Below, one piece after another: positions 1 to 64,000 of a DNA stretch of 64,000 nucleotides. A program made the position numbers and the translations under genes. How positions within the stretch are numbered: the stretch's first letter is position 1; every line of letters begins with the position of its first letter. Below the pieces are notes generated by a model, which saw only the letters and a list, made by a program, of their open reading frames with translations, was not told the DNA's origin and ran no database searches. Source of the stretch: a virus; the IMG/VR virus record IMGVR_UViG_3300020156_000448, positions 61,054 through 125,053 of that record. The stretch is one strand, 5' to 3'.

Positions 1-361
1 TATAAGCGATGCAAGCTTCTAATCCCAACTTATCAGCAGTAGATACTGGCATAATCTGACCAAGGCTTGTAGTGCATGTTAATGCTTTAACTACCTTCCT
101 TGGGGGTTCACTGTACAGTGTTGCTTGTATAATGTGTCTAATATCATCGTAGCTTTCTGGAGGTCGCTCGTCAGCTAAATTGCTATCAAAAGCCACCTTA
201 ATGGCAGCTTCAACAACATCATAATTGTGCCCCTCGGTTAGCAATCTATGGGTAATTTGCTCAGCATTATAATCAACTTGTAGCTCTTTTACCTTAGCCA
301 CAACAGAGCGAACCATATCTTGCTTCCTTTTCGAGAGTACTTTCATTAATTGTTCGTACAT
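1..361 (-). CDS. hypothetical protein, C-terminus outside the window
   Basis: An open frame runs leftward from the ATG at 361 off the left edge, giving about 120 residues beginning MYEQLMKVLSKRKQDMVRS. The visible part is charged and mainly helical, with no signal peptide, membrane segment or metal motif. I do not recognise it. It is the last visible gene of the leftward block, 26 bases downstream of the zinc-ribbon gene ending at 388. No strong ribosome binding site is seen. The same-strand order and absence of stops support it as real, but the function is unknown. Confidence 0.6.
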   Translation of the reverse strand, partial: MYEQLMKVLSKRKQDMVRSVVAKVKELQVDYNAEQITHRLLTEGHNYDVVEAAIKVAFDSNLADERPPESYDDIRHIIQATLYSEPPRKVVKALTCTTSLGQIMPVSTADKLGLEACIAY

Positions 362-387
362 AGCAGTTTACGTCTTTAAGCTTCAGT

Positions 388-1317
388 TTAGTAAGCTTGG
401 GCACCAAGTCCTATAATCTGATCTTGATTCAACTGCGCCTCATATACAAACCCGCCTTTAGCTCTTCCAAGGCGATCTTGAGTAATACCCACAAGCAATC
501 CGTTTCTGTTCGCTTTAACAACTGTGCCTCTTACAGGCATTCCATCTGCTTCGTACCATTCGAGGTTGCTACCAATAGTGATATCCAAGCCTCTAGCATC
601 TTTATACGACAATTTAGATATATCTATGTAATCATCTTCTGTTTGCCATTCAATTGAGCAATTTTCATTACGAGCAAACTTAATTAAGGGATCATTTGGA
701 TTAACTGTTGCCACTGTGCCAATTCCGCCTTCAGGTGTCCACTCATACATGATGACATCATTTCTAGTAAAATTACCTGAAGCTGCAACTACAGCGTTCC
801 AGGCGCTTCCATCCTCTAGATTGCCTTTAAGGGACGCATATACAGTTCCCTTATTATGCCAAATTCCGCCCTCTTCGCTAAGGTTCATACCTTTGTTTTT
901 AATATATTCATATGTATTGGCAATGACATGCTGAAGCAATTCCTGAGAAACAAATCTGGAAGAACCACACTCGCAAGTAAATCCCTTTTGGAGATTTGCA
1001 CGCTTGTAGTTATCTCCGCAACCTGCGCATTCAAACAATTTATCATTCTTATCTTCGTGAGCGCGTTTAATTTCATCTGTTGCAGTTACGGCAGTGCCAC
1101 AATGATCGCATAGACCTTGACACTGATTAATTAAATAATCTTTAGTAAACATTTTACTGCAAGCTTCGCAAACGAAATCTGCATACTTAGACATCTCCGC
1201 TCTACTTTGCATCAAATTGGCTTCTCTGCGCTTATTAGCAAGCTTCTCGGTTAAGTCATTCAACCATGACCTGTCACCATCACGCTTATTTACAAGGCTA
1301 TAATCATGGTGTTCCAT
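388..1317 (-). CDS. zinc-ribbon protein of unknown function
   Basis: Protein of about 309 residues. The start at 1317 (MEHHDYSLVNK) is chosen because GGAGG lies 8 bases upstream; an upstream in-frame ATG at 1344 has no such site. The N-terminal third carries several CxxC pairs (CEAC, CDHC, CAGC, then CEC) that look like two or three treble-clef or zinc-ribbon units. The C-terminal two thirds (from about residue 130) is beta-rich without recognisable motif, including HNKGTVYASLKGNLEDG. Zinc binding is inferred from the cysteine spacing. It may be nucleic-acid binding, but nothing proves this. Confidence 0.65.
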   Translation of the reverse strand: MEHHDYSLVNKRDGDRSWLNDLTEKLANKRREANLMQSRAEMSKYADFVCEACSKMFTKDYLINQCQGLCDHCGTAVTATDEIKRAHEDKNDKLFECAGCGDNYKRANLQKGFTCECGSSRFVSQELLQHVIANTYEYIKNKGMNLSEEGGIWHNKGTVYASLKGNLEDGSAWNAVVAASGNFTRNDVIMYEWTPEGGIGTVATVNPNDPLIKFARNENCSIEWQTEDDYIDISKLSYKDARGLDITIGSNLEWYEADGMPVRGTVVKANRNGLLVGITQDRLGRAKGGFVYEAQLNQDQIIGLGAQAY

Positions 1318-1385
1318 AGATTTTTCCTCCAGGTTTTTATGCAATAAATCTTCAAATGATTTTTACTAAAGTCCTTTTATTAGTA

Positions 1386-1706
1386 TTAAAATTCATTATC
1401 ATACAATGCATTAGCTAAGTACTTATTTATAATCAACTTGGGCATTTCTGTTTCAATATGCCTTTTTATATTCTGTGAGAAGGTATAATTTCTAAGATCA
1501 GAGTTATATACACCGTCACAAAACAAAATATAGGAGTCATTTACCAAATCTTCAAAATAAGATTCGACTTCGAACTTTACCACATTAATCATAATTATCT
1601 TTTTAATGATTGGAAAATAATGATCCCACAGCTTATTAATCGCATTAGTATCATTATCTTCTTGAGCTAAATATACAAGATAATTAAGATTCTTCTGGGA
1701 AAGCAT
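1386..1706 (-). CDS. small sigma-70 region-2-like protein
   Basis: A 106-residue, wholly helical protein. Its first half (AINKLWDHYFPIIKKI, then EDLVNDSYILF) resembles the helices of sigma-70 region 2 and the related HTH_16-type proteins: a helix entering a multi-helix core, followed by an acidic D-D/E-L-V segment. No region 4 is present, so it could not recognise a -35 element by itself. It overlaps the end of the RuvC gene by 23 bases and is probably translationally coupled to it. It may be a truncated sigma, an anti-sigma partner or a remnant. Assignment rests on pattern only. Confidence 0.45.
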   Translation of the reverse strand: MLSQKNLNYLVYLAQEDNDTNAINKLWDHYFPIIKKIIMINVVKFEVESYFEDLVNDSYILFCDGVYNSDLRNYTFSQNIKRHIETEMPKLIINKYLANALYDNEF

Positions 1707-2211
1707 CCTTTACCACATCCTTAAGAGCTTGCAGGTCTATGGAGCCATATCTCTTTATTCCCCAAAATAATAAGCCTAGTGCATCGGCTTCATCTTCGCT
1801 CTCAATTTTCTTATTAAAATTAGTCTTTGCAGCCGCAATCATATCTTGCTTAGAAGCGCCACCATCTCCTGTTGCAGACAATTTAATTGTTGTTGGAGAT
1901 ATTCCCTGATATAAAATATTATTAACTGTACAGAATCGTTTTACAATCCCTTGAAGTTCACCTTGCACTATTAGTGCACGAGACTGGGTTTTACTTCCCT
2001 TACTTCGAGCGCATTCAAATAAAACCAGATCAATGCCTAGCTCCAGCATTTCGTTAAGGTTAGCTTCCATTCTAAGAAGGCGCATGTCCTTACTTTCATC
2101 TAATTTTATCTTACCGCAATCCCACGCTCCGCTTTTGACTTTCTTAGGACTAGCTGAATCCCAATATGCCCAACCCGTGGTCGATGCAACATCTAAACAT
2201 AGAAGCTTCAA
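1684..2211 (-). CDS. ruvC: RuvC-like Holliday junction resolvase
   Basis: About 175 residues, the usual RuvC size. The RNase H-like catalytic acids are all visible: D7 in CLDVASTTGWAYW, E66 in VLFECARS, and D140 and D143 in the EDEADALGLL motif. RuvC enzymes cut four-way junctions symmetrically; in phages they resolve recombination intermediates and branched DNA before packaging. I prefer the TTG start at 2211 because GAGGG sits 8 bases upstream and the protein then begins MKLLCLDVAS; a GTG at 2226 overlaps that Shine-Dalgarno sequence. The A+T-rich leader (2212-2279) contains a TATAAT word on this strand. Confidence 0.85.
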   Translation of the reverse strand: MKLLCLDVASTTGWAYWDSASPKKVKSGAWDCGKIKLDESKDMRLLRMEANLNEMLELGIDLVLFECARSKGSKTQSRALIVQGELQGIVKRFCTVNNILYQGISPTTIKLSATGDGGASKQDMIAAAKTNFNKKIESEDEADALGLLFWGIKRYGSIDLQALKDVVKDAFPEES

Positions 2212-2279
2212 TATAATATCCCTCACTAATAGTGTATATAGATATTATACTATATTTTTACTGCATTAGACCTATTTGA

Positions 2280-2567
2280 TTAATCTTCTGGCTCTTTAAC
2301 TCTGAGTGTCCATTTATAAATCGAGCCATAATCACAGGTATCGCATCCATGACTATGTTCTCTATCAGGCTCTTCAAAATCGGCAGTTTTAAATAACTGC
2401 GATAATGCAATAATTGTTTTTGTCTTAAGCGGACAATATTCATACATTCTTTGTGCAGATATTGTTACATAACCATTATCTCTAATAATTTTTAATTCGG
2501 TGGATTCAATGTCGTAACTATGTAAACCGTCAAAAATGATATTTTTTATTTGTTCGTCAGTAATCAT
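2280..2567 (-). CDS. hypothetical protein (95 aa)
   Basis: Small protein lying between the delta-subunit gene and ruvC. It contains one CDTC pair and a preceding HSHGCD cluster near residue 70, so it may bind a metal. The rest is a mixed alpha/beta sequence beginning MITDEQIKNIIFDGL. It shares the strand and the tight spacing of its neighbours (11 bases after the delta-subunit stop), and AGAAAGAAAT precedes the ATG. I do not recognise a family. Confidence 0.55.
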   Translation of the reverse strand: MITDEQIKNIIFDGLHSYDIESTELKIIRDNGYVTISAQRMYEYCPLKTKTIIALSQLFKTADFEEPDREHSHGCDTCDYGSIYKWTLRVKEPED

Positions 2568-2578
2568 CTTATTTCTTT

Positions 2579-3640
2579 CTAATTTAATAATAGAGAATGC
2601 TGTTGTTGACCATAAAACATAAACAAAAACTCAAGCAATAACTGATATCGGCGTTCATTGGAAAGATTTTCTTTTCTTCCTAAAAGCTGAGCGTCACCCA
2701 AAAACCTATACATTAAGACAAGTTGATCCATTTGCTTTGATCTAGCCACGTTGCACGCAATTTTTAACACAAAAGGGTGGGGTGGGGTGATTCCTTCCTG
2801 CCCATATTCAATTGCATCTTGCTTTATTGCATCTCTAATTGAAGTTGCGTCATGATATCCAATATCCATATACTTCTTCATTAAAATCCATGTTCTAGCC
2901 TTGATTAATAAATTATGAAATATTAACTCTGGATGGACTTCACGCTCTCGAATTAGAGCATTTAAAATTGTTAGACTTTTGTTGAAATTACCGTCCTCAA
3001 GAGAGGAGATGAAACTAAAAATAGAAACGTCAGAAACGTCAGGAATCAGAATTTCAACATCAGAAACTGAGATGGGTCTAGATACGGAATTATAACATAG
3101 CCTTAATTTTTCTAATTCTGAAACCAGTACGCCTATATTATATTTACAGCGTCTCAATAAAAAAGATACAACTATATTACTCTCAAACACAATCCCTAAA
3201 TTATTAATTCTGTCACCAACCCATGACTCGGCAAAATCGACAGCTTCTCCATTTAGTTTTCCATACTCATTTATTGGAGAAACACATTCTATAGATTGTC
3301 CTTCTTTATTGAAAGCCTTATAGAACTTCGTAGTTTTTTCAACTGAATCAGAACTAACTATAAAATATAGATTCTTATTTTTAGAGATGGTTTCAAGCGC
3401 TTTTACTATTAGTTCTTTTTGAGAAGAAGTAGGATTGGAAAGAAGCACAATCCTCTTTCCTCCCAATCCCATAGATCGAAATAAGTTGATTAATATTTCA
3501 TCTTCTATTTCTTTACCTTCAATTCTTCTCTTTACAAGATTGTTATCTCCAGATAAATTTTTAATTAAATCATCCTTACAAACTTGCATCAACAGCGGAT
3601 CGCCATGAACTAAAAAATAGTTTTTAGTTCCATGTTCCAT
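2579..3640 (-). CDS. holA: DNA polymerase III delta subunit-like clamp-loader protein
   Basis: About 353 residues, the length of bacterial HolA. The pattern fits delta: an N-terminal domain starting with a short strand and loop (NYFLVHGDPLLMQ) with no functional Walker A, a segment with VLLSNPTSSQKE and later NLYFIVSSDS, then a helical collar domain with the typical SIFSFISSLEDGNFNKSLT and HNLLIKARTWILM. Delta opens the sliding clamp as part of the clamp loader with the DnaX product (11422-12522) and the clamp (6609-7763). The ATG at 3640 is taken as start; a TTG at 3655 is in frame. It overlaps the thyX stop. A 10-bp hairpin lies in its first dozen codons. Confidence 0.75.
   Translation of the reverse strand: MEHGTKNYFLVHGDPLLMQVCKDDLIKNLSGDNNLVKRRIEGKEIEDEILINLFRSMGLGGKRIVLLSNPTSSQKELIVKALETISKNKNLYFIVSSDSVEKTTKFYKAFNKEGQSIECVSPINEYGKLNGEAVDFAESWVGDRINNLGIVFESNIVVSFLLRRCKYNIGVLVSELEKLRLCYNSVSRPISVSDVEILIPDVSDVSIFSFISSLEDGNFNKSLTILNALIREREVHPELIFHNLLIKARTWILMKKYMDIGYHDATSIRDAIKQDAIEYGQEGITPPHPFVLKIACNVARSKQMDQLVLMYRFLGDAQLLGRKENLSNERRYQLLLEFLFMFYGQQQHSLLLN
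3607..3630. repeat. 10-bp hairpin in the first codons of holA-like gene
   Basis: Perfect inverted repeat (GAACTAAAAA, four-base loop, TTTTTAGTTC), extended by three more pairs across a single-base bulge. It lies just inside the delta-subunit gene and overlaps the thyX end. Confidence 0.75.
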
Positions 3641-4460
3641 ATGGTTCAATACCAACCTCTACTAACTTGCGGTGCTGAATCCAGCCACCTGAAAAGTTTC
3701 CTGATTTCGTATCTTCAGTATAAGCCATTGCTTGATGCTCAAATGGTGAAGCATGCTGGGGTTCACTAGCCATAAGGCGCTTGCAGATATTTAAGTCTTG
3801 TTCCCATTTAGAGCGTTGTCCGTCATGATAATAATAAGATACTCTAGCACATCTACCAGCACTGATTCTCACTTTCTCAATCACTTCTAATTCTTCTTCA
3901 TCAGGCAAAATGTAAGGAATATGCCACTCTCCAGGATGAAGCACCTGAGGAACACTTTGATCATACAAGATATGCATTTTACGAGCAATATCACTTATCT
4001 CTGGCTGTGCATCAGCATGATCTCTTAGCTTAAAAAAGTTTTCAAAATCAGTAGCAGTTACTACGACATTAGCTGCAAGCCAAGGTTCGATCAATCTATT
4101 GCATACTTGTTTATGCAATCCAATTTTCTCTAAAGTCCAATGACTTAAACATACTGCCCTAGAGGTTAGTTTCCAGATAAGCTTTGCAATAATTAAGTGG
4201 ATTCCACTCAACTCTTCTTGCGCCTGCATACCCTTTTGGTTCTTACCCCAATGAACAGGCATAAAAGGCGTTTTAAGCACCATTTCTCGCATCTTCTTAG
4301 CTGGAACGGCTCTAGAGCTTGCTGCGTTTCTAGAAAACTGTCTATGCGTATTCCATTCAGCAAGTAAAAGCTTCCAAAGACTCACCTGAAAGGTGGTGAT
4401 TCTTTTGCCAGTGACTGAATTAATTGAGTCACAAATAATTTTAACGTCATCAAAATCCAA
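3624..4460 (-). CDS. thyX: FAD-dependent thymidylate synthase ThyX
   Basis: Makes dTMP from dUMP with methylene-tetrahydrofolate, NADPH and FAD. The ThyX signature is present in a divergent form at residues 38-50 (THRQFSRNAASSR, compared with the usual RHRxxSxNExSxR). Downstream regions with AGRCARVSY and HASPFEHQA are typical of the family's nucleotide-binding face. Length of 278 is normal for phage ThyX. The start is TTG at 4460 with GGAG nine bases upstream. A TTGTATACAT palindrome lies 18 bases before the start and a near-perfect 22-base palindrome (4412-4433) lies in its first 16 codons. It works with NrdJ, dCMP deaminase and dNMP kinase in this window. Confidence 0.9.
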   Translation of the reverse strand: MDFDDVKIICDSINSVTGKRITTFQVSLWKLLLAEWNTHRQFSRNAASSRAVPAKKMREMVLKTPFMPVHWGKNQKGMQAQEELSGIHLIIAKLIWKLTSRAVCLSHWTLEKIGLHKQVCNRLIEPWLAANVVVTATDFENFFKLRDHADAQPEISDIARKMHILYDQSVPQVLHPGEWHIPYILPDEEELEVIEKVRISAGRCARVSYYYHDGQRSKWEQDLNICKRLMASEPQHASPFEHQAMAYTEDTKSGNFSGGWIQHRKLVEVGIEPYGTWN

Positions 4461-4477
4461 ACTAATATTCTCCTATC

Positions 4478-4487
4478 TTGTATACAT
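4478..4487 (-). promoter_or_regulatory. TTGTATACAT motif before thyX
   Basis: The 10-mer lies 18 bases upstream of the thyX TTG start, directly before its ribosome binding site. Identical copies occur before the nrdJ unit and twice before the small Cys-rich gene. Confidence 0.35.
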
Positions 4488-4496
4488 GTATATAAC

Positions 4497-6605
4497 TTAT
4501 TTATTTGACATATCTTGCTTGAAGTCTTTTATTAAATTCAAAAAGCAATCACCATAGCTAGGCTCTTTGTCATAATCATCGCCTTCGTGATTTGTAATAT
4601 ATGGTTCAATTTGAGAATCCTCGTACCATTCATTATAACTTGTTACGAGAAGAACCTTTTGGTTTCCATAAAAGAATTGTTTTGCCCATTGGTAGTAAGA
4701 TTTAAAAAATTCACCATCTTCAGCGGCTATAGGATAATGATTTTTAATGCTGCGGACAGCCGAATCATCATACCTCGGCATAATCGTAGGAGCTACAAGA
4801 GTCGCCGCATCTTTTGCCAATTGCAGAAAGTCTCTATATGGAGTATTTATAAATTCTAAATAGTTTTTACCAGTATAGAAATTATTTTCACAAACATCTC
4901 CAGGAATATACATATTATATCCATATATTGCATCTAGATTTAAAAGCCTGTTTAAGGCATTGGGTTTTTTGTCCCACCATATTTCATCTCCAAATATATA
5001 TAAATCTGGTATTCCTGATTCTGCCGCTAGTTTTCTAATCGATACAACTTCTTCTAAGCTTCCTTGGATTGCCCTTGATGCATAGAAAAATATCACAGGC
5101 TTCTCATCCATCCTAAACCATATGCTATCTCCCAAGAGAGGAGATAAAAATCTAAAGGCTTTCTTAAAATGTTCATAGAAATTATTATTAACGTTTACGG
5201 GATCGCCAAATACGTTTGTAAGTTCATAATGAACGCAAATTTTAAAATCTTTTTTCTTGGCGGCAGCAGCCATGACACTTAAAAAGTAATTACTGTATTC
5301 TGAACCATCATATGATACAATAAAGAAGTTAATTCCAGAACTAGAAGCCTGATCAATATGAGCTTCAATCGTGCGCTCATCAAGACTGCGATACCAACCT
5401 AATTCTGGACTCCCTCCATACTTCTTATACCTTGCACACGAAGCTCTCCAATCATTTTCCTTATACCAGCCGTAGTAAAAAGCGCCAACAAGATTCCCTG
5501 TTGGCGCTTCACTAAAATCTTCACGTACTCGTCTGGTTCGATAGAGATATTTTACTTTAACGCTTCGTTGCAAGGCGTCATTAAATACGCCTAAATGATT
5601 TTGTAGTACATTAATTCCATTTATATGCACACCATATACATCTATGTGAATTCTGTCAAAAGTAGAAGATTTAAAATGGGATAGTGGAATTTCACTCCAA
5701 CTATTAGTTTCACGCATATGAATACCAATGTGATAACTATTTTTGTTAGATATATGCATCACAGGTTCGTTATGTTCGTTTAGAAGATATACTATTGGAT
5801 CATCATGAGAAGTGTCCACAGTCTCATAAGCGAATCCAGAAAACATATCAACTTCTTTATATGAGTTTTCCACTGGCAACTTGTATCCTTCCATGCCTCC
5901 CACATCTGCATGAGTTACTTTTAAATTCATTAACCCATACAACTTAAAACCTTTATCTCTTGCCGATTGAGAGAAAGCTATTCCATCTGGAATGTCTTCA
6001 TCAGCTTCAAAATAATTACATCCTGCTTCGATTACTTCTCGCTTACAAAAGAAAGCTCCATCAACACAAGAAAGCTCTAAGATAGAATCATTTGGATTTT
6101 TTTCAGCAAGCTCTTTGAAATTCAAACCTTCATGTCCGCTGGTGAGGTCATATAGAACATCATTTGGAAGATAGGTAGGTGCCATCATAATATGCTTATC
6201 ATGAGATAAAGCAACATTAATGAAATCTTGTGGAATTTCAGTAAAATCACTATCTATAATCCAATAGTAATCTTCGTAGCCGTAATGATTACTCATTACA
6301 TGCTGGCGCAACGTCTTAAACGCTTTGCATCTCTCTGCCTGAACCTCTGGAATATGGCGCTTCTCATGAAGAAGGTGAAAGCCGATGTCTTTCTTTTCAA
6401 ATACAACTCGCTTATATCCCTTGAGAGAAGGTAATATATCTGAGACAATATACTCATATGATCCATCAACGCTATCGTTTTCCAATATGGATAAAGATAT
6501 TAATTGTCTTGGATAGTCAAGTTTATTAATTTGATCAAATAAATTACGAAGATATTTTTTGGTATTCTTTACCTGAACACAAATAAATACTGTTTTGCCC
6601 GACAT
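4497..6605 (-). CDS. glycosyltransferase fused to a GH99/WbsX-like glycan domain
   Basis: A 702-residue protein with three parts. Residues 1-235 look like a GT-A glycosyltransferase of the Anp1/mannosyltransferase type, with LSILENDSVDGSY and a DSD motif (WIIDSDFTEIP). Residues about 240-360 are a beta-rich linker domain. Residues about 370-690 match GH99-like/WbsX proteins from O-antigen clusters: GAFYYGWYKEND at the start, HIDQASSSGINFFIVSYDG, and the end signature YNEWYEDSQIEP. Such WbsX domains accompany surface polysaccharide synthesis, and related GH99 enzymes cut internal mannose links. The phage may build or trim a glycan. It sits between thyX and dnaN, far from the main glycan cluster. 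An 11-bp terminator-like hairpin (5480-5509) lies exactly at the linker/GH99 junction. Confidence 0.75.
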   Translation of the reverse strand: MSGKTVFICVQVKNTKKYLRNLFDQINKLDYPRQLISLSILENDSVDGSYEYIVSDILPSLKGYKRVVFEKKDIGFHLLHEKRHIPEVQAERCKAFKTLRQHVMSNHYGYEDYYWIIDSDFTEIPQDFINVALSHDKHIMMAPTYLPNDVLYDLTSGHEGLNFKELAEKNPNDSILELSCVDGAFFCKREVIEAGCNYFEADEDIPDGIAFSQSARDKGFKLYGLMNLKVTHADVGGMEGYKLPVENSYKEVDMFSGFAYETVDTSHDDPIVYLLNEHNEPVMHISNKNSYHIGIHMRETNSWSEIPLSHFKSSTFDRIHIDVYGVHINGINVLQNHLGVFNDALQRSVKVKYLYRTRRVREDFSEAPTGNLVGAFYYGWYKENDWRASCARYKKYGGSPELGWYRSLDERTIEAHIDQASSSGINFFIVSYDGSEYSNYFLSVMAAAAKKKDFKICVHYELTNVFGDPVNVNNNFYEHFKKAFRFLSPLLGDSIWFRMDEKPVIFFYASRAIQGSLEEVVSIRKLAAESGIPDLYIFGDEIWWDKKPNALNRLLNLDAIYGYNMYIPGDVCENNFYTGKNYLEFINTPYRDFLQLAKDAATLVAPTIMPRYDDSAVRSIKNHYPIAAEDGEFFKSYYQWAKQFFYGNQKVLLVTSYNEWYEDSQIEPYITNHEGDDYDKEPSYGDCFLNLIKDFKQDMSNK
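5480..5509. repeat. 11-bp inverted repeat at a domain junction
   Basis: AAGCGCCAACA and TGTTGGCGCTT with eight-base loop. Read on the gene strand it is followed by a T run, so it looks like an intrinsic terminator inside the coding sequence. Confidence 0.8.
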
Positions 6606-6608
6606 TTA

Positions 6609-7763
6609 CTAAGCCTCGCTTAAAAGTCCTACTAAACTGGCGAATGAATTATCCATAATGATTTTAAGAGGAGCTTCGCCATTTAAATCAAAGAATATTT
6701 CTACGTCTTCGCCTTCAACATTGTTTAACACATCAAGAATATATTGGGTATTAGTAGCAAAACTAGCTGTTCCGTTTATGCTCGCTGGAATCATCTCGTC
6801 GCCGCCTCCAACTGCTCCATAATCACCGAAACGAGCATCTGATCCAAGAGAAAGAGTTTGTTCATCTCCATTGAAAATCCATGAAGAAACAGGGGAAGAG
6901 TTCATGGTATTCTTTAGTGCAGATACAAGATCATCTTTGTTGACTGTAGCTCCGTTTGCGTACTCTCTATTGATATTAGTTTTCCAGTCAGGATAATTGG
7001 CAGCTAACTGGCGAGAATAAAACTTCATCATGGACTGCTTTACCATAATAATTTTTCCATCAGTAGCTATTTCTAAAGGGTTAATATCATCAAGCAGAGA
7101 TATCATTTCTTTTGCCCAAGCATTAAAGAAATAAAATACTCCATCTCCTTCCAAATAGCCAGGGGTGCCAATAGTGAAAGCAATTCTCTCTTCGTCACTT
7201 CCTACAGCGCATAATTCTCCATTAAAAGATTCAATTTTAATATTAGTTAACTCTAACTGATCTTGTTGCTTATAGGTAGCAAACTCGGTTTTCTTAATTA
7301 CCTTTTTAAAAAAAGAAGGCTCCATCTTTACGACTTTAATTTCATCGGAGAATCTAAAATCCCCCATTAAGAAACCCTCTACATTACTGCAAGGAACCCA
7401 ATAAGAAAGCTTCCTGCCATTACCTTTAGCAGCCTCAAGAACAAAGCGCTGGCTTATCAATTCCCCTTGTTGCTTCTCTTCAGCAAGAGAAACTTCAATG
7501 TTGGTATCGGGATAGCCTTTTATAAGATCAACCAGCTTTTGTCCCAAAACGCAACAAGAACCATTTTCCTCAATGGTAAGATAATTACCTATAGGTATAG
7601 TATAGTCTATCTTAATGTTCATATCGGTTGCTACCATGCGAAGACCTTCTGCGGTAGCTTCATGATAGATAAACCTGTAAATGCTATCTTCAGTACGGTG
7701 GAGTGCTCGACGCATTTTGTCGAGCACTCCACTATATACTGACTTATCAATGATAAACCGCAT
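6609..7763 (-). CDS. dnaN: DNA polymerase III beta sliding clamp
   Basis: A 384-residue clamp close to the bacterial size. Three similar domains can be followed: MRFIIDKSVYSGVLDKMRRAL at the start, RFVLEAAKGN in domain 1, FSDEIKVVKMEPSFFKKVI opening domain 2, the MKFYSRQLAANYPDW strand-turn, and SLLSEA at the end. The clamp rings DNA and tethers the polymerase. The ATG at 7763 overlaps the upstream stop as TAATG. Codons 11-22 contain a perfect 14-bp inverted repeat although the encoded residues align normally with the family, so the repeat is not an inserted peptide. Partners in the window are HolA, DnaX and the split DnaE. Confidence 0.9.
   Translation of the reverse strand: MRFIIDKSVYSGVLDKMRRALHRTEDSIYRFIYHEATAEGLRMVATDMNIKIDYTIPIGNYLTIEENGSCCVLGQKLVDLIKGYPDTNIEVSLAEEKQQGELISQRFVLEAAKGNGRKLSYWVPCSNVEGFLMGDFRFSDEIKVVKMEPSFFKKVIKKTEFATYKQQDQLELTNIKIESFNGELCAVGSDEERIAFTIGTPGYLEGDGVFYFFNAWAKEMISLLDDINPLEIATDGKIIMVKQSMMKFYSRQLAANYPDWKTNINREYANGATVNKDDLVSALKNTMNSSPVSSWIFNGDEQTLSLGSDARFGDYGAVGGGDEMIPASINGTASFATNTQYILDVLNNVEGEDVEIFFDLNGEAPLKIIMDNSFASLVGLLSEA
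7698..7732. repeat. 14-bp perfect inverted repeat in dnaN codons 11-22
   Basis: GTGGAGTGCTCGAC (7698-7711), seven-base loop, GTCGAGCACTCCAC (7719-7732). Confidence 0.9.
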
Positions 7764-8248
7764 TACTCACCCACATCAATTTGAACACTTGCCATCTGGA
7801 AAACGTTCGTTAAGTATTCAATTCTATCCTCTACTGCACTAATGGTCTCATTAAGAACAGAGGGATCAAAGTTTGGTTCTATTTCAACATCATTAATAGG
7901 CTCATTGCTAAAAGAATCGTAATAATCATTTCGAACCCTCTTGAGGCGCGAAATAAAAGCAATATTAGCATCTAGCGTAAGCTTAACTTCTTTTAATGTT
8001 ACTCTCTTAGCTTCACCATCGTTAGCATCTTCAATATCTACAAGGTTGGACAATAAGGCTCGCTCAGCAAGAACGAGTAAATCTGTCTTTTCTTTTGAAA
8101 GTTCTAAATACTCACCCTGTAAATCCTCAAAGCTAATTTCTGGATTGCTTCCCTTAGCTACAAACGCCAGTTTGTCTGCGACATAGGTATTATCTGCTAT
8201 TTTATCTTCTATATTTTGCAGTCTAATATAAAGTTGATTTAAAGTCAT
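7763..8248 (-). CDS. coiled-coil protein, possibly DIP1984-like
   Basis: About 161 residues, strongly helical with heptad-like spacing (LYIRLQNIEDKIADN, SFEDLQGEYLELSKEKTDL). The order of helices and the ends TLKEVKLTLDANIAFISRL and VEDRIEYLTNVFQMASV recall small bacterial DIP1984-family proteins, but this is a weak pattern match. The ATG at 8248 is preferred over an in-frame TTG at 8263, which lies inside the clpP stop region. It sits between dnaN and clpP and overlaps dnaN by one base. Function unknown. Confidence 0.5.
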   Translation of the reverse strand: MTLNQLYIRLQNIEDKIADNTYVADKLAFVAKGSNPEISFEDLQGEYLELSKEKTDLLVLAERALLSNLVDIEDANDGEAKRVTLKEVKLTLDANIAFISRLKRVRNDYYDSFSNEPINDVEIEPNFDPSVLNETISAVEDRIEYLTNVFQMASVQIDVGE

Positions 8249-8249
8249 T

Positions 8250-8843
8250 TTACTGTTCACCAATTTTTGTAATTTGTTTATCGATGAGCTTGTATTCTAC
8301 GGCGTCCAAACTACTTAACCAATAATCTCTTTCACAGTCGGCATGAATTTTTTCATAAGGCTGACCGCTGTGATGAGACATAATCTGATAAAGACGTTCT
8401 TTAAGTCTAAGCATTTCTTTCAAATCAATTTCTGCATCTGTGGCAACGCCTCTAAAGCCGCCGCGAGGCTGATGGATCATAATTCTGCTGTTCGGCATTC
8501 CGAACCTTTTGCCAGCAGCACCAGCCGATAGCAATACCGCAGCCATAGAAGCAGCCTGACCGATACATACAGTAGATACATCTGATTTAATAGCCTGCAT
8601 TACATCATAAATAGCAAGACCTGCGGTAATCACACCACCTGGACTATTAATGTATAGATAAATATCTTTTCCTGGAGCATCTGCATCTAAGAAAAGCAAC
8701 TGTGCTACAATAGAATTTGCTAGATGATCATCGATAGGATCGCTTAACATAATGATTCTATCTTTTAAAAGTCTGCTATAAATGTCATAGCTACGCTCAG
8801 AGCGTTCAGTTTTTTCAATTACGAAAGGAATTGCGTTTCTCAC
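8250..8843 (-). CDS. clpP: ClpP serine protease
   Basis: The proteolytic chamber of a Clp machine. The 197-residue length and motifs are those of active ClpP: S99 in [12 protein letters not shown]124 in MIHQPRGG and D173 in CERDYWLSS form the complete triad, and [16 protein letters not shown] is the oligomer core. There is no long propeptide. The start is GTG at 8843, with GTGGGAT as a weak ribosome binding site. The partner unfoldase is the ClpC-like protein at 13823-16345, whose VGL loop can dock on ClpP, and an McsA-like adaptor is at 25982-26683. Phage ClpP homologues are also known as capsid maturation proteases, but no capsid genes are nearby, so a regulatory Clp role is more likely. 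Confidence 0.92.
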
Positions 8844-8855
8844 TATATCCCACTT

Positions 8856-9851
8856 CTATCTGTTTAAATAATCATGAACCTGTCTCTCGAAAGTAGAAAG
8901 CTCATATTGTTCTACCTCGTTCAGTGCTACTAAATTCAATTCTTTTCTCAAAGAATTAATAATATCAGCTAATTTGATATTTGTAGATTTAAAGCCAGCG
9001 GCTCCACGGTGTCCTCCACCGCCCATTCTAGTAGCGAATTTAGCTAAGTCCAGATCGTCGAGAGAAGTTTTTAGCGAAATATTACCACTTTTATGATAGT
9101 ATATAATAGCAGAGCAATAGTTGGATAAAACGGAAACTAAATGTTGACTATCTAACTTATAAGTTGGATCATAAGCCACACATATTTGACTATCATTATC
9201 CCAATAAACCTTCACGTTCTTAAATGCGTCCCATTCTTTTTTGGAACCCTGAACAGCAGTTTGCGTTACCAAATATTGAAGGCGTTCGTTCGTTATATCA
9301 ACTTGGGATATCGCTTGGGCTGATTCTAATCCCCAATATTGCAATCCAAGCGTATCTTTAATTATTCCTAATGCAAGTACATCATTTTTTAGTCTAAAGC
9401 TATTTACTAAAATAGAGCAGGTTGAGCCTGCTAATTCGAGATGCGTAGTGTGGTTAGGATTTCCCATTCTTATTACTGGGCTGGATGTGGTAACATCTGG
9501 GAAAGTTTCCCTAATCCTATGAATATGATGATCGATATTATATACGAAATGCCTATTTAAATCAATAGGGAAACCTGTCCTATTAGGAGAAGGCTCACAA
9601 TCTACTACATACAACAACTTTACTGATTGACAAAATGGATGTTTAGGCGTGGTGATAATTAAATCTTTATTTTCATCAACTAAAAAAGCAAGGTTCTTAG
9701 GGTGGTTAGGAAGAAAAATATATGCTTTCTTGCCTTGGGATATTAGATGTTTCGCAATTGCAATTGATGAACATAAGCAATCTGCATCAGGAGATAAATG
9801 ACCCATGATTAGCGCATCATCTTCCTTTAAATCGTACTTATAAAAACTCAT
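8856..9851 (-). CDS. DHH/DHHA1-family phosphoesterase (NrnA-like)
   Basis: A 331-residue protein with the DHH-family metal motifs in order: SPDADC near residue 20, VVDCE near 82, and NIDHH near 108. The C-terminal DHHA1 substrate-binding glycine motif is GGGGHRGAAGF. Family members cleave oligoribonucleotides (nanoRNA), pAp or cyclic dinucleotides. The DHH plus DHHA1 layout without extra domains is closest to NrnA-type nanoRNases. It could recycle short RNAs or degrade signalling nucleotides used in anti-phage defence; the sequence alone does not decide. It lies 12 bases upstream of clpP, in the same direction. Confidence 0.8.
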   Translation of the reverse strand: MSFYKYDLKEDDALIMGHLSPDADCLCSSIAIAKHLISQGKKAYIFLPNHPKNLAFLVDENKDLIITTPKHPFCQSVKLLYVVDCEPSPNRTGFPIDLNRHFVYNIDHHIHRIRETFPDVTTSSPVIRMGNPNHTTHLELAGSTCSILVNSFRLKNDVLALGIIKDTLGLQYWGLESAQAISQVDITNERLQYLVTQTAVQGSKKEWDAFKNVKVYWDNDSQICVAYDPTYKLDSQHLVSVLSNYCSAIIYYHKSGNISLKTSLDDLDLAKFATRMGGGGHRGAAGFKSTNIKLADIINSLRKELNLVALNEVEQYELSTFERQVHDYLNR

Positions 9852-9859
9852 TAAACTTC

Positions 9860-10222
9860 CTATTCTGGCAAGATCACCTGCATGCCGAATCGTAGCAACT
9901 TTTCATCAGAAATTCGATTACCTCCACAAACCCACTCGCCTTGGAGTCTGCCGCATTTATCACAATGGTTTCTCAATCCCATTTTCTGTCCACTGCTAGC
10001 CATCTTGCTCAAAAATTGAGATTGTTGAAATGTAAATTTTCTGGCTTCCAAATCTGCCGTAATTAAATTAGTGACCTTTTTAACAACTTCTCTAACATCA
10101 AAATCACCATCAAACTCATCCAGAGCGTCTGCTAAAGTGTATTCTTCGCCGTTGATATCGATGCTAATTTCAGCTAATTGATCTTCAATTATTTTACCAA
10201 TCTGCTGGGATAAGCGCTTCAT
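9860..10222 (-). CDS. hypothetical protein with C-terminal zinc-knuckle-like pair
   Basis: 120 residues. The first two thirds are acidic and helical (EYTLADALDEFDGDFDVREV). A short cysteine cluster follows near residue 87 (HCDKCGRLQGEWVCGG), three cysteines and a histidine that could hold a zinc ion. It is packed between the DHH phosphoesterase and another zinc-ribbon gene. No family recognised. Confidence 0.55.
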   Translation of the reverse strand: MKRLSQQIGKIIEDQLAEISIDINGEEYTLADALDEFDGDFDVREVVKKVTNLITADLEARKFTFQQSQFLSKMASSGQKMGLRNHCDKCGRLQGEWVCGGNRISDEKLLRFGMQVILPE

Positions 10223-10225
10223 GTA

Positions 10226-10603
10226 TTACAAGCCTCTAATATTAATTTTAAGCTTACCATCCTGGGCATCCCCAAGTAATCTGGTAAGATTAATAGGTTG
10301 CTTTCTGGCTTTTTCTTCTGCCTCTGCATCTCTAACAACTACTCTATTAGTCGTCTCAGGAGCAACTGGATTACCTTCCATAGCCTGCTTTTCAAGCTCT
10401 GCTGTAATAGCGTCTTTCTTTACAACCACTACCGTTCCTGAACGGTTGCACTGACAACAGAAAATCTCTCTTCTTGGTCTCAAATTAACTGGTGTGCCGC
10501 CGCTATCTGTTTTAATGATGGTGTGAATTTCGAATTCCACGCTACCATTCCCACAATGCTGGCAATAATATTCATCTTGGCTTCCGAGAATTGGAATAGA
10601 CAT
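10226..10603 (-). CDS. zinc-ribbon hypothetical protein
   Basis: 125 residues. The N-terminal 60 contain two CxxC pairs (CQHC at about 14-17 and CCQCN at about 50) separated by a strand-rich segment, a classic zinc-ribbon layout. The C-terminal half is a basic/acidic helix with KARKQPINLTRLLGD. GGAGC precedes the ATG. Zinc ribbons of this size in phages often bind nucleic acid or RNA polymerase; that is only a suggestion here. It lies between the sigma-factor gene and the 120-aa gene. Confidence 0.55.
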   Translation of the reverse strand: MSIPILGSQDEYYCQHCGNGSVEFEIHTIIKTDSGGTPVNLRPRREIFCCQCNRSGTVVVVKKDAITAELEKQAMEGNPVAPETTNRVVVRDAEAEEKARKQPINLTRLLGDAQDGKLKINIRGL

Positions 10604-10619
10604 TTGTTGCTCCTATATA

Positions 10620-11396
10620 TTATTTCTTTGTCTTGCTTTGTTTTACTACATCTTTTGTATACTCTTTTTTTAGTTGAGCAGCAGACTTTTTTGTTTTCTT
10701 TTTATCAATCTTAACTGGAGGAGGCGTTTCTATAATATTTCTACCGACAAGTTCCTCTTTGACCTTATCTACTTTTTTCTTGGCTCTTTGAATAGCATTA
10801 TCTACGCTTTTGTTTTCAATATTAAGAGTTTCGGAGATTTCGTCATAAGACATATTTTCCAAATATAATTCAAAGACTTCTTTTTCCATTTTGGTTAAAT
10901 GATTAAAGAAAACTGCTTTGATATACTCAGCATATTGTCTATCTTCGATCTTTTTAGCGACAGAAAAATCACTTCCAAATGACGCAATCTTCTCGTGCTT
11001 ATCACACTCATTGCCATCTTCATCGTAAAGCAAACTATCAATTGAAGAGGCATCATTTAGCATTCTATGCTTTTGACGACGACTTTCGTCCATCAAAGAA
11101 ATAACTCTACGTCTAAAGAATATAAAAGCGAAGTATCTAAAAGTGGTGTTTGGTCGATAGTCGAATTTCTCGATTGCCTTCATTAGCATGATGGAGCATT
11201 CACTTTTAATATCATCTTCATCATAGCCTCTAACCCACCATCTGTACTGGGTGTGGATTTTCTTAATATCAGGCTCAACTAAATTAAGAAGAAATTCGAA
11301 GGCATCGCTATCTCCAGCTTTCGCTAGTGTAACGTACCTTCGAATTTCTTCTTCTTTCGCCGTCATTTTCGGCGCTTCATTAAAATCTGGTTCCAT
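10620..11396 (-). CDS. RNA polymerase sigma factor, sigma-70 family
   Basis: 258 residues. Region 2 is clear: DEDDIKSECSIMLMKAIEKFD followed by TTFRYFAFIFFRRRVISLMDE, the core-binding and -10 recognition helices, with aromatic residues positioned for melting. Region 4 follows at about 165-215 (LTKMEKEVFELYLENMSYDEIS, then SVDNAIQRAKKKV), a helix-turn-helix for -35 contacts. The lysine-rich tail is unusual. No region 1.1 or full region 3 is seen, so it resembles SigH-like or ECF-sized factors. It probably directs host RNA polymerase to phage promoters. A perfect 17-bp inverted repeat (arms 11286-11302 and 11337-11353) lies in codons 15-37. Confidence 0.85.
   Translation of the reverse strand: MEPDFNEAPKMTAKEEEIRRYVTLAKAGDSDAFEFLLNLVEPDIKKIHTQYRWWVRGYDEDDIKSECSIMLMKAIEKFDYRPNTTFRYFAFIFFRRRVISLMDESRRQKHRMLNDASSIDSLLYDEDGNECDKHEKIASFGSDFSVAKKIEDRQYAEYIKAVFFNHLTKMEKEVFELYLENMSYDEISETLNIENKSVDNAIQRAKKKVDKVKEELVGRNIIETPPPVKIDKKKTKKSAAQLKKEYTKDVVKQSKTKK
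11286..11353. repeat. 17-bp perfect inverted repeat in the sigma-factor gene
   Basis: AAGAAGAAATTCGAAGG (11286-11302) and CCTTCGAATTTCTTCTT (11337-11353), separated by 34 bases. Confidence 0.9.
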
Positions 11397-11421
11397 ACTA
11401 TGGTATCATGTGAGTTTGCCT

Positions 11422-12522
11422 TTAGGTATGATACATAGTCATTGCCTTTTGCAGTGCAACATCTACAAATATTCTAGGGTTTTGGTTATATACCAAATCT
11501 TTTGTAGAGCTACTTAATGTATATATAGTTCCAGCTAATCGCTGACTATCAAAACATTGGCTCAAAGTCATTAGTTCATTTGCTTGCTCTTCGGATTGGT
11601 AATTTGGCAACACATTTACATCACCAGTTACTTTATAAGCATAAATACCATACAGGTTTTCAATTACTTCATCGAGTATATTGGCTGCATTTATTGACGC
11701 CTTTTCTAATCCGTTGGTTATTTTCAATACCTTGCCCATATCTCGCTCAAGCAAAGCATAGAGTATGTGAATGATAAATCTATAATCAAACGAGTTTGTG
11801 ATACTTGAAGCTACCTCTTTTACTATCCTTCCAGAGCCTGCTAAAATAGCCTTCTCTAGCAAGGATAGGGCATCCCTCATCCCTCCTTTAGCGTTTTTGC
11901 TTATCAGGCGTAGAGCGACTTCTTCATACTCTATTCCTTCAGTTTTACATACGCTTTTTAGTCGGTCAAGTATTTGTTCTGAGGTAAACTTGCTAAATTC
12001 AAAAGAAATACATCTACTAAGGATGGTTTCTGGTATTCGATCTGATCCAGTAGTGCATAAAACTATATAAGTGTGAGGAGGAGGTTCCTCTAAAAACTTC
12101 AGCAAGGCACCAAAAGCGTCGTTTGAGAGGTTTTGAAACTCGTCAATGATAAGAACCCTATTTCTAACACTAAAAGACGCATAATTGGCGCTCTGCTTTA
12201 GTTTCTTAATATCATCGATGCCTCTGTTTGAGGCAGCATCTATTTCTATGACACCATCACAAGTACCACGCTCTATAGATATGCAAGCATTACACTGCAA
12301 ACACGGACTGCTAGTGCTTGTTTTTACGGTCTCGCAATTAAGGCACTTGGCAATAATTCTTGCGGAACTAGTCTTACCTGTTCCTTTTGGACCTCTCAGC
12401 ATAGTGCAAAACGGTACTTGGTTATTATCGGCGGCGTACACCAAAGAACTCACATTTAAGTATTGCCCTATAATTTCTTTAAGAGTCCTTGGTCTGTACT
12501 TATTCGGTAGATTCAGTGCCAC
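11422..12522 (-). CDS. dnaX: DNA polymerase III gamma/tau-like clamp-loader ATPase
   Basis: AAA+ motor of the clamp loader. It starts with the DnaX hallmark LPNKYRPRTLKEIIGQ, then Walker A GPKGTGKTS, a four-cysteine zinc module (CLNC followed by CLQCNAC), DAASNRGID, Walker B LIIDEF (DEF where bacteria have DEVH) and the sensor/arginine-finger SRC. At about 366 residues it is gamma-length, lacking the tau tail that binds DnaB and polymerase. I prefer the GTG at 12522 because AAGGA lies upstream at normal spacing; a TTG at 12537 is possible. It overlaps the preceding gene by 23 bases. Functions with the delta-like HolA and DnaN. Confidence 0.9.
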   Translation of the reverse strand: MALNLPNKYRPRTLKEIIGQYLNVSSLVYAADNNQVPFCTMLRGPKGTGKTSSARIIAKCLNCETVKTSTSSPCLQCNACISIERGTCDGVIEIDAASNRGIDDIKKLKQSANYASFSVRNRVLIIDEFQNLSNDAFGALLKFLEEPPPHTYIVLCTTGSDRIPETILSRCISFEFSKFTSEQILDRLKSVCKTEGIEYEEVALRLISKNAKGGMRDALSLLEKAILAGSGRIVKEVASSITNSFDYRFIIHILYALLERDMGKVLKITNGLEKASINAANILDEVIENLYGIYAYKVTGDVNVLPNYQSEEQANELMTLSQCFDSQRLAGTIYTLSSSTKDLVYNQNPRIFVDVALQKAMTMYHT

Positions 12523-13135
12523 CTTTTTTCCTTTCAAGGAAGGCTTTATATTCTTGGATTAAGCTTGAAGCACCTTCGTAATCCTTTTCTTGCAGCTTTG
12601 CTCTAATTAATGAAGAGTACGGCTGTGTATCTCCGATAATTTTAGCGCAACTCTGAGGATTTAGAGCTTTGTGAGCCTTGGCTTTTCTGCCTCTTACGTG
12701 ATGATACTTAGCCTTTTCTTCAATAAACTGCCAGTAATCAAGATGTTCACGTAATTTAACGCAGTTCTGTGACCATGCTACTGTCATTTCAAGCATAAAT
12801 TCCATCTTGCATACAAAGAAATCAATCAATTCTTCACAGCTTTTAAAAGAGGGGAAATTATCTTGTTTATATGCGTTTATAAAGTCATCCAACTCTTGCT
12901 CTTCTATAAATATAGAAGGGTCTTCTTCATTTTCTGAATTATCATCTATTCCCTTATGCTCTTCGAACATCAAGGTGATTTTTGTCCATACCATCTCGTC
13001 TGCCAAAATATACAAACCTTCGTCAGTAAAGTTTGACAGACTGGTTAAAACGCGAGAAGGAATATTTTCTGTAGACAGATTGTTTATGTTGTCTATGAAC
13101 CATTTTCCAGCCAACGTATTATACACACTTTTCAT
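12500..13135 (-). CDS. hypothetical protein (211 aa)
   Basis: Mostly helical and acidic in the middle (DDNSENEEDPSIFIEEQEL), with a basic patch YHHVRGRKAKAHK near residue 150. No recognised motif. The end of the gene overlaps the dnaX start, indicating translational coupling and perhaps a role with the clamp loader, although that is inference from position only. The start MKSVYNTLAGKWF follows AGGCTC. Confidence 0.55.
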   Translation of the reverse strand: MKSVYNTLAGKWFIDNINNLSTENIPSRVLTSLSNFTDEGLYILADEMVWTKITLMFEEHKGIDDNSENEEDPSIFIEEQELDDFINAYKQDNFPSFKSCEELIDFFVCKMEFMLEMTVAWSQNCVKLREHLDYWQFIEEKAKYHHVRGRKAKAHKALNPQSCAKIIGDTQPYSSLIRAKLQEKDYEGASSLIQEYKAFLERKKGGTESTE

Positions 13136-13164
13136 AAGAGCCTCAAGAACTAGTTTTTATAGTG

Positions 13165-13872
13165 CTAAGCACTATCTTCTTTAAGAAAATTTCGTGCAAA
13201 TTCCTTTGCATCCTCTTGTAAATCAACAATTGTGGAGTTGTTATCCACACTATGATTAACACGAGAGTCTGAAATTAGCATGCCTGATTTTTCGCTTATA
13301 TGACCATCAGTATTGGCTATTTCCGCTTCTTTTCTATATATGTCTACCAAATAATCCAAAAAATTAGTCTCATTAGGATATCTAATATCAGGAACAAGAA
13401 CTACCAATTTATGCTGTGGATACTTTTGACTTAACGTATTTAATTCTTTAATGGCGTTCATTCTCAAGGAATTGACCCATATATCAAAGTCAAATCCCTC
13501 TCTCATGACTTCAGTACCAAAATACTGAAGAATGTCTCTTGCTGTCATTTTGCCTTGTTTGCCGTACTTATTATCGGCTTTCCAATCCCACAGTGTTGGG
13601 GATTCTTTTTGTGCTTGAGTACCATACATCTGTTCATCAGACAGACCAAATATGCACTTTGCAGCGGATTTTAATGGATCAGCTAGGGACATTTTAGTAG
13701 CATGAATACCATGTTCAAATCGATCTACATTATTGATCTCTTCAATAAAAGCATCAGCCCATGTATCTTTGCCACTGCGCTTGCCGCTCTTTCGAGCGGC
13801 AACCCCAATGTACGTAATTTCTTTATGCAACTTCACAACTTCTTTCTTGAGACGCAAACACAACTTTGTCAT
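13165..13872 (-). CDS. deoxynucleoside monophosphate kinase (T4 gp1-like)
   Basis: Phosphorylates dNMPs to dNDPs. Recognised by the P-loop-like KSGKRSGKDTWADAF, then TARDILQYFGTEVMR and the strand VLVPDIRYPNE, which together are typical of phage dNMP kinases of the T4 gene 1 type. Length (about 225-235) agrees. The true start is uncertain: the ATG at 13872 lies 50 bases inside clpC and lacks a good ribosome site, while GTG at 13836 or TTG at 13830 are alternatives nearer the family's usual N-terminus. A 9-bp stem with a GAAA tetraloop covers the codons before the P-loop. Partner of ThyX, NrdJ and dCMP deaminase. Confidence 0.78.
   Translation of the reverse strand: MTKLCLRLKKEVVKLHKEITYIGVAARKSGKRSGKDTWADAFIEEINNVDRFEHGIHATKMSLADPLKSAAKCIFGLSDEQMYGTQAQKESPTLWDWKADNKYGKQGKMTARDILQYFGTEVMREGFDFDIWVNSLRMNAIKELNTLSQKYPQHKLVVLVPDIRYPNETNFLDYLVDIYRKEAEIANTDGHISEKSGMLISDSRVNHSVDNNSTIVDLQEDAKEFARNFLKEDSA
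13781..13802. repeat. 9-bp hairpin with GAAA loop in the dNMP kinase gene
   Basis: TTGCCGCTC (13781-13789), tetraloop, GAGCGGCAA (13794-13802). On the gene strand the loop reads GAAA, a stable tetraloop. Confidence 0.85.
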
Positions 13873-16345
13873 CTTCTAAGTCTGCGATCACTAGTCTCTT
13901 CTCTAAACTCTCATCCAAGTCCAAAAGGAATTCGGATAGAGGGTCCAATACTACAGTTTGGAAAATTCTCTTTAAAGGTCTGAATCCATACTCTTCATCA
14001 TAACCTTCTTTAATCAACTTATCTTTAATTGATTGAGTTAATTCAAGATGAAGATTCTGTTCGCCAAGATTCTTGGAATTATACTTATTAATATGGATAT
14101 CCAATATTTCGTAGCAATCTTCTTTGCTTAGATGACGGAATACGTGAATTCCATCTAATCTGTTAAGAAATTCTGCTCTAAACTGCTTTTTAGCAGCTTC
14201 CATATAGCGCTCTTTTTCGCGTTCTGCATTTTCTTCAACGCCATTATTTTGAACAAGACCAACTACTTTATTCTTAACCTTTTTCGAACCTACATTTGAG
14301 GTCATGATAATAACAGCGTTCTTGAATGAGATAACATTCTTTTTACTGTCAGTGATCCGACCTTCTTCTAGAATTTGAAGGAAAGCCATCAGTACATCAG
14401 GATGAGCTTTTTCAATTTCATCTACAAGAATAACTGTATATGGACGACGACGAAGCGGTTCAAAGACACCAGCGTTATCATGACCAATATATCCTGGAGC
14501 AGCACCTGTAAGCCTTGCTGCATCATGACGTTCCTGGTATTCCGACATATCAAGGGTGAGAAGTGCGTTTTCGTCACCGAATACATAATCAGCAAGAGCC
14601 TTTGCAAGTTCAGTCTTTCCGACGCCTGTTGGACCTAGGAATAAGAAGCTTCCCATAGGCTTGTTAGGCTCTTTTAGACCTGTGCGACTTCTCTTCATTG
14701 CTCTCGAAAGGGCAGCAATTGCCTCTTTCTGAGAAACGACGCGCTTGGCTAATTCTGCGTCCATATTTTTATACTTAGCTTTATCTTCTTCGCTACGAAG
14801 CTTTGTAAGAGGAACGCTGGTCATTGTAGATACTACTTGTAAAACTTCATCTGTTTCTACCAGATATGACTTTTCTTTAACTTTGTTAAGCCACTCTTTA
14901 TTTTCTTTGCGCAGAATAATTTCCAAATCAGTTTTACGCTGATCAAGCTCTTCGCATTTTTCAAATGCTTCCTCTAGAACCAAAGCATTCCACTTGGTAT
15001 CAAGTTCAGCAATTTCTTCTTCAATCTTGATAATATTTTCTGGCTTATCAAGAATGCGAAGCTTAGCGCGTGCGCCTACTTCATCAATAATATCAATTGC
15101 TTTATCGGGGAAATTTCTATCTGGAATATACTTATCAGCAAGTCTAACAGCTTCAAGAAGCGCGGAGTCCTGATATGTAACTCCGTGGAAATCCTCATAC
15201 TTAGGTTTTAGACCTTTAAGAATTTCCAAAGTCTGATCACGATTAGTAGCATTCACAACGATTGGCTGAAATCTTCTATCTAGAGCACGATCTTTCTCGA
15301 TAAACTTACGATATTCCTCAGTTGTTGTCAAACCGATGAGGCGGAGGGTTCCACGAGCCAACGGCTGCTTAATCATGTTAGAAGCGTCTATAGAACCTTC
15401 AGCAGCGCCAGCGCCAGCCAGTGTATGCATTTCATCTACAACAGCGATGATATTAGGATCATCTTCTAACTCTTTAATAAGCTGCTTTAATCTCTCTTCA
15501 AACTGACCACGATATTTTGTACCAGCAACAAGAGAGCCTAAATCTACCGAACATAGACGCTTATCTCTTAATGACTCAGGGGCATCCTGCGAAACAATTT
15601 TGAGAGCCAAACCTTCAACAATGGCACTCTTTCCTGTTCCTGATTCACCAATCAAAACAGGGTTATTTTTGCTTTTGCGTGCAAGAATCTGTAGCAAACG
15701 TTGTAATTCTGCCTCTCTTCCAATCATTGGATCGAGCTTACCCTGTTTTGCTCTTTCGGTTAAATCAACACAGTATGCATCAATAGCACTTCCCTTAGGA
15801 GCCTTCTTATTAGAAGTGCGTGAATTCGCGGACGGTGTAGCAAGACCAGCTTCGCGGCTTGGAGTTTCAACTATTCTATCAGAAATAGTTCCCGCATTAT
15901 TAATTATATCAATGTACTGCTGACGAGCAATCTCAAACGTTAGTCCAAATTTGGCTAAAATATCAGAAGCTCTGGAATCGCCCCGCAGTACTGCTAGTAA
16001 GAAGTGCCCAGTGCAAGTAAGGTCATGTTGTAAATCTCGTGAAATTTTCTCAGAATCTTCAAGAACAAAGATAAGCTCTTTGGTAAAAGCAGGCTGTGAA
16101 ATAACAGCTTCCATTAATTCATTTTTGCTAATTTTGGCGAATGTTCCATAAAGCTCTTTGCGAAGAGCCTTAATTGAGGTATCGCATTCTTGAAGAAGTG
16201 TATAACCAACACCAGCTTTCAAGTCAATCATTGCGACAAGAAAATGCTCAATCGTAATGTTATCACTGCTATTATTCTTTGCAAGCTTACTTGCCAAGAT
16301 ATTGCAGTCCATAAACTTATTCGAAGGTTCTCTTGGTTCTCTCAT
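13823..16345 (-). CDS. clpC: ClpC-like AAA+ unfoldase
   Basis: 840 residues with the full Clp layout: N-terminal Clp repeat domain (about 12-150), AAA1 with GESGTGKSA at 233-241, a short middle domain (about 440-495), and AAA2 with GPTGVGKTE at 571-579 and VDEIEKAHPD. The short middle domain and total length match ClpC rather than ClpB, which has a much longer coiled coil. The sequence KNKVVGLVQNN near 691-701 sits where ClpC/ClpA have the [IVL]-G-[FL] loop that docks ClpP, so it should work with the phage ClpP (8250-8843). An McsA-like UVR-motif protein at 25982-26683 may serve as adaptor. Confidence 0.9.
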   Translation of the reverse strand: MREPREPSNKFMDCNILASKLAKNNSSDNITIEHFLVAMIDLKAGVGYTLLQECDTSIKALRKELYGTFAKISKNELMEAVISQPAFTKELIFVLEDSEKISRDLQHDLTCTGHFLLAVLRGDSRASDILAKFGLTFEIARQQYIDIINNAGTISDRIVETPSREAGLATPSANSRTSNKKAPKGSAIDAYCVDLTERAKQGKLDPMIGREAELQRLLQILARKSKNNPVLIGESGTGKSAIVEGLALKIVSQDAPESLRDKRLCSVDLGSLVAGTKYRGQFEERLKQLIKELEDDPNIIAVVDEMHTLAGAGAAEGSIDASNMIKQPLARGTLRLIGLTTTEEYRKFIEKDRALDRRFQPIVVNATNRDQTLEILKGLKPKYEDFHGVTYQDSALLEAVRLADKYIPDRNFPDKAIDIIDEVGARAKLRILDKPENIIKIEEEIAELDTKWNALVLEEAFEKCEELDQRKTDLEIILRKENKEWLNKVKEKSYLVETDEVLQVVSTMTSVPLTKLRSEEDKAKYKNMDAELAKRVVSQKEAIAALSRAMKRSRTGLKEPNKPMGSFLFLGPTGVGKTELAKALADYVFGDENALLTLDMSEYQERHDAARLTGAAPGYIGHDNAGVFEPLRRRPYTVILVDEIEKAHPDVLMAFLQILEEGRITDSKKNVISFKNAVIIMTSNVGSKKVKNKVVGLVQNNGVEENAEREKERYMEAAKKQFRAEFLNRLDGIHVFRHLSKEDCYEILDIHINKYNSKNLGEQNLHLELTQSIKDKLIKEGYDEEYGFRPLKRIFQTVVLDPLSEFLLDLDESLEKRLVIADLEDDKVVFASQERSCEVA

Positions 16346-16374
16346 ATATTATGTTTCCCAATTACATATTTGGT

Positions 16375-16641
16375 TTAACTGCGTGAGCAAACTTGCTCAA
16401 TGCGCTGTTCTGGTAAAACGGCTTGGGAACGATATACTTCTTTTCCATTCTTCTGTATTACAAATAGTGGAACATCGTCTTCGTTTTTTACACCGTATGA
16501 TTTGATTACATTTAAATGCTTGCTATTATTCACGTCATACAGTTCATAATTGTATTTATCTGCTATTAAAAATATTTGCATCTTACAACGATGGCAATGA
16601 CCGTTACTAATTATGATAATTTTAATATTTTCAGGGATCAT
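16375..16641 (-). CDS. glutaredoxin/thioredoxin-like protein
   Basis: 88 residues with a redox CxxC at C16-C19 (GHCHRCK) after the first strand KIIIISN, and a later DVPLFVI segment equivalent to the cis-proline TVP of glutaredoxins. It is the standard size for a one-domain glutaredoxin. Phage glutaredoxins usually reduce ribonucleotide reductase, and nrdJ lies 1.2 kb upstream in the same block, so it is a plausible electron donor. The CHRC active-site pair is not the common CPYC. Confidence 0.75.
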   Translation of the reverse strand: MIPENIKIIIISNGHCHRCKMQIFLIADKYNYELYDVNNSKHLNVIKSYGVKNEDDVPLFVIQKNGKEVYRSQAVLPEQRIEQVCSRS

Positions 16642-16643
16642 TA

Positions 16644-17444
16644 CTAACCTCTTAAATATTTTAATTTGCTATTAAAAGTTTCGATTACATCAATAAAATC
16701 TTTTGGTAAATATTCTTTTACTTTATCTGTTGTCTCGGAATCAATATCACCATAATATGCTTCTGCAATATTGCCTGCAATGCATGCCATAGTATCTGTA
16801 TCGCCATTTAAACACACAGCCTTACGAATAGCATCTTCTACAGATTCAGATTCTAAAAACGCAATAATCGATTCAGGTACACTTTCTTGACAAGAAACTC
16901 TAAATCCATAGTTACCCTTAATATCATCATAACTTCTCGATAGATCATATCCAATAACGTGCTCTATCACTTCTTTAATATGATCTTTAGGAACATGTTG
17001 CTTTGCTAAGAAGATTGCGCCAGCGGTAGCCTTTGCCCCCTTGATGCCCTCTGGGTGATTATGAGTAATGCTTGCGCTTGCTTCCGCTTCTATCATACAA
17101 AACTCCCAAGATTTAGCCGCATAACCAACAGCAGCCACCCTCATAGCAGAACCGTTACCATAACTATTATAAGGTTCTGAGCGTGATGCTTGAACCCATT
17201 TTACAAAGTTTCCACCGTAGCCTGCACTTGGATATTTATGAGCATATTCTTTTGCCTTTTCAGCCCACGAATATTTATTATTAATACTATCTGCTTGGGC
17301 TACCATTAAAACTGTATCGTCTGTGAAAGTACATCCTTCTGCAAACAATTCAAAATCATAAGGAATAGAGGCTGTCTTCTTCTGCCAAGCACTTCTTTCA
17401 AATCTGGAGCCTACGATATCTCCTAAAATCCCACCGTATAACAT
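16644..17444 (-). CDS. ADP-ribosylglycohydrolase (ARH/DraG family)
   Basis: Removes ADP-ribose from proteins or nucleic acids. The 266-residue protein shows the family's metal motifs: GGILGDIVGSRFE at the start, TDDT at 41-44, SYGNGSAMRV near 115, THNHPEG near 143, and NGDTDTMACIAG near 214. All expected acidic ligands are present. ARH enzymes are used to reverse host or defence ADP-ribosylation; ADP-ribosyl modification of host RNA polymerase is known in T4-type infections. Neighbours are a glutaredoxin-like protein and, beyond a small gene, NrdJ. The start has AAGGA at proper spacing. Confidence 0.85.
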   Translation of the reverse strand: MLYGGILGDIVGSRFERSAWQKKTASIPYDFELFAEGCTFTDDTVLMVAQADSINNKYSWAEKAKEYAHKYPSAGYGGNFVKWVQASRSEPYNSYGNGSAMRVAAVGYAAKSWEFCMIEAEASASITHNHPEGIKGAKATAGAIFLAKQHVPKDHIKEVIEHVIGYDLSRSYDDIKGNYGFRVSCQESVPESIIAFLESESVEDAIRKAVCLNGDTDTMACIAGNIAEAYYGDIDSETTDKVKEYLPKDFIDVIETFNSKLKYLRG

Positions 17445-17461
17445 ATATTTTCCTTTAAAAT

Positions 17462-17492
17462 AAAAAAATGGCGCATACTTATGTATACGCCA
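17462..17492 (-). terminator. intrinsic terminator after the 98-aa gene
   Basis: Read on the minus strand, a 10-bp stem (TGGCGTATAC with GTATGCGCCA, one G-U pair) and a four-base loop are followed by a run of seven T residues. It lies 9 bases beyond the stop of the gene at 17501, upstream of the ADP-ribosylglycohydrolase gene. Confidence 0.85.
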
Positions 17493-17500
17493 AACTTTAA

Positions 17501-17797
17501 TTAATATTCTTCCTCACTATGTCTACCATCTAGTGCCGCTACATGAAACCCAATCAATGGCTCTTCAGCCTCAACGTCTTCACTATACTCACATTCATGA
17601 GGATCATTCTCATATATATAATCCACTTGCTCTTGCGTTAATTCCACATTAGATGCAATAATCATATAGTATGCGCCTTTTGAATCAGCAGCGCCTGTAT
17701 CAATAGCCGTTACAAACTTCTCCCCAAATGTCTGGAGCAATAGTTTTATTTTTTCCACATCATGATGCAGAACATTTAAAACAAGTATTCTTTTCAT
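17501..17797 (-). CDS. hypothetical protein (98 aa)
   Basis: Begins with a hydrophobic strand MKRILVLNVLHHDVEK and ends in an acidic tail (EYSEDVEAEEPL). The alternation suggests a small alpha/beta fold. It is flanked by two strong terminators (17462-17492 and 17812-17851), so it appears to be its own transcription unit or to be transcribed through the upstream terminator at low level. No family recognised. Confidence 0.55.
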   Translation of the reverse strand: MKRILVLNVLHHDVEKIKLLLQTFGEKFVTAIDTGAADSKGAYYMIIASNVELTQEQVDYIYENDPHECEYSEDVEAEEPLIGFHVAALDGRHSEEEY

Positions 17798-17811
17798 ATT
17801 TTTCTTTCTAT

Positions 17812-17851
17812 AAAAGAAAAGCCTCTCTCATCAAAAATAGTGAGAGAGGCT
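17812..17851 (-). terminator. strong intrinsic terminator after nrdJ
   Basis: On the minus strand an 11-bp perfect stem (AGCCTCTCTCA with TGAGAGAGGCT) and a ten-base loop is followed by TTTTCTTTT. It begins 9 bases after the nrdJ stop. Confidence 0.9.
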
Positions 17852-17859
17852 CTGTTAAT

Positions 17860-20325
17860 TTACATGCACTTAGAAGCACCGCAGTTTTTACAAACTTGAC
17901 ACCCGTTCTCACGAATAATAGCATCTTGCTTACATTCAGCGCAAGTGGTTCCACTTACTTCACTGCCATCAGCGATGTATTTCTTTAAGGTGCGAGCAAG
18001 CACCTTAGAAAAGCTCTGCAAATCACCGCGGGTTTTTTCAAGCTGCGCTACTACGAAATTACAATCAGCGCCATGACGAAGTGCTGTTGAAATCATACGT
18101 GTCAGAGCATCTTTTTCATCGTTATGTCTAGATGTTAAAGAATACGTTTGATCTCCAGAAACTAACTCATATCTGCCACGAGCACGTTTAACCACTACAC
18201 CTTCGGTTACTGTCTTCGGAATAATAATTTCTCCCTCAGAATCGTGATTCATATCTGCAAATATTTCATACGGATCGCCATCAAGCAAGCCAACTGCAAC
18301 ATAATAACGAATCCCTTTAGCTGTTGCATGATGCACTTCAGCAGGCATTGACTCTTTACGCTTTGGAGCTTTTGTCTTAGTGATCTTGTCTTCGGAAACT
18401 ACAGCAACAGCTTTGGAAGTGTCAACTAACACACCATCTCTACAGCCAGAACGATATACAGTTATACCCTTGAGACCCGATTTCCACGCTGCTTCATAAA
18501 TCTCAGCAACCTTTTCTACAGTAACGTTATTAGGTAGATTAATAGTGCTTGAAATTGCGTGACAAACATGCTTTTGAGCAGCAGCTTGAAGTTTTACGCG
18601 ATTTACCCAATCAATATCCTCTGCACAGCAGCCTGCCCATGGAGATTTGGATTCATCATCATTGCCCGTAATATCCATCCACATTTTAACTTTAGGATGA
18701 TATACTTTAAACTCTTGCCAAGCATCACCAGTTTTATCAATAAAGTCAATTCTAACATTCTTATCGCTAGGATTAACCTTTTTGCGTCTGGTGTAGCCCA
18801 TCATAAATACAGGCTCAATTCCAGAAGATGTCTGCGTCTCAATAGAAACACTTCCAGCAGGAGCAGTTGTCAAAAGAGCGATATTGCGACGACCATATTT
18901 TTGCATGTCGGCAAATAACTCAGGGTCTTCTTCAGCAATTCTTTGTATATATTCGCAATTCTTTTCAGCTTCAGCGCTATATACCTTAAATGATCCAAGC
19001 TCCATTGCCATATCAACAGATGAACGATAAGCGCCAAGCTTTAAGGTCTTATAAATCTTCTCCGTCATCTCAATACTATCATCAGAACCATATCTTACGC
19101 CACAGGCAGCAACAGCATCGCCTAGAGCGGTAATTCCAGTTCCAGTTCTACGACCTTCAACACAGAAACGAAGCACATCATGCCACATTCTTAGTTCACG
19201 ATGTTTCGTGTCTGCATCTTCTGGATCGTTTTCAACTTTTTTGATAATAGCTTCAATCTTTTCAGCTTCAAGATCAACCAGATCATCCATGAGTCTCTGA
19301 GCAATCTTGGAATCTTCATAGAAGCGCTCATAATCAAAATAAGCTTTTTCTGCGAATGGATTGACTACATAACTAAATAAATTTAGAAGAAGTAGACGAC
19401 AGCTATCAAGAGGAGATAAGTTAATCTCGCTACAAGGATTAGTTCCACGACTTCTGTATTCCTCATAATAATCAGCAGGGGTATTCTTGGTTACGTTATC
19501 CCAAAAAAGAAGACCTGGCTCTGCCATTTCATGAGCATTTTTAATTATCTCAATCCATACTTCTCTTGCGCGTACCATCTGAGAAACTACTGGCTTTTCT
19601 CCTGGCTTTAAAACAACAGGAAAACGTAGTTCGTACTCTTCATCATTTTGAACAGCGTTTAAGAATTCATCAGTTAAACGTAATGAAATGTTAGCTCCTG
19701 TTACCTTAGTGCGATCATTCTTAATTCTAGTAAAATCTAAAACCTGAGGATGATGCACAGACAATGTGAGCATTAATGCGCCACGTCTTCCAGCCTGCCC
19801 AACTTCTCGAATGGAATTTGAATAACGCTCCATAAAAGGCAAAATGCCAGTACTCGTTCTTGAAGAGTTCTTGGTCGGCATGCCTGCTGGTCTGATTTCT
19901 GACAAATCAACACCTGTGCCGCCACGACGCTTTGAAATCTGAACAAGCTGCTCATCAACCTTCATCACGCCGCCATAAGAATCTTCTGGAACATCCAAAA
20001 GGTAACAGTTACTTAAGCTGATTGTTTGATATGTATTACCGATACCATACATTGGGCTTCCCTGAGGAACAATGTATTTAAATCTATCCAAAAGATTAAA
20101 TATATACTCTTCTGATAAGGGTTTTTTAAACTTACCCTTTTCGATTCTAGCAAATTCCTTCGCGATACGCCTGTGCATATCCGCAGGTGTTAATTCAACC
20201 AGATTTAACTCCGCGTCTCTTAAAGCATACTTATCCACAAATACTTTTGCAGCGAGTTCATCTCCGCCAAAGTATTCTAAAGATGCTTCAAACGCTTCTT
20301 GATCTGAGTAAATCTTCTTTTCCAT
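17860..20325 (-). CDS. nrdJ: class II (adenosylcobalamin-dependent) ribonucleotide reductase
   Basis: Reduces ribonucleotides to deoxyribonucleotides with a B12-derived radical, without needing oxygen or a small subunit. Visible features of the alpha chain: C107 in SLSNCYLLD, RRGGTGVDLSEIRP, GRRGALMLTLSVHHP, and the active-site NPCSEINLSPLDSC. No separate NrdB-like gene is nearby. The C-terminal zinc-ribbon (CAECKQD then CQVCKNCGASKCM) is typical of NrdJ enzymes and includes the redox-shuttling cysteines. Length 821 is normal. A good ribosome site (AGGAG) precedes the ATG. The glutaredoxin-like protein at 16375 may recycle it. A terminator follows directly. Confidence 0.9.
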   Translation of the reverse strand: MEKKIYSDQEAFEASLEYFGGDELAAKVFVDKYALRDAELNLVELTPADMHRRIAKEFARIEKGKFKKPLSEEYIFNLLDRFKYIVPQGSPMYGIGNTYQTISLSNCYLLDVPEDSYGGVMKVDEQLVQISKRRGGTGVDLSEIRPAGMPTKNSSRTSTGILPFMERYSNSIREVGQAGRRGALMLTLSVHHPQVLDFTRIKNDRTKVTGANISLRLTDEFLNAVQNDEEYELRFPVVLKPGEKPVVSQMVRAREVWIEIIKNAHEMAEPGLLFWDNVTKNTPADYYEEYRSRGTNPCSEINLSPLDSCRLLLLNLFSYVVNPFAEKAYFDYERFYEDSKIAQRLMDDLVDLEAEKIEAIIKKVENDPEDADTKHRELRMWHDVLRFCVEGRRTGTGITALGDAVAACGVRYGSDDSIEMTEKIYKTLKLGAYRSSVDMAMELGSFKVYSAEAEKNCEYIQRIAEEDPELFADMQKYGRRNIALLTTAPAGSVSIETQTSSGIEPVFMMGYTRRKKVNPSDKNVRIDFIDKTGDAWQEFKVYHPKVKMWMDITGNDDESKSPWAGCCAEDIDWVNRVKLQAAAQKHVCHAISSTINLPNNVTVEKVAEIYEAAWKSGLKGITVYRSGCRDGVLVDTSKAVAVVSEDKITKTKAPKRKESMPAEVHHATAKGIRYYVAVGLLDGDPYEIFADMNHDSEGEIIIPKTVTEGVVVKRARGRYELVSGDQTYSLTSRHNDEKDALTRMISTALRHGADCNFVVAQLEKTRGDLQSFSKVLARTLKKYIADGSEVSGTTCAECKQDAIIRENGCQVCKNCGASKCM

Positions 20326-20342
20326 TCTTATATTTCTCCTAC

Positions 20343-20696
20343 TTATTCCGCATACTTAAACTTATTATCATCAAAAAACTTTCCATCTTTATAATTCTCA
20401 TCAAAGGGATTAATACCACTATCCTGTTGTGGAATAGCACCTTCGTAGTTTTGAAGAGTTAATTTAAAACCTCTTCCACTAACTACTCTGCCATTCATTA
20501 ATGCCGCTGTACGAGACATTTCTTCTGCTATGTCCATACCTGTCTCAAACTTAAAGACCTCGGCGGTCAATGGAACTCTAACCTTCTTTTGGTTTTGTTC
20601 ACAAATTCCGTCAATTAAAATAACTGGATTCCCAGTGTTATCAAACTGCGCATTTTCAACAATAATTGTATAAGTATTGTAGCCTTTCATATTCAT
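20343..20696 (-). CDS. hypothetical protein (117 aa)
   Basis: Beta-rich sequence (TYTIIVENAQFDNTGNPVIL, then KKVRVPLTAEVFKFE) without metal motif. GAGG lies six bases before the ATG at 20696. A TTGTATACAT palindrome ends 13 bases upstream of the start, so this gene probably begins the nrdJ transcript. Its stop is 17 bases before the nrdJ start. I do not recognise a family. Confidence 0.55.
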   Translation of the reverse strand: MNMKGYNTYTIIVENAQFDNTGNPVILIDGICEQNQKKVRVPLTAEVFKFETGMDIAEEMSRTAALMNGRVVSGRGFKLTLQNYEGAIPQQDSGINPFDENYKDGKFFDDNKFKYAE

Positions 20697-20708
20697 AATT
20701 CACCTCTA

Positions 20709-20740
20709 TTGTATACATCTGTGCAATGTATATATTTACA
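20709..20740 (-). promoter_or_regulatory. TTGTATACAT motif with conserved upstream box
   Basis: TGTATACA is followed after seven bases by AATGTATATATTTAC. The same two boxes with identical spacing occur at 34724-34753 upstream of the SSB-like gene. On the minus strand TATACAAT could serve as a -10 element for the nrdJ unit. Promoter or operator activity is inferred from repetition and location only. Confidence 0.4.
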
Positions 20741-20760
20741 TATAAAAACAAGATAGAAGA

Positions 20761-21714
20761 TTATCCATCTACTATCTTGTCTAGATTCTTCTTAATGATA
20801 TTTTCCAAGAAATCCTGCTTCTGATCATCGGTCCATTTGGTTCTTGCTCTCACCAAAAATTCCACAGCCTCTTCTCCTACGATAAACAAAAGCACGTAAA
20901 TATGAAAAGCCAAATAACTAGAATTCTGCTCGTCTTTAGTGATGTCATATTCTAGAAAATTTGATTCGATTCTAGCTAACTTCTTGTAAATTGAATTAAG
21001 ATCAATATTGTTGCTCTCAACAGCTAGATTTTTACACTGTTTATAAATAAGGTTCTTAATATCAAAATCTTGCGCTAAACGTGCATTAATTTTTTCAGGG
21101 TTAAAATCTGTACCGAACAGTTCATCAATATAAGCGTTCTGCTTTTCCTGATCGACAGCATCTTTCTCAACTTCAATTTCACGCATAATTGGTGTTCCGT
21201 CAATGCCTTTAAGACCTGTCTCAACCTTTTCTTTCACCACTTGTTTAGAAATAAAACGCTCTGCGGTTACTTCTGCAACCCACGTCTTAGCACGATCTAT
21301 CCATTCATCATCAGGAATCATGCCGTAAGTACGGCAATTTGTCCATCTGTGACTATAGATGCTGCATGCATTAGTTTCCTGATCTAAAAGGACGCATGGC
21401 TTGGAATGATTATTATTTAGCACAGCTTCGTAGCACTTAAAAATCATTTCTTTTACGCGATCCTTCTTCCACGTTTGAAGGATGTGCTGATATGCATGAA
21501 TAAATTCTACGAAGTATAGCGGGGGCGATGCCTTACGACAGCATTCAGCCACGACTTCATGACCGACACCACCTTTAATGGGACACCCAAGACACTTACT
21601 AAGAGGCACCTTTTCGTGTACCTGAGTTTTTAATGCAGCAGAATGAGACATAAGCCTCATTTCTTGCATATTTACTTTATTGATATCAAACAAGTCTTTA
21701 ATTCCTTTGCGCAT
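20761..21714 (-). CDS. YkgJ-like cysteine-cluster protein
   Basis: 317 residues. The N-terminal half has the cysteine pattern of the YkgJ/UPF0153 family: CLGCPIKGG, AECC, CVLLDQETNACSIYSHRW and NCRTYG, where the final C-x-IY-x-x-R-x-x-x-CR-x-YG part is nearly diagnostic. These proteins are thought to bind zinc or an iron-sulfur cluster; no firm reaction is known for most. The C-terminal half is helical with acidic stretches. A terminator (21794-21832) separates it from the upstream gene, so it has its own promoter or relies on readthrough. Confidence 0.65.
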   Translation of the reverse strand: MRKGIKDLFDINKVNMQEMRLMSHSAALKTQVHEKVPLSKCLGCPIKGGVGHEVVAECCRKASPPLYFVEFIHAYQHILQTWKKDRVKEMIFKCYEAVLNNNHSKPCVLLDQETNACSIYSHRWTNCRTYGMIPDDEWIDRAKTWVAEVTAERFISKQVVKEKVETGLKGIDGTPIMREIEVEKDAVDQEKQNAYIDELFGTDFNPEKINARLAQDFDIKNLIYKQCKNLAVESNNIDLNSIYKKLARIESNFLEYDITKDEQNSSYLAFHIYVLLFIVGEEAVEFLVRARTKWTDDQKQDFLENIIKKNLDKIVDG

Positions 21715-21793
21715 TTTTGGTTAATAAAGCTATATGTAATATATGCGTCTATACTTCTTATAGTAGCATAGTAGCATTTTTATGCTAATAAAA

Positions 21794-21832
21794 ATTAAAA
21801 AAAACCAAGAGTATATATTATACCCTTGGTTT
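21794..21832 (-). terminator. intrinsic terminator
   Basis: On the minus strand an AAACCAAG/CTTGGTTT stem, one mismatch, five more pairs and a three-base loop are followed by eight T residues. It closes the transcript of the 80-aa gene at 21854. Confidence 0.88.
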
Positions 21833-21853
21833 CAATCTAATAACTAAGTGTTA

Positions 21854-22096
21854 TTAATAGTTTCTGTTGCTAGAACGATCAGCACGAAACTTAGGCACAA
21901 ATGAGATTTTATCTCTATTGAACCCAATAACAGGAATGCCGTTAAGACGACACATATTAATCGTTTCCTTGCCAAGAGGAGTTTCTACAGGCTTTGGGCG
22001 TAGACGATCCTTTAGACGATCTAGACGATCCTTCTTAGGTCTCTTTTTAGGAACCGACTTTTCACGTTCATTCCAGTTTAAATTATCCTTACTCAT
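21854..22096 (-). CDS. small basic protein (80 aa)
   Basis: Lysine/arginine-rich with a short internal repeat (DRLDRLKDRLRP) encoded by repeated TAGACGATC units at about 22000-22035. The second half, MCRLNGIPVIGFNRDK, is more globular. GGAGAAAG precedes the ATG. It is bracketed by terminators (21794-21832 and 22142-22174) and so is a monocistronic unit. Nucleic-acid binding is likely from charge alone. A plus-strand frame of similar length overlaps it but lacks a ribosome site and goes against local gene direction. Confidence 0.6.
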   Translation of the reverse strand: MSKDNLNWNEREKSVPKKRPKKDRLDRLKDRLRPKPVETPLGKETINMCRLNGIPVIGFNRDKISFVPKFRADRSSNRNY

Positions 22097-22141
22097 ATAA
22101 GAACTTTCTCCATTATGGATGTAATACTATTATTATACGCA

Positions 22142-22178
22142 AAAATAGACACCCAAATATAAGGTGTCTATTTTCTTT
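22142..22178 (-). terminator. intrinsic terminator, possibly bidirectional
   Basis: A 12-bp perfect stem (AAAATAGACACC with GGTGTCTATTTT) and nine-base loop with T-rich tails on both strands. It follows the spanin-like gene ending at 22193. Confidence 0.88.
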
Positions 22179-22192
22179 TAAATTTATTAATT

Positions 22193-22834
22193 TTATTCAT
22201 CAAGTGGAAGAATTCTCACTTGTGAACCCCTAATTGATTGCTTAAGCAATTTTATCTCACGACGCTGATACATAAACGCAATTAAACCAAAAGCTGCCAA
22301 AATGACGACAACGTATCCTATAGGATTATTATAGCTTGTAACTTGCTTAGAATTATTATCTCTGCCAGCGTTACTTTCCATTTTTGTTTCAATATTTCTT
22401 TGGAGCGCCGAAAAATTATTCTCCATTGTACTTACGACATTAGCGGTATTGTTGATTGCAACTGTTAATGTGGTTAAAACTTCAGCTTGGGCTGTGGCAG
22501 TTGCGTTTAAATGTTTTATGGCATTTGCTTGCACGTCCATATTTGCTTGCACATTAGCTTCCATTCCTGTTAATCTGCCATTGATTCCGATCAATCCGTT
22601 TTGCTGCGCCTGAAAAGCCTCTTGCGTGTTCTTTAAAGCCTTTTTAATGCTTCCAATGTCTTCACTATAGTCAGTGGTATCAATTCCGTTTGTTGGGGCT
22701 TCTGTGAAGATTGGCGGGGTGGGCTGAAAATTGTTTGTCTGCTCTTTGGGAGCCATAGTAGCGCAAGCGGTCATACTAAGAAGACCTAGTATGACCGCTG
22801 CATTTTTAACTATTTGTTTAATGTTGATTCTCAT
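22193..22834 (-). CDS. lipoprotein with C-terminal membrane segment, unimolecular-spanin-like
   Basis: 213 residues. An N-terminal signal with lipobox LSMTAC (lipid-modified C24) is followed by about 140 polar residues rich in Ala, Asn, Gln and Thr that look like an extended coiled coil. A hydrophobic segment near residues 170-190 (YVVVILAAFGLIAFMY) and a basic tail come last. Lipid anchor at one end and membrane helix at the other is the layout of u-spanins such as T1 gp11, which link outer and inner membranes and fuse them at lysis. It is longer than that example. The first of three consecutive lipoproteins from the left. Codons 12-23 contain a perfect 13-bp inverted repeat. Confidence 0.65.
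   Translation of the reverse strand: MRINIKQIVKNAAVILGLLSMTACATMAPKEQTNNFQPTPPIFTEAPTNGIDTTDYSEDIGSIKKALKNTQEAFQAQQNGLIGINGRLTGMEANVQANMDVQANAIKHLNATATAQAEVLTTLTVAINNTANVVSTMENNFSALQRNIETKMESNAGRDNNSKQVTSYNNPIGYVVVILAAFGLIAFMYQRREIKLLKQSIRGSQVRILPLDE
22766..22799. repeat. 13-bp perfect inverted repeat in the spanin-like gene
   Basis: AGCGGTCATACTA (22766-22778), eight-base loop, TAGTATGACCGCT (22787-22799), in codons 12-23. Confidence 0.9.
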
Positions 22835-22839
22835 GGTTG

Positions 22840-23112
22840 TTAGCGGATGATAAAATCCGCCTGCTTTCCACCAGGAATATTTACAACAGAGCCTTCGATC
22901 TGAGGCATAGGTGCACCATCTTTAGCAATAACAACAGCGCGAAAATGCTGTGTGTCAGTTGTTGCTGTATCTACTTTTGATAGAGTTGTTGCATACTTTT
23001 CGGTTTCATAGCTTACAGAATTGTAGCCAAATTTTGCTCCCTTTGCATACTGGCAACCTGCAACAGCCAAAACAGTAATAGCAAGAGTAATTGCGCAAAA
23101 AATCTTTTTCAT
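22840..23112 (-). CDS. small lipoprotein (90 aa)
   Basis: Starts at the ATG at 23112, which has AAGGAG six bases upstream; a longer frame begins inside the previous gene and is not used. MKKIFCAITLAITVLAVAGC is a typical lipoprotein signal with cleavage before C20. The mature 71 residues are polar, with no further membrane segment. It lies 5 bases before the spanin-like gene and may act with it at lysis or as an envelope exclusion protein; that is inference from position. Confidence 0.7.
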   Translation of the reverse strand: MKKIFCAITLAITVLAVAGCQYAKGAKFGYNSVSYETEKYATTLSKVDTATTDTQHFRAVVIAKDGAPMPQIEGSVVNIPGGKQADFIIR

Positions 23113-23122
23113 ATAATTCTCC

Positions 23123-23521
23123 TTAATATGTTTTTGGTTCGGGGTTAGGTGTAGGTGTAGGAGTGGGAATTGGAGCAGGGGTTGGAATAGGCTCTGCAAC
23201 AGGAACGGGCTTCTGGGATTGAGTCTGAAATACAGCATCTCCAGTATTATTAACCACTTTGCCTAGACCGTCTCCAATAGAATCAGCACCAGCCACCACA
23301 GCAGGTGCCCACATGTTGCCTGTGACTATACCAGCGGAAGTTGATCCAATAACTTTTATCGACCTTATATCAGGCTTACTAACGTTAGAAATTTCAACAC
23401 CATCTTGCTTTAAAGTACTAGTATTCTCTACAAGAAAATATACACCGCCACCTTTCGATGTTTGAAAGGCACATCCTGTAAACAATACACTTATCAAAAT
23501 AAGCGCTGAGAATTTTTTCAT
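23123..23521 (-). CDS. lipoprotein with proline-rich tail (132 aa)
   Basis: Signal peptide MKKFSALILISVLFTGC gives a lipid-modified C17. A compact domain (about 25-100, containing GSTSAGIVTGNMWAPAVVAG) is followed by a Pro/Thr-rich C-terminus of repeated P-x-P-x units (residues about 105-130), as used to span peptidoglycan or the periplasm. It overlaps the next small gene at a shared base (23521). Together with its two neighbours it suggests an envelope-facing, probably Gram-negative, function. Exact role unknown. Confidence 0.7.
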   Translation of the reverse strand: MKKFSALILISVLFTGCAFQTSKGGGVYFLVENTSTLKQDGVEISNVSKPDIRSIKVIGSTSAGIVTGNMWAPAVVAGADSIGDGLGKVVNNTGDAVFQTQSQKPVPVAEPIPTPAPIPTPTPTPNPEPKTY

Positions 23522-23748
23522 TAGTCCCCTCGTTCACGATAGATTGAATCAACTACATCTTGGTAAGTTTTATCCTCATAGCGACGAGCACGCTTTTCTT
23601 CTTCCAATGCTCGCTCTGCTATAGTTTTTCTTACCGATTCACCACGACAGCTTGTGCAAGTCTGGATTTTCTTTCCTTGAGAATTCATACCGCTAACCTC
23701 ATGGAGAGTAATTGTGTTGCACTTGGAACAGCTTGTATAATGTGTCAT
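23521..23748 (-). CDS. small zinc-finger protein (75 aa)
   Basis: Two CxxC pairs (CSKC at 7-10 and CTSC near 31) spaced as in a zinc ribbon, followed by a charged helix with RKTIAERALEEEKRARRYED. GGTGAAAA precedes the ATG. Right-hand neighbours are also small cysteine-pair proteins. No specific function recognised. Confidence 0.6.
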   Translation of the reverse strand: MTHYTSCSKCNTITLHEVSGMNSQGKKIQTCTSCRGESVRKTIAERALEEEKRARRYEDKTYQDVVDSIYRERGD

Positions 23749-23807
23749 TTTTTCACCGCCTTTTCATAATCATAAATATTGTCTTCTTTATAGCGTTAAT
23801 TTTTCCT

Positions 23808-24044
23808 CTACAAAGAGTACCAATATCTTTGATCTTTTGTTGTTATTTTAACTGAGCATTTTTGTTTATGACTGTTGCATAAATAAACTTCCGCCTTAAG
23901 AACATCTTTAATTAAAGGCAAGCTAGAACTACAGCCTGCGGATATGATTCCAGAGAATAACTGCTCTAAATTAGAGACAGGTAATGCTCTAAGCATCTGT
24001 TCGCCGCATTCTAGGCAGGAAGGATTTGCAGTATAATTTTTCAT
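23808..24044 (-). CDS. small cysteine-rich protein (78 aa)
   Basis: CLEC near residue 10 and a second set C-N-S-H-x-x-K-C near 56 could form one zinc site. The middle is hydrophobic (LEQLFSGIISAGCSSSLPLI). Overlaps the neighbouring gene by one base at 24044. The gap 23749-23807 shows no clear signal. Function unknown. Confidence 0.55.
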   Translation of the reverse strand: MKNYTANPSCLECGEQMLRALPVSNLEQLFSGIISAGCSSSLPLIKDVLKAEVYLCNSHKQKCSVKITTKDQRYWYSL

Positions 24045-24451
24045 TAGAATCTTCTATGCTTGTGCTTTTGACTATAAAGAATATTATTCCAATGATCTAC
24101 CATTGTTTCGACGAAACATAAATTTCTAATATAATCTAAAGGGGTATATCCAGCGTAAATCATGTTTTCTATATGACTATCATCAAAAAACTTACCTGCG
24201 CCTTTGCGATCAAGTGACCTCATTCCAGTATCTATAACTTCTCCAACGGTTGCCTCTCCTGTTTTTATCGCCAAAACTTTTTCACGAAGCTTCCAATTGA
24301 GGAGATAGTCATAATTATTGAATGTAAGATGACAATCTGGACATACATAAGTAACGGTTGTGTACTCTTCATCTACATTATGTGATTCTATATTAAAACT
24401 AAAACATTTAGGACACATTAAAACACTTGGCTTGTTATTAATCTTCTTCAT
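24044..24451 (-). CDS. zinc-ribbon protein (135 aa)
   Basis: A zinc ribbon occupies the first 50 residues (LMCPKCFSFNIE and VCPDCHLTFNNYDYLLNW), followed by helices with KLREKVLAIKTGEATVGEVI. The ATG at 24451 is preferred because AAGGA lies nine bases upstream; an in-frame TTG at 24460 is possible. Overlaps the upstream gene by 14 bases. Resembles transcription-factor-like ribbons in outline but no family is certain. Confidence 0.6.
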   Translation of the reverse strand: MKKINNKPSVLMCPKCFSFNIESHNVDEEYTTVTYVCPDCHLTFNNYDYLLNWKLREKVLAIKTGEATVGEVIDTGMRSLDRKGAGKFFDDSHIENMIYAGYTPLDYIRNLCFVETMVDHWNNILYSQKHKHRRF

Positions 24452-24848
24452 TATATTCAATCCTTATAATTGTATCGTAAATTACTTTTAGTAATCTTTC
24501 TAGTTTCACTCTGCTTCTTAGGTTTCTTCCAGTGGCTCTGAATCTCGCTGCGTCTTGCGCACCAATGCCAGGAAAGTCGGCTGAAGATATAATTCCCATA
24601 TCACTTAAATTGATATGCAAAAATGTAGGACCATCTGGATCAAGCAAATAACTGGCTGGATTTTCTTCCGTTTCAGGGGTATAGCCAAAATGAATTGGAG
24701 ATGTAAACGCATCAATCAAGTCAAATCTTCTGTTCCGAAGAGCTTCTTCAATTGTATATTCTTGATCAGCCACAATTAGCTTGGTGTTTTCTCCATGCAA
24801 GTTGTTTATATATGCTAATGCTCTGGAAATTATAACTGCTTCATCCAT
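24438..24848 (-). CDS. hypothetical protein (136 aa)
   Basis: The only gene of this cluster without CxxC pairs. Contains KLIVADQEYTIEEALRNR, an N-terminal helix, and a C-terminal helix rich in Arg and Leu (NLRSRVKLERLLKVIYDTI). AGGAAACTC precedes the ATG; stop and start are shared with its neighbours. Function unknown. Confidence 0.55.
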   Translation of the reverse strand: MDEAVIISRALAYINNLHGENTKLIVADQEYTIEEALRNRRFDLIDAFTSPIHFGYTPETEENPASYLLDPDGPTFLHINLSDMGIISSADFPGIGAQDAARFRATGRNLRSRVKLERLLKVIYDTIIRIEYNEED

Positions 24849-25087
24849 TAGAGTTTCCTCATTTTAGGAAGTGTATTAAACTTCTTTATATTATCTGCAT
24901 CAATCCAATCCATTCGGTTCAACTGTTTACACTCAGGACAAGCATAAGTGATTGACCCTTCTTTAAAGGAAAGTCTTACTGGCACTATGTTGGTGTTATT
25001 TTCATCGCCAACAAGACCTGTATCCATTGTGGAAAAGCTATGATTACATTCGGCGCACTCAAATACGAAAGCAGCTATATATGCCAT
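24848..25087 (-). CDS. zinc-ribbon protein (79 aa)
   Basis: CAEC near residue 11 and CPEC near 50 bracket a beta-rich stretch (VPVRLSFKEGSITYA), a standard zinc ribbon with little else. AGGAG precedes the ATG. Part of the run of small metal-binding proteins between 23521 and 26683. Confidence 0.6.
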   Translation of the reverse strand: MAYIAAFVFECAECNHSFSTMDTGLVGDENNTNIVPVRLSFKEGSITYACPECKQLNRMDWIDADNIKKFNTLPKMRKL

Positions 25088-25090
25088 AAA

Positions 25091-25600
25091 TTAACTCCTA
25101 AAGTCTCTTGATGGTCTTAGTCCGAAATTACGCGCCTTACTTTGATCACTGGCGCTCATTCCATCCCACTGTGCGTTAGGAACAACAGTTCCTCCTCGTG
25201 ACTGGACGCCAACTTGATCAGCAGCTTCTTTAGTGCTGAGACCCATGCTACGCCTCTTGGCTCGGTCTTCACGCATCTTTTCCATCATCTTCTTATGCTT
25301 GCCCTGATACTTCATTCCTTTATTATCTTTGGTAAACCATCCCTGACCTTTAAAGATAATCTGTGGAGCATAAATAACCCTTTCTATTTCGCCGCAATCA
25401 TCCTTCAGACAATCTTCAGAAAAAGACTGTGCACCGTCTTCAAATAACAGATGTTCTCCACCAGCTATTTGTAAATCGGAAGCATCTTCATTGGCTAAAT
25501 GATATTCAATTAACTCTTTCATTTCATTAAACTTAACAGCCATGGGATGATCTATCTGATAGATATTACCATGCTTTTTGCAGCAGTATGCATATTTCAT
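25091..25600 (-). CDS. FmdB-like zinc-ribbon protein (169 aa)
   Basis: N-terminus MKYAYCCKKHGNIYQID carries cysteines and a histidine; a second pair (CLKDDCGEIERVIYAPQIIF) precedes a segment FKGQGWFTKDNKG that resembles the end of FmdB-type regulatory zinc ribbons. The C-terminal third is basic (KKMMEKMREDRAKRRSMG) with a low-complexity tail. It may bind nucleic acid. AGGAGAAG precedes the start. The FmdB resemblance is weak to moderate. Confidence 0.55.
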   Translation of the reverse strand: MKYAYCCKKHGNIYQIDHPMAVKFNEMKELIEYHLANEDASDLQIAGGEHLLFEDGAQSFSEDCLKDDCGEIERVIYAPQIIFKGQGWFTKDNKGMKYQGKHKKMMEKMREDRAKRRSMGLSTKEAADQVGVQSRGGTVVPNAQWDGMSASDQSKARNFGLRPSRDFRS

Positions 25601-25998
25601 TTGTTTTCTTCTCCTAATATGAATCCTGTAGAGAAAGGGCGTCTAGGTTGATATTGACCACACCACTTTACCTCTGTGCCAATCACTACATTTGTATCTA
25701 GAAACTTTAATATTACATCATCTAGGGCATCCAGTATTGGACAATCATCCTTATGTATGCATTCGTGCTGAGTACCTACGCCACAATGAGAAGTAACAAT
25801 CACTGCCGAGGGCTGAGAGTTATCATGACGCATATGTGCTTCAGTAGCATCAGGCATTGTTTCTGTCTTGATAACAATCTCTTTCTCAGGAGCCACAGTT
25901 GGCTCTAAAGCAGGAGGAAGTGGAACAGATTCTTCAATTAATGAAGAATCATTTTCCGAATAAACTTTTATTGGCTTATAATTATTGCGCTTCGCCAT
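25597..25998 (-). CDS. cysteine-containing hypothetical protein (133 aa)
   Basis: An acidic, proline-rich first half (ESVPLPPALEPTVAPEKE) is followed by a cluster SHCGVGTQHECIHKDDCPIL and a later WCGQYQP, which could hold one metal ion. Overlaps both neighbours. Codons 17-24 hold a perfect 9-bp inverted repeat with five-base loop (25928-25950). No family recognised. Confidence 0.55.
   Translation of the reverse strand: MAKRNNYKPIKVYSENDSSLIEESVPLPPALEPTVAPEKEIVIKTETMPDATEAHMRHDNSQPSAVIVTSHCGVGTQHECIHKDDCPILDALDDVILKFLDTNVVIGTEVKWCGQYQPRRPFSTGFILGEENK
25928..25950. repeat. 9-bp inverted repeat in the 133-aa gene
   Basis: GATTCTTCA, five-base loop, TGAAGAATC, at codons 17-24. Confidence 0.75.
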
Positions 25999-26683
25999 TT
26001 TCTACACTTCCCGCTTTGATGTTTCTTATTTCATCTCTGATCTGAGCAGCCAACTTATAATCTTTGTGGTAAATAGCTTCTTTTTTATCTTTTTCCAGCT
26101 TTGTCAAAATATCTTCTGTTGTCAATCCAGAAGACGCCTTTGCCCTTTGGTCGGAAATATTCTTCCTCTTCTCTTGAAGAATATTTATATACTGTGAAAT
26201 CTCATCTCTAAATTCATAAAAGCAAAATGCGCAACCTTGCATATCTTGTCTTAGAAATCTATCTAGTAAGATTCCACAACACCGACATCTTCCAGAGAGG
26301 ACGTGAACCGAAAAAACATGCTCTGGATCAATTAGGATATCCATTTCCGAATCAAGCCCAGTATCATTGATTGAACTACGAACAAAAGATGGAAGCTGAT
26401 CATATAAAAAGCTGTCCCTACGTGGAGATAGAGAAGTGATATTATCTACTTTGTTTCTGGTGACATACTCAATATCATCATATGATACTGAATTCTTTTC
26501 CATAACATCCCTTAACCAGTCCACCAATTCTCTGGAATCGGCTTTAAAGCCTTCTCTCATACTACCAAAACAAGCCTTACATAATGGAACAAAAGATATA
26601 CGGCAGTCATCTTTAGCTGCATAGCTAATTTCTGCCGTTTTCTTATTGCATTTTGCACACATTGGTCGCTGCTTCTTATCCAT
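25982..26683 (-). CDS. McsA-like protein with zinc fingers and UVR motif
   Basis: 233 residues that follow McsA closely in layout. A first CxxC pair set (MCAKCNKKTAE, then PLCKACF) is followed by the second set CRCCGILLDRF and GCAFCFYEFRD, where GCxxCYxxF is the McsA hallmark (here with F for Y). The C-terminus has a UvrB/UvrC-type motif (LEKDKKEAIYHKDYKLAAQI) as used by ClpC adaptors. In Gram-positive bacteria McsA activates the arginine kinase McsB and the pair feeds ClpC/ClpP. No McsB-like gene is in the window, but ClpC and ClpP are, so this may be a phage adaptor for them. Confidence 0.75.
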   Translation of the reverse strand: MDKKQRPMCAKCNKKTAEISYAAKDDCRISFVPLCKACFGSMREGFKADSRELVDWLRDVMEKNSVSYDDIEYVTRNKVDNITSLSPRRDSFLYDQLPSFVRSSINDTGLDSEMDILIDPEHVFSVHVLSGRCRCCGILLDRFLRQDMQGCAFCFYEFRDEISQYINILQEKRKNISDQRAKASSGLTTEDILTKLEKDKKEAIYHKDYKLAAQIRDEIRNIKAGSVENGEAQ

Positions 26684-26696
26684 TAACTAATCTCCA

Positions 26697-28793
26697 TTAT
26701 TTGTTTAAACTATTATACAGCTTTTCTGCTCTTTTTAAACCCAGAATACTGATAACTTTCTCTTTATTGTTTAATATATCTTGTTTATTACATATGCCTT
26801 CAGCATACAATCTTTCTGCGAACACTCTTCCAATTTCAGGCAAACTAACCAATGGGACATATTTTCTTTGAACGCCATATTGTAGTCTTAGGCGTAGAAC
26901 ATCCCACTCCATAGGGTCGTACTTCCAGCCAACCACTTGGCTAGATTTTGCTGCCATTGGTCTGCCGTACTTAATATGCATCAATTTCAACGTAGCAAAT
27001 ACACGCTCTAAATCAGATAATAACGCGAAGTGCAAGCTACGCAAACAATCGTCTGGATCAATGCCTTTCAGCATATACCAATAAACAGCAGCTACCTTAG
27101 TTTGCGGACCCATAAATCCAAGCCTTTTGGCAATGTCTGTCACCATAGAAGATTCTTTTTCAGCGTTTGATAAAAAGGCACCCGATTCAGGTTTATAACC
27201 AAAAACGTTTGCTAATGCCCAGCAAACCTTAATGTCATTTTCTTCCATACGATAATGATTATCACCAGTGGCTTTTATCCCAATATTTACTATTTCGGAG
27301 AAATTCGTAAACCAATCTGCCACATCAAGAGGGTCCATATACATTGCGCTTGTGATCGCTCCAAGCTGCGTGGTTTCCCACTTGTTCTCTTCTTCATTAA
27401 AGCGAATCATTCTCTTGTGACGCAAGAAGTTCAGAACCTGTTCGCAAGTCTCTTCTGTCAAAAGGTCATTTTGAACAGCAGCCAGAGAACGTTCATACCA
27501 AGTATAAAGGTCTTCCTTATTGCAAATCTTGCCTGAGTTAATTTCATTAACTACATGAAACATCAGTGTCTTTGGGTCATTGAGCTTTGATCTAATCTCA
27601 AAGCCGCCAGTAATTCTCTTTATCTCGTTAAATGATTTACTTGCAGGAATTAAGATATATGCATCGCCTTCCGTGTGGAACTTAATACGTCCTGCACGTC
27701 CGCATGCCTGTTCTATATCAGCAGTATCCATTTCTTCTAAGCCATATGAGGTATGCGCTAAAATGACTCTTCTAGCGTTTACGTTTACACCCCAAGCCAA
27801 AGTACTTGATGCTACTAATACTTGAATCTTTCCGCTATCAAAGTCATCTTGAATTTCTTTCTTTTTCGCTGGTGTAAGATCGGCGTTATGAAAATCTGAA
27901 GTAAAGCCTCTTCTATTGAGAATTTCTGCAAATTTCTTTCCCCAGTTTTTATTTCCAGCAAACACCAAAAATTGATCATTGGGAAAACGAGACACAATAT
28001 CCAATGCTGCTTGCATCCGCATTACTTCCAAATCCTGATAGCGCTTCTTTTTATTTTCAGCCATGTCATTAAACTCAATAAAATGCTTATTAAGTTTACA
28101 TGGTCTATAATCGGATTTAACGAGCACTGCATTACGGCGCGTCATTCTTTTTAGCCATACAACATAATCATTGGCATTTGGAACCGTCGCGCTCATTAAT
28201 ACAATTCTGCACTTTGGATTGTTTTCATTAAAGCGCATTAAAGCAGTCTCTAAGCGAGGACCGCGACCTTTGGAGCCAATTAGGTGTGATTCATCAACTA
28301 CAAGAACTCCAACGTCATGAAGCCACTTATTACTATGATAATTGCGGGTTTTGCTATCAAGCATTTCAGAAGTACATACAACAATATGAGAATCATGCAG
28401 TTGCGCAGCTTTTTGCGCATTCATCTGATGATCTCCAGTCAGTACCGCAATTTTAAGATTACCAAAAGAATGGCGCTCTTCTGACCAATCATGAAGCTTT
28501 TCTTCAGCCAAAGCCTTCATTGGAGCAAGGTATATGGCTCTCTTCTTATATTCTCCAGAACGTATATTTTGAGCAATAGCTAATTCTGCCACTACAGTCT
28601 TGCCTGCGCAAGTTGGAGCAAGAACAACCACATGATTATCTTCTTTATCTACTTCTGCCGCAAATTTGCTTTGAAATGGATTAAGGTGACTAAAATCATA
28701 CTTAACCAAATGGGATACGCAAGAAGTTCTAACGCATTCCGATTGCGGATTATGTGCTCCTAAAGGCTGTATTTTATCTGTAATAATTTCCAT
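26697..28793 (-). CDS. Ski2/Hel308-like superfamily 2 helicase
   Basis: 698 residues with helicase motifs in order: motif I APTCAGKT (59-66), motif II DESH (167-170), motif III SATVP (201-205), and motif VI QACGRAGRI. The region after motif VI contains winged-helix and helical parts, ending in a helix-hairpin-helix (LPEIGRVFAERLYAEGI and SILGLKRAEKLY). This pattern matches Hel308/Ski2-type 3' to 5' helicases acting on stalled forks or RNA. The gene is preceded by an unusually long hairpin (28811-28852). Placed with recombination genes (RecB-like nuclease, RecA) to its right. Confidence 0.85.
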   Translation of the reverse strand: MEIITDKIQPLGAHNPQSECVRTSCVSHLVKYDFSHLNPFQSKFAAEVDKEDNHVVVLAPTCAGKTVVAELAIAQNIRSGEYKKRAIYLAPMKALAEEKLHDWSEERHSFGNLKIAVLTGDHQMNAQKAAQLHDSHIVVCTSEMLDSKTRNYHSNKWLHDVGVLVVDESHLIGSKGRGPRLETALMRFNENNPKCRIVLMSATVPNANDYVVWLKRMTRRNAVLVKSDYRPCKLNKHFIEFNDMAENKKKRYQDLEVMRMQAALDIVSRFPNDQFLVFAGNKNWGKKFAEILNRRGFTSDFHNADLTPAKKKEIQDDFDSGKIQVLVASSTLAWGVNVNARRVILAHTSYGLEEMDTADIEQACGRAGRIKFHTEGDAYILIPASKSFNEIKRITGGFEIRSKLNDPKTLMFHVVNEINSGKICNKEDLYTWYERSLAAVQNDLLTEETCEQVLNFLRHKRMIRFNEEENKWETTQLGAITSAMYMDPLDVADWFTNFSEIVNIGIKATGDNHYRMEENDIKVCWALANVFGYKPESGAFLSNAEKESSMVTDIAKRLGFMGPQTKVAAVYWYMLKGIDPDDCLRSLHFALLSDLERVFATLKLMHIKYGRPMAAKSSQVVGWKYDPMEWDVLRLRLQYGVQRKYVPLVSLPEIGRVFAERLYAEGICNKQDILNNKEKVISILGLKRAEKLYNSLNK

Positions 28794-28810
28794 TTATACT
28801 CACATAATAC

Positions 28811-28852
28811 GCTTGAAATTAGAAAGAAAATCATTTCTCTCTAATTTCAAGC
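28811..28852. repeat. long intergenic inverted repeat
   Basis: A 13-bp perfect stem (GCTTGAAATTAGA with TCTAATTTCAAGC), one mismatch and five or so further pairs leave almost no loop. It lies 7 bases beyond the SpoVS-like stop and 18 bases upstream of the helicase start. The minus-strand tail is not T-rich, so it may be an RNA processing or stability hairpin rather than a simple terminator. Confidence 0.85.
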
Positions 28853-28859
28853 ACAAGAT

Positions 28860-29267
28860 TTAAACCTGAATAATTCCCTGGGATTCTAAGTCATCTGTTA
28901 TAACCGAAATAGAATCATCAACAGTAGGATAAATAGAAATAATAATACCAGTTCTTGTAATGCCTGCAATAATGGGTCTTGGCTCCATAAACACAGCATC
29001 AAAATGAACCTTTATACCGTCTTGCTCAAGAATATCAGTAGCGCAGATCAGCCCCTTCATTCCTTGCCAAGTTGGACCATGCAGAACACAATGCAATTCG
29101 CAGTATCCGAATTCTTTTATATTCCCCACGATAGTCTTTGCTAATCTCTTAGGCGGAGTGTCTGCGGCGACCATTAACTTGGGACTGTCGGGTTTGGTTC
29201 TTTTAAAACCTTCCTCATCAAGCTTTATAGTATCCAATTCGATGGTATTTTTCTTTATGTCTTCCAT
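28860..29267 (-). CDS. SpoVS-like protein
   Basis: 135 residues. After a 30-residue charged leader, the rest follows the SpoVS (Alba-like) pattern: KLMVAADTPPKRLAKTIVG, then EFGYCELHCVLHGPTWQGMK, then a helix and a GIKVHFDAVF strand. Length and order of strands and helices agree with Bacillus SpoVS, whose members bind nucleic acid and act in sporulation or development. Identity is low, so the call is by pattern. AGGTAAAT precedes the ATG. It may be a phage nucleic-acid-binding regulator. Confidence 0.55.
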   Translation of the reverse strand: MEDIKKNTIELDTIKLDEEGFKRTKPDSPKLMVAADTPPKRLAKTIVGNIKEFGYCELHCVLHGPTWQGMKGLICATDILEQDGIKVHFDAVFMEPRPIIAGITRTGIIISIYPTVDDSISVITDDLESQGIIQV

Positions 29268-29339
29268 TTTATATTTACCTTTCTTTAAGGATGTATATAT
29301 GTATATATCATGCTACTAATTTTGGTACAAATTATATGG

Positions 29340-30506
29340 TTATATATTCAAGTGGAGCTTTATCTCTTTGCAGCTTTTCAACTTACTTAACCAAAACTTA
29401 ACTTCGTCTTCTTCATAATTAAAAAATTTACTTAAATCAGCAGAAGTATATCCACTAAATACAAGAGGAAGAATGTTTTCGAAGAACTTAATTAAGCCTG
29501 CTTTATCCTTGGTATGCTTGAAAAACTTTCTCTTTCTGTACCCCAAATATTTAGAGTGCAATACTTCTGAGAATTTAGCCGAGTATTCCTTGCACATATC
29601 TGTTAAAGCTAGACTCATGCTCTCTGGAACAAAACAAGAAGTGTCTTCCCCGATATCAGAGATATAATATCCTTTCATCATTAGAGATGGCTGTCTTTTA
29701 TCTATGATGATATTTGCGTAATCCTCTCCAGTAGTAGCATCTACATCATAAATATAAATATTAGGAGAAGCAATATCAGCGTTAGGAAACATATGCCTAT
29801 AGGAGTTTACGATTACGGATTTAATTGCCGCTCTCTGTCTCGTACTATATTCATTGCCTTCCCAAGCAAACTTGCCTTTTTCAGCAGGCTCTTCCCAAGA
29901 GTCAAATTCTTCTTTGCCTATTTCGCCAATAATGTGATTATGAAGATGAGAATGTCCTGGAAATCCTGGCAGGGCTTTAGACTTATTTTGAAGCAAATGA
30001 ATTCGAGTAATTGCCCCAACGTATCTCCCGCAAAGTTGGCATTGAACGCCATTGGCTTTACTAGCTCTAGAGTTTTTTCTTTCAAAATCTTCAAATCTAC
30101 ACTTAACATTATTGGTTAAGTATGTATGAAACTTACTGTCTTCTCCATTATATGTCATTACAGATACAAAGAATCTGTGCAGAAGATCGGCATACATATC
30201 ATCGGTATCTTCAATATGAAAATTACAACATTGTTTATAAAGCCAATCTTCATATTTAAAGAACAACTCATTAAACTCTACTGTGTCAAAGCGACCTTTA
30301 TCAGTCACAAAGTTTTCAATAAACTTATTACATGTGGGACATTTGATCTTTAGTACTATTTTGCCTCTTGGGTCTTTTGGATGATCATCATACAGCATTT
30401 CATAATTACATACTGTGCACTGCCATTTTCCTCCTGACCTGTATTCTTCATACTGTTGCTTGACCTTAGCTATTAATTGTTTTTCATATACATTTTTTTT
30501 AGTCAT
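29340..30506 (-). CDS. sigma-like protein with zinc-binding cysteines
   Basis: 388 residues. The N-terminus has two cysteine pairs (CTVCNYE and CPTCNKF). Residues about 75-140 resemble sigma-70 region 2 (KYEDWLYKQCCNFHIEDTDD, ADLLHRFFVSVMTYNGEDSKF, TYLTNNVKCRFEDFERKNSR). A further CQLCGRYVG and a DNA-binding-like C-terminal helix pair (GLIKFFENILPLVFSGY, DLSKFFNYEEDEVKFWL) in the place of region 4 follow. It may be a divergent phage sigma or sigma-like regulator; the zinc pairs are unusual for sigma factors. It overlaps the nuclease gene by 8 bases. Confidence 0.5.
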   Translation of the reverse strand: MTKKNVYEKQLIAKVKQQYEEYRSGGKWQCTVCNYEMLYDDHPKDPRGKIVLKIKCPTCNKFIENFVTDKGRFDTVEFNELFFKYEDWLYKQCCNFHIEDTDDMYADLLHRFFVSVMTYNGEDSKFHTYLTNNVKCRFEDFERKNSRASKANGVQCQLCGRYVGAITRIHLLQNKSKALPGFPGHSHLHNHIIGEIGKEEFDSWEEPAEKGKFAWEGNEYSTRQRAAIKSVIVNSYRHMFPNADIASPNIYIYDVDATTGEDYANIIIDKRQPSLMMKGYYISDIGEDTSCFVPESMSLALTDMCKEYSAKFSEVLHSKYLGYRKRKFFKHTKDKAGLIKFFENILPLVFSGYTSADLSKFFNYEEDEVKFWLSKLKSCKEIKLHLNI

Positions 30507-31494
30507 CGTAATCTAACCTCTTGTCAATCTTAATATACAACTTGTTCATTCTTTCATCTCCACCCATCTCTTCATATTGTTCAGGAAAGCAATTGTGCAT
30601 AAAAGGGCAAGGTGGAAACTTTACGCTCCCTTGTGGGGCTGGGTAGCCTTGGCAGCTAAACTTCAAATCCCTATAACCGTAGGGTAATATTTCTGGAATC
30701 ATAGACTCAGGGATATCTGGAACAGTGCCTTCCCTATAACACTTAATTCCCAATGCTGCTCTTTTCTTAACTTCTTCAATGATTTCATTATCTTGAACAA
30801 GTAGAAATTCTTTAATTTCCATGCTGTTCTTATTTTCATAGAACAAGAAGGCGGCAGGCACACCTAAAATATACATGTAGATATTGACCTGAAACACATG
30901 AGCTTCCAATGGCTCATTTCTGCGATTAAGCTCATCATATACTGATTTACTGCATGTTTTAAAATCGATAACAAAAAGATTACCATTTAATGCCAAAACG
31001 CCATCAGTATGACCATGAAGTTCCATTTCTTCATCATCTACAGATAGCTCTTTATATTCAAAAATAGACTTAGGACCAGCAACAATATTTCCAACATCAT
31101 CAACTACGGCAGATGTCTTTTTAGCATTGTTGCAATTGGGACATTCAGAAGGCTTTAGTACGCCAATCTTTGAGTCGTTTCCGATTACAAATTCACAATT
31201 AGAGCAAATCCAACGACCATAAAGGAAGCCCATATCACCAAAATGGGATTGAAGTCTAGCATGAGTGCTATGACCATTTTCAAACGTTCTCTGCATCTTA
31301 GGAATTGTATAGAATTTGCCTTCATGCCCTAGACGCATTTTTACCGCTTTACGTATGCAGTAACCCATATCTGAGGGATGGAATTTTCTATACGATCTAA
31401 ACTGAGAATTAACATGATCGTGGGTCAACCAATCATCATACTTCTTGGTTATCACGTCAGTTACTCTCACATTTTTATAAATATCAAGGCTCAT
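30499..31494 (-). CDS. PD-(D/E)XK nuclease of RecB/Cas4 type with zinc ribbon
   Basis: 331 residues. Catalytic core: H and D in LHGHTDGVLAL, D and K in FVIDFKTCS, and Q and Y in HVFQVNIYMYI, matching RecB-type nuclease motifs (including motif III Q-x-x-x-Y). A zinc-ribbon insertion occurs earlier (CSNCEF, then CPNCNN), and the C-terminal part has CPFMHNCFPEQY, consistent with a Cas4/AddB-like metal cluster. It probably processes DNA ends for recombination with RecA. It ends 4 bases from the TOPRIM gene start side and shares the leftward block. Confidence 0.8.
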   Translation of the reverse strand: MSLDIYKNVRVTDVITKKYDDWLTHDHVNSQFRSYRKFHPSDMGYCIRKAVKMRLGHEGKFYTIPKMQRTFENGHSTHARLQSHFGDMGFLYGRWICSNCEFVIGNDSKIGVLKPSECPNCNNAKKTSAVVDDVGNIVAGPKSIFEYKELSVDDEEMELHGHTDGVLALNGNLFVIDFKTCSKSVYDELNRRNEPLEAHVFQVNIYMYILGVPAAFLFYENKNSMEIKEFLLVQDNEIIEEVKKRAALGIKCYREGTVPDIPESMIPEILPYGYRDLKFSCQGYPAPQGSVKFPPCPFMHNCFPEQYEEMGGDERMNKLYIKIDKRLDYDD

Positions 31495-31495
31495 T

Positions 31496-32311
31496 TTAAT
31501 TCGTCACTTTCAACAAAGAACTTAATCTTTGTCTTTGTCTTTCTTCGAAGCTGGTGCTTTTATCCTTTAAAATTTGATCAATTCTGTCTTTTATTGGTTG
31601 TGCGCCGTATTGCATTACAAATTGATGAGGATCGTATCCATCTGGTAATAAAACATAATCGGAGTCAAAAGTTATGTCATGTTTTGCCCTATTTAAAAAC
31701 TTCAGTCCGGCTGAATCATGATCAAAAAGAAAGATTGCCAGATCACAATATCTCAATAATTTATTAACGTGATGTTCAGTAAGTGCTGATCCCAGTACTC
31801 CCACGACATTTTTAATACCGTGCTGGTATAAAATAGCAACGTCAAATTGACCTTCCGCTATGATTACATAGTTTTCTTTGATGATGTGCTTTTTAGCCAC
31901 GTTAAGTCCGAATAAGAAGCTACTCTTAATAAATGAGCTATGAAGTTTGGATTTATGATAGTCTTTCTTTTCAGAACCGTCTGCCGACCTCCAAGAAACA
32001 ATTCTGTTTGTCTCTGTTTCTAGAACGTATTTATTACCTATTGCGTCTTGGTAATCATAAGTTATCATTCTTCCAGAAAGAGCCACAGGAACATTGTATT
32101 CATCTATGAGAGGAAATATAATCCTGCGCTCCCATCTCTTATCCTTATAACCGTCTTCTCCTGTAATAGGACCAAGACACCATCCCACTCTATAATCTGA
32201 GATGGTGTCTTGACTAATACCGCGAGAAGCTAGATAATCTCTTGCTACTAAGCCATCTTCCGACTGAAGTTGATATTGAAAAGATTCAACTAATTTAGCA
32301 AGATTTTCCAT
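31496..32311 (-). CDS. dnaG: DnaG-type primase catalytic (TOPRIM) subunit
   Basis: 271 residues equal to the RNA polymerase core of DnaG but without the N-terminal CHC2 zinc domain or C-terminal helicase-binding domain. The core pattern is clear: ARDYLASRGISQDTISDYRV, RRIIFPLIDEYNVPVALSGR, E153 in VIIAEGQFDV, and D197/D199 in FLFDHDSAGLKF, the TOPRIM acids. The missing zinc finger is encoded about 9 kb away, fused to a glycosylase domain (41596-42759), so the phage primase appears to be split. Lies 3 bases from recA. Confidence 0.88.
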   Translation of the reverse strand: MENLAKLVESFQYQLQSEDGLVARDYLASRGISQDTISDYRVGWCLGPITGEDGYKDKRWERRIIFPLIDEYNVPVALSGRMITYDYQDAIGNKYVLETETNRIVSWRSADGSEKKDYHKSKLHSSFIKSSFLFGLNVAKKHIIKENYVIIAEGQFDVAILYQHGIKNVVGVLGSALTEHHVNKLLRYCDLAIFLFDHDSAGLKFLNRAKHDITFDSDYVLLPDGYDPHQFVMQYGAQPIKDRIDQILKDKSTSFEERQRQRLSSLLKVTN

Positions 32312-32314
32312 TTA

Positions 32315-33520
32315 CTATTCTTCAATTCCTAGAAGTCTATTTCTTTCTTTTTCAATAATTACTTCCAGCTTATCCATAGAAAATGTCTCTGGAAGCAATT
32401 CTTCTTTAAGCTCTTGTGCAGCTTGCATCAGAAAGATACGACTTGCCATTTCGCCAACTAAGTCACCAAGGGTTGCTTGCTTAACAAAGTCTTCAAATGA
32501 TGGATAAGTCAGTTTATCATCATCTAATGTCTTGTAGATGATTTCACCCTTATATATTCTCCAAATACCAGCTTTTTTAGCTTTCCCTATTACTTCCATA
32601 ATCATATCAGGATCATCGAAGTACAACTCAAACACGCCTGCTCTCATTGGGGGTGCGAATTTATTTTTGATAAACTTTACAACTACATATTGACCAATAA
32701 CATTTTCTTGAGTATCGTATATATTGTAAGATTTTTCTTTTTCGTCGTAATGCTTACGAACGTCACAGCGAACCTGAGCAAAGAACTTAAGTGCACGTCC
32801 GCCTGGAGTATCGTCAGGGTTAGCAAACTTAGAAGCATTCATCTTGGTTCTTAACTGATTAATCAACACTACCGCTGTCTGGAATTGGCGGCAAAGTGGA
32901 GCCAATTTAGAAAGTGCACGTGTCAGAAGTTTAGCAATAGGAGCATAGTTCTGATCTTCTAAGCTGGATTCCATTTCAACCTTAGGCTGCAAGGCGGCTA
33001 CGGAGTCGATAACCACAATAGAGATTAAACCTTGCTTGATAAGCTCATATATCTTTTCAAATAGGTCTTCTCCCATACAAGGCTCAATCTTAATTAATTG
33101 TGCCGTATCGATACCAATTTTTTGCATGCGCTCATTGGTTGTTCCACCTTCCAAGTCGCAATACACTGCGTACTTATCAGGAAATACTCTTTGCGCCATT
33201 GCTACCAAGCGCTGAGCCATATAAGATTTACCAGAGCTTTCTGGACCATACAATTCGATGATAGCATTATTAGGATAACCTCCAATGCCTGCCGCTGTAT
33301 CCACCATTGGGAATCCACTTGGGATTGGAACAGTAGGATACCAACTTTCATCTGCAAAGCCAGCGCCTACACCAACCATTTCTTCATCTTTGTATGCTGT
33401 GTTTAATTTGGATAATACCTTCTTAATTTTTGCTTCTGTAGCTTTATCCTTAGAAGGTACAGGATCGCTAACTGAAAAAGAGGAGCCAGGAAGACCTGGC
33501 TCCTTATTAATATTTGTCAT
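32315..33520 (-). CDS. recA: RecA recombinase
   Basis: 401 residues, within RecA range, with a longer N-terminal extension (about 40 residues). Motifs: Walker A GPESSGKS (92-99), DLEGGTTNERMQKIG, the Walker B strand IVVIDSVAAL, QLRTKMNASKF near loop L2 and TPGGRALKFFA. Catalyses strand exchange on single-stranded DNA; in phages it drives recombination-dependent replication with UvsW-like helicase and SSB. The start ATG at 33520 has GAGGT upstream. Codons 6-14 form a 10-bp hairpin followed by CTTTTTC (33481-33504), which looks like an intrinsic terminator within the coding region. Confidence 0.9.
   Translation of the reverse strand: MTNINKEPGLPGSSFSVSDPVPSKDKATEAKIKKVLSKLNTAYKDEEMVGVGAGFADESWYPTVPIPSGFPMVDTAAGIGGYPNNAIIELYGPESSGKSYMAQRLVAMAQRVFPDKYAVYCDLEGGTTNERMQKIGIDTAQLIKIEPCMGEDLFEKIYELIKQGLISIVVIDSVAALQPKVEMESSLEDQNYAPIAKLLTRALSKLAPLCRQFQTAVVLINQLRTKMNASKFANPDDTPGGRALKFFAQVRCDVRKHYDEKEKSYNIYDTQENVIGQYVVVKFIKNKFAPPMRAGVFELYFDDPDMIMEVIGKAKKAGIWRIYKGEIIYKTLDDDKLTYPSFEDFVKQATLGDLVGEMASRIFLMQAAQELKEELLPETFSMDKLEVIIEKERNRLLGIEE
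33481..33504. repeat. 10-bp terminator-like hairpin in recA codons 6-14
   Basis: AGGAGCCAGG, four-base loop, CCTGGCTCCT, followed on the gene strand by CTTTTTC. Confidence 0.85.
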
Positions 33521-33533
33521 TTTACTACCTCAA

Positions 33534-34640
33534 TTATTTAACTACTTGCTGCAAGCTTGCTAGCATGTCATCAACACTAGGAACGGCTGTATTTGCCATT
33601 GGAGCGGCTGCTTGTGGGGCGGCTGCTTGCTGAGGCTCATATACAGGTGTGATGGGAGCAGTCGGCTGAGATACATATGCGCCAGCGGCTGGCTCAGCTT
33701 GCATTGAAGCCTGAGGTGCCTGTTGTGGCTGATATATTGGCTGCTGTTGAACTACTTGAGCAGGTGCTTGCGGCTGAAAGGCTGGCTGTGCAGGAGCTAC
33801 AGGTGCCTGTGGTTGGTAAGCTGGCTGTTGCTGTGGAATAACCACATTCGGAGCAGGAGCAGCGCTACCAGTGCGGAAACCACCAGCATTGCCGCCAAAA
33901 CCACCAGCGGTATTGCCTCCGCTAGCAGCAGGAGCTTCAGGATTTAACACTGAGTTCTTGTTGATTAGCGGATTGTATTCATCAACTAGATTGTATACAA
34001 GGGGCTTATTTGTTCCACCACCGTTAAAGAGCATTTCATACTCTTGTTGAGAAATCGGCGCAGTGCCTGGATCACTCCAAGATGCTTCATAAATGATTTC
34101 TCTAGGCTCTGGCTTCTGACCAGCAGGCTTACGAGGATACTTAACTTCGATTGTGAAAACTGGACCATAAGTAGGGTCACTTGGATAATAGCCTGTCTGG
34201 TTATAGAAGTCTTCCAGCCATTTGTATACAGCGTAAGGAAATTCCATTACGCGAACATTTGGTGGGCTACCAGCGGCTTTAAGCTGATCGTTCTCATTCT
34301 GTTCGAGAACGTTAATCACAAATCGCTTACGGGATTCATCTGATTCGCACTTGTAGCAGTAAGTCTGCTCTGAAGTATAATCTACTAGATTTCCAGCGGC
34401 GTCGCGCTGCTTGTAGATATAGTCACCGCGCCTAATTGACCCATCTTCTGCGGTATAATCTGGATTGCGAATCTCTAGGGTCTTTGCGCAAATCTTACGC
34501 CCATCGGGATTCCAATGGAAGAGAAATGCGTGATATTCTCCAAGTAGTCTAACTCTATAGACTCCTGGTTCACTAATTTTAAGATACTTATCGTTCTTTC
34601 TTGCAGCACTAGCTGCTCTTACGCCTGTTCCAAACAACAT
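33534..34640 (-). CDS. single-stranded DNA-binding protein-like (phage gp32-type candidate)
   Basis: About 368 residues. The ATG at 34640 (MLFGTGVRAAS) is chosen for GGAGG at good spacing, not the longer frame to 34721. The N-terminal half has an OB-like pattern (DKYLKISEPGVYRVRLLG, then FLFHWNPDGRK), a CYKC pair and YEASWSDPGT strands. The C-terminal third is Pro/Gln/Ala low complexity and ends with a short conserved-looking helix (VPSVDDMLASLQQVVK). Immediately upstream of recA, which fits an SSB. The leader (34641-34761) holds a TGTATACA motif. Acidic tail typical of SSB is absent, so the call is moderate. Confidence 0.55.
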   Translation of the reverse strand: MLFGTGVRAASAARKNDKYLKISEPGVYRVRLLGEYHAFLFHWNPDGRKICAKTLEIRNPDYTAEDGSIRRGDYIYKQRDAAGNLVDYTSEQTYCYKCESDESRKRFVINVLEQNENDQLKAAGSPPNVRVMEFPYAVYKWLEDFYNQTGYYPSDPTYGPVFTIEVKYPRKPAGQKPEPREIIYEASWSDPGTAPISQQEYEMLFNGGGTNKPLVYNLVDEYNPLINKNSVLNPEAPAASGGNTAGGFGGNAGGFRTGSAAPAPNVVIPQQQPAYQPQAPVAPAQPAFQPQAPAQVVQQQPIYQPQQAPQASMQAEPAAGAYVSQPTAPITPVYEPQQAAAPQAAAPMANTAVPSVDDMLASLQQVVK

Positions 34641-34722
34641 TTTGTTGTCCTCCGTATGTTTAACTATATGATTTACGTTATTTAACACTCTTTGAGTGAA
34701 ACGTTCGAAACATATATACAAT

Positions 34723-34754
34723 TTGTATACAATTAACTAATGTATATATTTACT
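34723..34754 (-). promoter_or_regulatory. TTGTATACAA motif with conserved upstream box
   Basis: TGTATACA, seven bases, then AATGTATATATTTAC. Identical box spacing is found at 20710-20739. It lies about 83 bases before the SSB-like start, probably as a promoter or operator for the SSB-recA-primase unit. Confidence 0.4.
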
Positions 34755-34761
34755 AACAATC

Positions 34762-35421
34762 CTATCTTTTTCTATCTACTTGAATAGAACGCCCAGGACT
34801 GAGATTCTCTCGATTTTGCCAGTAACCTAACACACGTGATAAGTCATCTCTAGCAGCTTCGACAGCCTCGCGTTTACCTTGCACATTAAAAAGCAAATCT
34901 TCATACACTTGCTTTTTAAAGTAAATGTCTTGAAGCTTAACTACGACTTCTGCTTTCTTAATATCACCTGTCTTCTTCTTGTCGTTGGGACTATTTAACA
35001 AGATGAATGCAGATAATAAATCGTAGCATTTATCAATCCACTTCAAGTATGCCAATACTAGCTTCTCTTGCCGAATCAAGTAACTTCTAGCAGAGGAGGT
35101 TTCCAAAAAAGACTGATCAAATGAATGGTAATCAACACCTCTCACATCGAGTTGATACTCTTCACAATACTGAATGAGTTGCTTTTCATCAAATCGACAA
35201 ACACTAGACAAAAGTTTGTCAACAATGATCTTTGCTTTCATAACTTGCTCTTCAGTTATTGGCTGACTATTCTCTAAAGCTTCGGCAATAATCTCTTTTT
35301 GCTTTTCAAAAGCTTCTAGAGGCGTTACATCTTTCTCTATAACTTCGTCTTCAACAAAAGGGGGTTCTTTTGAACCTTCTTCGATATCATCAGTTGATAA
35401 ATCTTCATTTTCTTCCGTCAT
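34762..35421 (-). CDS. acidic helical hypothetical protein (219 aa)
   Basis: Residues 1-40 are very acidic (ENEDLSTDDIEEGSKEPPF). The rest is helical, with two cysteine residues and RSYLIRQEKLVLAYLKWIDK, and a basic C-terminus. It lies between the SSB-like gene and the 149-aa gene. No family recognised. The acidic head could mimic DNA or bind SSB/replisome proteins; that is speculation. Confidence 0.5.
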   Translation of the reverse strand: MTEENEDLSTDDIEEGSKEPPFVEDEVIEKDVTPLEAFEKQKEIIAEALENSQPITEEQVMKAKIIVDKLLSSVCRFDEKQLIQYCEEYQLDVRGVDYHSFDQSFLETSSARSYLIRQEKLVLAYLKWIDKCYDLLSAFILLNSPNDKKKTGDIKKAEVVVKLQDIYFKKQVYEDLLFNVQGKREAVEAARDDLSRVLGYWQNRENLSPGRSIQVDRKR

Positions 35422-35447
35422 GGAAACACCATATTCCTTGTTGAATT

Positions 35448-35897
35448 TTAACCAATGTCAGGTATTCTGTTCATGACGCCATGTACTGGCAAATTTGCTT
35501 CAATTTCTAAAGCTGGATCAGAAACTTCACCATACTTTATCATCTGAGACAGATCATTTGGTACACTATTATTATTCTGAATTGGAAGTGGGATTCCTTC
35601 TTCCTGAGAATAATTAGGTTGATTTAAATTATACTGCACATTATTGATATTATTAATGTTATCTGGTACATGACCCTGAATACTAGAAACAATATTGAAA
35701 TCAATTTCTGGTAAATTTAACGATCTTAAAACATCCTGAGCATCACTAATACACTCTTGTTTTACCTGCTGAAAAACATCCTGATGAGCAGCGTGATCTG
35801 GTTGGTTAACATCAACTTTTGCTTCTGTCCAAACCTCAAACCACTCATATCTTCTTGGAGCTACACGAAGTCTAACTCCCTTTGTAATCTGCGCCAT
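35448..35897 (-). CDS. hypothetical protein (149 aa)
   Basis: N-terminal 65 residues are a small alpha/beta unit (RLRVAPRRYEWFEVWTEAK); the middle is Asn-rich low complexity (NINNINNVQYNLNQPNYSQ) and the end DPALEIEANLPVHGV. AGGATT precedes the ATG. Unknown function. Confidence 0.5.
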   Translation of the reverse strand: MAQITKGVRLRVAPRRYEWFEVWTEAKVDVNQPDHAAHQDVFQQVKQECISDAQDVLRSLNLPEIDFNIVSSIQGHVPDNINNINNVQYNLNQPNYSQEEGIPLPIQNNNSVPNDLSQMIKYGEVSDPALEIEANLPVHGVMNRIPDIG

Positions 35898-35899
35898 TT

Positions 35900-36181
35900 T
35901 TAATCCTCGTCTTTTGCTTCCATTGGGAATATTAAGATATTACCCTTGTGACCATCTCTAATTAAATGATCTATTAAATTTGCTTCACATTTCATCATAA
36001 CTGATGCATGATCTGTTGCTCTGATTGGATTAGAACTAGGGACAGCATCTAAGTAGATAAAAGCCCAGCCATTTTCATCTCTCTTTATATCTTCCTTATT
36101 TCCTCTGATCTTAAATCCAAATTTCTCTGAGTGTGAATTGGCGTATTTTAGCGTCAATTTCATCAATTCATCGTCTGTCAT
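35900..36181 (-). CDS. hypothetical protein (93 aa)
   Basis: Mixed alpha/beta with KFGFKIRGNKEDIKRDENGW and a final acidic tail. Its ATG overlaps the stop of the DnaE C-terminal gene, implying coupling. Unknown function. Confidence 0.5.
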   Translation of the reverse strand: MTDDELMKLTLKYANSHSEKFGFKIRGNKEDIKRDENGWAFIYLDAVPSSNPIRATDHASVMMKCEANLIDHLIRDGHKGNILIFPMEAKDED

Positions 36182-38082
36182 TAAAATACACCTTTTAATC
36201 TTGGAATGGTCTTATTTTTAGATGGACCTTTACCCATTCTATCCTTAATACCTTGGCATCTAATGAACTCTGATTTTAATTCTGGTTCGCTCCCAAAGCA
36301 ATTAAGTGCGCCTGCGTTAATAAGACATTCCACAACACTCTTAGAGACTTTATTACTAGTTGTTGCTCCAAGATAAAAATCTTGAAATGTATTATACGGC
36401 TGATTGGCACAAATTTCTCTCTGTGCTTCAGTGCCCACACCTTTAATACAACTTAAAGGCTTGCGAATTTTATCATCTTCGATAGTGTATACATTTTTGC
36501 TATGATTAATATCAACAGGAAGAAACTTGATGTTAAAATATCTTGTAGCTTCGCGCTCATAATACTCTAAGTTTTCATCACAGTCTGCACCACCGCTATT
36601 TAATTCCACAGTTAACAACGCGCTATAGAACTCTCTAGGAAACAAAGCTTTAAGAAATGCAGTTGCATAAGCCAAATAAGCATAAGCCGCTGAGTGAGCC
36701 TTATTAAAGCAATAATTACCAAACTTCTCAAACTGATCCCAAAGGTTCGACACTTCCGCATCTCCCATGAGACCTGTTTCTTTAGCTCTTGCCCTGAACT
36801 TAGCCGCCATTTCAGGAAGTTTTTTAACGTCCTTTTTACCAATAATTTTTCTGAATTCATCGGCTTCTGTCTTGGTAAATCCAGCCAGAATTTGACACGT
36901 CTTCATTAACTGTTCCTGATAAATAAACAATCCTAATGTGCTCTTTAGAATATCATATAGAGCAGGATGAGGATAATTAATAGCACTTGCATTACTCTTT
37001 CTTTCAATAAAGAAGTTATGATAGCCGTTTGCTAGCGGTCCTGGTCTATAAAGAGCCACACCAGCTACTAAATCATCAAAGCATGTGGGCTGTAATTCCA
37101 TAAGGAACTTTGTAAAACCATATTTTTCAAACTGAAAAATACCTTTTGTAATTCCCTTGGCAATTAGATTAATAACACTAGGCGCAGTCTGTGTATCAAA
37201 AGGATTGAGATTCCAAATATCTATATCCTTGCCGTGACGCGCCTTAATCATATTAAGAGCCATATGAACAACCCTAAGCGTCTTTACGCCAAGAGTATCC
37301 ATCTTCATACATCCAAGCTCTTCACAGTCATGCATATCGAATTGTGTGATATAAATAACTTTCTTGGTGTCTTCTTCTTTCGAAAAGTGAAGAGGAATTA
37401 ATTCGGCAATTGGCTCGTCGGTAATAATAATTCCGCCTGCGTGCTTGCCTGTACTGGCTTTAATGCCAAATATCTTCTTAGCATCTACAAGAATGTTATC
37501 TAATTCAGGATGGGCTTGGCGATATGCGGCAAAATTAGCCTCATTAATAGCAGCGTCAAAGTCTTCGTTTAATCTGGTATCTACCAGCTTGGATAAGAAT
37601 ATAGCTGTATCAGAAATACTCATCACTTCACCATTTTCTGAGGGAAGCTGAAGACCATGATACTTAGATGCGTTTTGAAGAGCACCTTTTACTTTCCAGT
37701 TGCCAAATGTACCAATTGGAGCAACGTGATCAGCCCCGTATTTTTGAGTAATATATGCCTGAACTGGAGTAATGTCTTCAAAGTCAGTATCAATATCAGG
37801 AGGACTATATCTTACAAGATAATAATCATCTCTTAAATTAAGAGGTTTATCAAAATCACAACATACATCTGTTACTCCTATTAAATAGGACAAATAACAA
37901 TTAGCTTTATTAACACTGCCTTTAAAGTTTTGATTTACTAGCTTTCCTAGCGTCCTATAAAGACTCGGATGCTGCTCAAAGAAGTCCATCTCCTCACGCA
38001 GTCTCATCATTTCGACTGAATTCGGGTCAGTGTTGGCTAATCTTGTTCTATCTATCAGACTAAATAATTTTTGTCTATCCAT
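36181..38082 (-). CDS. dnaE: DNA polymerase III alpha, C-terminal half (palm acids, fingers, HhH)
   Basis: 633 residues that carry the second part of DnaE: the catalytic acids in YSPPDIDTDFED (D96, D98, D100), then VAPIGTFGNWKVKGALQN, KHAGGIIITDEP, ECEE-like CEELGCMKMDTLGVKTL, GIFQFEKYGF, VALYRPGPL, the fingers region IYQEQLMKTCQILAGF, and HhH VECLINAGALNCFG. It stops before the OB and tau-binding domains. The N-terminal half (PHP and the GRGSGAGSL loop) is the separate gene 38720-40057. The first 95 residues are an extension. The two polypeptides must assemble. AGGTGC precedes the ATG. Confidence 0.88.
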   Translation of the reverse strand: MDRQKLFSLIDRTRLANTDPNSVEMMRLREEMDFFEQHPSLYRTLGKLVNQNFKGSVNKANCYLSYLIGVTDVCCDFDKPLNLRDDYYLVRYSPPDIDTDFEDITPVQAYITQKYGADHVAPIGTFGNWKVKGALQNASKYHGLQLPSENGEVMSISDTAIFLSKLVDTRLNEDFDAAINEANFAAYRQAHPELDNILVDAKKIFGIKASTGKHAGGIIITDEPIAELIPLHFSKEEDTKKVIYITQFDMHDCEELGCMKMDTLGVKTLRVVHMALNMIKARHGKDIDIWNLNPFDTQTAPSVINLIAKGITKGIFQFEKYGFTKFLMELQPTCFDDLVAGVALYRPGPLANGYHNFFIERKSNASAINYPHPALYDILKSTLGLFIYQEQLMKTCQILAGFTKTEADEFRKIIGKKDVKKLPEMAAKFRARAKETGLMGDAEVSNLWDQFEKFGNYCFNKAHSAAYAYLAYATAFLKALFPREFYSALLTVELNSGGADCDENLEYYEREATRYFNIKFLPVDINHSKNVYTIEDDKIRKPLSCIKGVGTEAQREICANQPYNTFQDFYLGATTSNKVSKSVVECLINAGALNCFGSEPELKSEFIRCQGIKDRMGKGPSKNKTIPRLKGVF

Positions 38083-38092
38083 TTATATGCAC

Positions 38093-38557
38093 CTAAAACT
38101 CCGTAGGCGGTAACGCCTTAACTTCTTCTTCTTTTTCTTCTAGTTTAACTAGGTTTAAGCCAATAGTTTTTGCTGCTTCTAACACTTTTTCGTCCACGCG
38201 ATAAGCATTTCTAAAAAACACTGTCTTAATTCCAGAGTTAGCTATTAATTTAAAACATCCGTAGCAAGGAAATGCTGTTACGTACATTTCGGCACCTTCT
38301 ATTTTGACGCCATTACGAGCGGCTTGAATTAAACTATTTGCTTCTGCATGGACAGTGCGGACGCAGTGCCCATCAACCATTTGGTGATCCGCATCATCGC
38401 AATGGGGCGTGCCTTTTATGCTACCATTATAGCCTGTAGATAAAATAGTTTTATCTCTTACAACCACAGCGCCAACATGAAGACGGTTACAGGTTGCTCT
38501 GGTGGAAACCTGTTCGGCAATCTGCATAAAATATTCATTCCAAGAAACTCTAGACAT
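38093..38557 (-). CDS. dCMP deaminase
   Basis: 154 residues with the zinc site intact: HAEANSLIQAARN (H and catalytic E) and PCYGCFKLI (two cysteines), preceded by VGAVVVRDKTILSTGYNGSI and CDDADHQ typical of ComEB/T4 Cd-type dCMP deaminases. Produces dUMP for ThyX. GGAG lies nine bases before the ATG. Sits between the two halves of DnaE, with a 57-aa gene. Confidence 0.9.
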   Translation of the reverse strand: MSRVSWNEYFMQIAEQVSTRATCNRLHVGAVVVRDKTILSTGYNGSIKGTPHCDDADHQMVDGHCVRTVHAEANSLIQAARNGVKIEGAEMYVTAFPCYGCFKLIANSGIKTVFFRNAYRVDEKVLEAAKTIGLNLVKLEEKEEEVKALPPTEF

Positions 38558-38723
38558 TCAAATTTACTCCAAAAAATTTCATAACTTTTCTTATCGAAAT
38601 TTGAATTCTATAAGAAAATGAACGTTTTCTTTCATCCTCTTCAATTTGATCCAGAATCCTCTGATAAGCAGTGGCGCGGCTTCCTGGAAGAGTGAATTCG
38701 GGAATAATAATTATTGGCTTCAT
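38550..38723 (-). CDS. small hypothetical protein (57 aa) between DnaE halves
   Basis: Starts at the ATG of an ATGA overlap with the stop of the DnaE N-terminal half and ends with a TAG inside the dCMP deaminase start. Sequence begins MKPIIIIPEFTLPGSRATAY and continues as a basic helical stretch (QISIRKVMKFFG). The tight stop/start overlaps at both ends support it as a translated gene. No cysteine, membrane segment or similarity to intein ends is seen. Function unknown. Confidence 0.6.
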   Translation of the reverse strand: MKPIIIIPEFTLPGSRATAYQRILDQIEEDERKRSFSYRIQISIRKVMKFFGVNLNV

Positions 38724-40057
38724 TCTACAAAGTCTCTCTCTTCCAAAACAAAGCCTTTTTCAGCAGCTAAGAAGCGCTCAAAGTCCAAGTCATACAAAAT
38801 AGGATCGATATTAGTAATACCTAGGCAAAACAGCATTAAAGAGCCTGCACCAGAACCTCTTCCTGGTCCCACAAAGATGTTATTTTTCCAAGCCCACTGT
38901 ATATAATCTCTAACCACAATAAAGTATTTGGAAAACTCTGTCTTTGTTACAACAGATAGCTCGTAAGTTAATCTATCCTTATATCTTTGGTCATTGTGGT
39001 ATCCCTTTTGAATGAGACCTTTCCACGATAAGAATGTGAGATACTGACCGTTCTTGTCCAAATGTCCAATAGTAGCTTTCCACGCATCCCTAAATTTACA
39101 GAATGCTTCGTAATCATCTTGGGTCTCTAGGTCAAAGTTAGGCAAGCGAGCTTTTGCTCTTGCTCCCAAGGGAATATCTACATTACACTTTTCTGCAATC
39201 GCCATAGTTTCTTCAATTGCAAATTGCAAACCCCCGAAGGTGGAATAGATTTCATCTGGAGTCTTTAAATAAAACTCGTTAAAATCACCATCCCTGCCTT
39301 CATTATTGTTGGCTGTGGTTAGGTCTTTACCAAACTGGCGAGCCTTCTTAATCTGCTGAGCCTGAAAGTCATCCTTACAGATATAGTGAGTGTCGTTTGT
39401 TAGCACCGAGCGTATACCAAGCTCTTGAGAAAGTCTAATGGTATTTTCCAGCACCATGCGCTGCTTTACGGCAAAATCACCTTGACCGCCTTGCAGGACG
39501 CCTTGGTTGTCCATAGCATGAAACATTAACTCTAGGTAATAATCGTCCTTGAAACGTTCTTTATATTTAGAGGCAACCATTTTAGCCATATTATAGCCTT
39601 CGTTGCCCTGATGTTTCAAGAATGATTCCGCTATTTCTCCCTTAATGCAGGCAGAACTAACAATGAGACCATCGCCATATTTATCCAACAAATCAAAGTC
39701 TAGGCGTGGTCGCGCATAATAGCGCTCTTGCTCATAGGATACTGTGGCAAGTTTTTTAAGATTCTTCCAACCTTGATCATTTTTTGCTATTAATAGCAAA
39801 TGGTTATTCGATCTCGAAGATTTATCGAGAGAATTATTGCACACATAAGCTTCCATGCCCAAGATAGGTTTAATACCTTCTTCTTGGCAAGCTTTATAGA
39901 ATTTAATCGAACCAGATAGCGTTCCATGGTCTGTTAATGCCAAAGCTGGCATACCCATGTTTTTCGCTGTTTTTACAAAATCTTTAATTTTACACAATCC
40001 GTCAATCAATGAATATTCGGAATGATTGTGTAATGAAACGTACATCTTATCTGACAT
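38720..40057 (-). CDS. dnaE: DNA polymerase III alpha, N-terminal half (PHP and start of palm)
   Basis: 445 residues. The PHP metal motifs HNHSEYSLIDG and ALTDHGTLSG are near the N-terminus, followed by PILGMEAYV, LTNDTHYI, DTHYICKDD and the palm start FVGPGRGSGAGSL. The protein ends soon after YDLDFERFL, just before the region carrying the catalytic acids, which is in the other half (36181-38082). In Escherichia coli this break point is between GRGSGAGSL and PDFDVDF. Together the two genes form one alpha subunit without the C-terminal OB part. AAGGTG precedes the ATG. Confidence 0.88.
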   Translation of the reverse strand: MSDKMYVSLHNHSEYSLIDGLCKIKDFVKTAKNMGMPALALTDHGTLSGSIKFYKACQEEGIKPILGMEAYVCNNSLDKSSRSNNHLLLIAKNDQGWKNLKKLATVSYEQERYYARPRLDFDLLDKYGDGLIVSSACIKGEIAESFLKHQGNEGYNMAKMVASKYKERFKDDYYLELMFHAMDNQGVLQGGQGDFAVKQRMVLENTIRLSQELGIRSVLTNDTHYICKDDFQAQQIKKARQFGKDLTTANNNEGRDGDFNEFYLKTPDEIYSTFGGLQFAIEETMAIAEKCNVDIPLGARAKARLPNFDLETQDDYEAFCKFRDAWKATIGHLDKNGQYLTFLSWKGLIQKGYHNDQRYKDRLTYELSVVTKTEFSKYFIVVRDYIQWAWKNNIFVGPGRGSGAGSLMLFCLGITNIDPILYDLDFERFLAAEKGFVLEERDFVE

Positions 40058-40070
40058 TTGTCACCTTGCA

Positions 40071-40099
40071 TTATATAAAGGTGGGGATTTCTCCCCACC
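40071..40099 (-). terminator. intrinsic terminator
   Basis: On the minus strand, an 8-bp G+C-rich stem (GGTGGGGA with TCCCCACC) and four-base loop is followed by TTTATATAA. It lies 13 bases beyond the stop of the deformylase-like gene and before the DnaE N-terminal gene. Confidence 0.8.
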
Positions 40100-40111
40100 C
40101 ATCTTTATTTA

Positions 40112-40726
40112 TTAGATCACTAGATTGGGCTTGTCAGTAGGCTCTGGATTCTTACCAACCTCATGGAGAGTTTTGCCGTGGATATGATCGTATAGATGAT
40201 GGATTACAATTGCACCCAAATCTGTAAATCTCTTCTCTCTCGTCTTGCCTTCCATGTCCTTATATGTAACTTTAATAACCAAACAACGCTTAGTCTTAAA
40301 GCTCAAATTAGGAATTGAAGGACAAGATTCCACTACTTCTCTTGTATACTTTGATGGTTTAATTTCTTTAATAGAGGGATTAACCATTAAAGTGGATTTA
40401 GGCTTGGTAGCAAGTAGAAACATTTGTAAGTCATGACCTACCTGCTGGGCTGAAACTCCGTAAGATTCACGCATGGCTAAATACTGTTCCATTTTACGCA
40501 AACAAATATCTGCTTCAGCCATATTTCCAGATGTTACGCGACGACCTTTAGTGGTCATGATCGGATCATCGTATTCTACAATTAACTTGGTTTCAAATGT
40601 CATTGATTCTGTAAGATCAATTTCTGAATCAATAACACTGGACAAATTCGCTAATGAGGAACCACTTGGCAAAATTGCATGATGATGGTGATCACAACCC
40701 TCTGAACAAGAGTGCGTATCGCTCAT
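40112..40726 (-). CDS. peptide deformylase-like protein lacking the catalytic glutamate
   Basis: 204 residues. The three deformylase motifs can be aligned: motif 1 YGVSAQQ (for GxGLAAxQ), motif 2 ESCPS with C135 (for EGCLS), motif 3 HHLYDHIHG, which aligns with QHEIDHLNG so that H177 and H181 remain while the catalytic Glu becomes L178. Metal ligands are therefore retained but the general base is missing. The N-terminus has an unusual metal-like cluster (HSCSEGCDHHHH). Phages often carry active deformylase; this one may be inactive or have a changed role. Start has AAGGA upstream. Confidence 0.7.
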   Translation of the reverse strand: MSDTHSCSEGCDHHHHAILPSGSSLANLSSVIDSEIDLTESMTFETKLIVEYDDPIMTTKGRRVTSGNMAEADICLRKMEQYLAMRESYGVSAQQVGHDLQMFLLATKPKSTLMVNPSIKEIKPSKYTREVVESCPSIPNLSFKTKRCLVIKVTYKDMEGKTREKRFTDLGAIVIHHLYDHIHGKTLHEVGKNPEPTDKPNLVI

Positions 40727-40735
40727 AATATTTCC

Positions 40736-41536
40736 TTATTCTTTGTATTTCTCGTCATCATGGTTGGAAACACCTGCTATAAAACTAGAAGCTTTATAAC
40801 TGAACATTGTAAGATGAGGGGATGCTAAAAGGAATCCAAAAATTACTCTCTCGTCTTTAATCTCGTGTGTGGACGTGTATTTTTGTGAAAATCTACTGCT
40901 ATCGGGATCGATAGATAGTTGAAATTCAAGCATCTGAAGATTAAGTTCATCTTTTGTAGGAGCAAAGAAAGTCTTTATAATCATTGGACTCAAATCTCTG
41001 CCCTTATTTGGTTTTAGAATTACGGCTCCAATATGGGCGGGACCAGCAAAATTACGAAGTCCATAACCACTCACATTGTTTCCCTTTCGAAAATGATACT
41101 GTTTTACAAGTTCATTTCCAATATTGAAAGCCTCATCTAAAATTGCCGAACCGTCACTATTTCTATTTAATTCCATAGGTGGAATTGTTTTCAAGAATCC
41201 TGGAGTGGATATAAATCCATTCTCTGTTATATAAGTATAATCAAAATCTGAATAGGTGTCTGTTGAGATAAACAGATCGATTGGGTCTAAACCCACTATT
41301 TTATTATAACCTACTTCTTGAGAATAGAATGAAGACGGACCAACGTAAAGTGATTCGTTCGTTTTCCAACTTATATTGGTTTCATCAATGCCAGTTAATT
41401 GATCTAATTTATGAAGCGGAACACCATTATTCATCAATAACCCTGCGCTACCACCGTCAGCTACCCTATGAAATACAGGAATAACCATAAATGGGAACGT
41501 AGCCCTGTGTTCAACTAAATTAATTATCTCTGCCAT
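40736..41536 (-). CDS. hypothetical protein (266 aa)
   Basis: A soluble alpha/beta protein without cysteines, beginning MAEIINLVEHRATFPFMVIP. It contains YGLRNFAGPAHIGAVILKP and a C-terminal KDERVIFGFLLASPHLTMF. No known motif. It lies between the deformylase-like and primase-finger/UDG genes. Function unknown. Confidence 0.5.
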   Translation of the reverse strand: MAEIINLVEHRATFPFMVIPVFHRVADGGSAGLLMNNGVPLHKLDQLTGIDETNISWKTNESLYVGPSSFYSQEVGYNKIVGLDPIDLFISTDTYSDFDYTYITENGFISTPGFLKTIPPMELNRNSDGSAILDEAFNIGNELVKQYHFRKGNNVSGYGLRNFAGPAHIGAVILKPNKGRDLSPMIIKTFFAPTKDELNLQMLEFQLSIDPDSSRFSQKYTSTHEIKDERVIFGFLLASPHLTMFSYKASSFIAGVSNHDDEKYKE

Positions 41537-41595
41537 TAAATCTACCTACGAAAGTCTTTATTTGTTATATACATGAGAAGAGACTTTATTCTAAT

Positions 41596-42759
41596 TTATT
41601 GGTAGCATCGACAATGTTTGTAGATAAAATCACTTAGCATGCTATTAAATGAATCTTTATCTTCAGAAGGACTATGGCTAAAATAAACCAAAGCCTCGTG
41701 TTTCCCAATTTTGTGTGGTCTATTTCTCCCGACAAAGCTGGCACAATCTATGTTTTCATTTTCGATGAAGTATTTAATGGTCTGTGATCCAATTAGCATA
41801 ATTGCATCAGGTTTTAGAATTTCAATCCGCTTATTAAGCCATTTGTTTTTACAAAGAATAGCCTCTTTGAATGGATTATTTTGATTGGAATAACAATTAA
41901 ATATATAATCTATCCAAACATTTTCTTTTTCAATGCCTGACTTGGAAAGATAGTCAATTAACTCTTCCCTGCCTTTGCCTCCCATCCCCAAAGCATCTTC
42001 TTCTGAGAGCGGAGAATCAAGCACAAACATAACATTAGATACATGGCTACCAAAGCCCGTTACTACACTCTTGCATCCGTAACGAAGACTACAATCGGTA
42101 CATGTTTTATTATCTAATCGAAGCTCTTCTATAGTCTTTTTTTTCTCATCCAAAGCTGATTCCAGAGTCTTGATGCTGGGCAATATTTCATTTTTAATTC
42201 TAGAAAGTTGCCTTTGATCCTGATCTACAATCGCTTGATCTAATACTTGATATATACGCCCTATCATGGCATCGATCTTAGGGGAGTTAAATTTTCTAGA
42301 AATTCTTTTTCCCTCAACCGAAACTAGATAATTAATATTGTTAGCATCAGGTTCACTATAGTCGTTAAGACACAAGGTTCTCAAAAAATCTTCGTATGCC
42401 ATTTCTGACAAAGAGACATTTGAAATGTCGTTTTTTAATCCTAATTTTGCTGCAAAAAAACCTACAGCTTGACCCCACGTGCTAAAGCCTTTATACTCTT
42501 TGGCAAATGCAATTACATCCCCGCCTCTATGACACTGACCAAAACAATACCAAGATTGGTCATATGTATAAACACGAAAACTAGGAGTGTTTTCTTTATG
42601 AAGCGGACAGCAGCAAGAGAGCATTTCTGCTCCAGACTTATATCCCGCACTAGATAAATGAACACCTTCTTGTTGAAGAAAGTCTACAAGCGAAACGCGC
42701 TTGCGGATTTCGTCCGCAAGCCGTTTCGCCTCTATGTAGTGAAGTTTATTTTCCTGCAT
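41596..42759 (-). CDS. CHC2 primase zinc finger fused to UDG family 4-like domain
   Basis: 387 residues. Residues 10-105 are the DnaG zinc-binding domain: IRKRVSLVDFLQQEGVHL, then C51-P-L-H54 with KENTPSF, C72 and C76 in YCFGQCHRGGDVIAF. A 100-residue helical linker follows. Residues 215-385 resemble family 4 (Fe-S) uracil-DNA glycosylases: C220/C223 (CTDC), motif A MFVLDSPLSEEDALG, C289 (IFNCYSNQNNP), C303 (AILCKNKWL), DAIMLIGSQTIKYFI, and H362 in FSHSPSED. The four cysteines occur where family 4 Fe-S ligands lie. Primase TOPRIM is the separate gene 31496-32311. Overlaps dnaB by 14 bases. Codons 11-23 form a 17-bp bulged hairpin. Confidence 0.82.
   Translation of the reverse strand: MQENKLHYIEAKRLADEIRKRVSLVDFLQQEGVHLSSAGYKSGAEMLSCCCPLHKENTPSFRVYTYDQSWYCFGQCHRGGDVIAFAKEYKGFSTWGQAVGFFAAKLGLKNDISNVSLSEMAYEDFLRTLCLNDYSEPDANNINYLVSVEGKRISRKFNSPKIDAMIGRIYQVLDQAIVDQDQRQLSRIKNEILPSIKTLESALDEKKKTIEELRLDNKTCTDCSLRYGCKSVVTGFGSHVSNVMFVLDSPLSEEDALGMGGKGREELIDYLSKSGIEKENVWIDYIFNCYSNQNNPFKEAILCKNKWLNKRIEILKPDAIMLIGSQTIKYFIENENIDCASFVGRNRPHKIGKHEALVYFSHSPSEDKDSFNSMLSDFIYKHCRCYQ
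42690..42729. repeat. 17-bp hairpin with single bulge in the primase-finger/UDG gene
   Basis: Arms 42690-42707 and 42713-42729 pair over 8+9 bp with one unpaired C at 42698 and a five-base loop; codons 11-23. Confidence 0.9.
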
Positions 42760-44395
42760 TTATTGAGCCATCTAAATTAATGAGAGCATCTAAGTTTAAA
42801 GAGTTTACGTTATTCTGAGCAATATCGGAATAAATTCCTTCTCTGTCAGCCGCCAAGACAGGAACTTCCGCCTCACCGCCTATACGGGCAGCGCCTCTTC
42901 CAGCGTTCCACGGAACCATAATTGTATCTCCATTGTTTTGCCGCACTGGAGAACCCTGCATATTTGCAGCTTCGTCAGCAATGCCGCCAATGGGAGCAAA
43001 TCCAACAGTATTTTGTGGGTCTTCAAACTTACACAAGTCTCCAAGGAATATTAAATCAACTCTCCAGTCCTTAGAACCGTTTCTCTGTTTTACCAATCCA
43101 ATAGTAACACTGTTTGAATCATCTGGGTTAATCTTAATCGTGATAACCGCATCAGCATCCTGACCTGGCTGGTTAGAGCCTTCGAGGTTTTCTAGTCCCA
43201 ATTCAGTTTCCTTTTTGTTTCTAACCCATCTTACAGAGTTTCTATTAGCCTGAGCCAATAGAATAGCAGCATGATCCCAGCGCTTTGCCAAATCACGGAT
43301 TTCCTTAGCAATATCTCCTAGGTCCGTGCTTCTATTATCTCTTCTAACGTTTGGGGGTTTAATAAGCCCAAGGTGATCCCAAATAATAATATCTGGTGGG
43401 TCATTCTTGTAGTGCTTCTCTAGCTTGGCTTCGATTTGAGATACTGTAAATTTACCTGCCTGAACTTCGATGACTCTAAAGTAAGAACCATCTCCACCAT
43501 CTTTTTTTCTAGACTTTAAGCGGTTTCTCCACTCATCGATCTTAGCAATATCTACATCTTTTAATTCGCCGTTAATCCATGCGTTATGCGAAATACCGCA
43601 TTCAGCAGAAGCGATCTTGCGCATAAAATCTTCACGGGATTCTTCGCATGAGATCACCAATATTTTGGCTTTATACTGAAGCTGAATTTTCCTAGCTACA
43701 CATCTAGCAAATGAGGTTTTACCAGAAGAAGACATACCCATAATGATGGACATTTTCTTCTTTTCAAAACCATTAAACTTCTTATCAATGATGCCATATC
43801 CAGTTTTGTATCCTGTATACATGTCTGGATTTTCTTTTCTGCGTACAGCATCATCAAATATTAAATCCACACCATCGTCTTCAAGATCAGACATCTTGTA
43901 AGACTCTTCTTCTGCGTATACTTCTTCAATTCTATGGAGCTTATGAAGAAGAGATGTGTAGGCATCCTTAATATCAGCGCCTTTAATATCTTCATTGTAT
44001 TTTCTATAAGCTTCAAGAATACTATACCCAGCCACAGTATGTTGCCACTGCTCGAACTTAACTGGAAAATCATCTTCTTGATATTCATAAGAAAGAAGAT
44101 TATCATAGAATTCTTCGTATGGAGCTATTAAGGGATTATTAATTCCTTGAAGTCTGAATGAAGTTATGATGCGCTCAATAAATTGAGCTTTTGTAATAAC
44201 AGCATCATGCTTCTCAAAGCACTCTACAACTCTTCTGAAAAAAAGTTGACAGTCTTCATTGAGAAACCAGTTTGGGTCTACTCCACGGTCTAGCGTGTAG
44301 CGAATATATTTTTTATCTTTAATCAAAAATGAGAGAATAACTAATTCTAACTCATTCTCAACTACTGATATTTGATCTAATTGTCCTATTGACAT
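42746..44395 (-). CDS. dnaB: replicative DNA helicase DnaB
   Basis: 549 residues. The N-terminal helical domain (1-150) precedes the RecA-like motor: Walker A GMSSSGKTSFAR (220-231), VISCEESREDFMRKIASAE, Walker B DIIIWDHLGL, AILLAQANR and ENLEGSNQPGQDADAVI, the motifs H1-H4 of DnaB. It unwinds DNA ahead of the fork. The loader-like gene lies immediately downstream in coordinates, i.e. upstream in transcription (44411-45193), and the zinc-finger/UDG primase subunit overlaps its end. AGGAGC precedes the ATG. Confidence 0.92.
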   Translation of the reverse strand: MSIGQLDQISVVENELELVILSFLIKDKKYIRYTLDRGVDPNWFLNEDCQLFFRRVVECFEKHDAVITKAQFIERIITSFRLQGINNPLIAPYEEFYDNLLSYEYQEDDFPVKFEQWQHTVAGYSILEAYRKYNEDIKGADIKDAYTSLLHKLHRIEEVYAEEESYKMSDLEDDGVDLIFDDAVRRKENPDMYTGYKTGYGIIDKKFNGFEKKKMSIIMGMSSSGKTSFARCVARKIQLQYKAKILVISCEESREDFMRKIASAECGISHNAWINGELKDVDIAKIDEWRNRLKSRKKDGGDGSYFRVIEVQAGKFTVSQIEAKLEKHYKNDPPDIIIWDHLGLIKPPNVRRDNRSTDLGDIAKEIRDLAKRWDHAAILLAQANRNSVRWVRNKKETELGLENLEGSNQPGQDADAVITIKINPDDSNSVTIGLVKQRNGSKDWRVDLIFLGDLCKFEDPQNTVGFAPIGGIADEAANMQGSPVRQNNGDTIMVPWNAGRGAARIGGEAEVPVLAADREGIYSDIAQNNVNSLNLDALINLDGSINAGK

Positions 44396-44410
44396 TAATT
44401 GCTCCTAATT

Positions 44411-45193
44411 TTATGAGAGATAACGGTATTCTTGCTGGAAGACTTGTAATAAAAAGTCTAATTCAGCCGCCGTGTAATTGGGCTTATCGTTTCTCTTCTG
44501 CTTTAGGAACGCGACGAGAGCATCGATATTATAAGTAATATCTGCTCTATTATCCTGCTCGTGAATAATCTCACAGGAAATTATAAACTCATCGAAATAA
44601 CTAATTAAAGATTCAGAATACTGGGTAGATAAAACCCTTGGGTCTACGTAGGCAGAAAATATCGTTGGCTTATTTTCTTTTCTTCTCTCTAAAACCACAT
44701 CCGCAAACCCATTGCAGACTTTGCTTGTTCTTAAGCATTTTGGAGAAACGCTATCAAGCATAAGAAAATCTACATTATGGTAGCGCTCTCTTACTTCAGC
44801 GTCACCATCCCAATCTAAATTCTCACAAAAAGTTGGAAAGCTTTCAAACATAGCTGTGTAACCGTATTCGATAGCTGCCCTCAGAATCAAAGTTCCAAGA
44901 AGACTCATTCCAAGCTTTTGGTTAGGCAGACCGTAAAGATATATGCCTTTGCCGCTCTCTCTATTTTTATGTATATTCAAAATATATTGGCGCGTCGTTT
45001 GAAGCGCGTTTTCTTTAGAAGGATTAACTTTGCCTCGAAGTGTGGCAACGTTATAGAATTTTGTTCCTTCTTTTCCCGTGAGGGAATAATCTAAAAATTC
45101 TGGCGGAATACCAGAACTTTTAATTTTGTTTTTGACATTTTCGTGATATACCTTTTGCAGATACTCTTTATAATTGTCGTCCAAGTTTTCCAT
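44411..45193 (-). CDS. DnaC-like helicase loader with degenerate P-loop
   Basis: 260 residues arranged like DnaC/DnaI loaders: N-terminal helical part, the strand IYLYGLPNQKLGMSLLG where Walker A should be, then AIEYGYTAMFES, FLMLDSVSPK for Walker B, and SYFDEFIISCEI near the end. The Walker A lysine is replaced (position of GK[ST] reads GMS) and the second Walker B acid is Ser. It therefore probably loads DnaB without ATP hydrolysis or by binding only. Position directly before dnaB supports this. AGGAG precedes the ATG. Confidence 0.65.
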   Translation of the reverse strand: MENLDDNYKEYLQKVYHENVKNKIKSSGIPPEFLDYSLTGKEGTKFYNVATLRGKVNPSKENALQTTRQYILNIHKNRESGKGIYLYGLPNQKLGMSLLGTLILRAAIEYGYTAMFESFPTFCENLDWDGDAEVRERYHNVDFLMLDSVSPKCLRTSKVCNGFADVVLERRKENKPTIFSAYVDPRVLSTQYSESLISYFDEFIISCEIIHEQDNRADITYNIDALVAFLKQKRNDKPNYTAAELDFLLQVFQQEYRYLS

Positions 45194-45205
45194 ATTGGAA
45201 ACTCC

Positions 45206-46162
45206 TTAAAATTCTTTCTTTTTGGACTTAAACACTTTTAAGCAATTGGCGTAATTTCTTTTAACTGTAGCCGTATCTCTCCACCATGGCTGTTCAGTAT
45301 ACTTAAAGAATTCAATCGCCTTTCTAAGGGCAGATTCACGCCAATTAATAGCCTTCCATGGGTATGGCTCCCACGCTATGGATGATTTAATGATTCTTTC
45401 AAATCTAGGTGCAGCAGAAACAGGGCTGCGTGAGGTATCTTCTCTGATAACTACGTCCACCTTGTTTAAAATAAGTCTAGAGATAGAATCAATCTCCATG
45501 CCTTCTTGAACTTCCAAGTAATATGCTACCATTGGAATTCCAAACTGCATGAGCAGTCTTACATTAAAATCAACAACTTGCTTATCATCATTTCTTTCCA
45601 TGTAATTACGGAAGGCAATGCGTAAGTCTTTTGGGTCAATGACCAGATCGCGGCTTGGAATTCTGCTTGTCGAATCAGCAATCTTCTTTACCGAGATCAC
45701 ATTCATATAATACTCTTTTAAATCTTCTTTTAGAGAAGAAGACAAATAAATCTGTCCTGTTGATTTAGCCCAAGGCATTCTTGTTTTTGCAGCCCAGTCA
45801 ATAAAATCAACAATTTCAGAATTAGACATTTCTAATTCTTGTCTGCCACAAGTTAAAATAGCTCCAAATGCTTGATTATCAAGTCTAATTTTACCTGGGT
45901 ACATATGCCCATATACTTTTCTAAACATGCGAGCAAAGTGACATCTGTAGTGAAGTGCATTCCAAGCATCTACAGGAAGACTCATATCAAGAGTAGCATC
46001 TCCACCACTTGCCCATACCTGCTGCTGCACTTCAGAAATCTTAGGAGGAGCTTCAGTATGCTTTTCATTACCATCGCTACTAGCAACAGGTTTAGGTGTT
46101 ATAGATATCTGCATTGCCACTTGAAAAGGATCAAAGGGTTTTTGATCAGTAGTTGCACTCAT
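45206..46162 (-). CDS. hypothetical replication-associated protein (318 aa)
   Basis: First gene of the leftward operon, just before the DnaC-like and DnaB genes, so probably expressed early with replication functions. A polar N-terminus (1-55) precedes a helical domain with ARMFRKVYGHMYPGKIRLD and later SALRKAIEFFKYTEQPWWRD. Its size and helical content would suit an initiator or loader partner of the DnaD/phage O type, but no motif proves it. CGGAGAAATG lies at the start. Confidence 0.5.
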   Translation of the reverse strand: MSATTDQKPFDPFQVAMQISITPKPVASSDGNEKHTEAPPKISEVQQQVWASGGDATLDMSLPVDAWNALHYRCHFARMFRKVYGHMYPGKIRLDNQAFGAILTCGRQELEMSNSEIVDFIDWAAKTRMPWAKSTGQIYLSSSLKEDLKEYYMNVISVKKIADSTSRIPSRDLVIDPKDLRIAFRNYMERNDDKQVVDFNVRLLMQFGIPMVAYYLEVQEGMEIDSISRLILNKVDVVIREDTSRSPVSAAPRFERIIKSSIAWEPYPWKAINWRESALRKAIEFFKYTEQPWWRDTATVKRNYANCLKVFKSKKKEF

Positions 46163-46274
46163 TCATTTCTCCGTTATATCAAGACGTTATAGTTATGTTT
46201 TCTTAGCTGCTAAGATTTAAGCCTCTAAAGAAAATTTTTGATTTTTCAATCACTTTGATTTTACTCAACTTGAA

Positions 46275-46314
46275 TGATAATAAAAGGGGAAAGAAGGTTT
46301 AAAACTTCTCTCCC
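46275..46314 (-). terminator. intrinsic terminator-like hairpin, minus strand
   Basis: A 10-bp stem (GGGAGAGAAG with CTTCTTTCCC, one G-U) then CTTTTATTAT on the minus strand. It lies upstream of the leftward operon, so it would end a transcript made inside the intergenic region rather than a known gene. Confidence 0.55.
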
Positions 46315-46802
46315 TCTTTGTTTATGGGGGGGTTTCATACAGCTTAATAATAAGGCATTGATTTACGGCTTTGTAGCAATTCTGTGCGATACAGCAAATC
46401 AACTCACTTGTTAGGTCAGCTATTTCGTATACTTGGATTTGTTAGCATTTATTCAATATCACGTATACATCATTTTTCTTTATATTGTTTGTTTTGAAGA
46501 ATGATTTTAAAACTTGTGTATAAAAATTTGAACTTGTTTTGAAGACCTGTTTGAAGAGTGATCAATCTAAGTTCGAAGCGTTTCAGAAAATTCCTCGTTC
46601 CCTTCGCTCCGCTCAGTCACTTCGGGCGTGACCATCTTTCGCTTCGCTCAAGTGGTCCTTTAACTCGCTGCGACTGCGCTACGCTTGTCTTTGCTCGTCG
46701 TACTGCCTTGTAAGGCTTTTACACCCCCTTCCCCCCTTGTTAGGGGGCTTATTAATTCGAAAGATTTTATGTTGTTACTTTTTCGTTTATATTATAATAT
46801 AT

Positions 46803-46825
46803 ATAAAAAGACGCTGAGCAGCGTC
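46803..46825 (-). terminator. intrinsic terminator-like hairpin, minus strand
   Basis: GACGCT, loop GCTC, AGCGTC followed by TTTTTATAT on the minus strand. It would stop leftward transcription entering the intergenic region from the rightward gene's promoter zone. Confidence 0.6.
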
Positions 46826-46922
46826 CAATTCAAAACGAACACTGCACAGTGTAGAAACTAATGTTTGAAACTCTGTTGTCTAGAAAATCAAAATGTTTTA
46901 ATTGGATTCCTTTAATAGCATT

Positions 46923-46943
46923 TTATACACAGGCTGTGAATAA
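46923..46943. promoter_or_regulatory. inverted pair of DnaA-box-like sequences
   Basis: TTATACACA and, after three bases, TGTGAATAA (TTATTCACA on the other strand). Both fit TTWTNCACA, face each other and form an imperfect palindrome. A third such word is at 46515-46523. Confidence 0.45.
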
Positions 46944-46968
46944 ACAATTAACTCAAGTGATAAGGGAG

Positions 46969-46993
46969 ATATACACATGCGAAAGGTGTATAT
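46969..46993 (+). promoter_or_regulatory. ATATACAC/GTGTATAT inverted repeat before the metallophosphoesterase
   Basis: An 8-bp inverted repeat with nine-base spacer, 27 bases before the start at 47020. It could be an operator or a promoter element for the rightward unit. A short frame of seven codons with AAGGGAG upstream starts inside it. Confidence 0.4.
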
Positions 46994-47019
46994 AAATTAA
47001 TACTGGCTCAGGAGAGCAT

Positions 47020-48354
47020 ATGAGCACTAAAGAATGGAGACTTGACGAAGTTGAGTCTTTGATTGAATTAAAAAGCCGTGAACTCAGCGATAGTGATATT
47101 TCTGCTATCCTGAATCGCTCCAGAGATTCCATCCGAAAGAAGTGGAAGAGAGTTAAAGAAAATCCTCCTGTTGCGTTTGATAATAGTGTTGTAGTGGATT
47201 TTAAAACAGAAGAAGAAACCGTAAATCCGCATGAATATCTAGCCTCTAAGATTAAGTCGTTAAAAAGTGACCTTGTTCGCAAAGATGATCTAAAGACTTT
47301 TAGTGATTTGCTAAAGAGCAAGGCTTCCTATGAAATCCTTGGCGATAAGCTAGTTACTGCCGTTGAATCGTTGCCGCCTGTATCTCCACGTAAGCTAACC
47401 GTTCCTAAACCGACCACGAGTAGTTCTGAAGAAGTAGCAGTTCTCGTAATTTCCGATTGGCATGTAGGTCTGCTTGTAGACCCTGATGAGAATTATAATC
47501 TCGGCAATTTTAATATAGACATCTTTAGACAGCGTTGCAAAGAGATGACTCAGAGAGTCATAGATATTATTACTTTGCATCGTAAAATGTATCCAGTAAC
47601 AAAGCTAGTAATATTCTGCCTTGGAGATTTGGTTCAAGGTATGAATCGTGTAGGAAAATGGACTCCTGTTCATATGGAGCAGGACATCTTAACTCAGGTA
47701 TTCTCCTGTTTGGAAGAGCTTGAGATTATGATTGCAAAGTTCGTACAGTTCTTTGCGAACGTAGAATTCCATGGTGTAGTTGGAAATCATGGCAGAATGG
47801 CTGAAAAGGGCTTTGAGAAGGATTATGTAAACTGGGACTACCTAGCTTACATTTATCTACAAAAAGGCTTGCAGCATCAAGATAATCTATTATTTAATAT
47901 CGGCAAGAGCTTGATTCAAATCGCTCAGGTTCAGAATACTAAATTCTTACTCACTCATGGTGACGAGTTTAGAGGCGATGCAGGACTTCTTCGCGGAGAA
48001 ATGAGATATAGAGGCTTGATTTCTCAGTTTAAGAATCAAGATGAGGGCTTAAGACTACTTGCTCCATTTATTGAGCGTGTAGAGAAAAGTCCAAACAATA
48101 TGGCTCTTCAAACAGAATTAGTATCTGCTGCTCTTCAGTATGCCAAAGCTTTCGATCACATGGTTGTTGGACACATGCATATTGCTGGAGTAATGCCGAC
48201 AACCGCAGGCAATAAGATTATTCGTAATGGAACCTTAATTGGTGGTGATAACTACTCAATTAGAAATATTCAGAGTGCATCTGTGCCGACGCAGAAGTTA
48301 TTTGGTGTAAACCATAAAAGAATTACATGGCAGTATGACTTGGAACTTGATTAA
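47020..48354 (+). CDS. metallophosphoesterase with N-terminal DNA-binding-like helices
   Basis: 444 residues. Residues 1-45 (EWRLDEVESLIELKSRELSD, then RSRDSIRKKWKRV) look like a Myb/SANT-type helix-turn-helix. The C-terminal domain from about 145 has calcineurin-type metal motifs: ISDWHVG, CLGDLVQG, GVVGNHGR, LLTHGDE and VVGHMHIAG. All metal ligands are present. Such enzymes include nucleases and phosphatases of the Mre11/SbcD superfamily; here a DNA-directed nuclease role is plausible given the helix-turn-helix and the position next to the UvsW-like helicase. First gene of the rightward unit; CAGGAG precedes the ATG. Confidence 0.8.
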   Translation: MSTKEWRLDEVESLIELKSRELSDSDISAILNRSRDSIRKKWKRVKENPPVAFDNSVVVDFKTEEETVNPHEYLASKIKSLKSDLVRKDDLKTFSDLLKSKASYEILGDKLVTAVESLPPVSPRKLTVPKPTTSSSEEVAVLVISDWHVGLLVDPDENYNLGNFNIDIFRQRCKEMTQRVIDIITLHRKMYPVTKLVIFCLGDLVQGMNRVGKWTPVHMEQDILTQVFSCLEELEIMIAKFVQFFANVEFHGVVGNHGRMAEKGFEKDYVNWDYLAYIYLQKGLQHQDNLLFNIGKSLIQIAQVQNTKFLLTHGDEFRGDAGLLRGEMRYRGLISQFKNQDEGLRLLAPFIERVEKSPNNMALQTELVSAALQYAKAFDHMVVGHMHIAGVMPTTAGNKIIRNGTLIGGDNYSIRNIQSASVPTQKLFGVNHKRITWQYDLELD

Positions 48355-48377
48355 TAAAGAATAATGACATATATCGC

Positions 48378-48432
48378 TTGTATACATTTTAGAGGTTATT
48401 TCTCATAGAAACCGTATATGTATTGTATACAT
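48378..48432 (+). promoter_or_regulatory. two TTGTATACAT motifs 45 bases apart
   Basis: Exact copies at 48378-48387 and 48423-48432, upstream of the small Cys-rich gene and helicase. The same 10-mer occurs upstream of thyX (4478-4487) and the nrdJ unit (20709-20718). By base composition fewer than one copy would be expected in the window. Confidence 0.4.
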
Positions 48433-48450
48433 CCTCGGAGGAAAATGAAA

Positions 48451-48594
48451 ATGGCAATGATTAAGCGTAGCGCGATCAAGAAAGAGAACATTCAGGACAT
48501 TAAAGTATCTGACGTTCAAAATGAAAATGTAAAACAAGGTTCTAACTGCTGTGACGGAAGCTGCAAGTGTAATTGTAAAGATAAGAATAGGTAA
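48451..48594 (+). CDS. small cysteine-rich protein (47 aa)
   Basis: Starts at the ATG nine bases after GGAGG (ATGs at 48445 and 48457 are in the same frame). A basic N-terminal helix (MIKRSAIKKENIQDIK) is followed by a cysteine-rich end [15 protein letters not shown] with five cysteines at 33, 34, 38, 40 and 42. It could bind zinc or copper. The gene overlaps the start of the helicase by 44 bases and may drive its translation, because the helicase GTG start has no ribosome site of its own. Two TTGTATACAT motifs precede it. Confidence 0.6.
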   Translation: MAMIKRSAIKKENIQDIKVSDVQNENVKQGSNCCDGSCKCNCKDKNR

Positions 48595-50143
48595 TGTAAA
48601 GAGTCAAATTCTTTATGATCCAGCAACTTATGGAGAGTATTTCCAAAGCTGTATGGATGCAATTGACAATCATACCACAGTAGTTGTAAAAGATCACGAG
48701 ATGACCCCTGCCTTCCAGAAGGGTTATTGGGATGGTATGATACACTTGTTTAATTCATGCACCATGAATAAGAATAATCTTGGTGCCTTTGAGTTTTACA
48801 CGGGAAAATTAAGAACCGTACTCGAAATCCTTCGCCGTTTCGGGTATACTGTAGAATTTATTGATAATCGGTATAGACCCGAAACGGGAAGAATCGAATA
48901 TGAATGGAATGAAAAATTCCCACCCTATGACTTCCAAGAAGAAATTATAAATACTGCCGTAGCAAAAAATAGAGGCATTATTAAATTGGCAACTGGCGGG
49001 GGTAAAACCAACGTTGCTGCTGGGGTAATCCAAAAACTTGGCGTAGCTCCCTTTATATTTTTTGTAACCACCAAAGACCTTATGGATCAGGCATATAAGC
49101 GTTTTAAAAGCCTATTAAAAACCGATAAGATTGGCAGAATTGGTGATGGTCATTGTGAAATTTACGATGTAAACGTTTGTACGATCCAGACATGCGTAAT
49201 GGCGTTTGGGAAAGAAGAAGAATATCTTGCTCAGCAAAAGAAAATGAGTTCTCTTCTTGAAGGCGGCAAGACATCTAAAGAAAAATTAGTTAGTGCAGAA
49301 CGCTATCAAGACATTAGAGACTTGGTAATAAATGCAGAAGGCATTATATTTGACGAAATTCACCATGCAGCAAGTGATACTTGTCGTATGATTCTAGAGT
49401 TCTGTGATAAAGCTTTATTTAGATACGGTCTTGGAGCCACTGTGGAACGAGATGATGGTTTAGATAAAGTTATCGAAGCCCTATTTGGTGACTATATTTG
49501 CAATATATCTTTATCATATTTGATTAAGCGTGGGTTCTTAATCCCGCCAACCATATTTATGGTTCCTCAAAAAGATGACTTAGGAATGTGTGAGAATTAT
49601 CAAACAGAATACAAAACATACGTTACAGAAAATCACACAAGAAATCAAAAAATAGCCCAATGCGCTGCTGCTGCAATTGGTGGCGGTCTTCAAACCTTAG
49701 TTCTAGTAAGGTATATTCCCCACGGGGAAAAATTAGAGAAGATGATTAATAATATTGCAGGAGAAGGTTCTGCTATATTATTGCATGGAACTTTATCAAG
49801 CGCAAAACGAAAAGAATTAATTGGTAAAATGCAGTCCAAAGAGTTGAAGTGCATTATTGCTACATCTTTAGCAGATGAAGGACTTGATATTCAGTGCTTA
49901 CAATGCTTAGTGCTTGCTGGATCAGGGAAATCCTTTGTAAAAACAATTCAAAGGATTGGACGTGTAATTCGTCTTGATCCAGATAATCCCAATAAAGTGG
50001 CTATTGTATATGATTTTATGGATTTAGCTTCAAAGATTCTAAAGAAGCATTCATTACGACGCATGGCAATTTATTTGGAAGAAGAAATGTTTAAAGTTAT
50101 TGATATGCGCAAACAAGCGATAAAATCGCGTAAGGTATTTTAA
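48551..50143 (+). CDS. UvsW-like superfamily 2 helicase
   Basis: 530 residues. N-terminal 100 residues resemble the T4 UvsW DNA-binding part ([14 protein letters not shown]). Helicase motifs follow: [12 protein letters not shown] (Q-like), Walker [15 protein letters not shown] (146-158), motif [11 protein letters not shown], motif [35 protein letters not shown] and QRIGRVIR. UvsW-type enzymes reverse stalled forks, migrate branches and unwind R-loops, and cooperate with RecA-type recombinases. The GTG start at 48551 gives the complete N-terminal domain; translation is likely coupled to the small gene overlapping it. Confidence 0.88.
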
Positions 50144-50156
50144 GAGAGGTAAGAAC

Positions 50157-51185
50157 ATGGACTTTTACGAAATACTTGGCGTGACTCCAGAATCTTCTGA
50201 AGAAGAAATTAAAAAAGCTTACAGAAGTCTGAGTAAAAAATATCATCCTGATTTAAATCCTAATAATCCAGAAGCTGAAGCTAAGATGAAAGAAATTTCT
50301 GAAGCATATACTGTGCTATCTAATCCTGATAAGCGCAGAGAATATGATATGCGCGGCAATGGTGGATTTGATTTTAGAGGAGGTAATCCATTTACTTCCG
50401 GCTTTGCAGACTTTTTTGATCTAAATGATATTATGAACCAAGCTTACAGTAATGTAAGGAGACAGCAAGCTGCCGTATTCCCAGTCACATTAACATTCAA
50501 TGAAACGTTCTTTGGTACAACGAAAAAAATTGCTTTAAAAAATATCAAAGCAAAATGTCATGCTTGCAATGGTCTTGGAACTGCTGATGGCAGTAATCCT
50601 AAATGCGTAAAGTGTAGCGGCACAGGACAGGTTAGGAAGCTTCAGCGAAATGCTATGATGCAAGTGGTTACATCTGTTGCGTGTGACGATTGCCAAGGGA
50701 AAGGCGTTGGGAAAATCGATCACCCGTGCTCTGATTGTACTGGCAATGGGTATCTTCTAACAAATCACGAAATTCATGTGGAATTCCCTTCAGGGACAAA
50801 GGTTGGTGATAAGTTAGTCCTGAATGGAAGAGGTCATTATGACAGATCGGGATTTACTAATGATTTAGTAATAGCTGTTACAGAGGTTATTAACGATACT
50901 CCGTATTCAAGATATAGAGAAGATTTGTTTTTAGAGGTTTCTTTGCCACTTCATGAGGTAATTGGTAAAGAATTTATTGAAGTGTCTCACTTAGATGGAA
51001 AGAAATACCAAATATCTCCAAATAGCGGAAATGATGTATCGCAGTTTTCAGGACAGGGATTTGGTGGCAGACATCCTGGAATTAAGGGTAATTTCGTAGT
51101 AAAATTAAATATTAAAATGCCTAAGAATATCGAAGCTGAAAAGCTTAATAAGCTTAAGCAATTACTGAATGATGCTGAGTATTAA
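50157..51185 (+). CDS. dnaJ: DnaJ co-chaperone
   Basis: 342 residues, type I DnaJ. The J domain has HPD at 30-32 (KKYHPDLNP) for stimulating DnaK. A Gly/Phe-rich stretch follows ([20 protein letters not shown]), then four zinc-binding repeats [24 protein letters not shown] and CSDCTGNG, then the substrate-binding C-domains. No phage DnaK is seen, so it would use host DnaK. GAGAGGT precedes the ATG. Helicase, DnaJ and the next gene are tightly spaced in one transcript. Confidence 0.92.
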
Positions 51186-53893
51186 TGGATATCGTTTACG
51201 ATTCTCAAACCAAAAGAATTCTTAATTATTACAACACTAGCGGAGAAGTCAATAGAAACGGTTCCGTAAAGCGCGTTACTGTTTTTAGAGACATGGCTAA
51301 GTTTATTCCTCAAGAAAGAACTGTGGTATGGTCATGGATAACTGCCGAAGAGCAAGTTCGTATACCAGCGCATTTTTATAGCAATTTTAGGAACTACTTC
51401 ATCGTAGAGGATGAAAATCTCCACACTCCCGTAGCAATTAGGTTGAATAATATTATTTATCCTGTAAAACAAGCGGTTCGGGCAGATCATGATCTGCCCA
51501 TAATTTGGCATGGGTTATTTTACGATAGTGTTAGTTATTCTTTAATTAACAGAAAAATGGCTTTTTCATTAGCTGATAGAGGGTACAATCTTCAAGTATT
51601 TCCGATTAAAAGAAGTCCAGATCGTAATGAATTATCTAAAGAAGACTTAGAGAAGCTAATTGAATTAGGCGCGAATAAGCCAAACCTTGCAGAAAGAGAT
51701 TGTATTAGACTACACTGTTACCTTCCCACAGATAGAACACCACCAGCTAAATTTAATATTGCCTATACTATGATGGAGAGTCATGGGGTTAGACCTTTTT
51801 ATATAAGCGCCCTTAACAGTGATTATAATGAATCATGGTTTCCTTGCTTTGTAGAAGGCACCAATATTTTGTTAAAGAATGATATAGAAAAAATTGAAAA
51901 TGTTAAGGTGGCTAAGAGAGCTTATACCAAGCAGGGCAATTATAATAGAGTAATGGTAACAAGTGTAAAGCCATACTCAGGCGAATTAGTTTCTGTAGAT
52001 ACTGCTCTAATGGATCAAAATCTACTTGGAACTGCTGACCATCCTACTTTTTGTGTTAGTTTTTCTTCGAGTGGAGAAATAATAAGAGATGGAATTAAGC
52101 CATTAAAAGAATTAACCCAACAGGACTGGCTTATGTATCCAAGAGAGAAGATAAATTATTCTCTTGAAGAATTCTCTTTGAGCGATATGTTGAAAAAGAA
52201 TTTAGGTCGATCCAAAACCGTTGAAACTTATAGAGACAAGATTGTAATTACATGTAAAGATTATGTTTATAATCACATGTTGGAAGAGTTGACTAAGTAT
52301 CCATTTTTAATGAGTGGATCGAATATTATTAATGATAAAATGATTGTTAATGATGAGTTTATTCAACTTTTAGCAATGGTATTTGAAATTAGTTTTGATC
52401 AGACTAAAAAAGGCACTTTCGTATTTACGTTCAAAAAAAGCGAAAGCGAGATGGCTCAGCAAATGAGCCAACTTATAACTAATTGTTTTGGGATTCTTAA
52501 TAAAGTTAAACCGTTCAAAAGTCAGTACTTGGTTTTTGTTTATTCGGAAGTATTTATTGAAATCATGAGTTGCCTCTTGATGGCTCTTGATGAAAAAGCT
52601 AAATTTGATATCTTTGGTCAGCTTAATGAAAGGCAGTTAAAATTATTTTTAGATACTCTATTTTCTACACAAAGCAAAACTGCTAAAGGGAAAGTTAAAT
52701 ATTTAGGCTCCAAATATAGAATTAATTATCTTACAAGGATTCTTCTTAATTTAGGTATATTTCCTACAATCAGCAGAACAGAAGTTGATAATATGAATCA
52801 ATTGGAATTATCGTGGGATCAAAGTTCTTTATTAGTAAAGGAGAATCCTGAAAATTCCCGTTCTGCGCACCATGTAGCTACGGATGAATATGTGTACTTT
52901 AAGGTGATCGGGAAAAAGACACTATCTGTAAAAGATTTTCCTGTATATAATCTGGAAGTTAAAAAAGACAATACCTATATCGCCAATTTTGTGTCTGTGC
53001 ATAACTGTAATTTTAATATCAAGGGCTTTGTTGACGCTGGCTTACAAAAACCTACCCAACACATGCCTTTGGCAATAGATCATAAAAAGTTTGTCCCTGG
53101 ATTAGAGCGCGTAGAGGATGTAAATTTTCATATCTTGAATCCGAAGCCTGATAGATTTCCAGCAAGACCTCAAGGGTTTAAGTTTTTAGCCATTTTTAGG
53201 TACTCTTATAGAAAGGGACCAGACCTACTAATAAAAGCCTTTAGAAAGGCGTTTAAAGCCACTGATGATGTATCCTTGATCATCTTTAGCCGATCATATT
53301 TAGGAAACGTAGAAAACGACTCTATAAATACGACAGAAGCAACTTTAGCTGATTTATCTAAGTGGGTGGCTGAAGATGAAAATTCTGCCCCAATATATTG
53401 GTGTAGAGATTATTTACCTGATGAATTAATGCCAAATCTTTACGGATGGGCAGACTGTTTTGTTAGCACTTCTCGCGGAGAGGGCTTTGGACTTCCTCCA
53501 ATTGAAGCTGCTGCTTGCAAGATTCCTGTTATTGCTCCTAATCATTCCGCTATGGGAGATTATATGAATAATGAAAATGGCTATGTAATAGAATTAGATG
53601 GATTACAATCTTGCGGAATGATGGTAAAAGATGGGAATAAATTAAAATACCAAGGTCCAGACCCAAATTGGGCTGGGTGGATAACCCCAGGATATGTAAA
53701 TCAGGAATTTCCAATATGGGGAGAATCTGCTGTAAAACAAACCGCTGAGCTTATGCAGAGTGTAATTGAAAACCCAGCAGAAGCTCAGCGAAGAGCAGAA
53801 ATTTTTTATCAATTTGTATTGGATAATTATACTTGGGAAAAGGCGATTGATAGAATTGGAAACAGACTTAATGAGATTAAGAAGAAAATCTAG
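51185..53893 (+). CDS. glycosyltransferase (GT4-like) interrupted by an intein
   Basis: 902 residues before splicing, about 515 after. Residues 1-220 are the N-terminal extein with IPAHFYSNFRNYFIVEDEN. The C-extein from C608 carries the GT-B nucleotide-sugar domain: GFKFLAIFRYSYRKGPDLL, IYWCRDYLPDELMPNLYGWA and the typical SRGEGFGLPPIEAAA. The intein occupies residues 221-607. Start ATG overlaps the DnaJ stop (TAATG). A perfect 20-base palindrome is at codons 99-105. The gene ends 17 bases inside the oppositely oriented gmd gene. Probably acts with the adjacent glycan genes. Confidence 0.85.
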   Translation: MDIVYDSQTKRILNYYNTSGEVNRNGSVKRVTVFRDMAKFIPQERTVVWSWITAEEQVRIPAHFYSNFRNYFIVEDENLHTPVAIRLNNIIYPVKQAVRADHDLPIIWHGLFYDSVSYSLINRKMAFSLADRGYNLQVFPIKRSPDRNELSKEDLEKLIELGANKPNLAERDCIRLHCYLPTDRTPPAKFNIAYTMMESHGVRPFYISALNSDYNESWFPCFVEGTNILLKNDIEKIENVKVAKRAYTKQGNYNRVMVTSVKPYSGELVSVDTALMDQNLLGTADHPTFCVSFSSSGEIIRDGIKPLKELTQQDWLMYPREKINYSLEEFSLSDMLKKNLGRSKTVETYRDKIVITCKDYVYNHMLEELTKYPFLMSGSNIINDKMIVNDEFIQLLAMVFEISFDQTKKGTFVFTFKKSESEMAQQMSQLITNCFGILNKVKPFKSQYLVFVYSEVFIEIMSCLLMALDEKAKFDIFGQLNERQLKLFLDTLFSTQSKTAKGKVKYLGSKYRINYLTRILLNLGIFPTISRTEVDNMNQLELSWDQSSLLVKENPENSRSAHHVATDEYVYFKVIGKKTLSVKDFPVYNLEVKKDNTYIANFVSVHNCNFNIKGFVDAGLQKPTQHMPLAIDHKKFVPGLERVEDVNFHILNPKPDRFPARPQGFKFLAIFRYSYRKGPDLLIKAFRKAFKATDDVSLIIFSRSYLGNVENDSINTTEATLADLSKWVAEDENSAPIYWCRDYLPDELMPNLYGWADCFVSTSRGEGFGLPPIEAAACKIPVIAPNHSAMGDYMNNENGYVIELDGLQSCGMMVKDGNKLKYQGPDPNWAGWITPGYVNQEFPIWGESAVKQTAELMQSVIENPAEAQRRAEIFYQFVLDNYTWEKAIDRIGNRLNEIKKKI
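51480..51499. repeat. perfect 20-base palindrome in the intein-bearing gene
   Basis: Each half is 10 bases (GGGCAGATCA and its complement), at codons 99-105 of the N-extein. Confidence 0.85.
51845..53005 (+). other. intein in the glycosyltransferase, with degenerate endonuclease region
   Basis: 387 residues. Splice junction Cys221 starts block A (CFVEGTNILLKN); block B is LLGTADHPTFCV; block F is YNLEVKKDNTYIANFVSVHN and the last residues are His606-Asn607, followed by Cys608. All residues needed for splicing are present. The centre has the LAGLIDADG-type layout (about 389-410 and 488-500: EFIQLLAMVFEISFDQ and LFLDTLFSTQSK) but both expected acidic residues are lost, so homing activity is doubtful. 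Removing the intein joins NESWFP to CNFNIKGF. Confidence 0.88.
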
Positions 53894-54863
53894 CTATTGC
53901 TTCTGTTGTAATATCTGAATTCACCATTTGCTCTACAAGTTGTTTAAAGGTGAATTCGGGTTGCCATCCAAGCTTTTGTCTAATTTTGGTACTATCCCCA
54001 ACAAGTAAATCTACTTCTGCGGGACGCATAAACTTTGCATCTTGTTTTACAAATCTTTCCCAGTTAGGCTCATCAATACACTCAAAAGCCACTTGTAGAA
54101 AATCGCGCACAGAATGAGTTTCACCTGTGGCTACTACGTAATCATCTGGCTCATCGCATTCAAGCATCATTATCATTGCGCGGCAATAATCTTGAGCATG
54201 ACCCCAATCCCGTTTAGCATCTAAATTACCCAGAGTAATTGTTTGCTTTCGATCATAATAAATCTTTGCAATAGCTTTCGTGATTTTTCGGGTTACGAAT
54301 TCTTCACCTCTTGTTGGTGATTCATGATTAAATAGAATCCCGTTACTAGCGAACATACCATAGCTTTCACGATAGTTAACAGTCATGTTGTAACCAAAGC
54401 ATTTTGCCACTCCGTAAGGGCTTCTTGGATAAAATGGAGTTTGTTCTGTTTGTGGAACTTCTCTAACTTTTCCAAACATCTCTGAAGAGCTAGCCTGATA
54501 GAATTTAATCTTCTTGTTGAGAATTCGAATAGCTTCTAAGCAATTAAGTGTTCCCATGCTAACCACATTTGATGTTAGGATAGGTTGATTCCATGATTCT
54601 CCAACAAAAGATTGTGCCGCCAAATTATAAAAATGATCAGGATTCGCTGTTTCAATAGCATTGATGATTGAACTCTGATCGGTAACATCTCCGTAAAGAA
54701 GATGGAAATTTTCATTTGTCATCAAGTCTTGAATCCTTTGAAGATTATGGTTCGCTGTTCTTCTGGAGATTCCATATACTGTATAGCCCTTAGCTAAGAG
54801 TAGTCTTGACAAAATGCTTCCATCCATGCCAGTAACGCCAGTAATTAAGGCTGTCTTATTCAT
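53877..54863 (-). CDS. gmd: GDP-mannose 4,6-dehydratase
   Basis: 328 residues. SDR motifs: NADP-binding TGVTGMDGS, catalytic SSSEMFG and YGVAK (Tyr-x-x-x-Lys), plus NHESPTRGEEFVTRKI and FMRPAEVDLLVGD, all characteristic of GMD. Converts GDP-mannose to GDP-4-keto-6-deoxymannose, the precursor of GDP-fucose, rhamnose and perosamine. Its end overlaps the glycosyltransferase tail by 17 bases tail to tail. Followed by methyltransferase and pyruvyltransferase-like genes in the same direction. Confidence 0.93.
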   Translation of the reverse strand: MNKTALITGVTGMDGSILSRLLLAKGYTVYGISRRTANHNLQRIQDLMTNENFHLLYGDVTDQSSIINAIETANPDHFYNLAAQSFVGESWNQPILTSNVVSMGTLNCLEAIRILNKKIKFYQASSSEMFGKVREVPQTEQTPFYPRSPYGVAKCFGYNMTVNYRESYGMFASNGILFNHESPTRGEEFVTRKITKAIAKIYYDRKQTITLGNLDAKRDWGHAQDYCRAMIMMLECDEPDDYVVATGETHSVRDFLQVAFECIDEPNWERFVKQDAKFMRPAEVDLLVGDSTKIRQKLGWQPEFTFKQLVEQMVNSDITTEAIARFSS

Positions 54864-55339
54864 TATTTATTCTTTCTAATAAAGAAGTCATATCCATCAA
54901 CTTCTCTATGTTCACCAATTTTGTTTTTTAATTCTTCTAAACTGTAGGAATTTATCCACCAGTTAGCTTCCCTATTATTAGGATGTTTGTCTTTAGTGTT
55001 ATAGGAACATATAAGTAAGTTACATGTGTCTAAATGGTTGTCTAAAAATTCTGTTGCATTTATGTATTCTAAAATTCCAAGACCGATAATTATGTCAGCA
55101 TTTTTTAATACAAGTTTATTTATGTCTATGTTTACATCTGGATCACCAATTAAGTCATATCCTGTATAACTTCTATGGGGTAAAATTTCTTTTAATTTTT
55201 TGGTTCCGCATCCGATATCAGATACATCTCCAATATAATTACCCATAATATCTTTATACAGCTTTTTTAGAGCAATGGCTCTATCGTAGAATCCATTATT
55301 CCAGCCACTATGTTGTTTCCAGCTTTCTAATTTTTTCAT
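54863..55339 (-). CDS. small SAM-dependent methyltransferase
   Basis: 158 residues. SAM-binding motif I SDIGCGTKKLKE and motif II YTGYDLIGD, followed by IIIGLGILEYINA (motif IV region). Short for a class I methyltransferase but complete in its core. Overlaps gmd and the next gene's end, so coupled. Perhaps methylates a sugar. Confidence 0.75.
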   Translation of the reverse strand: MKKLESWKQHSGWNNGFYDRAIALKKLYKDIMGNYIGDVSDIGCGTKKLKEILPHRSYTGYDLIGDPDVNIDINKLVLKNADIIIGLGILEYINATEFLDNHLDTCNLLICSYNTKDKHPNNREANWWINSYSLEELKNKIGEHREVDGYDFFIRKNK

Positions 55340-56132
55340 TCAATATTTCTCTCATTAAATCAATATTATTAATGTGCCTACTTTCTTGAAAATCATCACA
55401 TTTAAATCTATAATTGAAAGACTCGTAGCTTTTACCTGACTTGAAAGCCGCGATAGTGGAATGAAGCTTCATTGTAAACATAAAATTAACATTTTCTTTT
55501 ATAAAACGTACATATTCTGGATAAGGTAGAACATCTAGACATGGCGCATTCGGAAAATCTTTTTTCATTAAAATTTTATCTTCTGGACAAACAGGCATAA
55601 GAATCAACGACTCTCCATTTGTCATTTGATAAATACGATCCTTTATTGCTTTTGTATCATATCTTCCAGGACTCTCTCCATAACTTGCAGCATAGTTAAA
55701 TTTACCATACTCGCCATACTTTGTTGCTCCTAATAATAAATCATCAGCTAAAGCCGAATCTCCAGAAATTGATCCAAATTTTATTTTTTCTAAAGTTTTA
55801 ATTCCTCTAACAAAAAAATCTTCTTCTTTAAAATACTCTGGTATAAGTGGAATCCAATTATAATTTTCAGTGCAGTCTATCTCATCATAACCGACGCCGA
55901 ATGCAAATGTACTTTTGATATTATTGACTTTTATATTCTCAACAAAATATTTGAAAGCATTTTCCTTCTGATTGGTTATAAGACTTCCCCCTCCCAGTAC
56001 AGCTAACTTACATCCCTTCGGGTTTGTTGTTATATATTTTCTATAGTTTGGAGATAGTGACAAAACGAATGATCTAAAAACTGCATCATCCCCCATATTA
56101 TGCCCAGTAGGATATCCGTGATAATAAATCAT
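55308..56132 (-). CDS. polysaccharide pyruvyl transferase-like protein
   Basis: 274 residues with family hallmarks: GHNMGDDAVFRSFV (the NxGDD loop), LAVLGGGSLITN, FAFGVGYDEID, PVCPEDKILMKKDF and MFTMKLHSTIAAFKSGK. Such enzymes add ketal pyruvate to exopolysaccharide sugars. An odd length for the family (many are about 320-380) but motifs are present. Sits between two methyltransferase genes. Confidence 0.7.
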   Translation of the reverse strand: MIYYHGYPTGHNMGDDAVFRSFVLSLSPNYRKYITTNPKGCKLAVLGGGSLITNQKENAFKYFVENIKVNNIKSTFAFGVGYDEIDCTENYNWIPLIPEYFKEEDFFVRGIKTLEKIKFGSISGDSALADDLLLGATKYGEYGKFNYAASYGESPGRYDTKAIKDRIYQMTNGESLILMPVCPEDKILMKKDFPNAPCLDVLPYPEYVRFIKENVNFMFTMKLHSTIAAFKSGKSYESFNYRFKCDDFQESRHINNIDLMREILNEKIRKLETT

Positions 56133-56133
56133 A

Positions 56134-56829
56134 CTACTCTGGCTTCTTTAAGAAAAATATGCACGAAGTAAATTGGAAGTTTCCAATGTTGTGTTTATCG
56201 CAATTATTGAAGTCAAATGAGGTCTCTCCTATTAACTCACATCCAGAAGGATCAATTAATCTTTCCTTTAGTGATGCGTTGTCGTAGAAATATCCCCCTC
56301 TCACCCAATTATGAGAGGCGCAAGCATCCGTTCCTATAATAATAGTTCCTCCAGGTTTACAGACTCTAGATGCCTCAATAATAGCTTTTGTGTCTCCTTG
56401 ATGTATGTGTTCAATTGCAGAAAAGGAAACAACGATATCTGCTGAATCATCCGCATAAGTTAAACTTGTCATATCTTGAAATTCACACGTTAACCGCTCA
56501 GGATTAATGGCAGATTTTTTCCATAATTTAGTCCAATAATCTAAGTCTCCCAAATCTCCCCACCCAAGAAATACGTCACTTGCAAAAACCTTTGATGCGT
56601 CCTTGGTTAAGTAGGAACAGAAAAGGGAGTCTCTTGCTCCCAATTCATAAACTACCTTGTCTTTAAAGTCTACGTTATATAGAGAAACGGCGCAATCAAA
56701 ACTGCGTCCATACTTATGCCATTTGGCATCTTCTAAGCAGAATTTTTTATAGGCATCTTCAATTTCTCGCACTTTAGGAAATTGAGAGTAGGTTGCTTCT
56801 TGGTTGTAATACTGATTGAGATGAATCAT
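56134..56829 (-). CDS. SAM-dependent methyltransferase (Methyltransf_11-like)
   Basis: About 231 residues from the ATG at 56829, which has AAGGA nine bases upstream; an in-frame start at 56880 would lie in the previous gene. Motif I VVYELGARDSLF, later DDSADIVVSFSAIEHIHQGD and CKPGGTIIIGTD, a standard class I methyltransferase. The target is unknown, but the neighbours make a glycan substrate likely. Confidence 0.8.
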   Translation of the reverse strand: MIHLNQYYNQEATYSQFPKVREIEDAYKKFCLEDAKWHKYGRSFDCAVSLYNVDFKDKVVYELGARDSLFCSYLTKDASKVFASDVFLGWGDLGDLDYWTKLWKKSAINPERLTCEFQDMTSLTYADDSADIVVSFSAIEHIHQGDTKAIIEASRVCKPGGTIIIGTDACASHNWVRGGYFYDNASLKERLIDPSGCELIGETSFDFNNCDKHNIGNFQFTSCIFFLKKPE

Positions 56830-56831
56830 AA

Positions 56832-57809
56832 CTAAATGTCCTTTATGCCGTTTAATATTGTTGTTGCCCAGTGGTCCCATGTAAGCTTGCTTAAGGCTGT
56901 TTTTCTTCCATGCTCTTTAATATCATTATAACTATTGTAATTAATAAGAATATTATCAAGTTGTTTAGCTGCTATTTCTGAATCCCAATCCAAAACAACA
57001 CAGTCTTTTTGTAAGTCTAAAACTTTATCTAAATCCTTCACATGGTCTATCGCGAGTAGTCCGCCGCTTCCAAGAATTTGGCAAACCCTCTCATTGATGT
57101 ACTGCGAGCCATCTGGTCTTACATGTGTGCAAATATTAATTTTGCTATTGTGAAAGACTTTGTTAGAATTCTCAAAACTAACCCAGCCTTTATAATTGTC
57201 AGGAAATATGTTTTTAAAACTTTCCGATCCGTAGATATTTACTTTTCTGTGAGGAAGAGCTTCTATGATCGATGTAAGGAGTTTTTTCCTATCATAATGA
57301 TGATATTTAAAGAGGGGGTCTGTATATAAATTAGTACAAACAATACTTATATCACATGTATAGTCGTCATCTTTGGCTGGGAAATGGATTTCTGGATCAA
57401 ACCCTGGAGGACAATAAAGTGCGTTGCATCCAAAATAATTATAACGACTTACCGAGTCAGCGCAACAACTAAATGCCATATCCAGTAAAGCACATTTTTC
57501 TGGCATCTCTTTATGAACCTGCCATTGAAATGGGTCATCCCAAGAGTAAAGTATATGCTTGCATTTAATATTTTTCTTTATATAAGACAACTGCTTTGCG
57601 CTAAGCGTTTCTGCTCTCCACCATAGAACTACATCAGGATTTTGAGACTTCAAATCTTTTAATATTTGAACATGATGAGTTTTGCCTATCTCAGTTCTAT
57701 ATTGATAAGCGGGAATAAAATCCACTTGCACCCCAAGCTTCTCAAGAGCCTTTGATGCTCCTAAGAAACCATCCGCCAAGTGAAAGGCTCCCACTAAACT
57801 TATCTTCAT
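56832..57809 (-). CDS. CgeB-like glycosyltransferase
   Basis: 325 residues with a GT-B layout. N-terminal MKISLVGAFHLADGFLGAS, DVVLWWRAETLS and HILYSWDDPFQWQ, then the C-terminal SKINICTHVRPDGSQYINER and ILGSGGLLAIDH, features of the CgeB/GT-1-like family in surface polysaccharide clusters. GGAGC precedes the ATG. It shares a divergent promoter gap (57810-57880) with the plus-strand glycosyltransferase. Acceptor and donor sugar cannot be read from the sequence. Confidence 0.75.
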   Translation of the reverse strand: MKISLVGAFHLADGFLGASKALEKLGVQVDFIPAYQYRTEIGKTHHVQILKDLKSQNPDVVLWWRAETLSAKQLSYIKKNIKCKHILYSWDDPFQWQVHKEMPEKCALLDMAFSCCADSVSRYNYFGCNALYCPPGFDPEIHFPAKDDDYTCDISIVCTNLYTDPLFKYHHYDRKKLLTSIIEALPHRKVNIYGSESFKNIFPDNYKGWVSFENSNKVFHNSKINICTHVRPDGSQYINERVCQILGSGGLLAIDHVKDLDKVLDLQKDCVVLDWDSEIAAKQLDNILINYNSYNDIKEHGRKTALSKLTWDHWATTILNGIKDI

Positions 57810-57880
57810 TAAATAGCTCCAGTTAATATTATAGTTTATATACGCTGTGGACGTATAATAATACCAGTGAGGTCAATCAA
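57810..57880. promoter_or_regulatory. divergent promoter gap between two glycosyltransferase genes
   Basis: A 71-base A+T-rich spacer between the leftward CgeB-like gene and the rightward GT unit. TATAAT words are present on both strands (plus near 57855, minus near 57829), but no good -35 box is seen at standard spacing. It must contain the promoters of both units. Confidence 0.45.
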
Positions 57881-58846
57881 ATGAAATTAACTTGCATAAC
57901 TAATAAGGGCTGGAGCGGTGTAGTAGAAGCTCTTAATACCACAGTAAAAATTGTCGGCAGCGGCAGATGCTTGTGGGTTGATGATGATATAAGAAACAAT
58001 TTTAGAATATTCAATATACTTAATGAGATCGAATCTGATATCATACTGGTTGGCGGTTATGGACCGATAATTAATGGTTTAATTAATACGGGAGCAAACA
58101 AGAAAAGCAAGGTTGTAGTGCTTTGGTGTAGTAACATTCTTCAGAGTGAACTGACTGGTGAAATGGATCAATTTAACATGATTTTATCAATGTTAAGAGC
58201 AAAAAGGATTCATTCATTGGCTTTTATTGAAAAAGAATCCTATGTAGCAATGAAGAATCTTTTTCCTAAAGAAAATTTTTCCTACATGCCTGTCGTTCCT
58301 ATTGATAGGAACGTTGAAAATAAGGCTGTATTTCCAGATGATTCTTTTAACGTCGATGTTTTTTGCACGCCCGATGGTAGAAAAAATATCTATAATCAAT
58401 TGCTTGCCTTGCACGATATCTCCAAAGTACATGTTAATTATAGTAAGCCAAGTTATGTAAACTTGGTAAAAAACTTTCCAGGTATTATTAACCACGGAAG
58501 AATGAGCCTTTCTGATTTGGACACTTATAGTGCTGGAATGAATCTATGTTCCCAAGTTAGTATGAATGAATCATTTAATTATGTTGCCGCTGATCATATG
58601 TACATGGGAGTTCCCGTATTGGCTTCTAGGTTTGTTCCAGCAGTGTTTGATACATCCAGCGAATTAATTCATAAACATCTTATTGTCAATAATCCTATGG
58701 ATACTCAAGAGATTAAAGAGAAATCTTTATATATAAAAAACAACAAAGCTTTAAACAAAGAGTTAGGGGAAATTAGTAAGATTGAAATTCAAAAAATTCA
58801 TGAAATAAGAAGAGCCGACTTATTAGAAAGCATTGCGTCCCTATGA
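57881..58846 (+). CDS. glycosyltransferase-like protein (GT4-type)
   Basis: 321 residues. The C-terminal part carries the GT4-type signature NLCSQVSMNESFNYVAADH followed by YMGVPVLASRF, while the N-terminal half is less typical (VSIVGGYGPIINGLINTG-like in the region IILVGGYGPIINGLI). GTGAGGT precedes the ATG. A perfect 9-bp inverted repeat is at 58294-58313. Its stop overlaps the next start (ATGA). First of four consecutive plus-strand glycosyltransferases. Confidence 0.68.
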   Translation: MKLTCITNKGWSGVVEALNTTVKIVGSGRCLWVDDDIRNNFRIFNILNEIESDIILVGGYGPIINGLINTGANKKSKVVVLWCSNILQSELTGEMDQFNMILSMLRAKRIHSLAFIEKESYVAMKNLFPKENFSYMPVVPIDRNVENKAVFPDDSFNVDVFCTPDGRKNIYNQLLALHDISKVHVNYSKPSYVNLVKNFPGIINHGRMSLSDLDTYSAGMNLCSQVSMNESFNYVAADHMYMGVPVLASRFVPAVFDTSSELIHKHLIVNNPMDTQEIKEKSLYIKNNKALNKELGEISKIEIQKIHEIRRADLLESIASL

Positions 58847-59931
58847 AAATATTGTTTGTAGGAAGATTCTTTTATCCCGAATTCGGAGGCGGAGAATTTT
58901 ACATAAAGAATGTGCTTAAGTATCTTGTTGATAAGGGTCATTATTGTACTGCTATGTGTTTTTATGACGGAAATACAAATCAAAAATTTACAAAATCGCA
59001 AGCACTAGTGGTTGATGGAATAAGGGTTCTTCAATCTCAGTGGTGTAATCCAATTCAAATTCAAAACGTATGCAAAGCCTCTGGCTGCGACGTAATGATT
59101 ACCCAGTCTACAGATTCTATGATGTTTTTACAAGCCGCTAAGCAAGTTGGTGTAAAAACTGTATTTGGTATCCACTTCTATAATGAAATCTGCTCAATGA
59201 CAAATGGTGGTCTTTATGTGAATGTTTTAAATGCTTTGCCAGAAGAAATTAAAATTGATCCAAATCAGCAAAAGCCATTTAGTTATTGTGATGAATTCTT
59301 TGTTAATTCAGATTATATGAGTCAGGTGGTTGAAAAATATGTAGGCAAAAAACCAAAACATGTTATTTATCCCCCAATTAATAAAGATTTTATTGCGCAA
59401 GAAAAAAAGCCCTCTCATGTGACGTATGTTAATCCATGCATAGGAAAGGGTATGGGTGTATTTTATAGCGTTGCTAAAAAGTTGCCAAATATACAATTTA
59501 AAATGCTGGGCGCTTTGGTAGATAAATCTCCCGTTAACATTAGAGTCTATGAAAATATAAAAAAGCTGCCCAATGTAGAAATTCTAGATACCGTTCAAGA
59601 TATGGGCAATATCTATCGATCTACTAAAGTCTTAATGACTCCCTCATTAGTCGATGAAACCTTTTCTATGGTGACTCTAGAAGCTTTGATGAATGGAATT
59701 CCTGTAATTGCCTCTAAATTCGGCAATCTACCCTACTTGTTAGAAAAGGGCGGTTACTGTTTGGATGTAGACAACATTAATGAGTGGGTTGACAAAATTA
59801 ATATTCTATTCAATAATCAAGACGAATACGACAAGGTTGTAAAAGAAGGAATGGAGCAAATAAAGAAATACGATTCGGAAGTCCAATGTGAAAAATTTCT
59901 TTCCATGCTAGAAGGCGTTGTAAGTGGGTAA
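58843..59931 (+). CDS. glycosyltransferase family 4-type
   Basis: 362 residues in GT-B form: FVGRFFYPEFGGGEFYIKN is the start of the acceptor domain, KTVFGIHFYNEI follows, and the C-terminal donor domain has SLVDETFSMVTLEALMNGIP with the EX7E-type glutamates and VIASKFGNLP. Strong GT4 match. Overlaps its neighbours by four and eight bases. Probably works on the same glycan as the adjacent enzymes. Confidence 0.85.
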   Translation: MKILFVGRFFYPEFGGGEFYIKNVLKYLVDKGHYCTAMCFYDGNTNQKFTKSQALVVDGIRVLQSQWCNPIQIQNVCKASGCDVMITQSTDSMMFLQAAKQVGVKTVFGIHFYNEICSMTNGGLYVNVLNALPEEIKIDPNQQKPFSYCDEFFVNSDYMSQVVEKYVGKKPKHVIYPPINKDFIAQEKKPSHVTYVNPCIGKGMGVFYSVAKKLPNIQFKMLGALVDKSPVNIRVYENIKKLPNVEILDTVQDMGNIYRSTKVLMTPSLVDETFSMVTLEALMNGIPVIASKFGNLPYLLEKGGYCLDVDNINEWVDKINILFNNQDEYDKVVKEGMEQIKKYDSEVQCEKFLSMLEGVVSG

Positions 59932-60946
59932 AAAACTAACTGCCGTTGTTCATCATTATTATCCTGCCGTTGGCGGGGCAGAATTATCTTTACATAAAAA
60001 TCTCTCCAACTTGGTTAAAAAGGGATATGAATGTAGAGTTTTGTGCTTTATGGATAATGATAGTAGACCTTTTTCTGAAAGAAGAGAGTTTAATATTGAT
60101 GGTGTTGAAGTGATTCAATGCAAATTTCCTACCGAAAAAACATTCATTCAAGATAGTGTCAGAAATACAGATGTTATCATTACTATGCTTACGATGTCAC
60201 CGATCATTGTGCCTTATTGTCGAGAAATGAAAAAACCTATAATCAACATAGCATGCGATGAGATTTGTTTTTCAAATGGCAATATTGTAAACTCACTTCT
60301 ATACTCCAATATTGTGTTAGCAAACAGTGAATATACACAAAAAAGACTTAAAATAAAAGGTGTTGATAGTAGAATTTTTTTTCCTGATTTTAATCGATAC
60401 ACATCTAATGAAAAATGCAATAAAAAACATATTCTTTTCTTTAACCCTAGAAAACACAAGGGTCACGATATTGTAAAAGATTTAGTCTCACGGTTTGATA
60501 AATATAACTTTGTTATAGCTGGGTCAGATGGGTATGATGTTTGGACCAAGAAAAATGTAGAAAAATTAGAAGCAAATAACGTTCAGTATGTAGGTAATAT
60601 TGAACGTGCTGAAGTTTTGGATAATTTGTATAGAGAGGCGATAGTAACATTGGTTCCCTCTCAAGTTCCAGAAACCTTTAGTATGGTTGCTGCGGAATCA
60701 ATATGGAGAAATACTCCCGTTATAGCTTCCAGGTTTGGCGCTCTTCCTGATACTGTAGGCAAATGTGGCATAATTGTATCTGAATATACAAATCCATCAA
60801 GTTGGATGATTGCCCTCCATTCTTTTATGGAATCTAAGCCTACATATAATTTTGATGAGCAAAAGACTCAGCTAGATAAGTATTCTTCTTTGGAGATTTT
60901 GGAACAGTCTATCGAAGAAAGCATTAGGAATGAAAATAAAGTATAA
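59924..60946 (+). CDS. glycosyltransferase family 4-type
   Basis: 340 residues starting with GTG at 59924. VVHHYYPAVGGAELSLHKN resembles the preceding gene's start, and SQVPETFSMVAAESIWRNTP and VIASRFGALPDTVG match its donor domain. The two genes look like a diverged tandem duplication. Overlaps the next gene by 17 bases. Confidence 0.85.
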   Translation: MGKKLTAVVHHYYPAVGGAELSLHKNLSNLVKKGYECRVLCFMDNDSRPFSERREFNIDGVEVIQCKFPTEKTFIQDSVRNTDVIITMLTMSPIIVPYCREMKKPIINIACDEICFSNGNIVNSLLYSNIVLANSEYTQKRLKIKGVDSRIFFPDFNRYTSNEKCNKKHILFFNPRKHKGHDIVKDLVSRFDKYNFVIAGSDGYDVWTKKNVEKLEANNVQYVGNIERAEVLDNLYREAIVTLVPSQVPETFSMVAAESIWRNTPVIASRFGALPDTVGKCGIIVSEYTNPSSWMIALHSFMESKPTYNFDEQKTQLDKYSSLEILEQSIEESIRNENKV

Positions 60947-61973
60947 AGCCCCTATTGAAGATAGGTCTGGATTAGGTGAGGCTAGTCGCCGTATATATAA
61001 GGCTTTATCCTTAGTGTTTGCAGAAATCGGAGTAGAGAAAATAGATATCTCTTCTGGTCCCGCTCACATAATTCCTCAAATACCTAATCCTCCCATCTAT
61101 AACAGCATTGAAGATTATGATGCTGTGGTAATCTTCTGCCCTCCGTATCAATTCAATAGATTTATTGAAAACGGCAAAAGAAACATAGGATATACTATGT
61201 GGGAAACAGATAAAATAGATACGGGGGATTTTTGCAAAATAGATTTATTGCTTGTGCCAACTTACGACAATGCTAATGCTTTTATGAAGGTCCATAATAA
61301 TGTCAAAGTTGCTGCTATTCCTCACAGTGATACCTTTAGCCATATTCCAAAAAATTCAAAGTATACATTCTATTCTATTTTTGATTGGACGGATAGAAAA
61401 AGCCCCATGGAAACTTTGGCTGCTTATTTTTTAGAGTTTCAAGACGATCCAGAAATATCTATGATTTTTAAAACAAACTCAAAGCCCAATATTGACATGC
61501 AGATCAATCGCCTAAAGCAAACTATGAAACTTTCTAATTTTCCTCATTGCGAGATTATTAGTGATAGTTGGTCTGAGTTTCAAATAAAAGAACTTCATCA
61601 AAAAAGCCATTGTTACGTTTCTCTCTCCAAAGGGGAAGGTTGTAATTTACCTCTTATGGATGCAGTATTTTATAGGAACCAAATTGTTTCTACCAACTGT
61701 GGATTTGTGGAATATCTAAGTAATCATTCCAATCTTTACGAAGTATCAGGAACAAAAGAGCCAGTGTTAGGAATGTCTTTCTTTCCTTATGTGGATGCCA
61801 CTCACAACTGGGTCGTCCCATCTATTACGGATGCACGTAAGAAAATGAGATATGCTTACAGGCTTTTTAAAGGTAAAGCAATAGACGACAATTTATTAAA
61901 ATATGAGACAGATAAATTGTATACAAAATTTAGTCCTCAAGCTATTGGCGATATAATCAAAGCATCAATTTGA
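60930..61973 (+). CDS. glycosyltransferase-like protein
   Basis: 347 residues. The donor domain contains SLSKGEGCNLPLMDAVFYRN, similar to GT4 proteins, and the N-terminal part has IGYTMWETDKIDTG and TFYSIFDWTDRKSPMET, seen in phage and exopolysaccharide transferases acting on fibres or capsules. Less typical than the previous two. The end includes a TTGTATACAA in coding sequence. The gap 61974-62025 shows no clear signal. Confidence 0.7.
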   Translation: MKIKYKAPIEDRSGLGEASRRIYKALSLVFAEIGVEKIDISSGPAHIIPQIPNPPIYNSIEDYDAVVIFCPPYQFNRFIENGKRNIGYTMWETDKIDTGDFCKIDLLLVPTYDNANAFMKVHNNVKVAAIPHSDTFSHIPKNSKYTFYSIFDWTDRKSPMETLAAYFLEFQDDPEISMIFKTNSKPNIDMQINRLKQTMKLSNFPHCEIISDSWSEFQIKELHQKSHCYVSLSKGEGCNLPLMDAVFYRNQIVSTNCGFVEYLSNHSNLYEVSGTKEPVLGMSFFPYVDATHNWVVPSITDARKKMRYAYRLFKGKAIDDNLLKYETDKLYTKFSPQAIGDIIKASI

Positions 61974-62025
61974 ATATAATCAAATCTGGATTGTTTATAA
62001 AGTAAATGATTTAGATGGTGATGAA

Positions 62026-62907
62026 GTGCCTGAACGTGCCGAAGTGGAAGTAACTAAAAATGATATATCAGCCATTACAAGCAACTGGCAACTCATTGGA
62101 TACAAAATCTTATGCGATAAGATAAGTATTAATGAGTCTCAATTAGAAAATGCAATCCAATCTCACGATAATCACTTAGAGTGGAGTTGTTGGGGTAAGC
62201 GGATTGTGCTTCGCATTGGTGATTATGAAAATGCGCCTCATTTAATTTTTGGTTTAGGAATGACAGGCTCTTTTACAATTAAAGAAGCTGATTGGTACGA
62301 TAAAAAACAACATCCTAGATTCTCTCTTATATATAGAGATGGTTCCAAAATTAAGCAGTTGGTATTTTGTGACGTGAGAAAATTTGGAAAGGTTTTCTTC
62401 CGAGATAAGGAAGATGATTTTCCTAAAATGTGGGTGTTTGATATTGGTCCTGGAAAGTATCCAGAAAATATCCGAATTGCAACTTTTGAGAAACTCTTAA
62501 ATAGGTGTGTAATCACAAGAAGAGTTAATAAGCCTATCAAATCATTTCTTTTGGATCAGAATGAGTTTGGCGGATATGGAAACTACATGGCTTGCGAGGT
62601 TTTGTTTAGGGCAAATATTCATCCAGAAACCAAAGTCAGAGATTTGACTACAGAGAATATATCAAATATAAGAAAAGAAACTTTCGAGTTAATTGATGAA
62701 ATGATTTCTCTTGGCGGAGTCACGCTTAAGGATTTTGTGCGACCAAACGGAAAATATGGCAAGGGCATAGAAAATTTAAAAGTATATGGCAGAAGAAATA
62801 AGCCATGTTTAAGATGCAATGATAGCATCGAGTATATAAAGCTGTCAGGCAGGGGTACTTTTTATTGTCCTTCATGTCAGCCTTCATTAATAACTATAGG
62901 TAAGTAA
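62026..62907 (+). CDS. mutM: formamidopyrimidine-DNA glycosylase (Fpg/Nei family)
   Basis: 293 residues, typical length. The GTG start at 62026 gives MPERAEVEV, so Pro2 and Glu3 are the nucleophile and general acid. Other motifs: WGKRIVLRI, LGMTGSFTI, CDVRKFGKVFF, the H2TH core SFLLDQNEFGGYGNYMACEV, and a C-terminal zinc finger (CLRCND, then GTFYCPSCQ). It removes oxidised purines such as 8-oxoguanine and cuts the strand. With the UDG-like fusion this is a second base-excision enzyme in the window. Confidence 0.92.
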   Translation: MPERAEVEVTKNDISAITSNWQLIGYKILCDKISINESQLENAIQSHDNHLEWSCWGKRIVLRIGDYENAPHLIFGLGMTGSFTIKEADWYDKKQHPRFSLIYRDGSKIKQLVFCDVRKFGKVFFRDKEDDFPKMWVFDIGPGKYPENIRIATFEKLLNRCVITRRVNKPIKSFLLDQNEFGGYGNYMACEVLFRANIHPETKVRDLTTENISNIRKETFELIDEMISLGGVTLKDFVRPNGKYGKGIENLKVYGRRNKPCLRCNDSIEYIKLSGRGTFYCPSCQPSLITIGK

Positions 62908-62912
62908 CATAT

Positions 62913-63503
62913 ATGATAGACACATCTAAAGTAGCGGTGATTTCTCTTTACCGTGAAAATATCGTTAAGGCTAAGGATTTAGCCAAGAAGTTTGCCAAAT
63001 TCGACAAATGGGGCAATACCAAGTGGGGGTATGGCTTATTGAATGAGGGCAAAGAAAAGAACCGTGCTGAGTTTGTAGGTATGTGCGGAGAATTAGCATT
63101 TTCGGATTTCACTTCTCTTCCTGTAGATGAAGAAGTAAAAGCTAAAGGCAATGATTATGACTTTGAAATTCCTAACTCAGGTTATAAGATTGATGTAAAA
63201 ACTCATGCCAAAGATTATGGTTGGCATTTTATTAAAGCCGCCAATAAAGCTAACAGCGCACTTCTTCCATTGAAGTCCGACATCTATGTATTTGCAACAA
63301 TTAAAAAAGAAGCAGATGCTGAAGTAATTGTAGAATTGAATGGCTGGATTACTAAAAAGACGATTGAAGATAATGCTGCTGACAGGCTTGGTCCTGCTAT
63401 GAAGGGCGAACACATCAACTACTATATTCAAAAAGAAGAGTTGCAACCAATGAACCTACTCGTTGATCTTTTAAATAAGTACAGAGAAATTCAGGGTCTG
63501 TAA
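62913..63503 (+). CDS. PD-(D/E)XK nuclease-like protein
   Basis: 196 residues. Restriction-endonuclease-like core: E60 in FVGMCGELAFSDF, D83 in GNDYDFEI, D94 and K96 in YKIDVKTHAK. The acid spacing fits a PD-(D/E)XK fold with DVK as the final strand. No recognition domain is seen. The gene follows mutM by six bases. It could act in host DNA breakdown or recombination; the family cannot be fixed from sequence. Confidence 0.6.
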   Translation: MIDTSKVAVISLYRENIVKAKDLAKKFAKFDKWGNTKWGYGLLNEGKEKNRAEFVGMCGELAFSDFTSLPVDEEVKAKGNDYDFEIPNSGYKIDVKTHAKDYGWHFIKAANKANSALLPLKSDIYVFATIKKEADAEVIVELNGWITKKTIEDNAADRLGPAMKGEHINYYIQKEELQPMNLLVDLLNKYREIQGL

Positions 63504-63577
63504 AAATCACACCGCTATAGTGAATAGCCCATGTAGCTAGTTGTACTCATAGGTAGAATAACGAAAAGGATTCTACA

Positions 63578-64000
63578 GTGAATATCAAAGAGCAAATTAA
63601 GGCAGACAGACTTCGTGCTAGAAAAGATCGTGACGAAGTAACTACAGGAACCTTAACATACATTATGGGACAGATTGAGCTACAGGAAAAAAGCCCTAAT
63701 GCTCCCAAGGATGTTCCTGTAGCTGTGATAAAATCTCATATTAAGAGTGTTAAAGAGAATGTGGAAGCAATTGGCAAAGAGTCTGACCACGCTAAGGCTG
63801 CATTTGCTGAGATTGAGTTGCTTCAGAAATATTTGCCTGAGCAGATTACTGCTGAAGATATTAGAAAATTCTGTACGGGTATGTGTGGCGGCGGTGTCCG
63901 TAACAAGGGTGAAATTTTGAAAGCTATCAAAAACACCTATGGCGCTGCTGTTGATATGAAAGAGGCAAGTCAGATTGTCGCGGAGTTCGTCAATGGATAA
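63578..64000 (+). CDS. GatB/YqeY-domain protein
   Basis: 140 residues ending exactly at the window edge with a stop codon. Start is GTG at 63578 with AAAGGA seven bases upstream. The YqeY pattern is clear: MNIKEQIKADRLRARKDRDE, LLQKYLPEQITAEDIRKF and MKEASQIVAEFVNG. Bacterial YqeY resembles the tail of GatB and is linked to tRNA-dependent amidation. The leader (63504-63577) contains no obvious terminator. Confidence 0.85.
   Translation: MNIKEQIKADRLRARKDRDEVTTGTLTYIMGQIELQEKSPNAPKDVPVAVIKSHIKSVKENVEAIGKESDHAKAAFAEIELLQKYLPEQITAEDIRKFCTGMCGGGVRNKGEILKAIKNTYGAAVDMKEASQIVAEFVNG

Follow-up and report, generated by a model that had tools for sequence, protein, structure and literature searches.

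DnaG zinc-binding domains are required for template binding by the catalytic core of the primase (PMC5429622), and that paper also cites work on primase subunits that regulate primer synthesis in trans. Some phage proteins carry a CHC2 finger without TOPRIM in the same chain (PHROG 360, PHROG 18097), and these have no uracil-DNA glycosylase (UDG)-like domain. UDG-like domains are found on other replication enzymes of phages. They form the N-terminus of PolA in Lysinibacillus phage LysYB1, Pseudomonas phage PMBT14, Serratia phage Serbin and seven IMG/VR loci, and one phage polymerase with such a domain, the SPO1-type PolA of phiLo, has been solved (9qhs). They form the C-terminus of DnaE in Rhizobium, Pseudomonas (nickie) and Stenotrophomonas phages. 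In vaccinia virus, the UDG D4 (vvUNG) is itself a replication component (PMC10253040); it is an active family 1 enzyme without an Fe-S cluster and acts as a processivity factor for a family B polymerase. A UDG-like domain on phage replication proteins is, in general, already known; its fusion to a primase zinc finger was described in none of the phage records and papers that we searched.

The window (the whole stretch of DNA analysed, the final 64 kb of an IMG/VR virus record of 125,053 bp) contains an open reading frame of 387 codons that begins with ATG and has no internal stop. It starts inside the last codons of a DnaB-like helicase gene, with an overlap of 14 bp, and its product joins a primase zinc finger to a UDG-like domain:

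41596..42759, minus strand: CHC2-UDG fusion gene, 387 amino acids (CHC2 at residues 13-111, mostly helical linker at about 112-205, putative Fe-S pseudo-UDG at 206-387)
42427..42723, minus strand: CHC2 zinc finger, residues 13-111 (ligands C51, H54, C72 and C76), the only CHC2 domain of the record
41599..42144, minus strand: putative Fe-S pseudo-UDG domain, residues 206-387 (Cys ligands 220, 223, 289 and 303; D248, Y285 and S363 altered, Phe deleted), the only UDG domain of the record

Both domains scored above the curated cut-offs of Pfam: CHC2 (PF01807, residues 13-111) with 61.4 bits against 24.9 (E 7.2e-17), and UDG (PF03167, residues 240-365) with 26.2 bits against 24.3 (E 9.5e-6). A search of the whole 125-kb record returned a single match for each domain, UDG and CHC2, and both lie within the 387-aa product. 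Among solved structures, the N-terminus matched DnaG primases (phmmer). No Rfam element was found at positions 38000-47000. An earlier note, made from the sequence of the window, had described the protein as a CHC2 domain joined to a family 4-like Fe-S UDG; Pfam, the solved structure 1ui0 and a structure model all agree with these identities, and the zinc and cluster residues listed in that note are the right ones.

Employing phmmer against solved structures, we matched residues 209-336 to the family 4 (UDGa) enzyme of Thermus thermophilus (1ui0, E 1.2e-14). In an AlphaFold2 model based on an alignment of UDGs from viral loci, the UDG half (residues ~200-380) had a pLDDT of about 90. The best PDB matches of this half in Foldseek were family 4 UDGs (Thermotoga maritima TM0511, 1l9g, E 8.6e-14, TM 0.79 on target), followed by UDGX. 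Because the rows of these alignments were UDGs, the models of this fusion and of a second one (see below) cannot count as independent of the homology call, which they support but do not prove; the Pfam and 1ui0 matches are independent of the model. CHC2-only sequences, which misaligned into the UDG region, were excluded from the structure alignments, and the CHC2 half was poorly modelled because few rows cover it. C220, C223, C289 and C303 were invariant in alignments of 19 and 17 members and in the second fusion. From their conservation, an Fe-S cluster likely assembles on these four residues. The domain therefore shares fold, cluster cysteines and sequence homology with family 4 UDGs, as the earlier note had supposed, and neither an unrelated fold nor a missing Fe-S site was encountered.

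The active site is a different matter. Catalytic positions were read from alignments with canonical UDGs and from a profile of canonical sequences only, and the two agreed. Motif 1, GE(A/G)PG with the catalytic Glu (GEGPG in family 4), is absent; the fusion reads LDSPL, with D248 at the Glu position. The PFVG loop is short by two residues, and the stacking Phe (F65 in UDGX) falls in the deletion. The uracil-binding Asn of motif 3 (ITN; N80 in T. thermophilus, N91 in UDGX) is replaced by Y285 (IDY). The motif-2 His (HP) column is occupied by S363 in every alignment. The HSPSED loop listed in the earlier note is present, but its His, H362, lies one residue before the catalytic column. Hallmarks of UDGX were likewise absent from the alignments, which contained neither an R-loop insertion with the cross-linking His nor GEQPG. 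In UDGX, F65A and N91A each left no detectable activity and E52A strongly reduced it (PMC10776899). Because every catalytic position tested is altered and single substitutions inactivate UDGX, a uracil scanner or repair enzyme is unlikely, and uracil excision by the fusion is probably absent. The Asp in place of the motif 1 Glu had been noted earlier with the remark that activity may be altered; the Asp is there, but the remark understates the change, in that Phe, Asn and the motif-2 His are lost as well. By the same evidence, the suggestion in that note that the protein couples uracil scanning or base-excision repair to priming is not supported. Judged from the residues present, Asp at motif 1 and the nearby H362 leave some room for unusual chemistry.

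The genes around the fusion belong to a replication module:

44411..45193, minus strand: DnaC-like helicase loader, weak match (PHROG 50, 6.4e-6)
42746..44395, minus strand: DnaB-like replicative helicase (Pfam DnaB_C 1.9e-33; PHROG 19, 7e-59)
38720..40057, minus strand: DnaE-like polymerase, PHP half (PHROG 405 positions 41-437, 2e-115)
38093-38557: dCMP/cytidine deaminase (Pfam 3e-26), between the two polymerase halves
36181..38082, minus strand: DnaE-like polymerase, catalytic half (PHROG 405 positions 439-944, 1e-140)
33534-34721: possible SSB
32315..33520, minus strand: RecA/UvsX-like recombinase (Pfam RecA 3.6e-56), directly before the TOPRIM gene
31496..32311, minus strand: TOPRIM catalytic core of the split primase, 271 amino acids (Pfam Toprim_4 1.2e-12, DNAG_N 2e-12; PHROG 6444, DNA primase, 3e-39)
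30499..31494, minus strand: Cas4/PDDEXK-type exonuclease (PHROG 1706, 7e-31)
28860-29267: SpoVS-like gene (Pfam 4e-8)

The separate TOPRIM gene named in the earlier note was confirmed by its Pfam matches, with DNAG_N first and Toprim after it, and no zinc finger was found in its 271-aa product. Since the lone CHC2 domain lies in the fusion and the TOPRIM gene has no zinc finger, the primase is split into finger and catalytic core. As in DnaG, both CHC2 finger (E 7e-17) and TOPRIM core are encoded in the phage genome; in contrast to DnaG, they occupy two genes, and a UDG-like domain is attached to the finger. A C-terminal helicase-binding domain, of a kind that is hard to detect, gave a Pfam match in neither the fusion nor the TOPRIM protein. 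Each half of the split DnaE has its own version of one palm segment (Moorella DnaE 408-443), and both halves end without a UDG match; the single UDG domain of the record sits on the primase finger, not on the polymerase. Other genes of the window encode a peptide deformylase (40112-40726, Pfam 3e-26), an ADP-ribosylglycohydrolase-like protein (16644-17444, PHROG 6572, 2.5e-42) and a large ATP-dependent (Clp-like) protease (13823-16345, PHROG 4871, 7e-221).

The same fusion was found in a second virus. Whole records of distant DnaE relatives from IMG/VR were searched with the fusion protein, and one of them, a 140-kb uncultured virus (IMGVR_UViG_3300031576_001126, hereafter L064), gave a match over residues 7-334 in one open frame, with 30% identity and E 3.5e-22 (26% in a separate BLAST). 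The frame encodes 394 amino acids, or 387 from an in-frame ATG. Its CHC2 domain has an E-value of 5.6e-12, and its UDG half alone matches 1ui0 at 2.3e-7; the Pfam UDG model alone gave no match to it. The model of its UDG half matches family 4 UDGs, with the CHC2 half again poorly modelled. The two fusions share the four cysteines and a D-S-P motif (motif 1 is WDSPH in L064), whereas the Asn position differs, being Y285 in the window and Thr in L064. That cysteines and D-S-P are kept while catalytic positions differ points to selection on fold and cluster rather than on catalysis.

The window (minus strand) and L064 share nine collinear genes, with 24-37% identity, in the order helicase, fusion, PHP half of DnaE, catalytic half of DnaE, RecA, TOPRIM, Cas4-like nuclease, a 388-aa gene and the SpoVS-like gene that ends the block. 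DnaE is split at the same site in both. Where the window has the DnaC-like loader, L064 has an ORF in which a P-loop-type motif was recognised by eye. Neither record encodes a CHC2 protein other than the fusion, and in each the TOPRIM gene follows right after recA. The unusual primase architecture pointed out in the earlier note was therefore borne out and recurs in a second, divergent virus.

UDG-like domains at other phage replisomes form a mixed set, in which the catalytic motifs are kept in some and lost in others, and the change of Glu to Asp recurs. In uncultured viruses, we found large frames with a UDG match beside or behind DnaE; by coordinates, L067, L068, L087, L101 and L123 have the UDG match behind the DnaE match and in frame with it. 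Compared with the fusion, SPO1-type PolA proteins likewise bear a UDG fold on a replication protein, sometimes in degenerate form (E to D and N to G in the Lysinibacillus phage PolA), but their partner is a polymerase and some of their domains have canonical motifs. DnaE proteins with a C-terminal UDG-like domain (Rhizobium phage B1VFA, Pseudomonas phage nickie, several uncultured viruses; PHROG 4335) are similar to the fusion in having a pseudo-UDG on a replisome enzyme, Asp at motif 1 (ADAPG, LDGP) and altered Asn and His; they differ in that the Rhizobium members have no Fe-S cysteines and the domains form a separate clade.

PHROG 4335 combines the tail of DnaE with a UDG region and matches both the fusion and the DnaE-like protein of the window, which raised the idea that the UDG domain had been relocated from a DnaE C-terminus. 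In the tree, DnaE-fused UDG domains formed a clade of their own (100/100), and the domain of the fusion grouped with that of L040 (95/93, both on long branches). Since this position is outside the DnaE-fused clade, the relocation was rejected and no transfer from DnaE is claimed. In L040:2935-8389, the gene between a CHC2 primase-helicase and DNA polymerase A encodes a stand-alone UDG with degenerate motifs (E to D, N to Y, H to N). In a 126-kb virus (L016:4110-9802), a canonical family 4 UDG gene lies between two DnaE halves, the second of which has an apparent intein (by eye). In Bacillus phage KLEB27-3 (L059:1556-3486), only 2 bp separate a DNA primase gene from the UDG gene behind it. Primase and UDG are thus neighbours there too, but they are unfused, the UDG has canonical motifs and a single primase chain contains both finger and TOPRIM.

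For further fusions, IMG/VR was searched by means of short patterns; the searches also covered GenBank phages, plasmids and GTDB genomes. No relatives were returned by single-sequence scans of IMG/VR with the fusion, the helicase and RecA or by scans of GTDB genomes with the fusion, so that these sets contain no close relative of the phage. When UDG alignments served as queries, UDGs and fusions to polymerases were returned, but none to a primase; among plasmids, no fusion spanned most of the protein. The fusion of L064 was reached solely by way of the DnaE relatives, and a third fusion was found neither in a repeat scan with both fusions nor among the remaining DnaE relatives. GenBank phage matches to the UDG half labelled 'human fecal samples' look like bacterial genes and were not counted as phage fusions. 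A 459-kb virus (L061:5881-6555) encodes a stand-alone 224-aa CHC2 protein with an extension after the finger and, like the PHROG proteins mentioned above, without a UDG-like domain; its gene lies directly before ORFs resembling SbcD/SbcC (by eye). A 'VWVDY' match in the same virus was due to chance and lies in an unrelated ORF resembling a dNMP kinase. In the annotated phage records and literature searched, a coverage that is partial and leaves room for an earlier mention, no CHC2-UDG fusion was present.

We propose, with a probability of about 0.6, that the fusion recognises the template as one subunit of a split DnaG-type primase, in which the finger would act in trans on the TOPRIM core and the Fe-S pseudo-UDG half would serve as a DNA or replisome tether. 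Because the fusion is the sole CHC2 protein of each record and a separate TOPRIM gene follows recA, the finger would have to serve that core; given the precedent of DnaG, such action in trans is likely. The other half would be a family 4 UDG fold that has kept its Fe-S cysteines, lost the residues for uracil excision and been repurposed for binding to DNA or the replisome. It may bind DNA non-specifically or make contact with helicase, SSB or polymerase, thereby holding the finger at the fork by the DnaB-like helicase and taking the place of a helicase-binding domain, which seems to be missing from the TOPRIM protein. This tether role is plausible by comparison with known systems: vaccinia UNG provides a precedent for a UDG serving as processivity factor (PMC10253040), and degenerate UDG domains recur at phage replisomes, on DnaE C-termini, on PolA N-termini and as the stand-alone protein of L040. 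Against it, a partner, helicase-binding or otherwise, could be encoded by a gene that was not recognised. A Fe-S domain of the large subunit of archaeal and eukaryotic primases has been proposed to act as a redox or structural switch. As a more speculative extension, which we consider rather improbable, a viral primase of the TOPRIM type may independently have gained an Fe-S DNA-binding subunit from a dead UDG, so that the fusion would be a regulatory subunit parallel to the Fe-S domain of PriL and would set primer start or hand-off to the split DnaE.

Other readings of the UDG half were weighed against the tether. A role of the Fe-S domain mainly as a switch, redox or structural, that regulates the primase is unlikely, even though all four cluster cysteines are retained despite the lost catalysis, the domain lies on a primase chain and redox activity has been reported for the clusters of family 4 UDGs (PMC9266487); the DnaE-fused UDG of Rhizobium phages has no such cysteines, which indicates that replisome use of the fold needs no cluster. 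It is quite unlikely that the domain is still a DNA glycosylase, perhaps with a changed specificity, for a modified base or for single-stranded fork DNA, and with priming coupled to base excision. The acidic D248, the kept E254 and D255 and a His beside the motif-2 position would fit such an enzyme, the deaminase gene between the polymerase halves shows that dUMP metabolism is active in the phage, and polymerase-fused UDG domains of four loci (L017, L019, L022 and L023) have canonical motifs. However, Phe, Asn and His are all lost where loss of Phe or Asn alone inactivates UDGX (PMC10776899), and the further difference of L064 at the Asn position means that no substitute active site is conserved.

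An inactivated UDG centre near a dCMP deaminase gene might also be a non-cutting sensor or decoy for uracil or modified bases, which stalls priming on damaged template or shields phage DNA from host glycosylases; bacterial glycosylases do act in anti-phage defence, according to PMC11078745. Specific uracil binding, however, should go with the stacking Phe and the uracil-bonding Asn, and nothing links the fusion protein to defence, so we hold this to be very unlikely. Because the source is one metagenomic virus record, we also considered that the fusion arose as an artefact of assembly or frameshift, or that the gene is decaying. The single open frame and the translational overlap with the helicase gene speak against it; the same fusion and synteny in a divergent virus exclude an assembly chimera and indicate that the arrangement is selected. 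An artefact is thus almost certainly not the explanation.

Dead or dying UDG folds recur on phage replication enzymes, namely PolA, DnaE and now a primase subunit, and no account of their role was found. The fusion provides a clean case, with a natural isolated primase finger joined to an Fe-S pseudo-glycosylase, the core on another chain, and the arrangement kept in two divergent viruses. It opens the question whether a DnaG-type zinc finger works in trans as a subunit of its own, and the question what a glycosylase fold gives the replisome once it no longer cuts.
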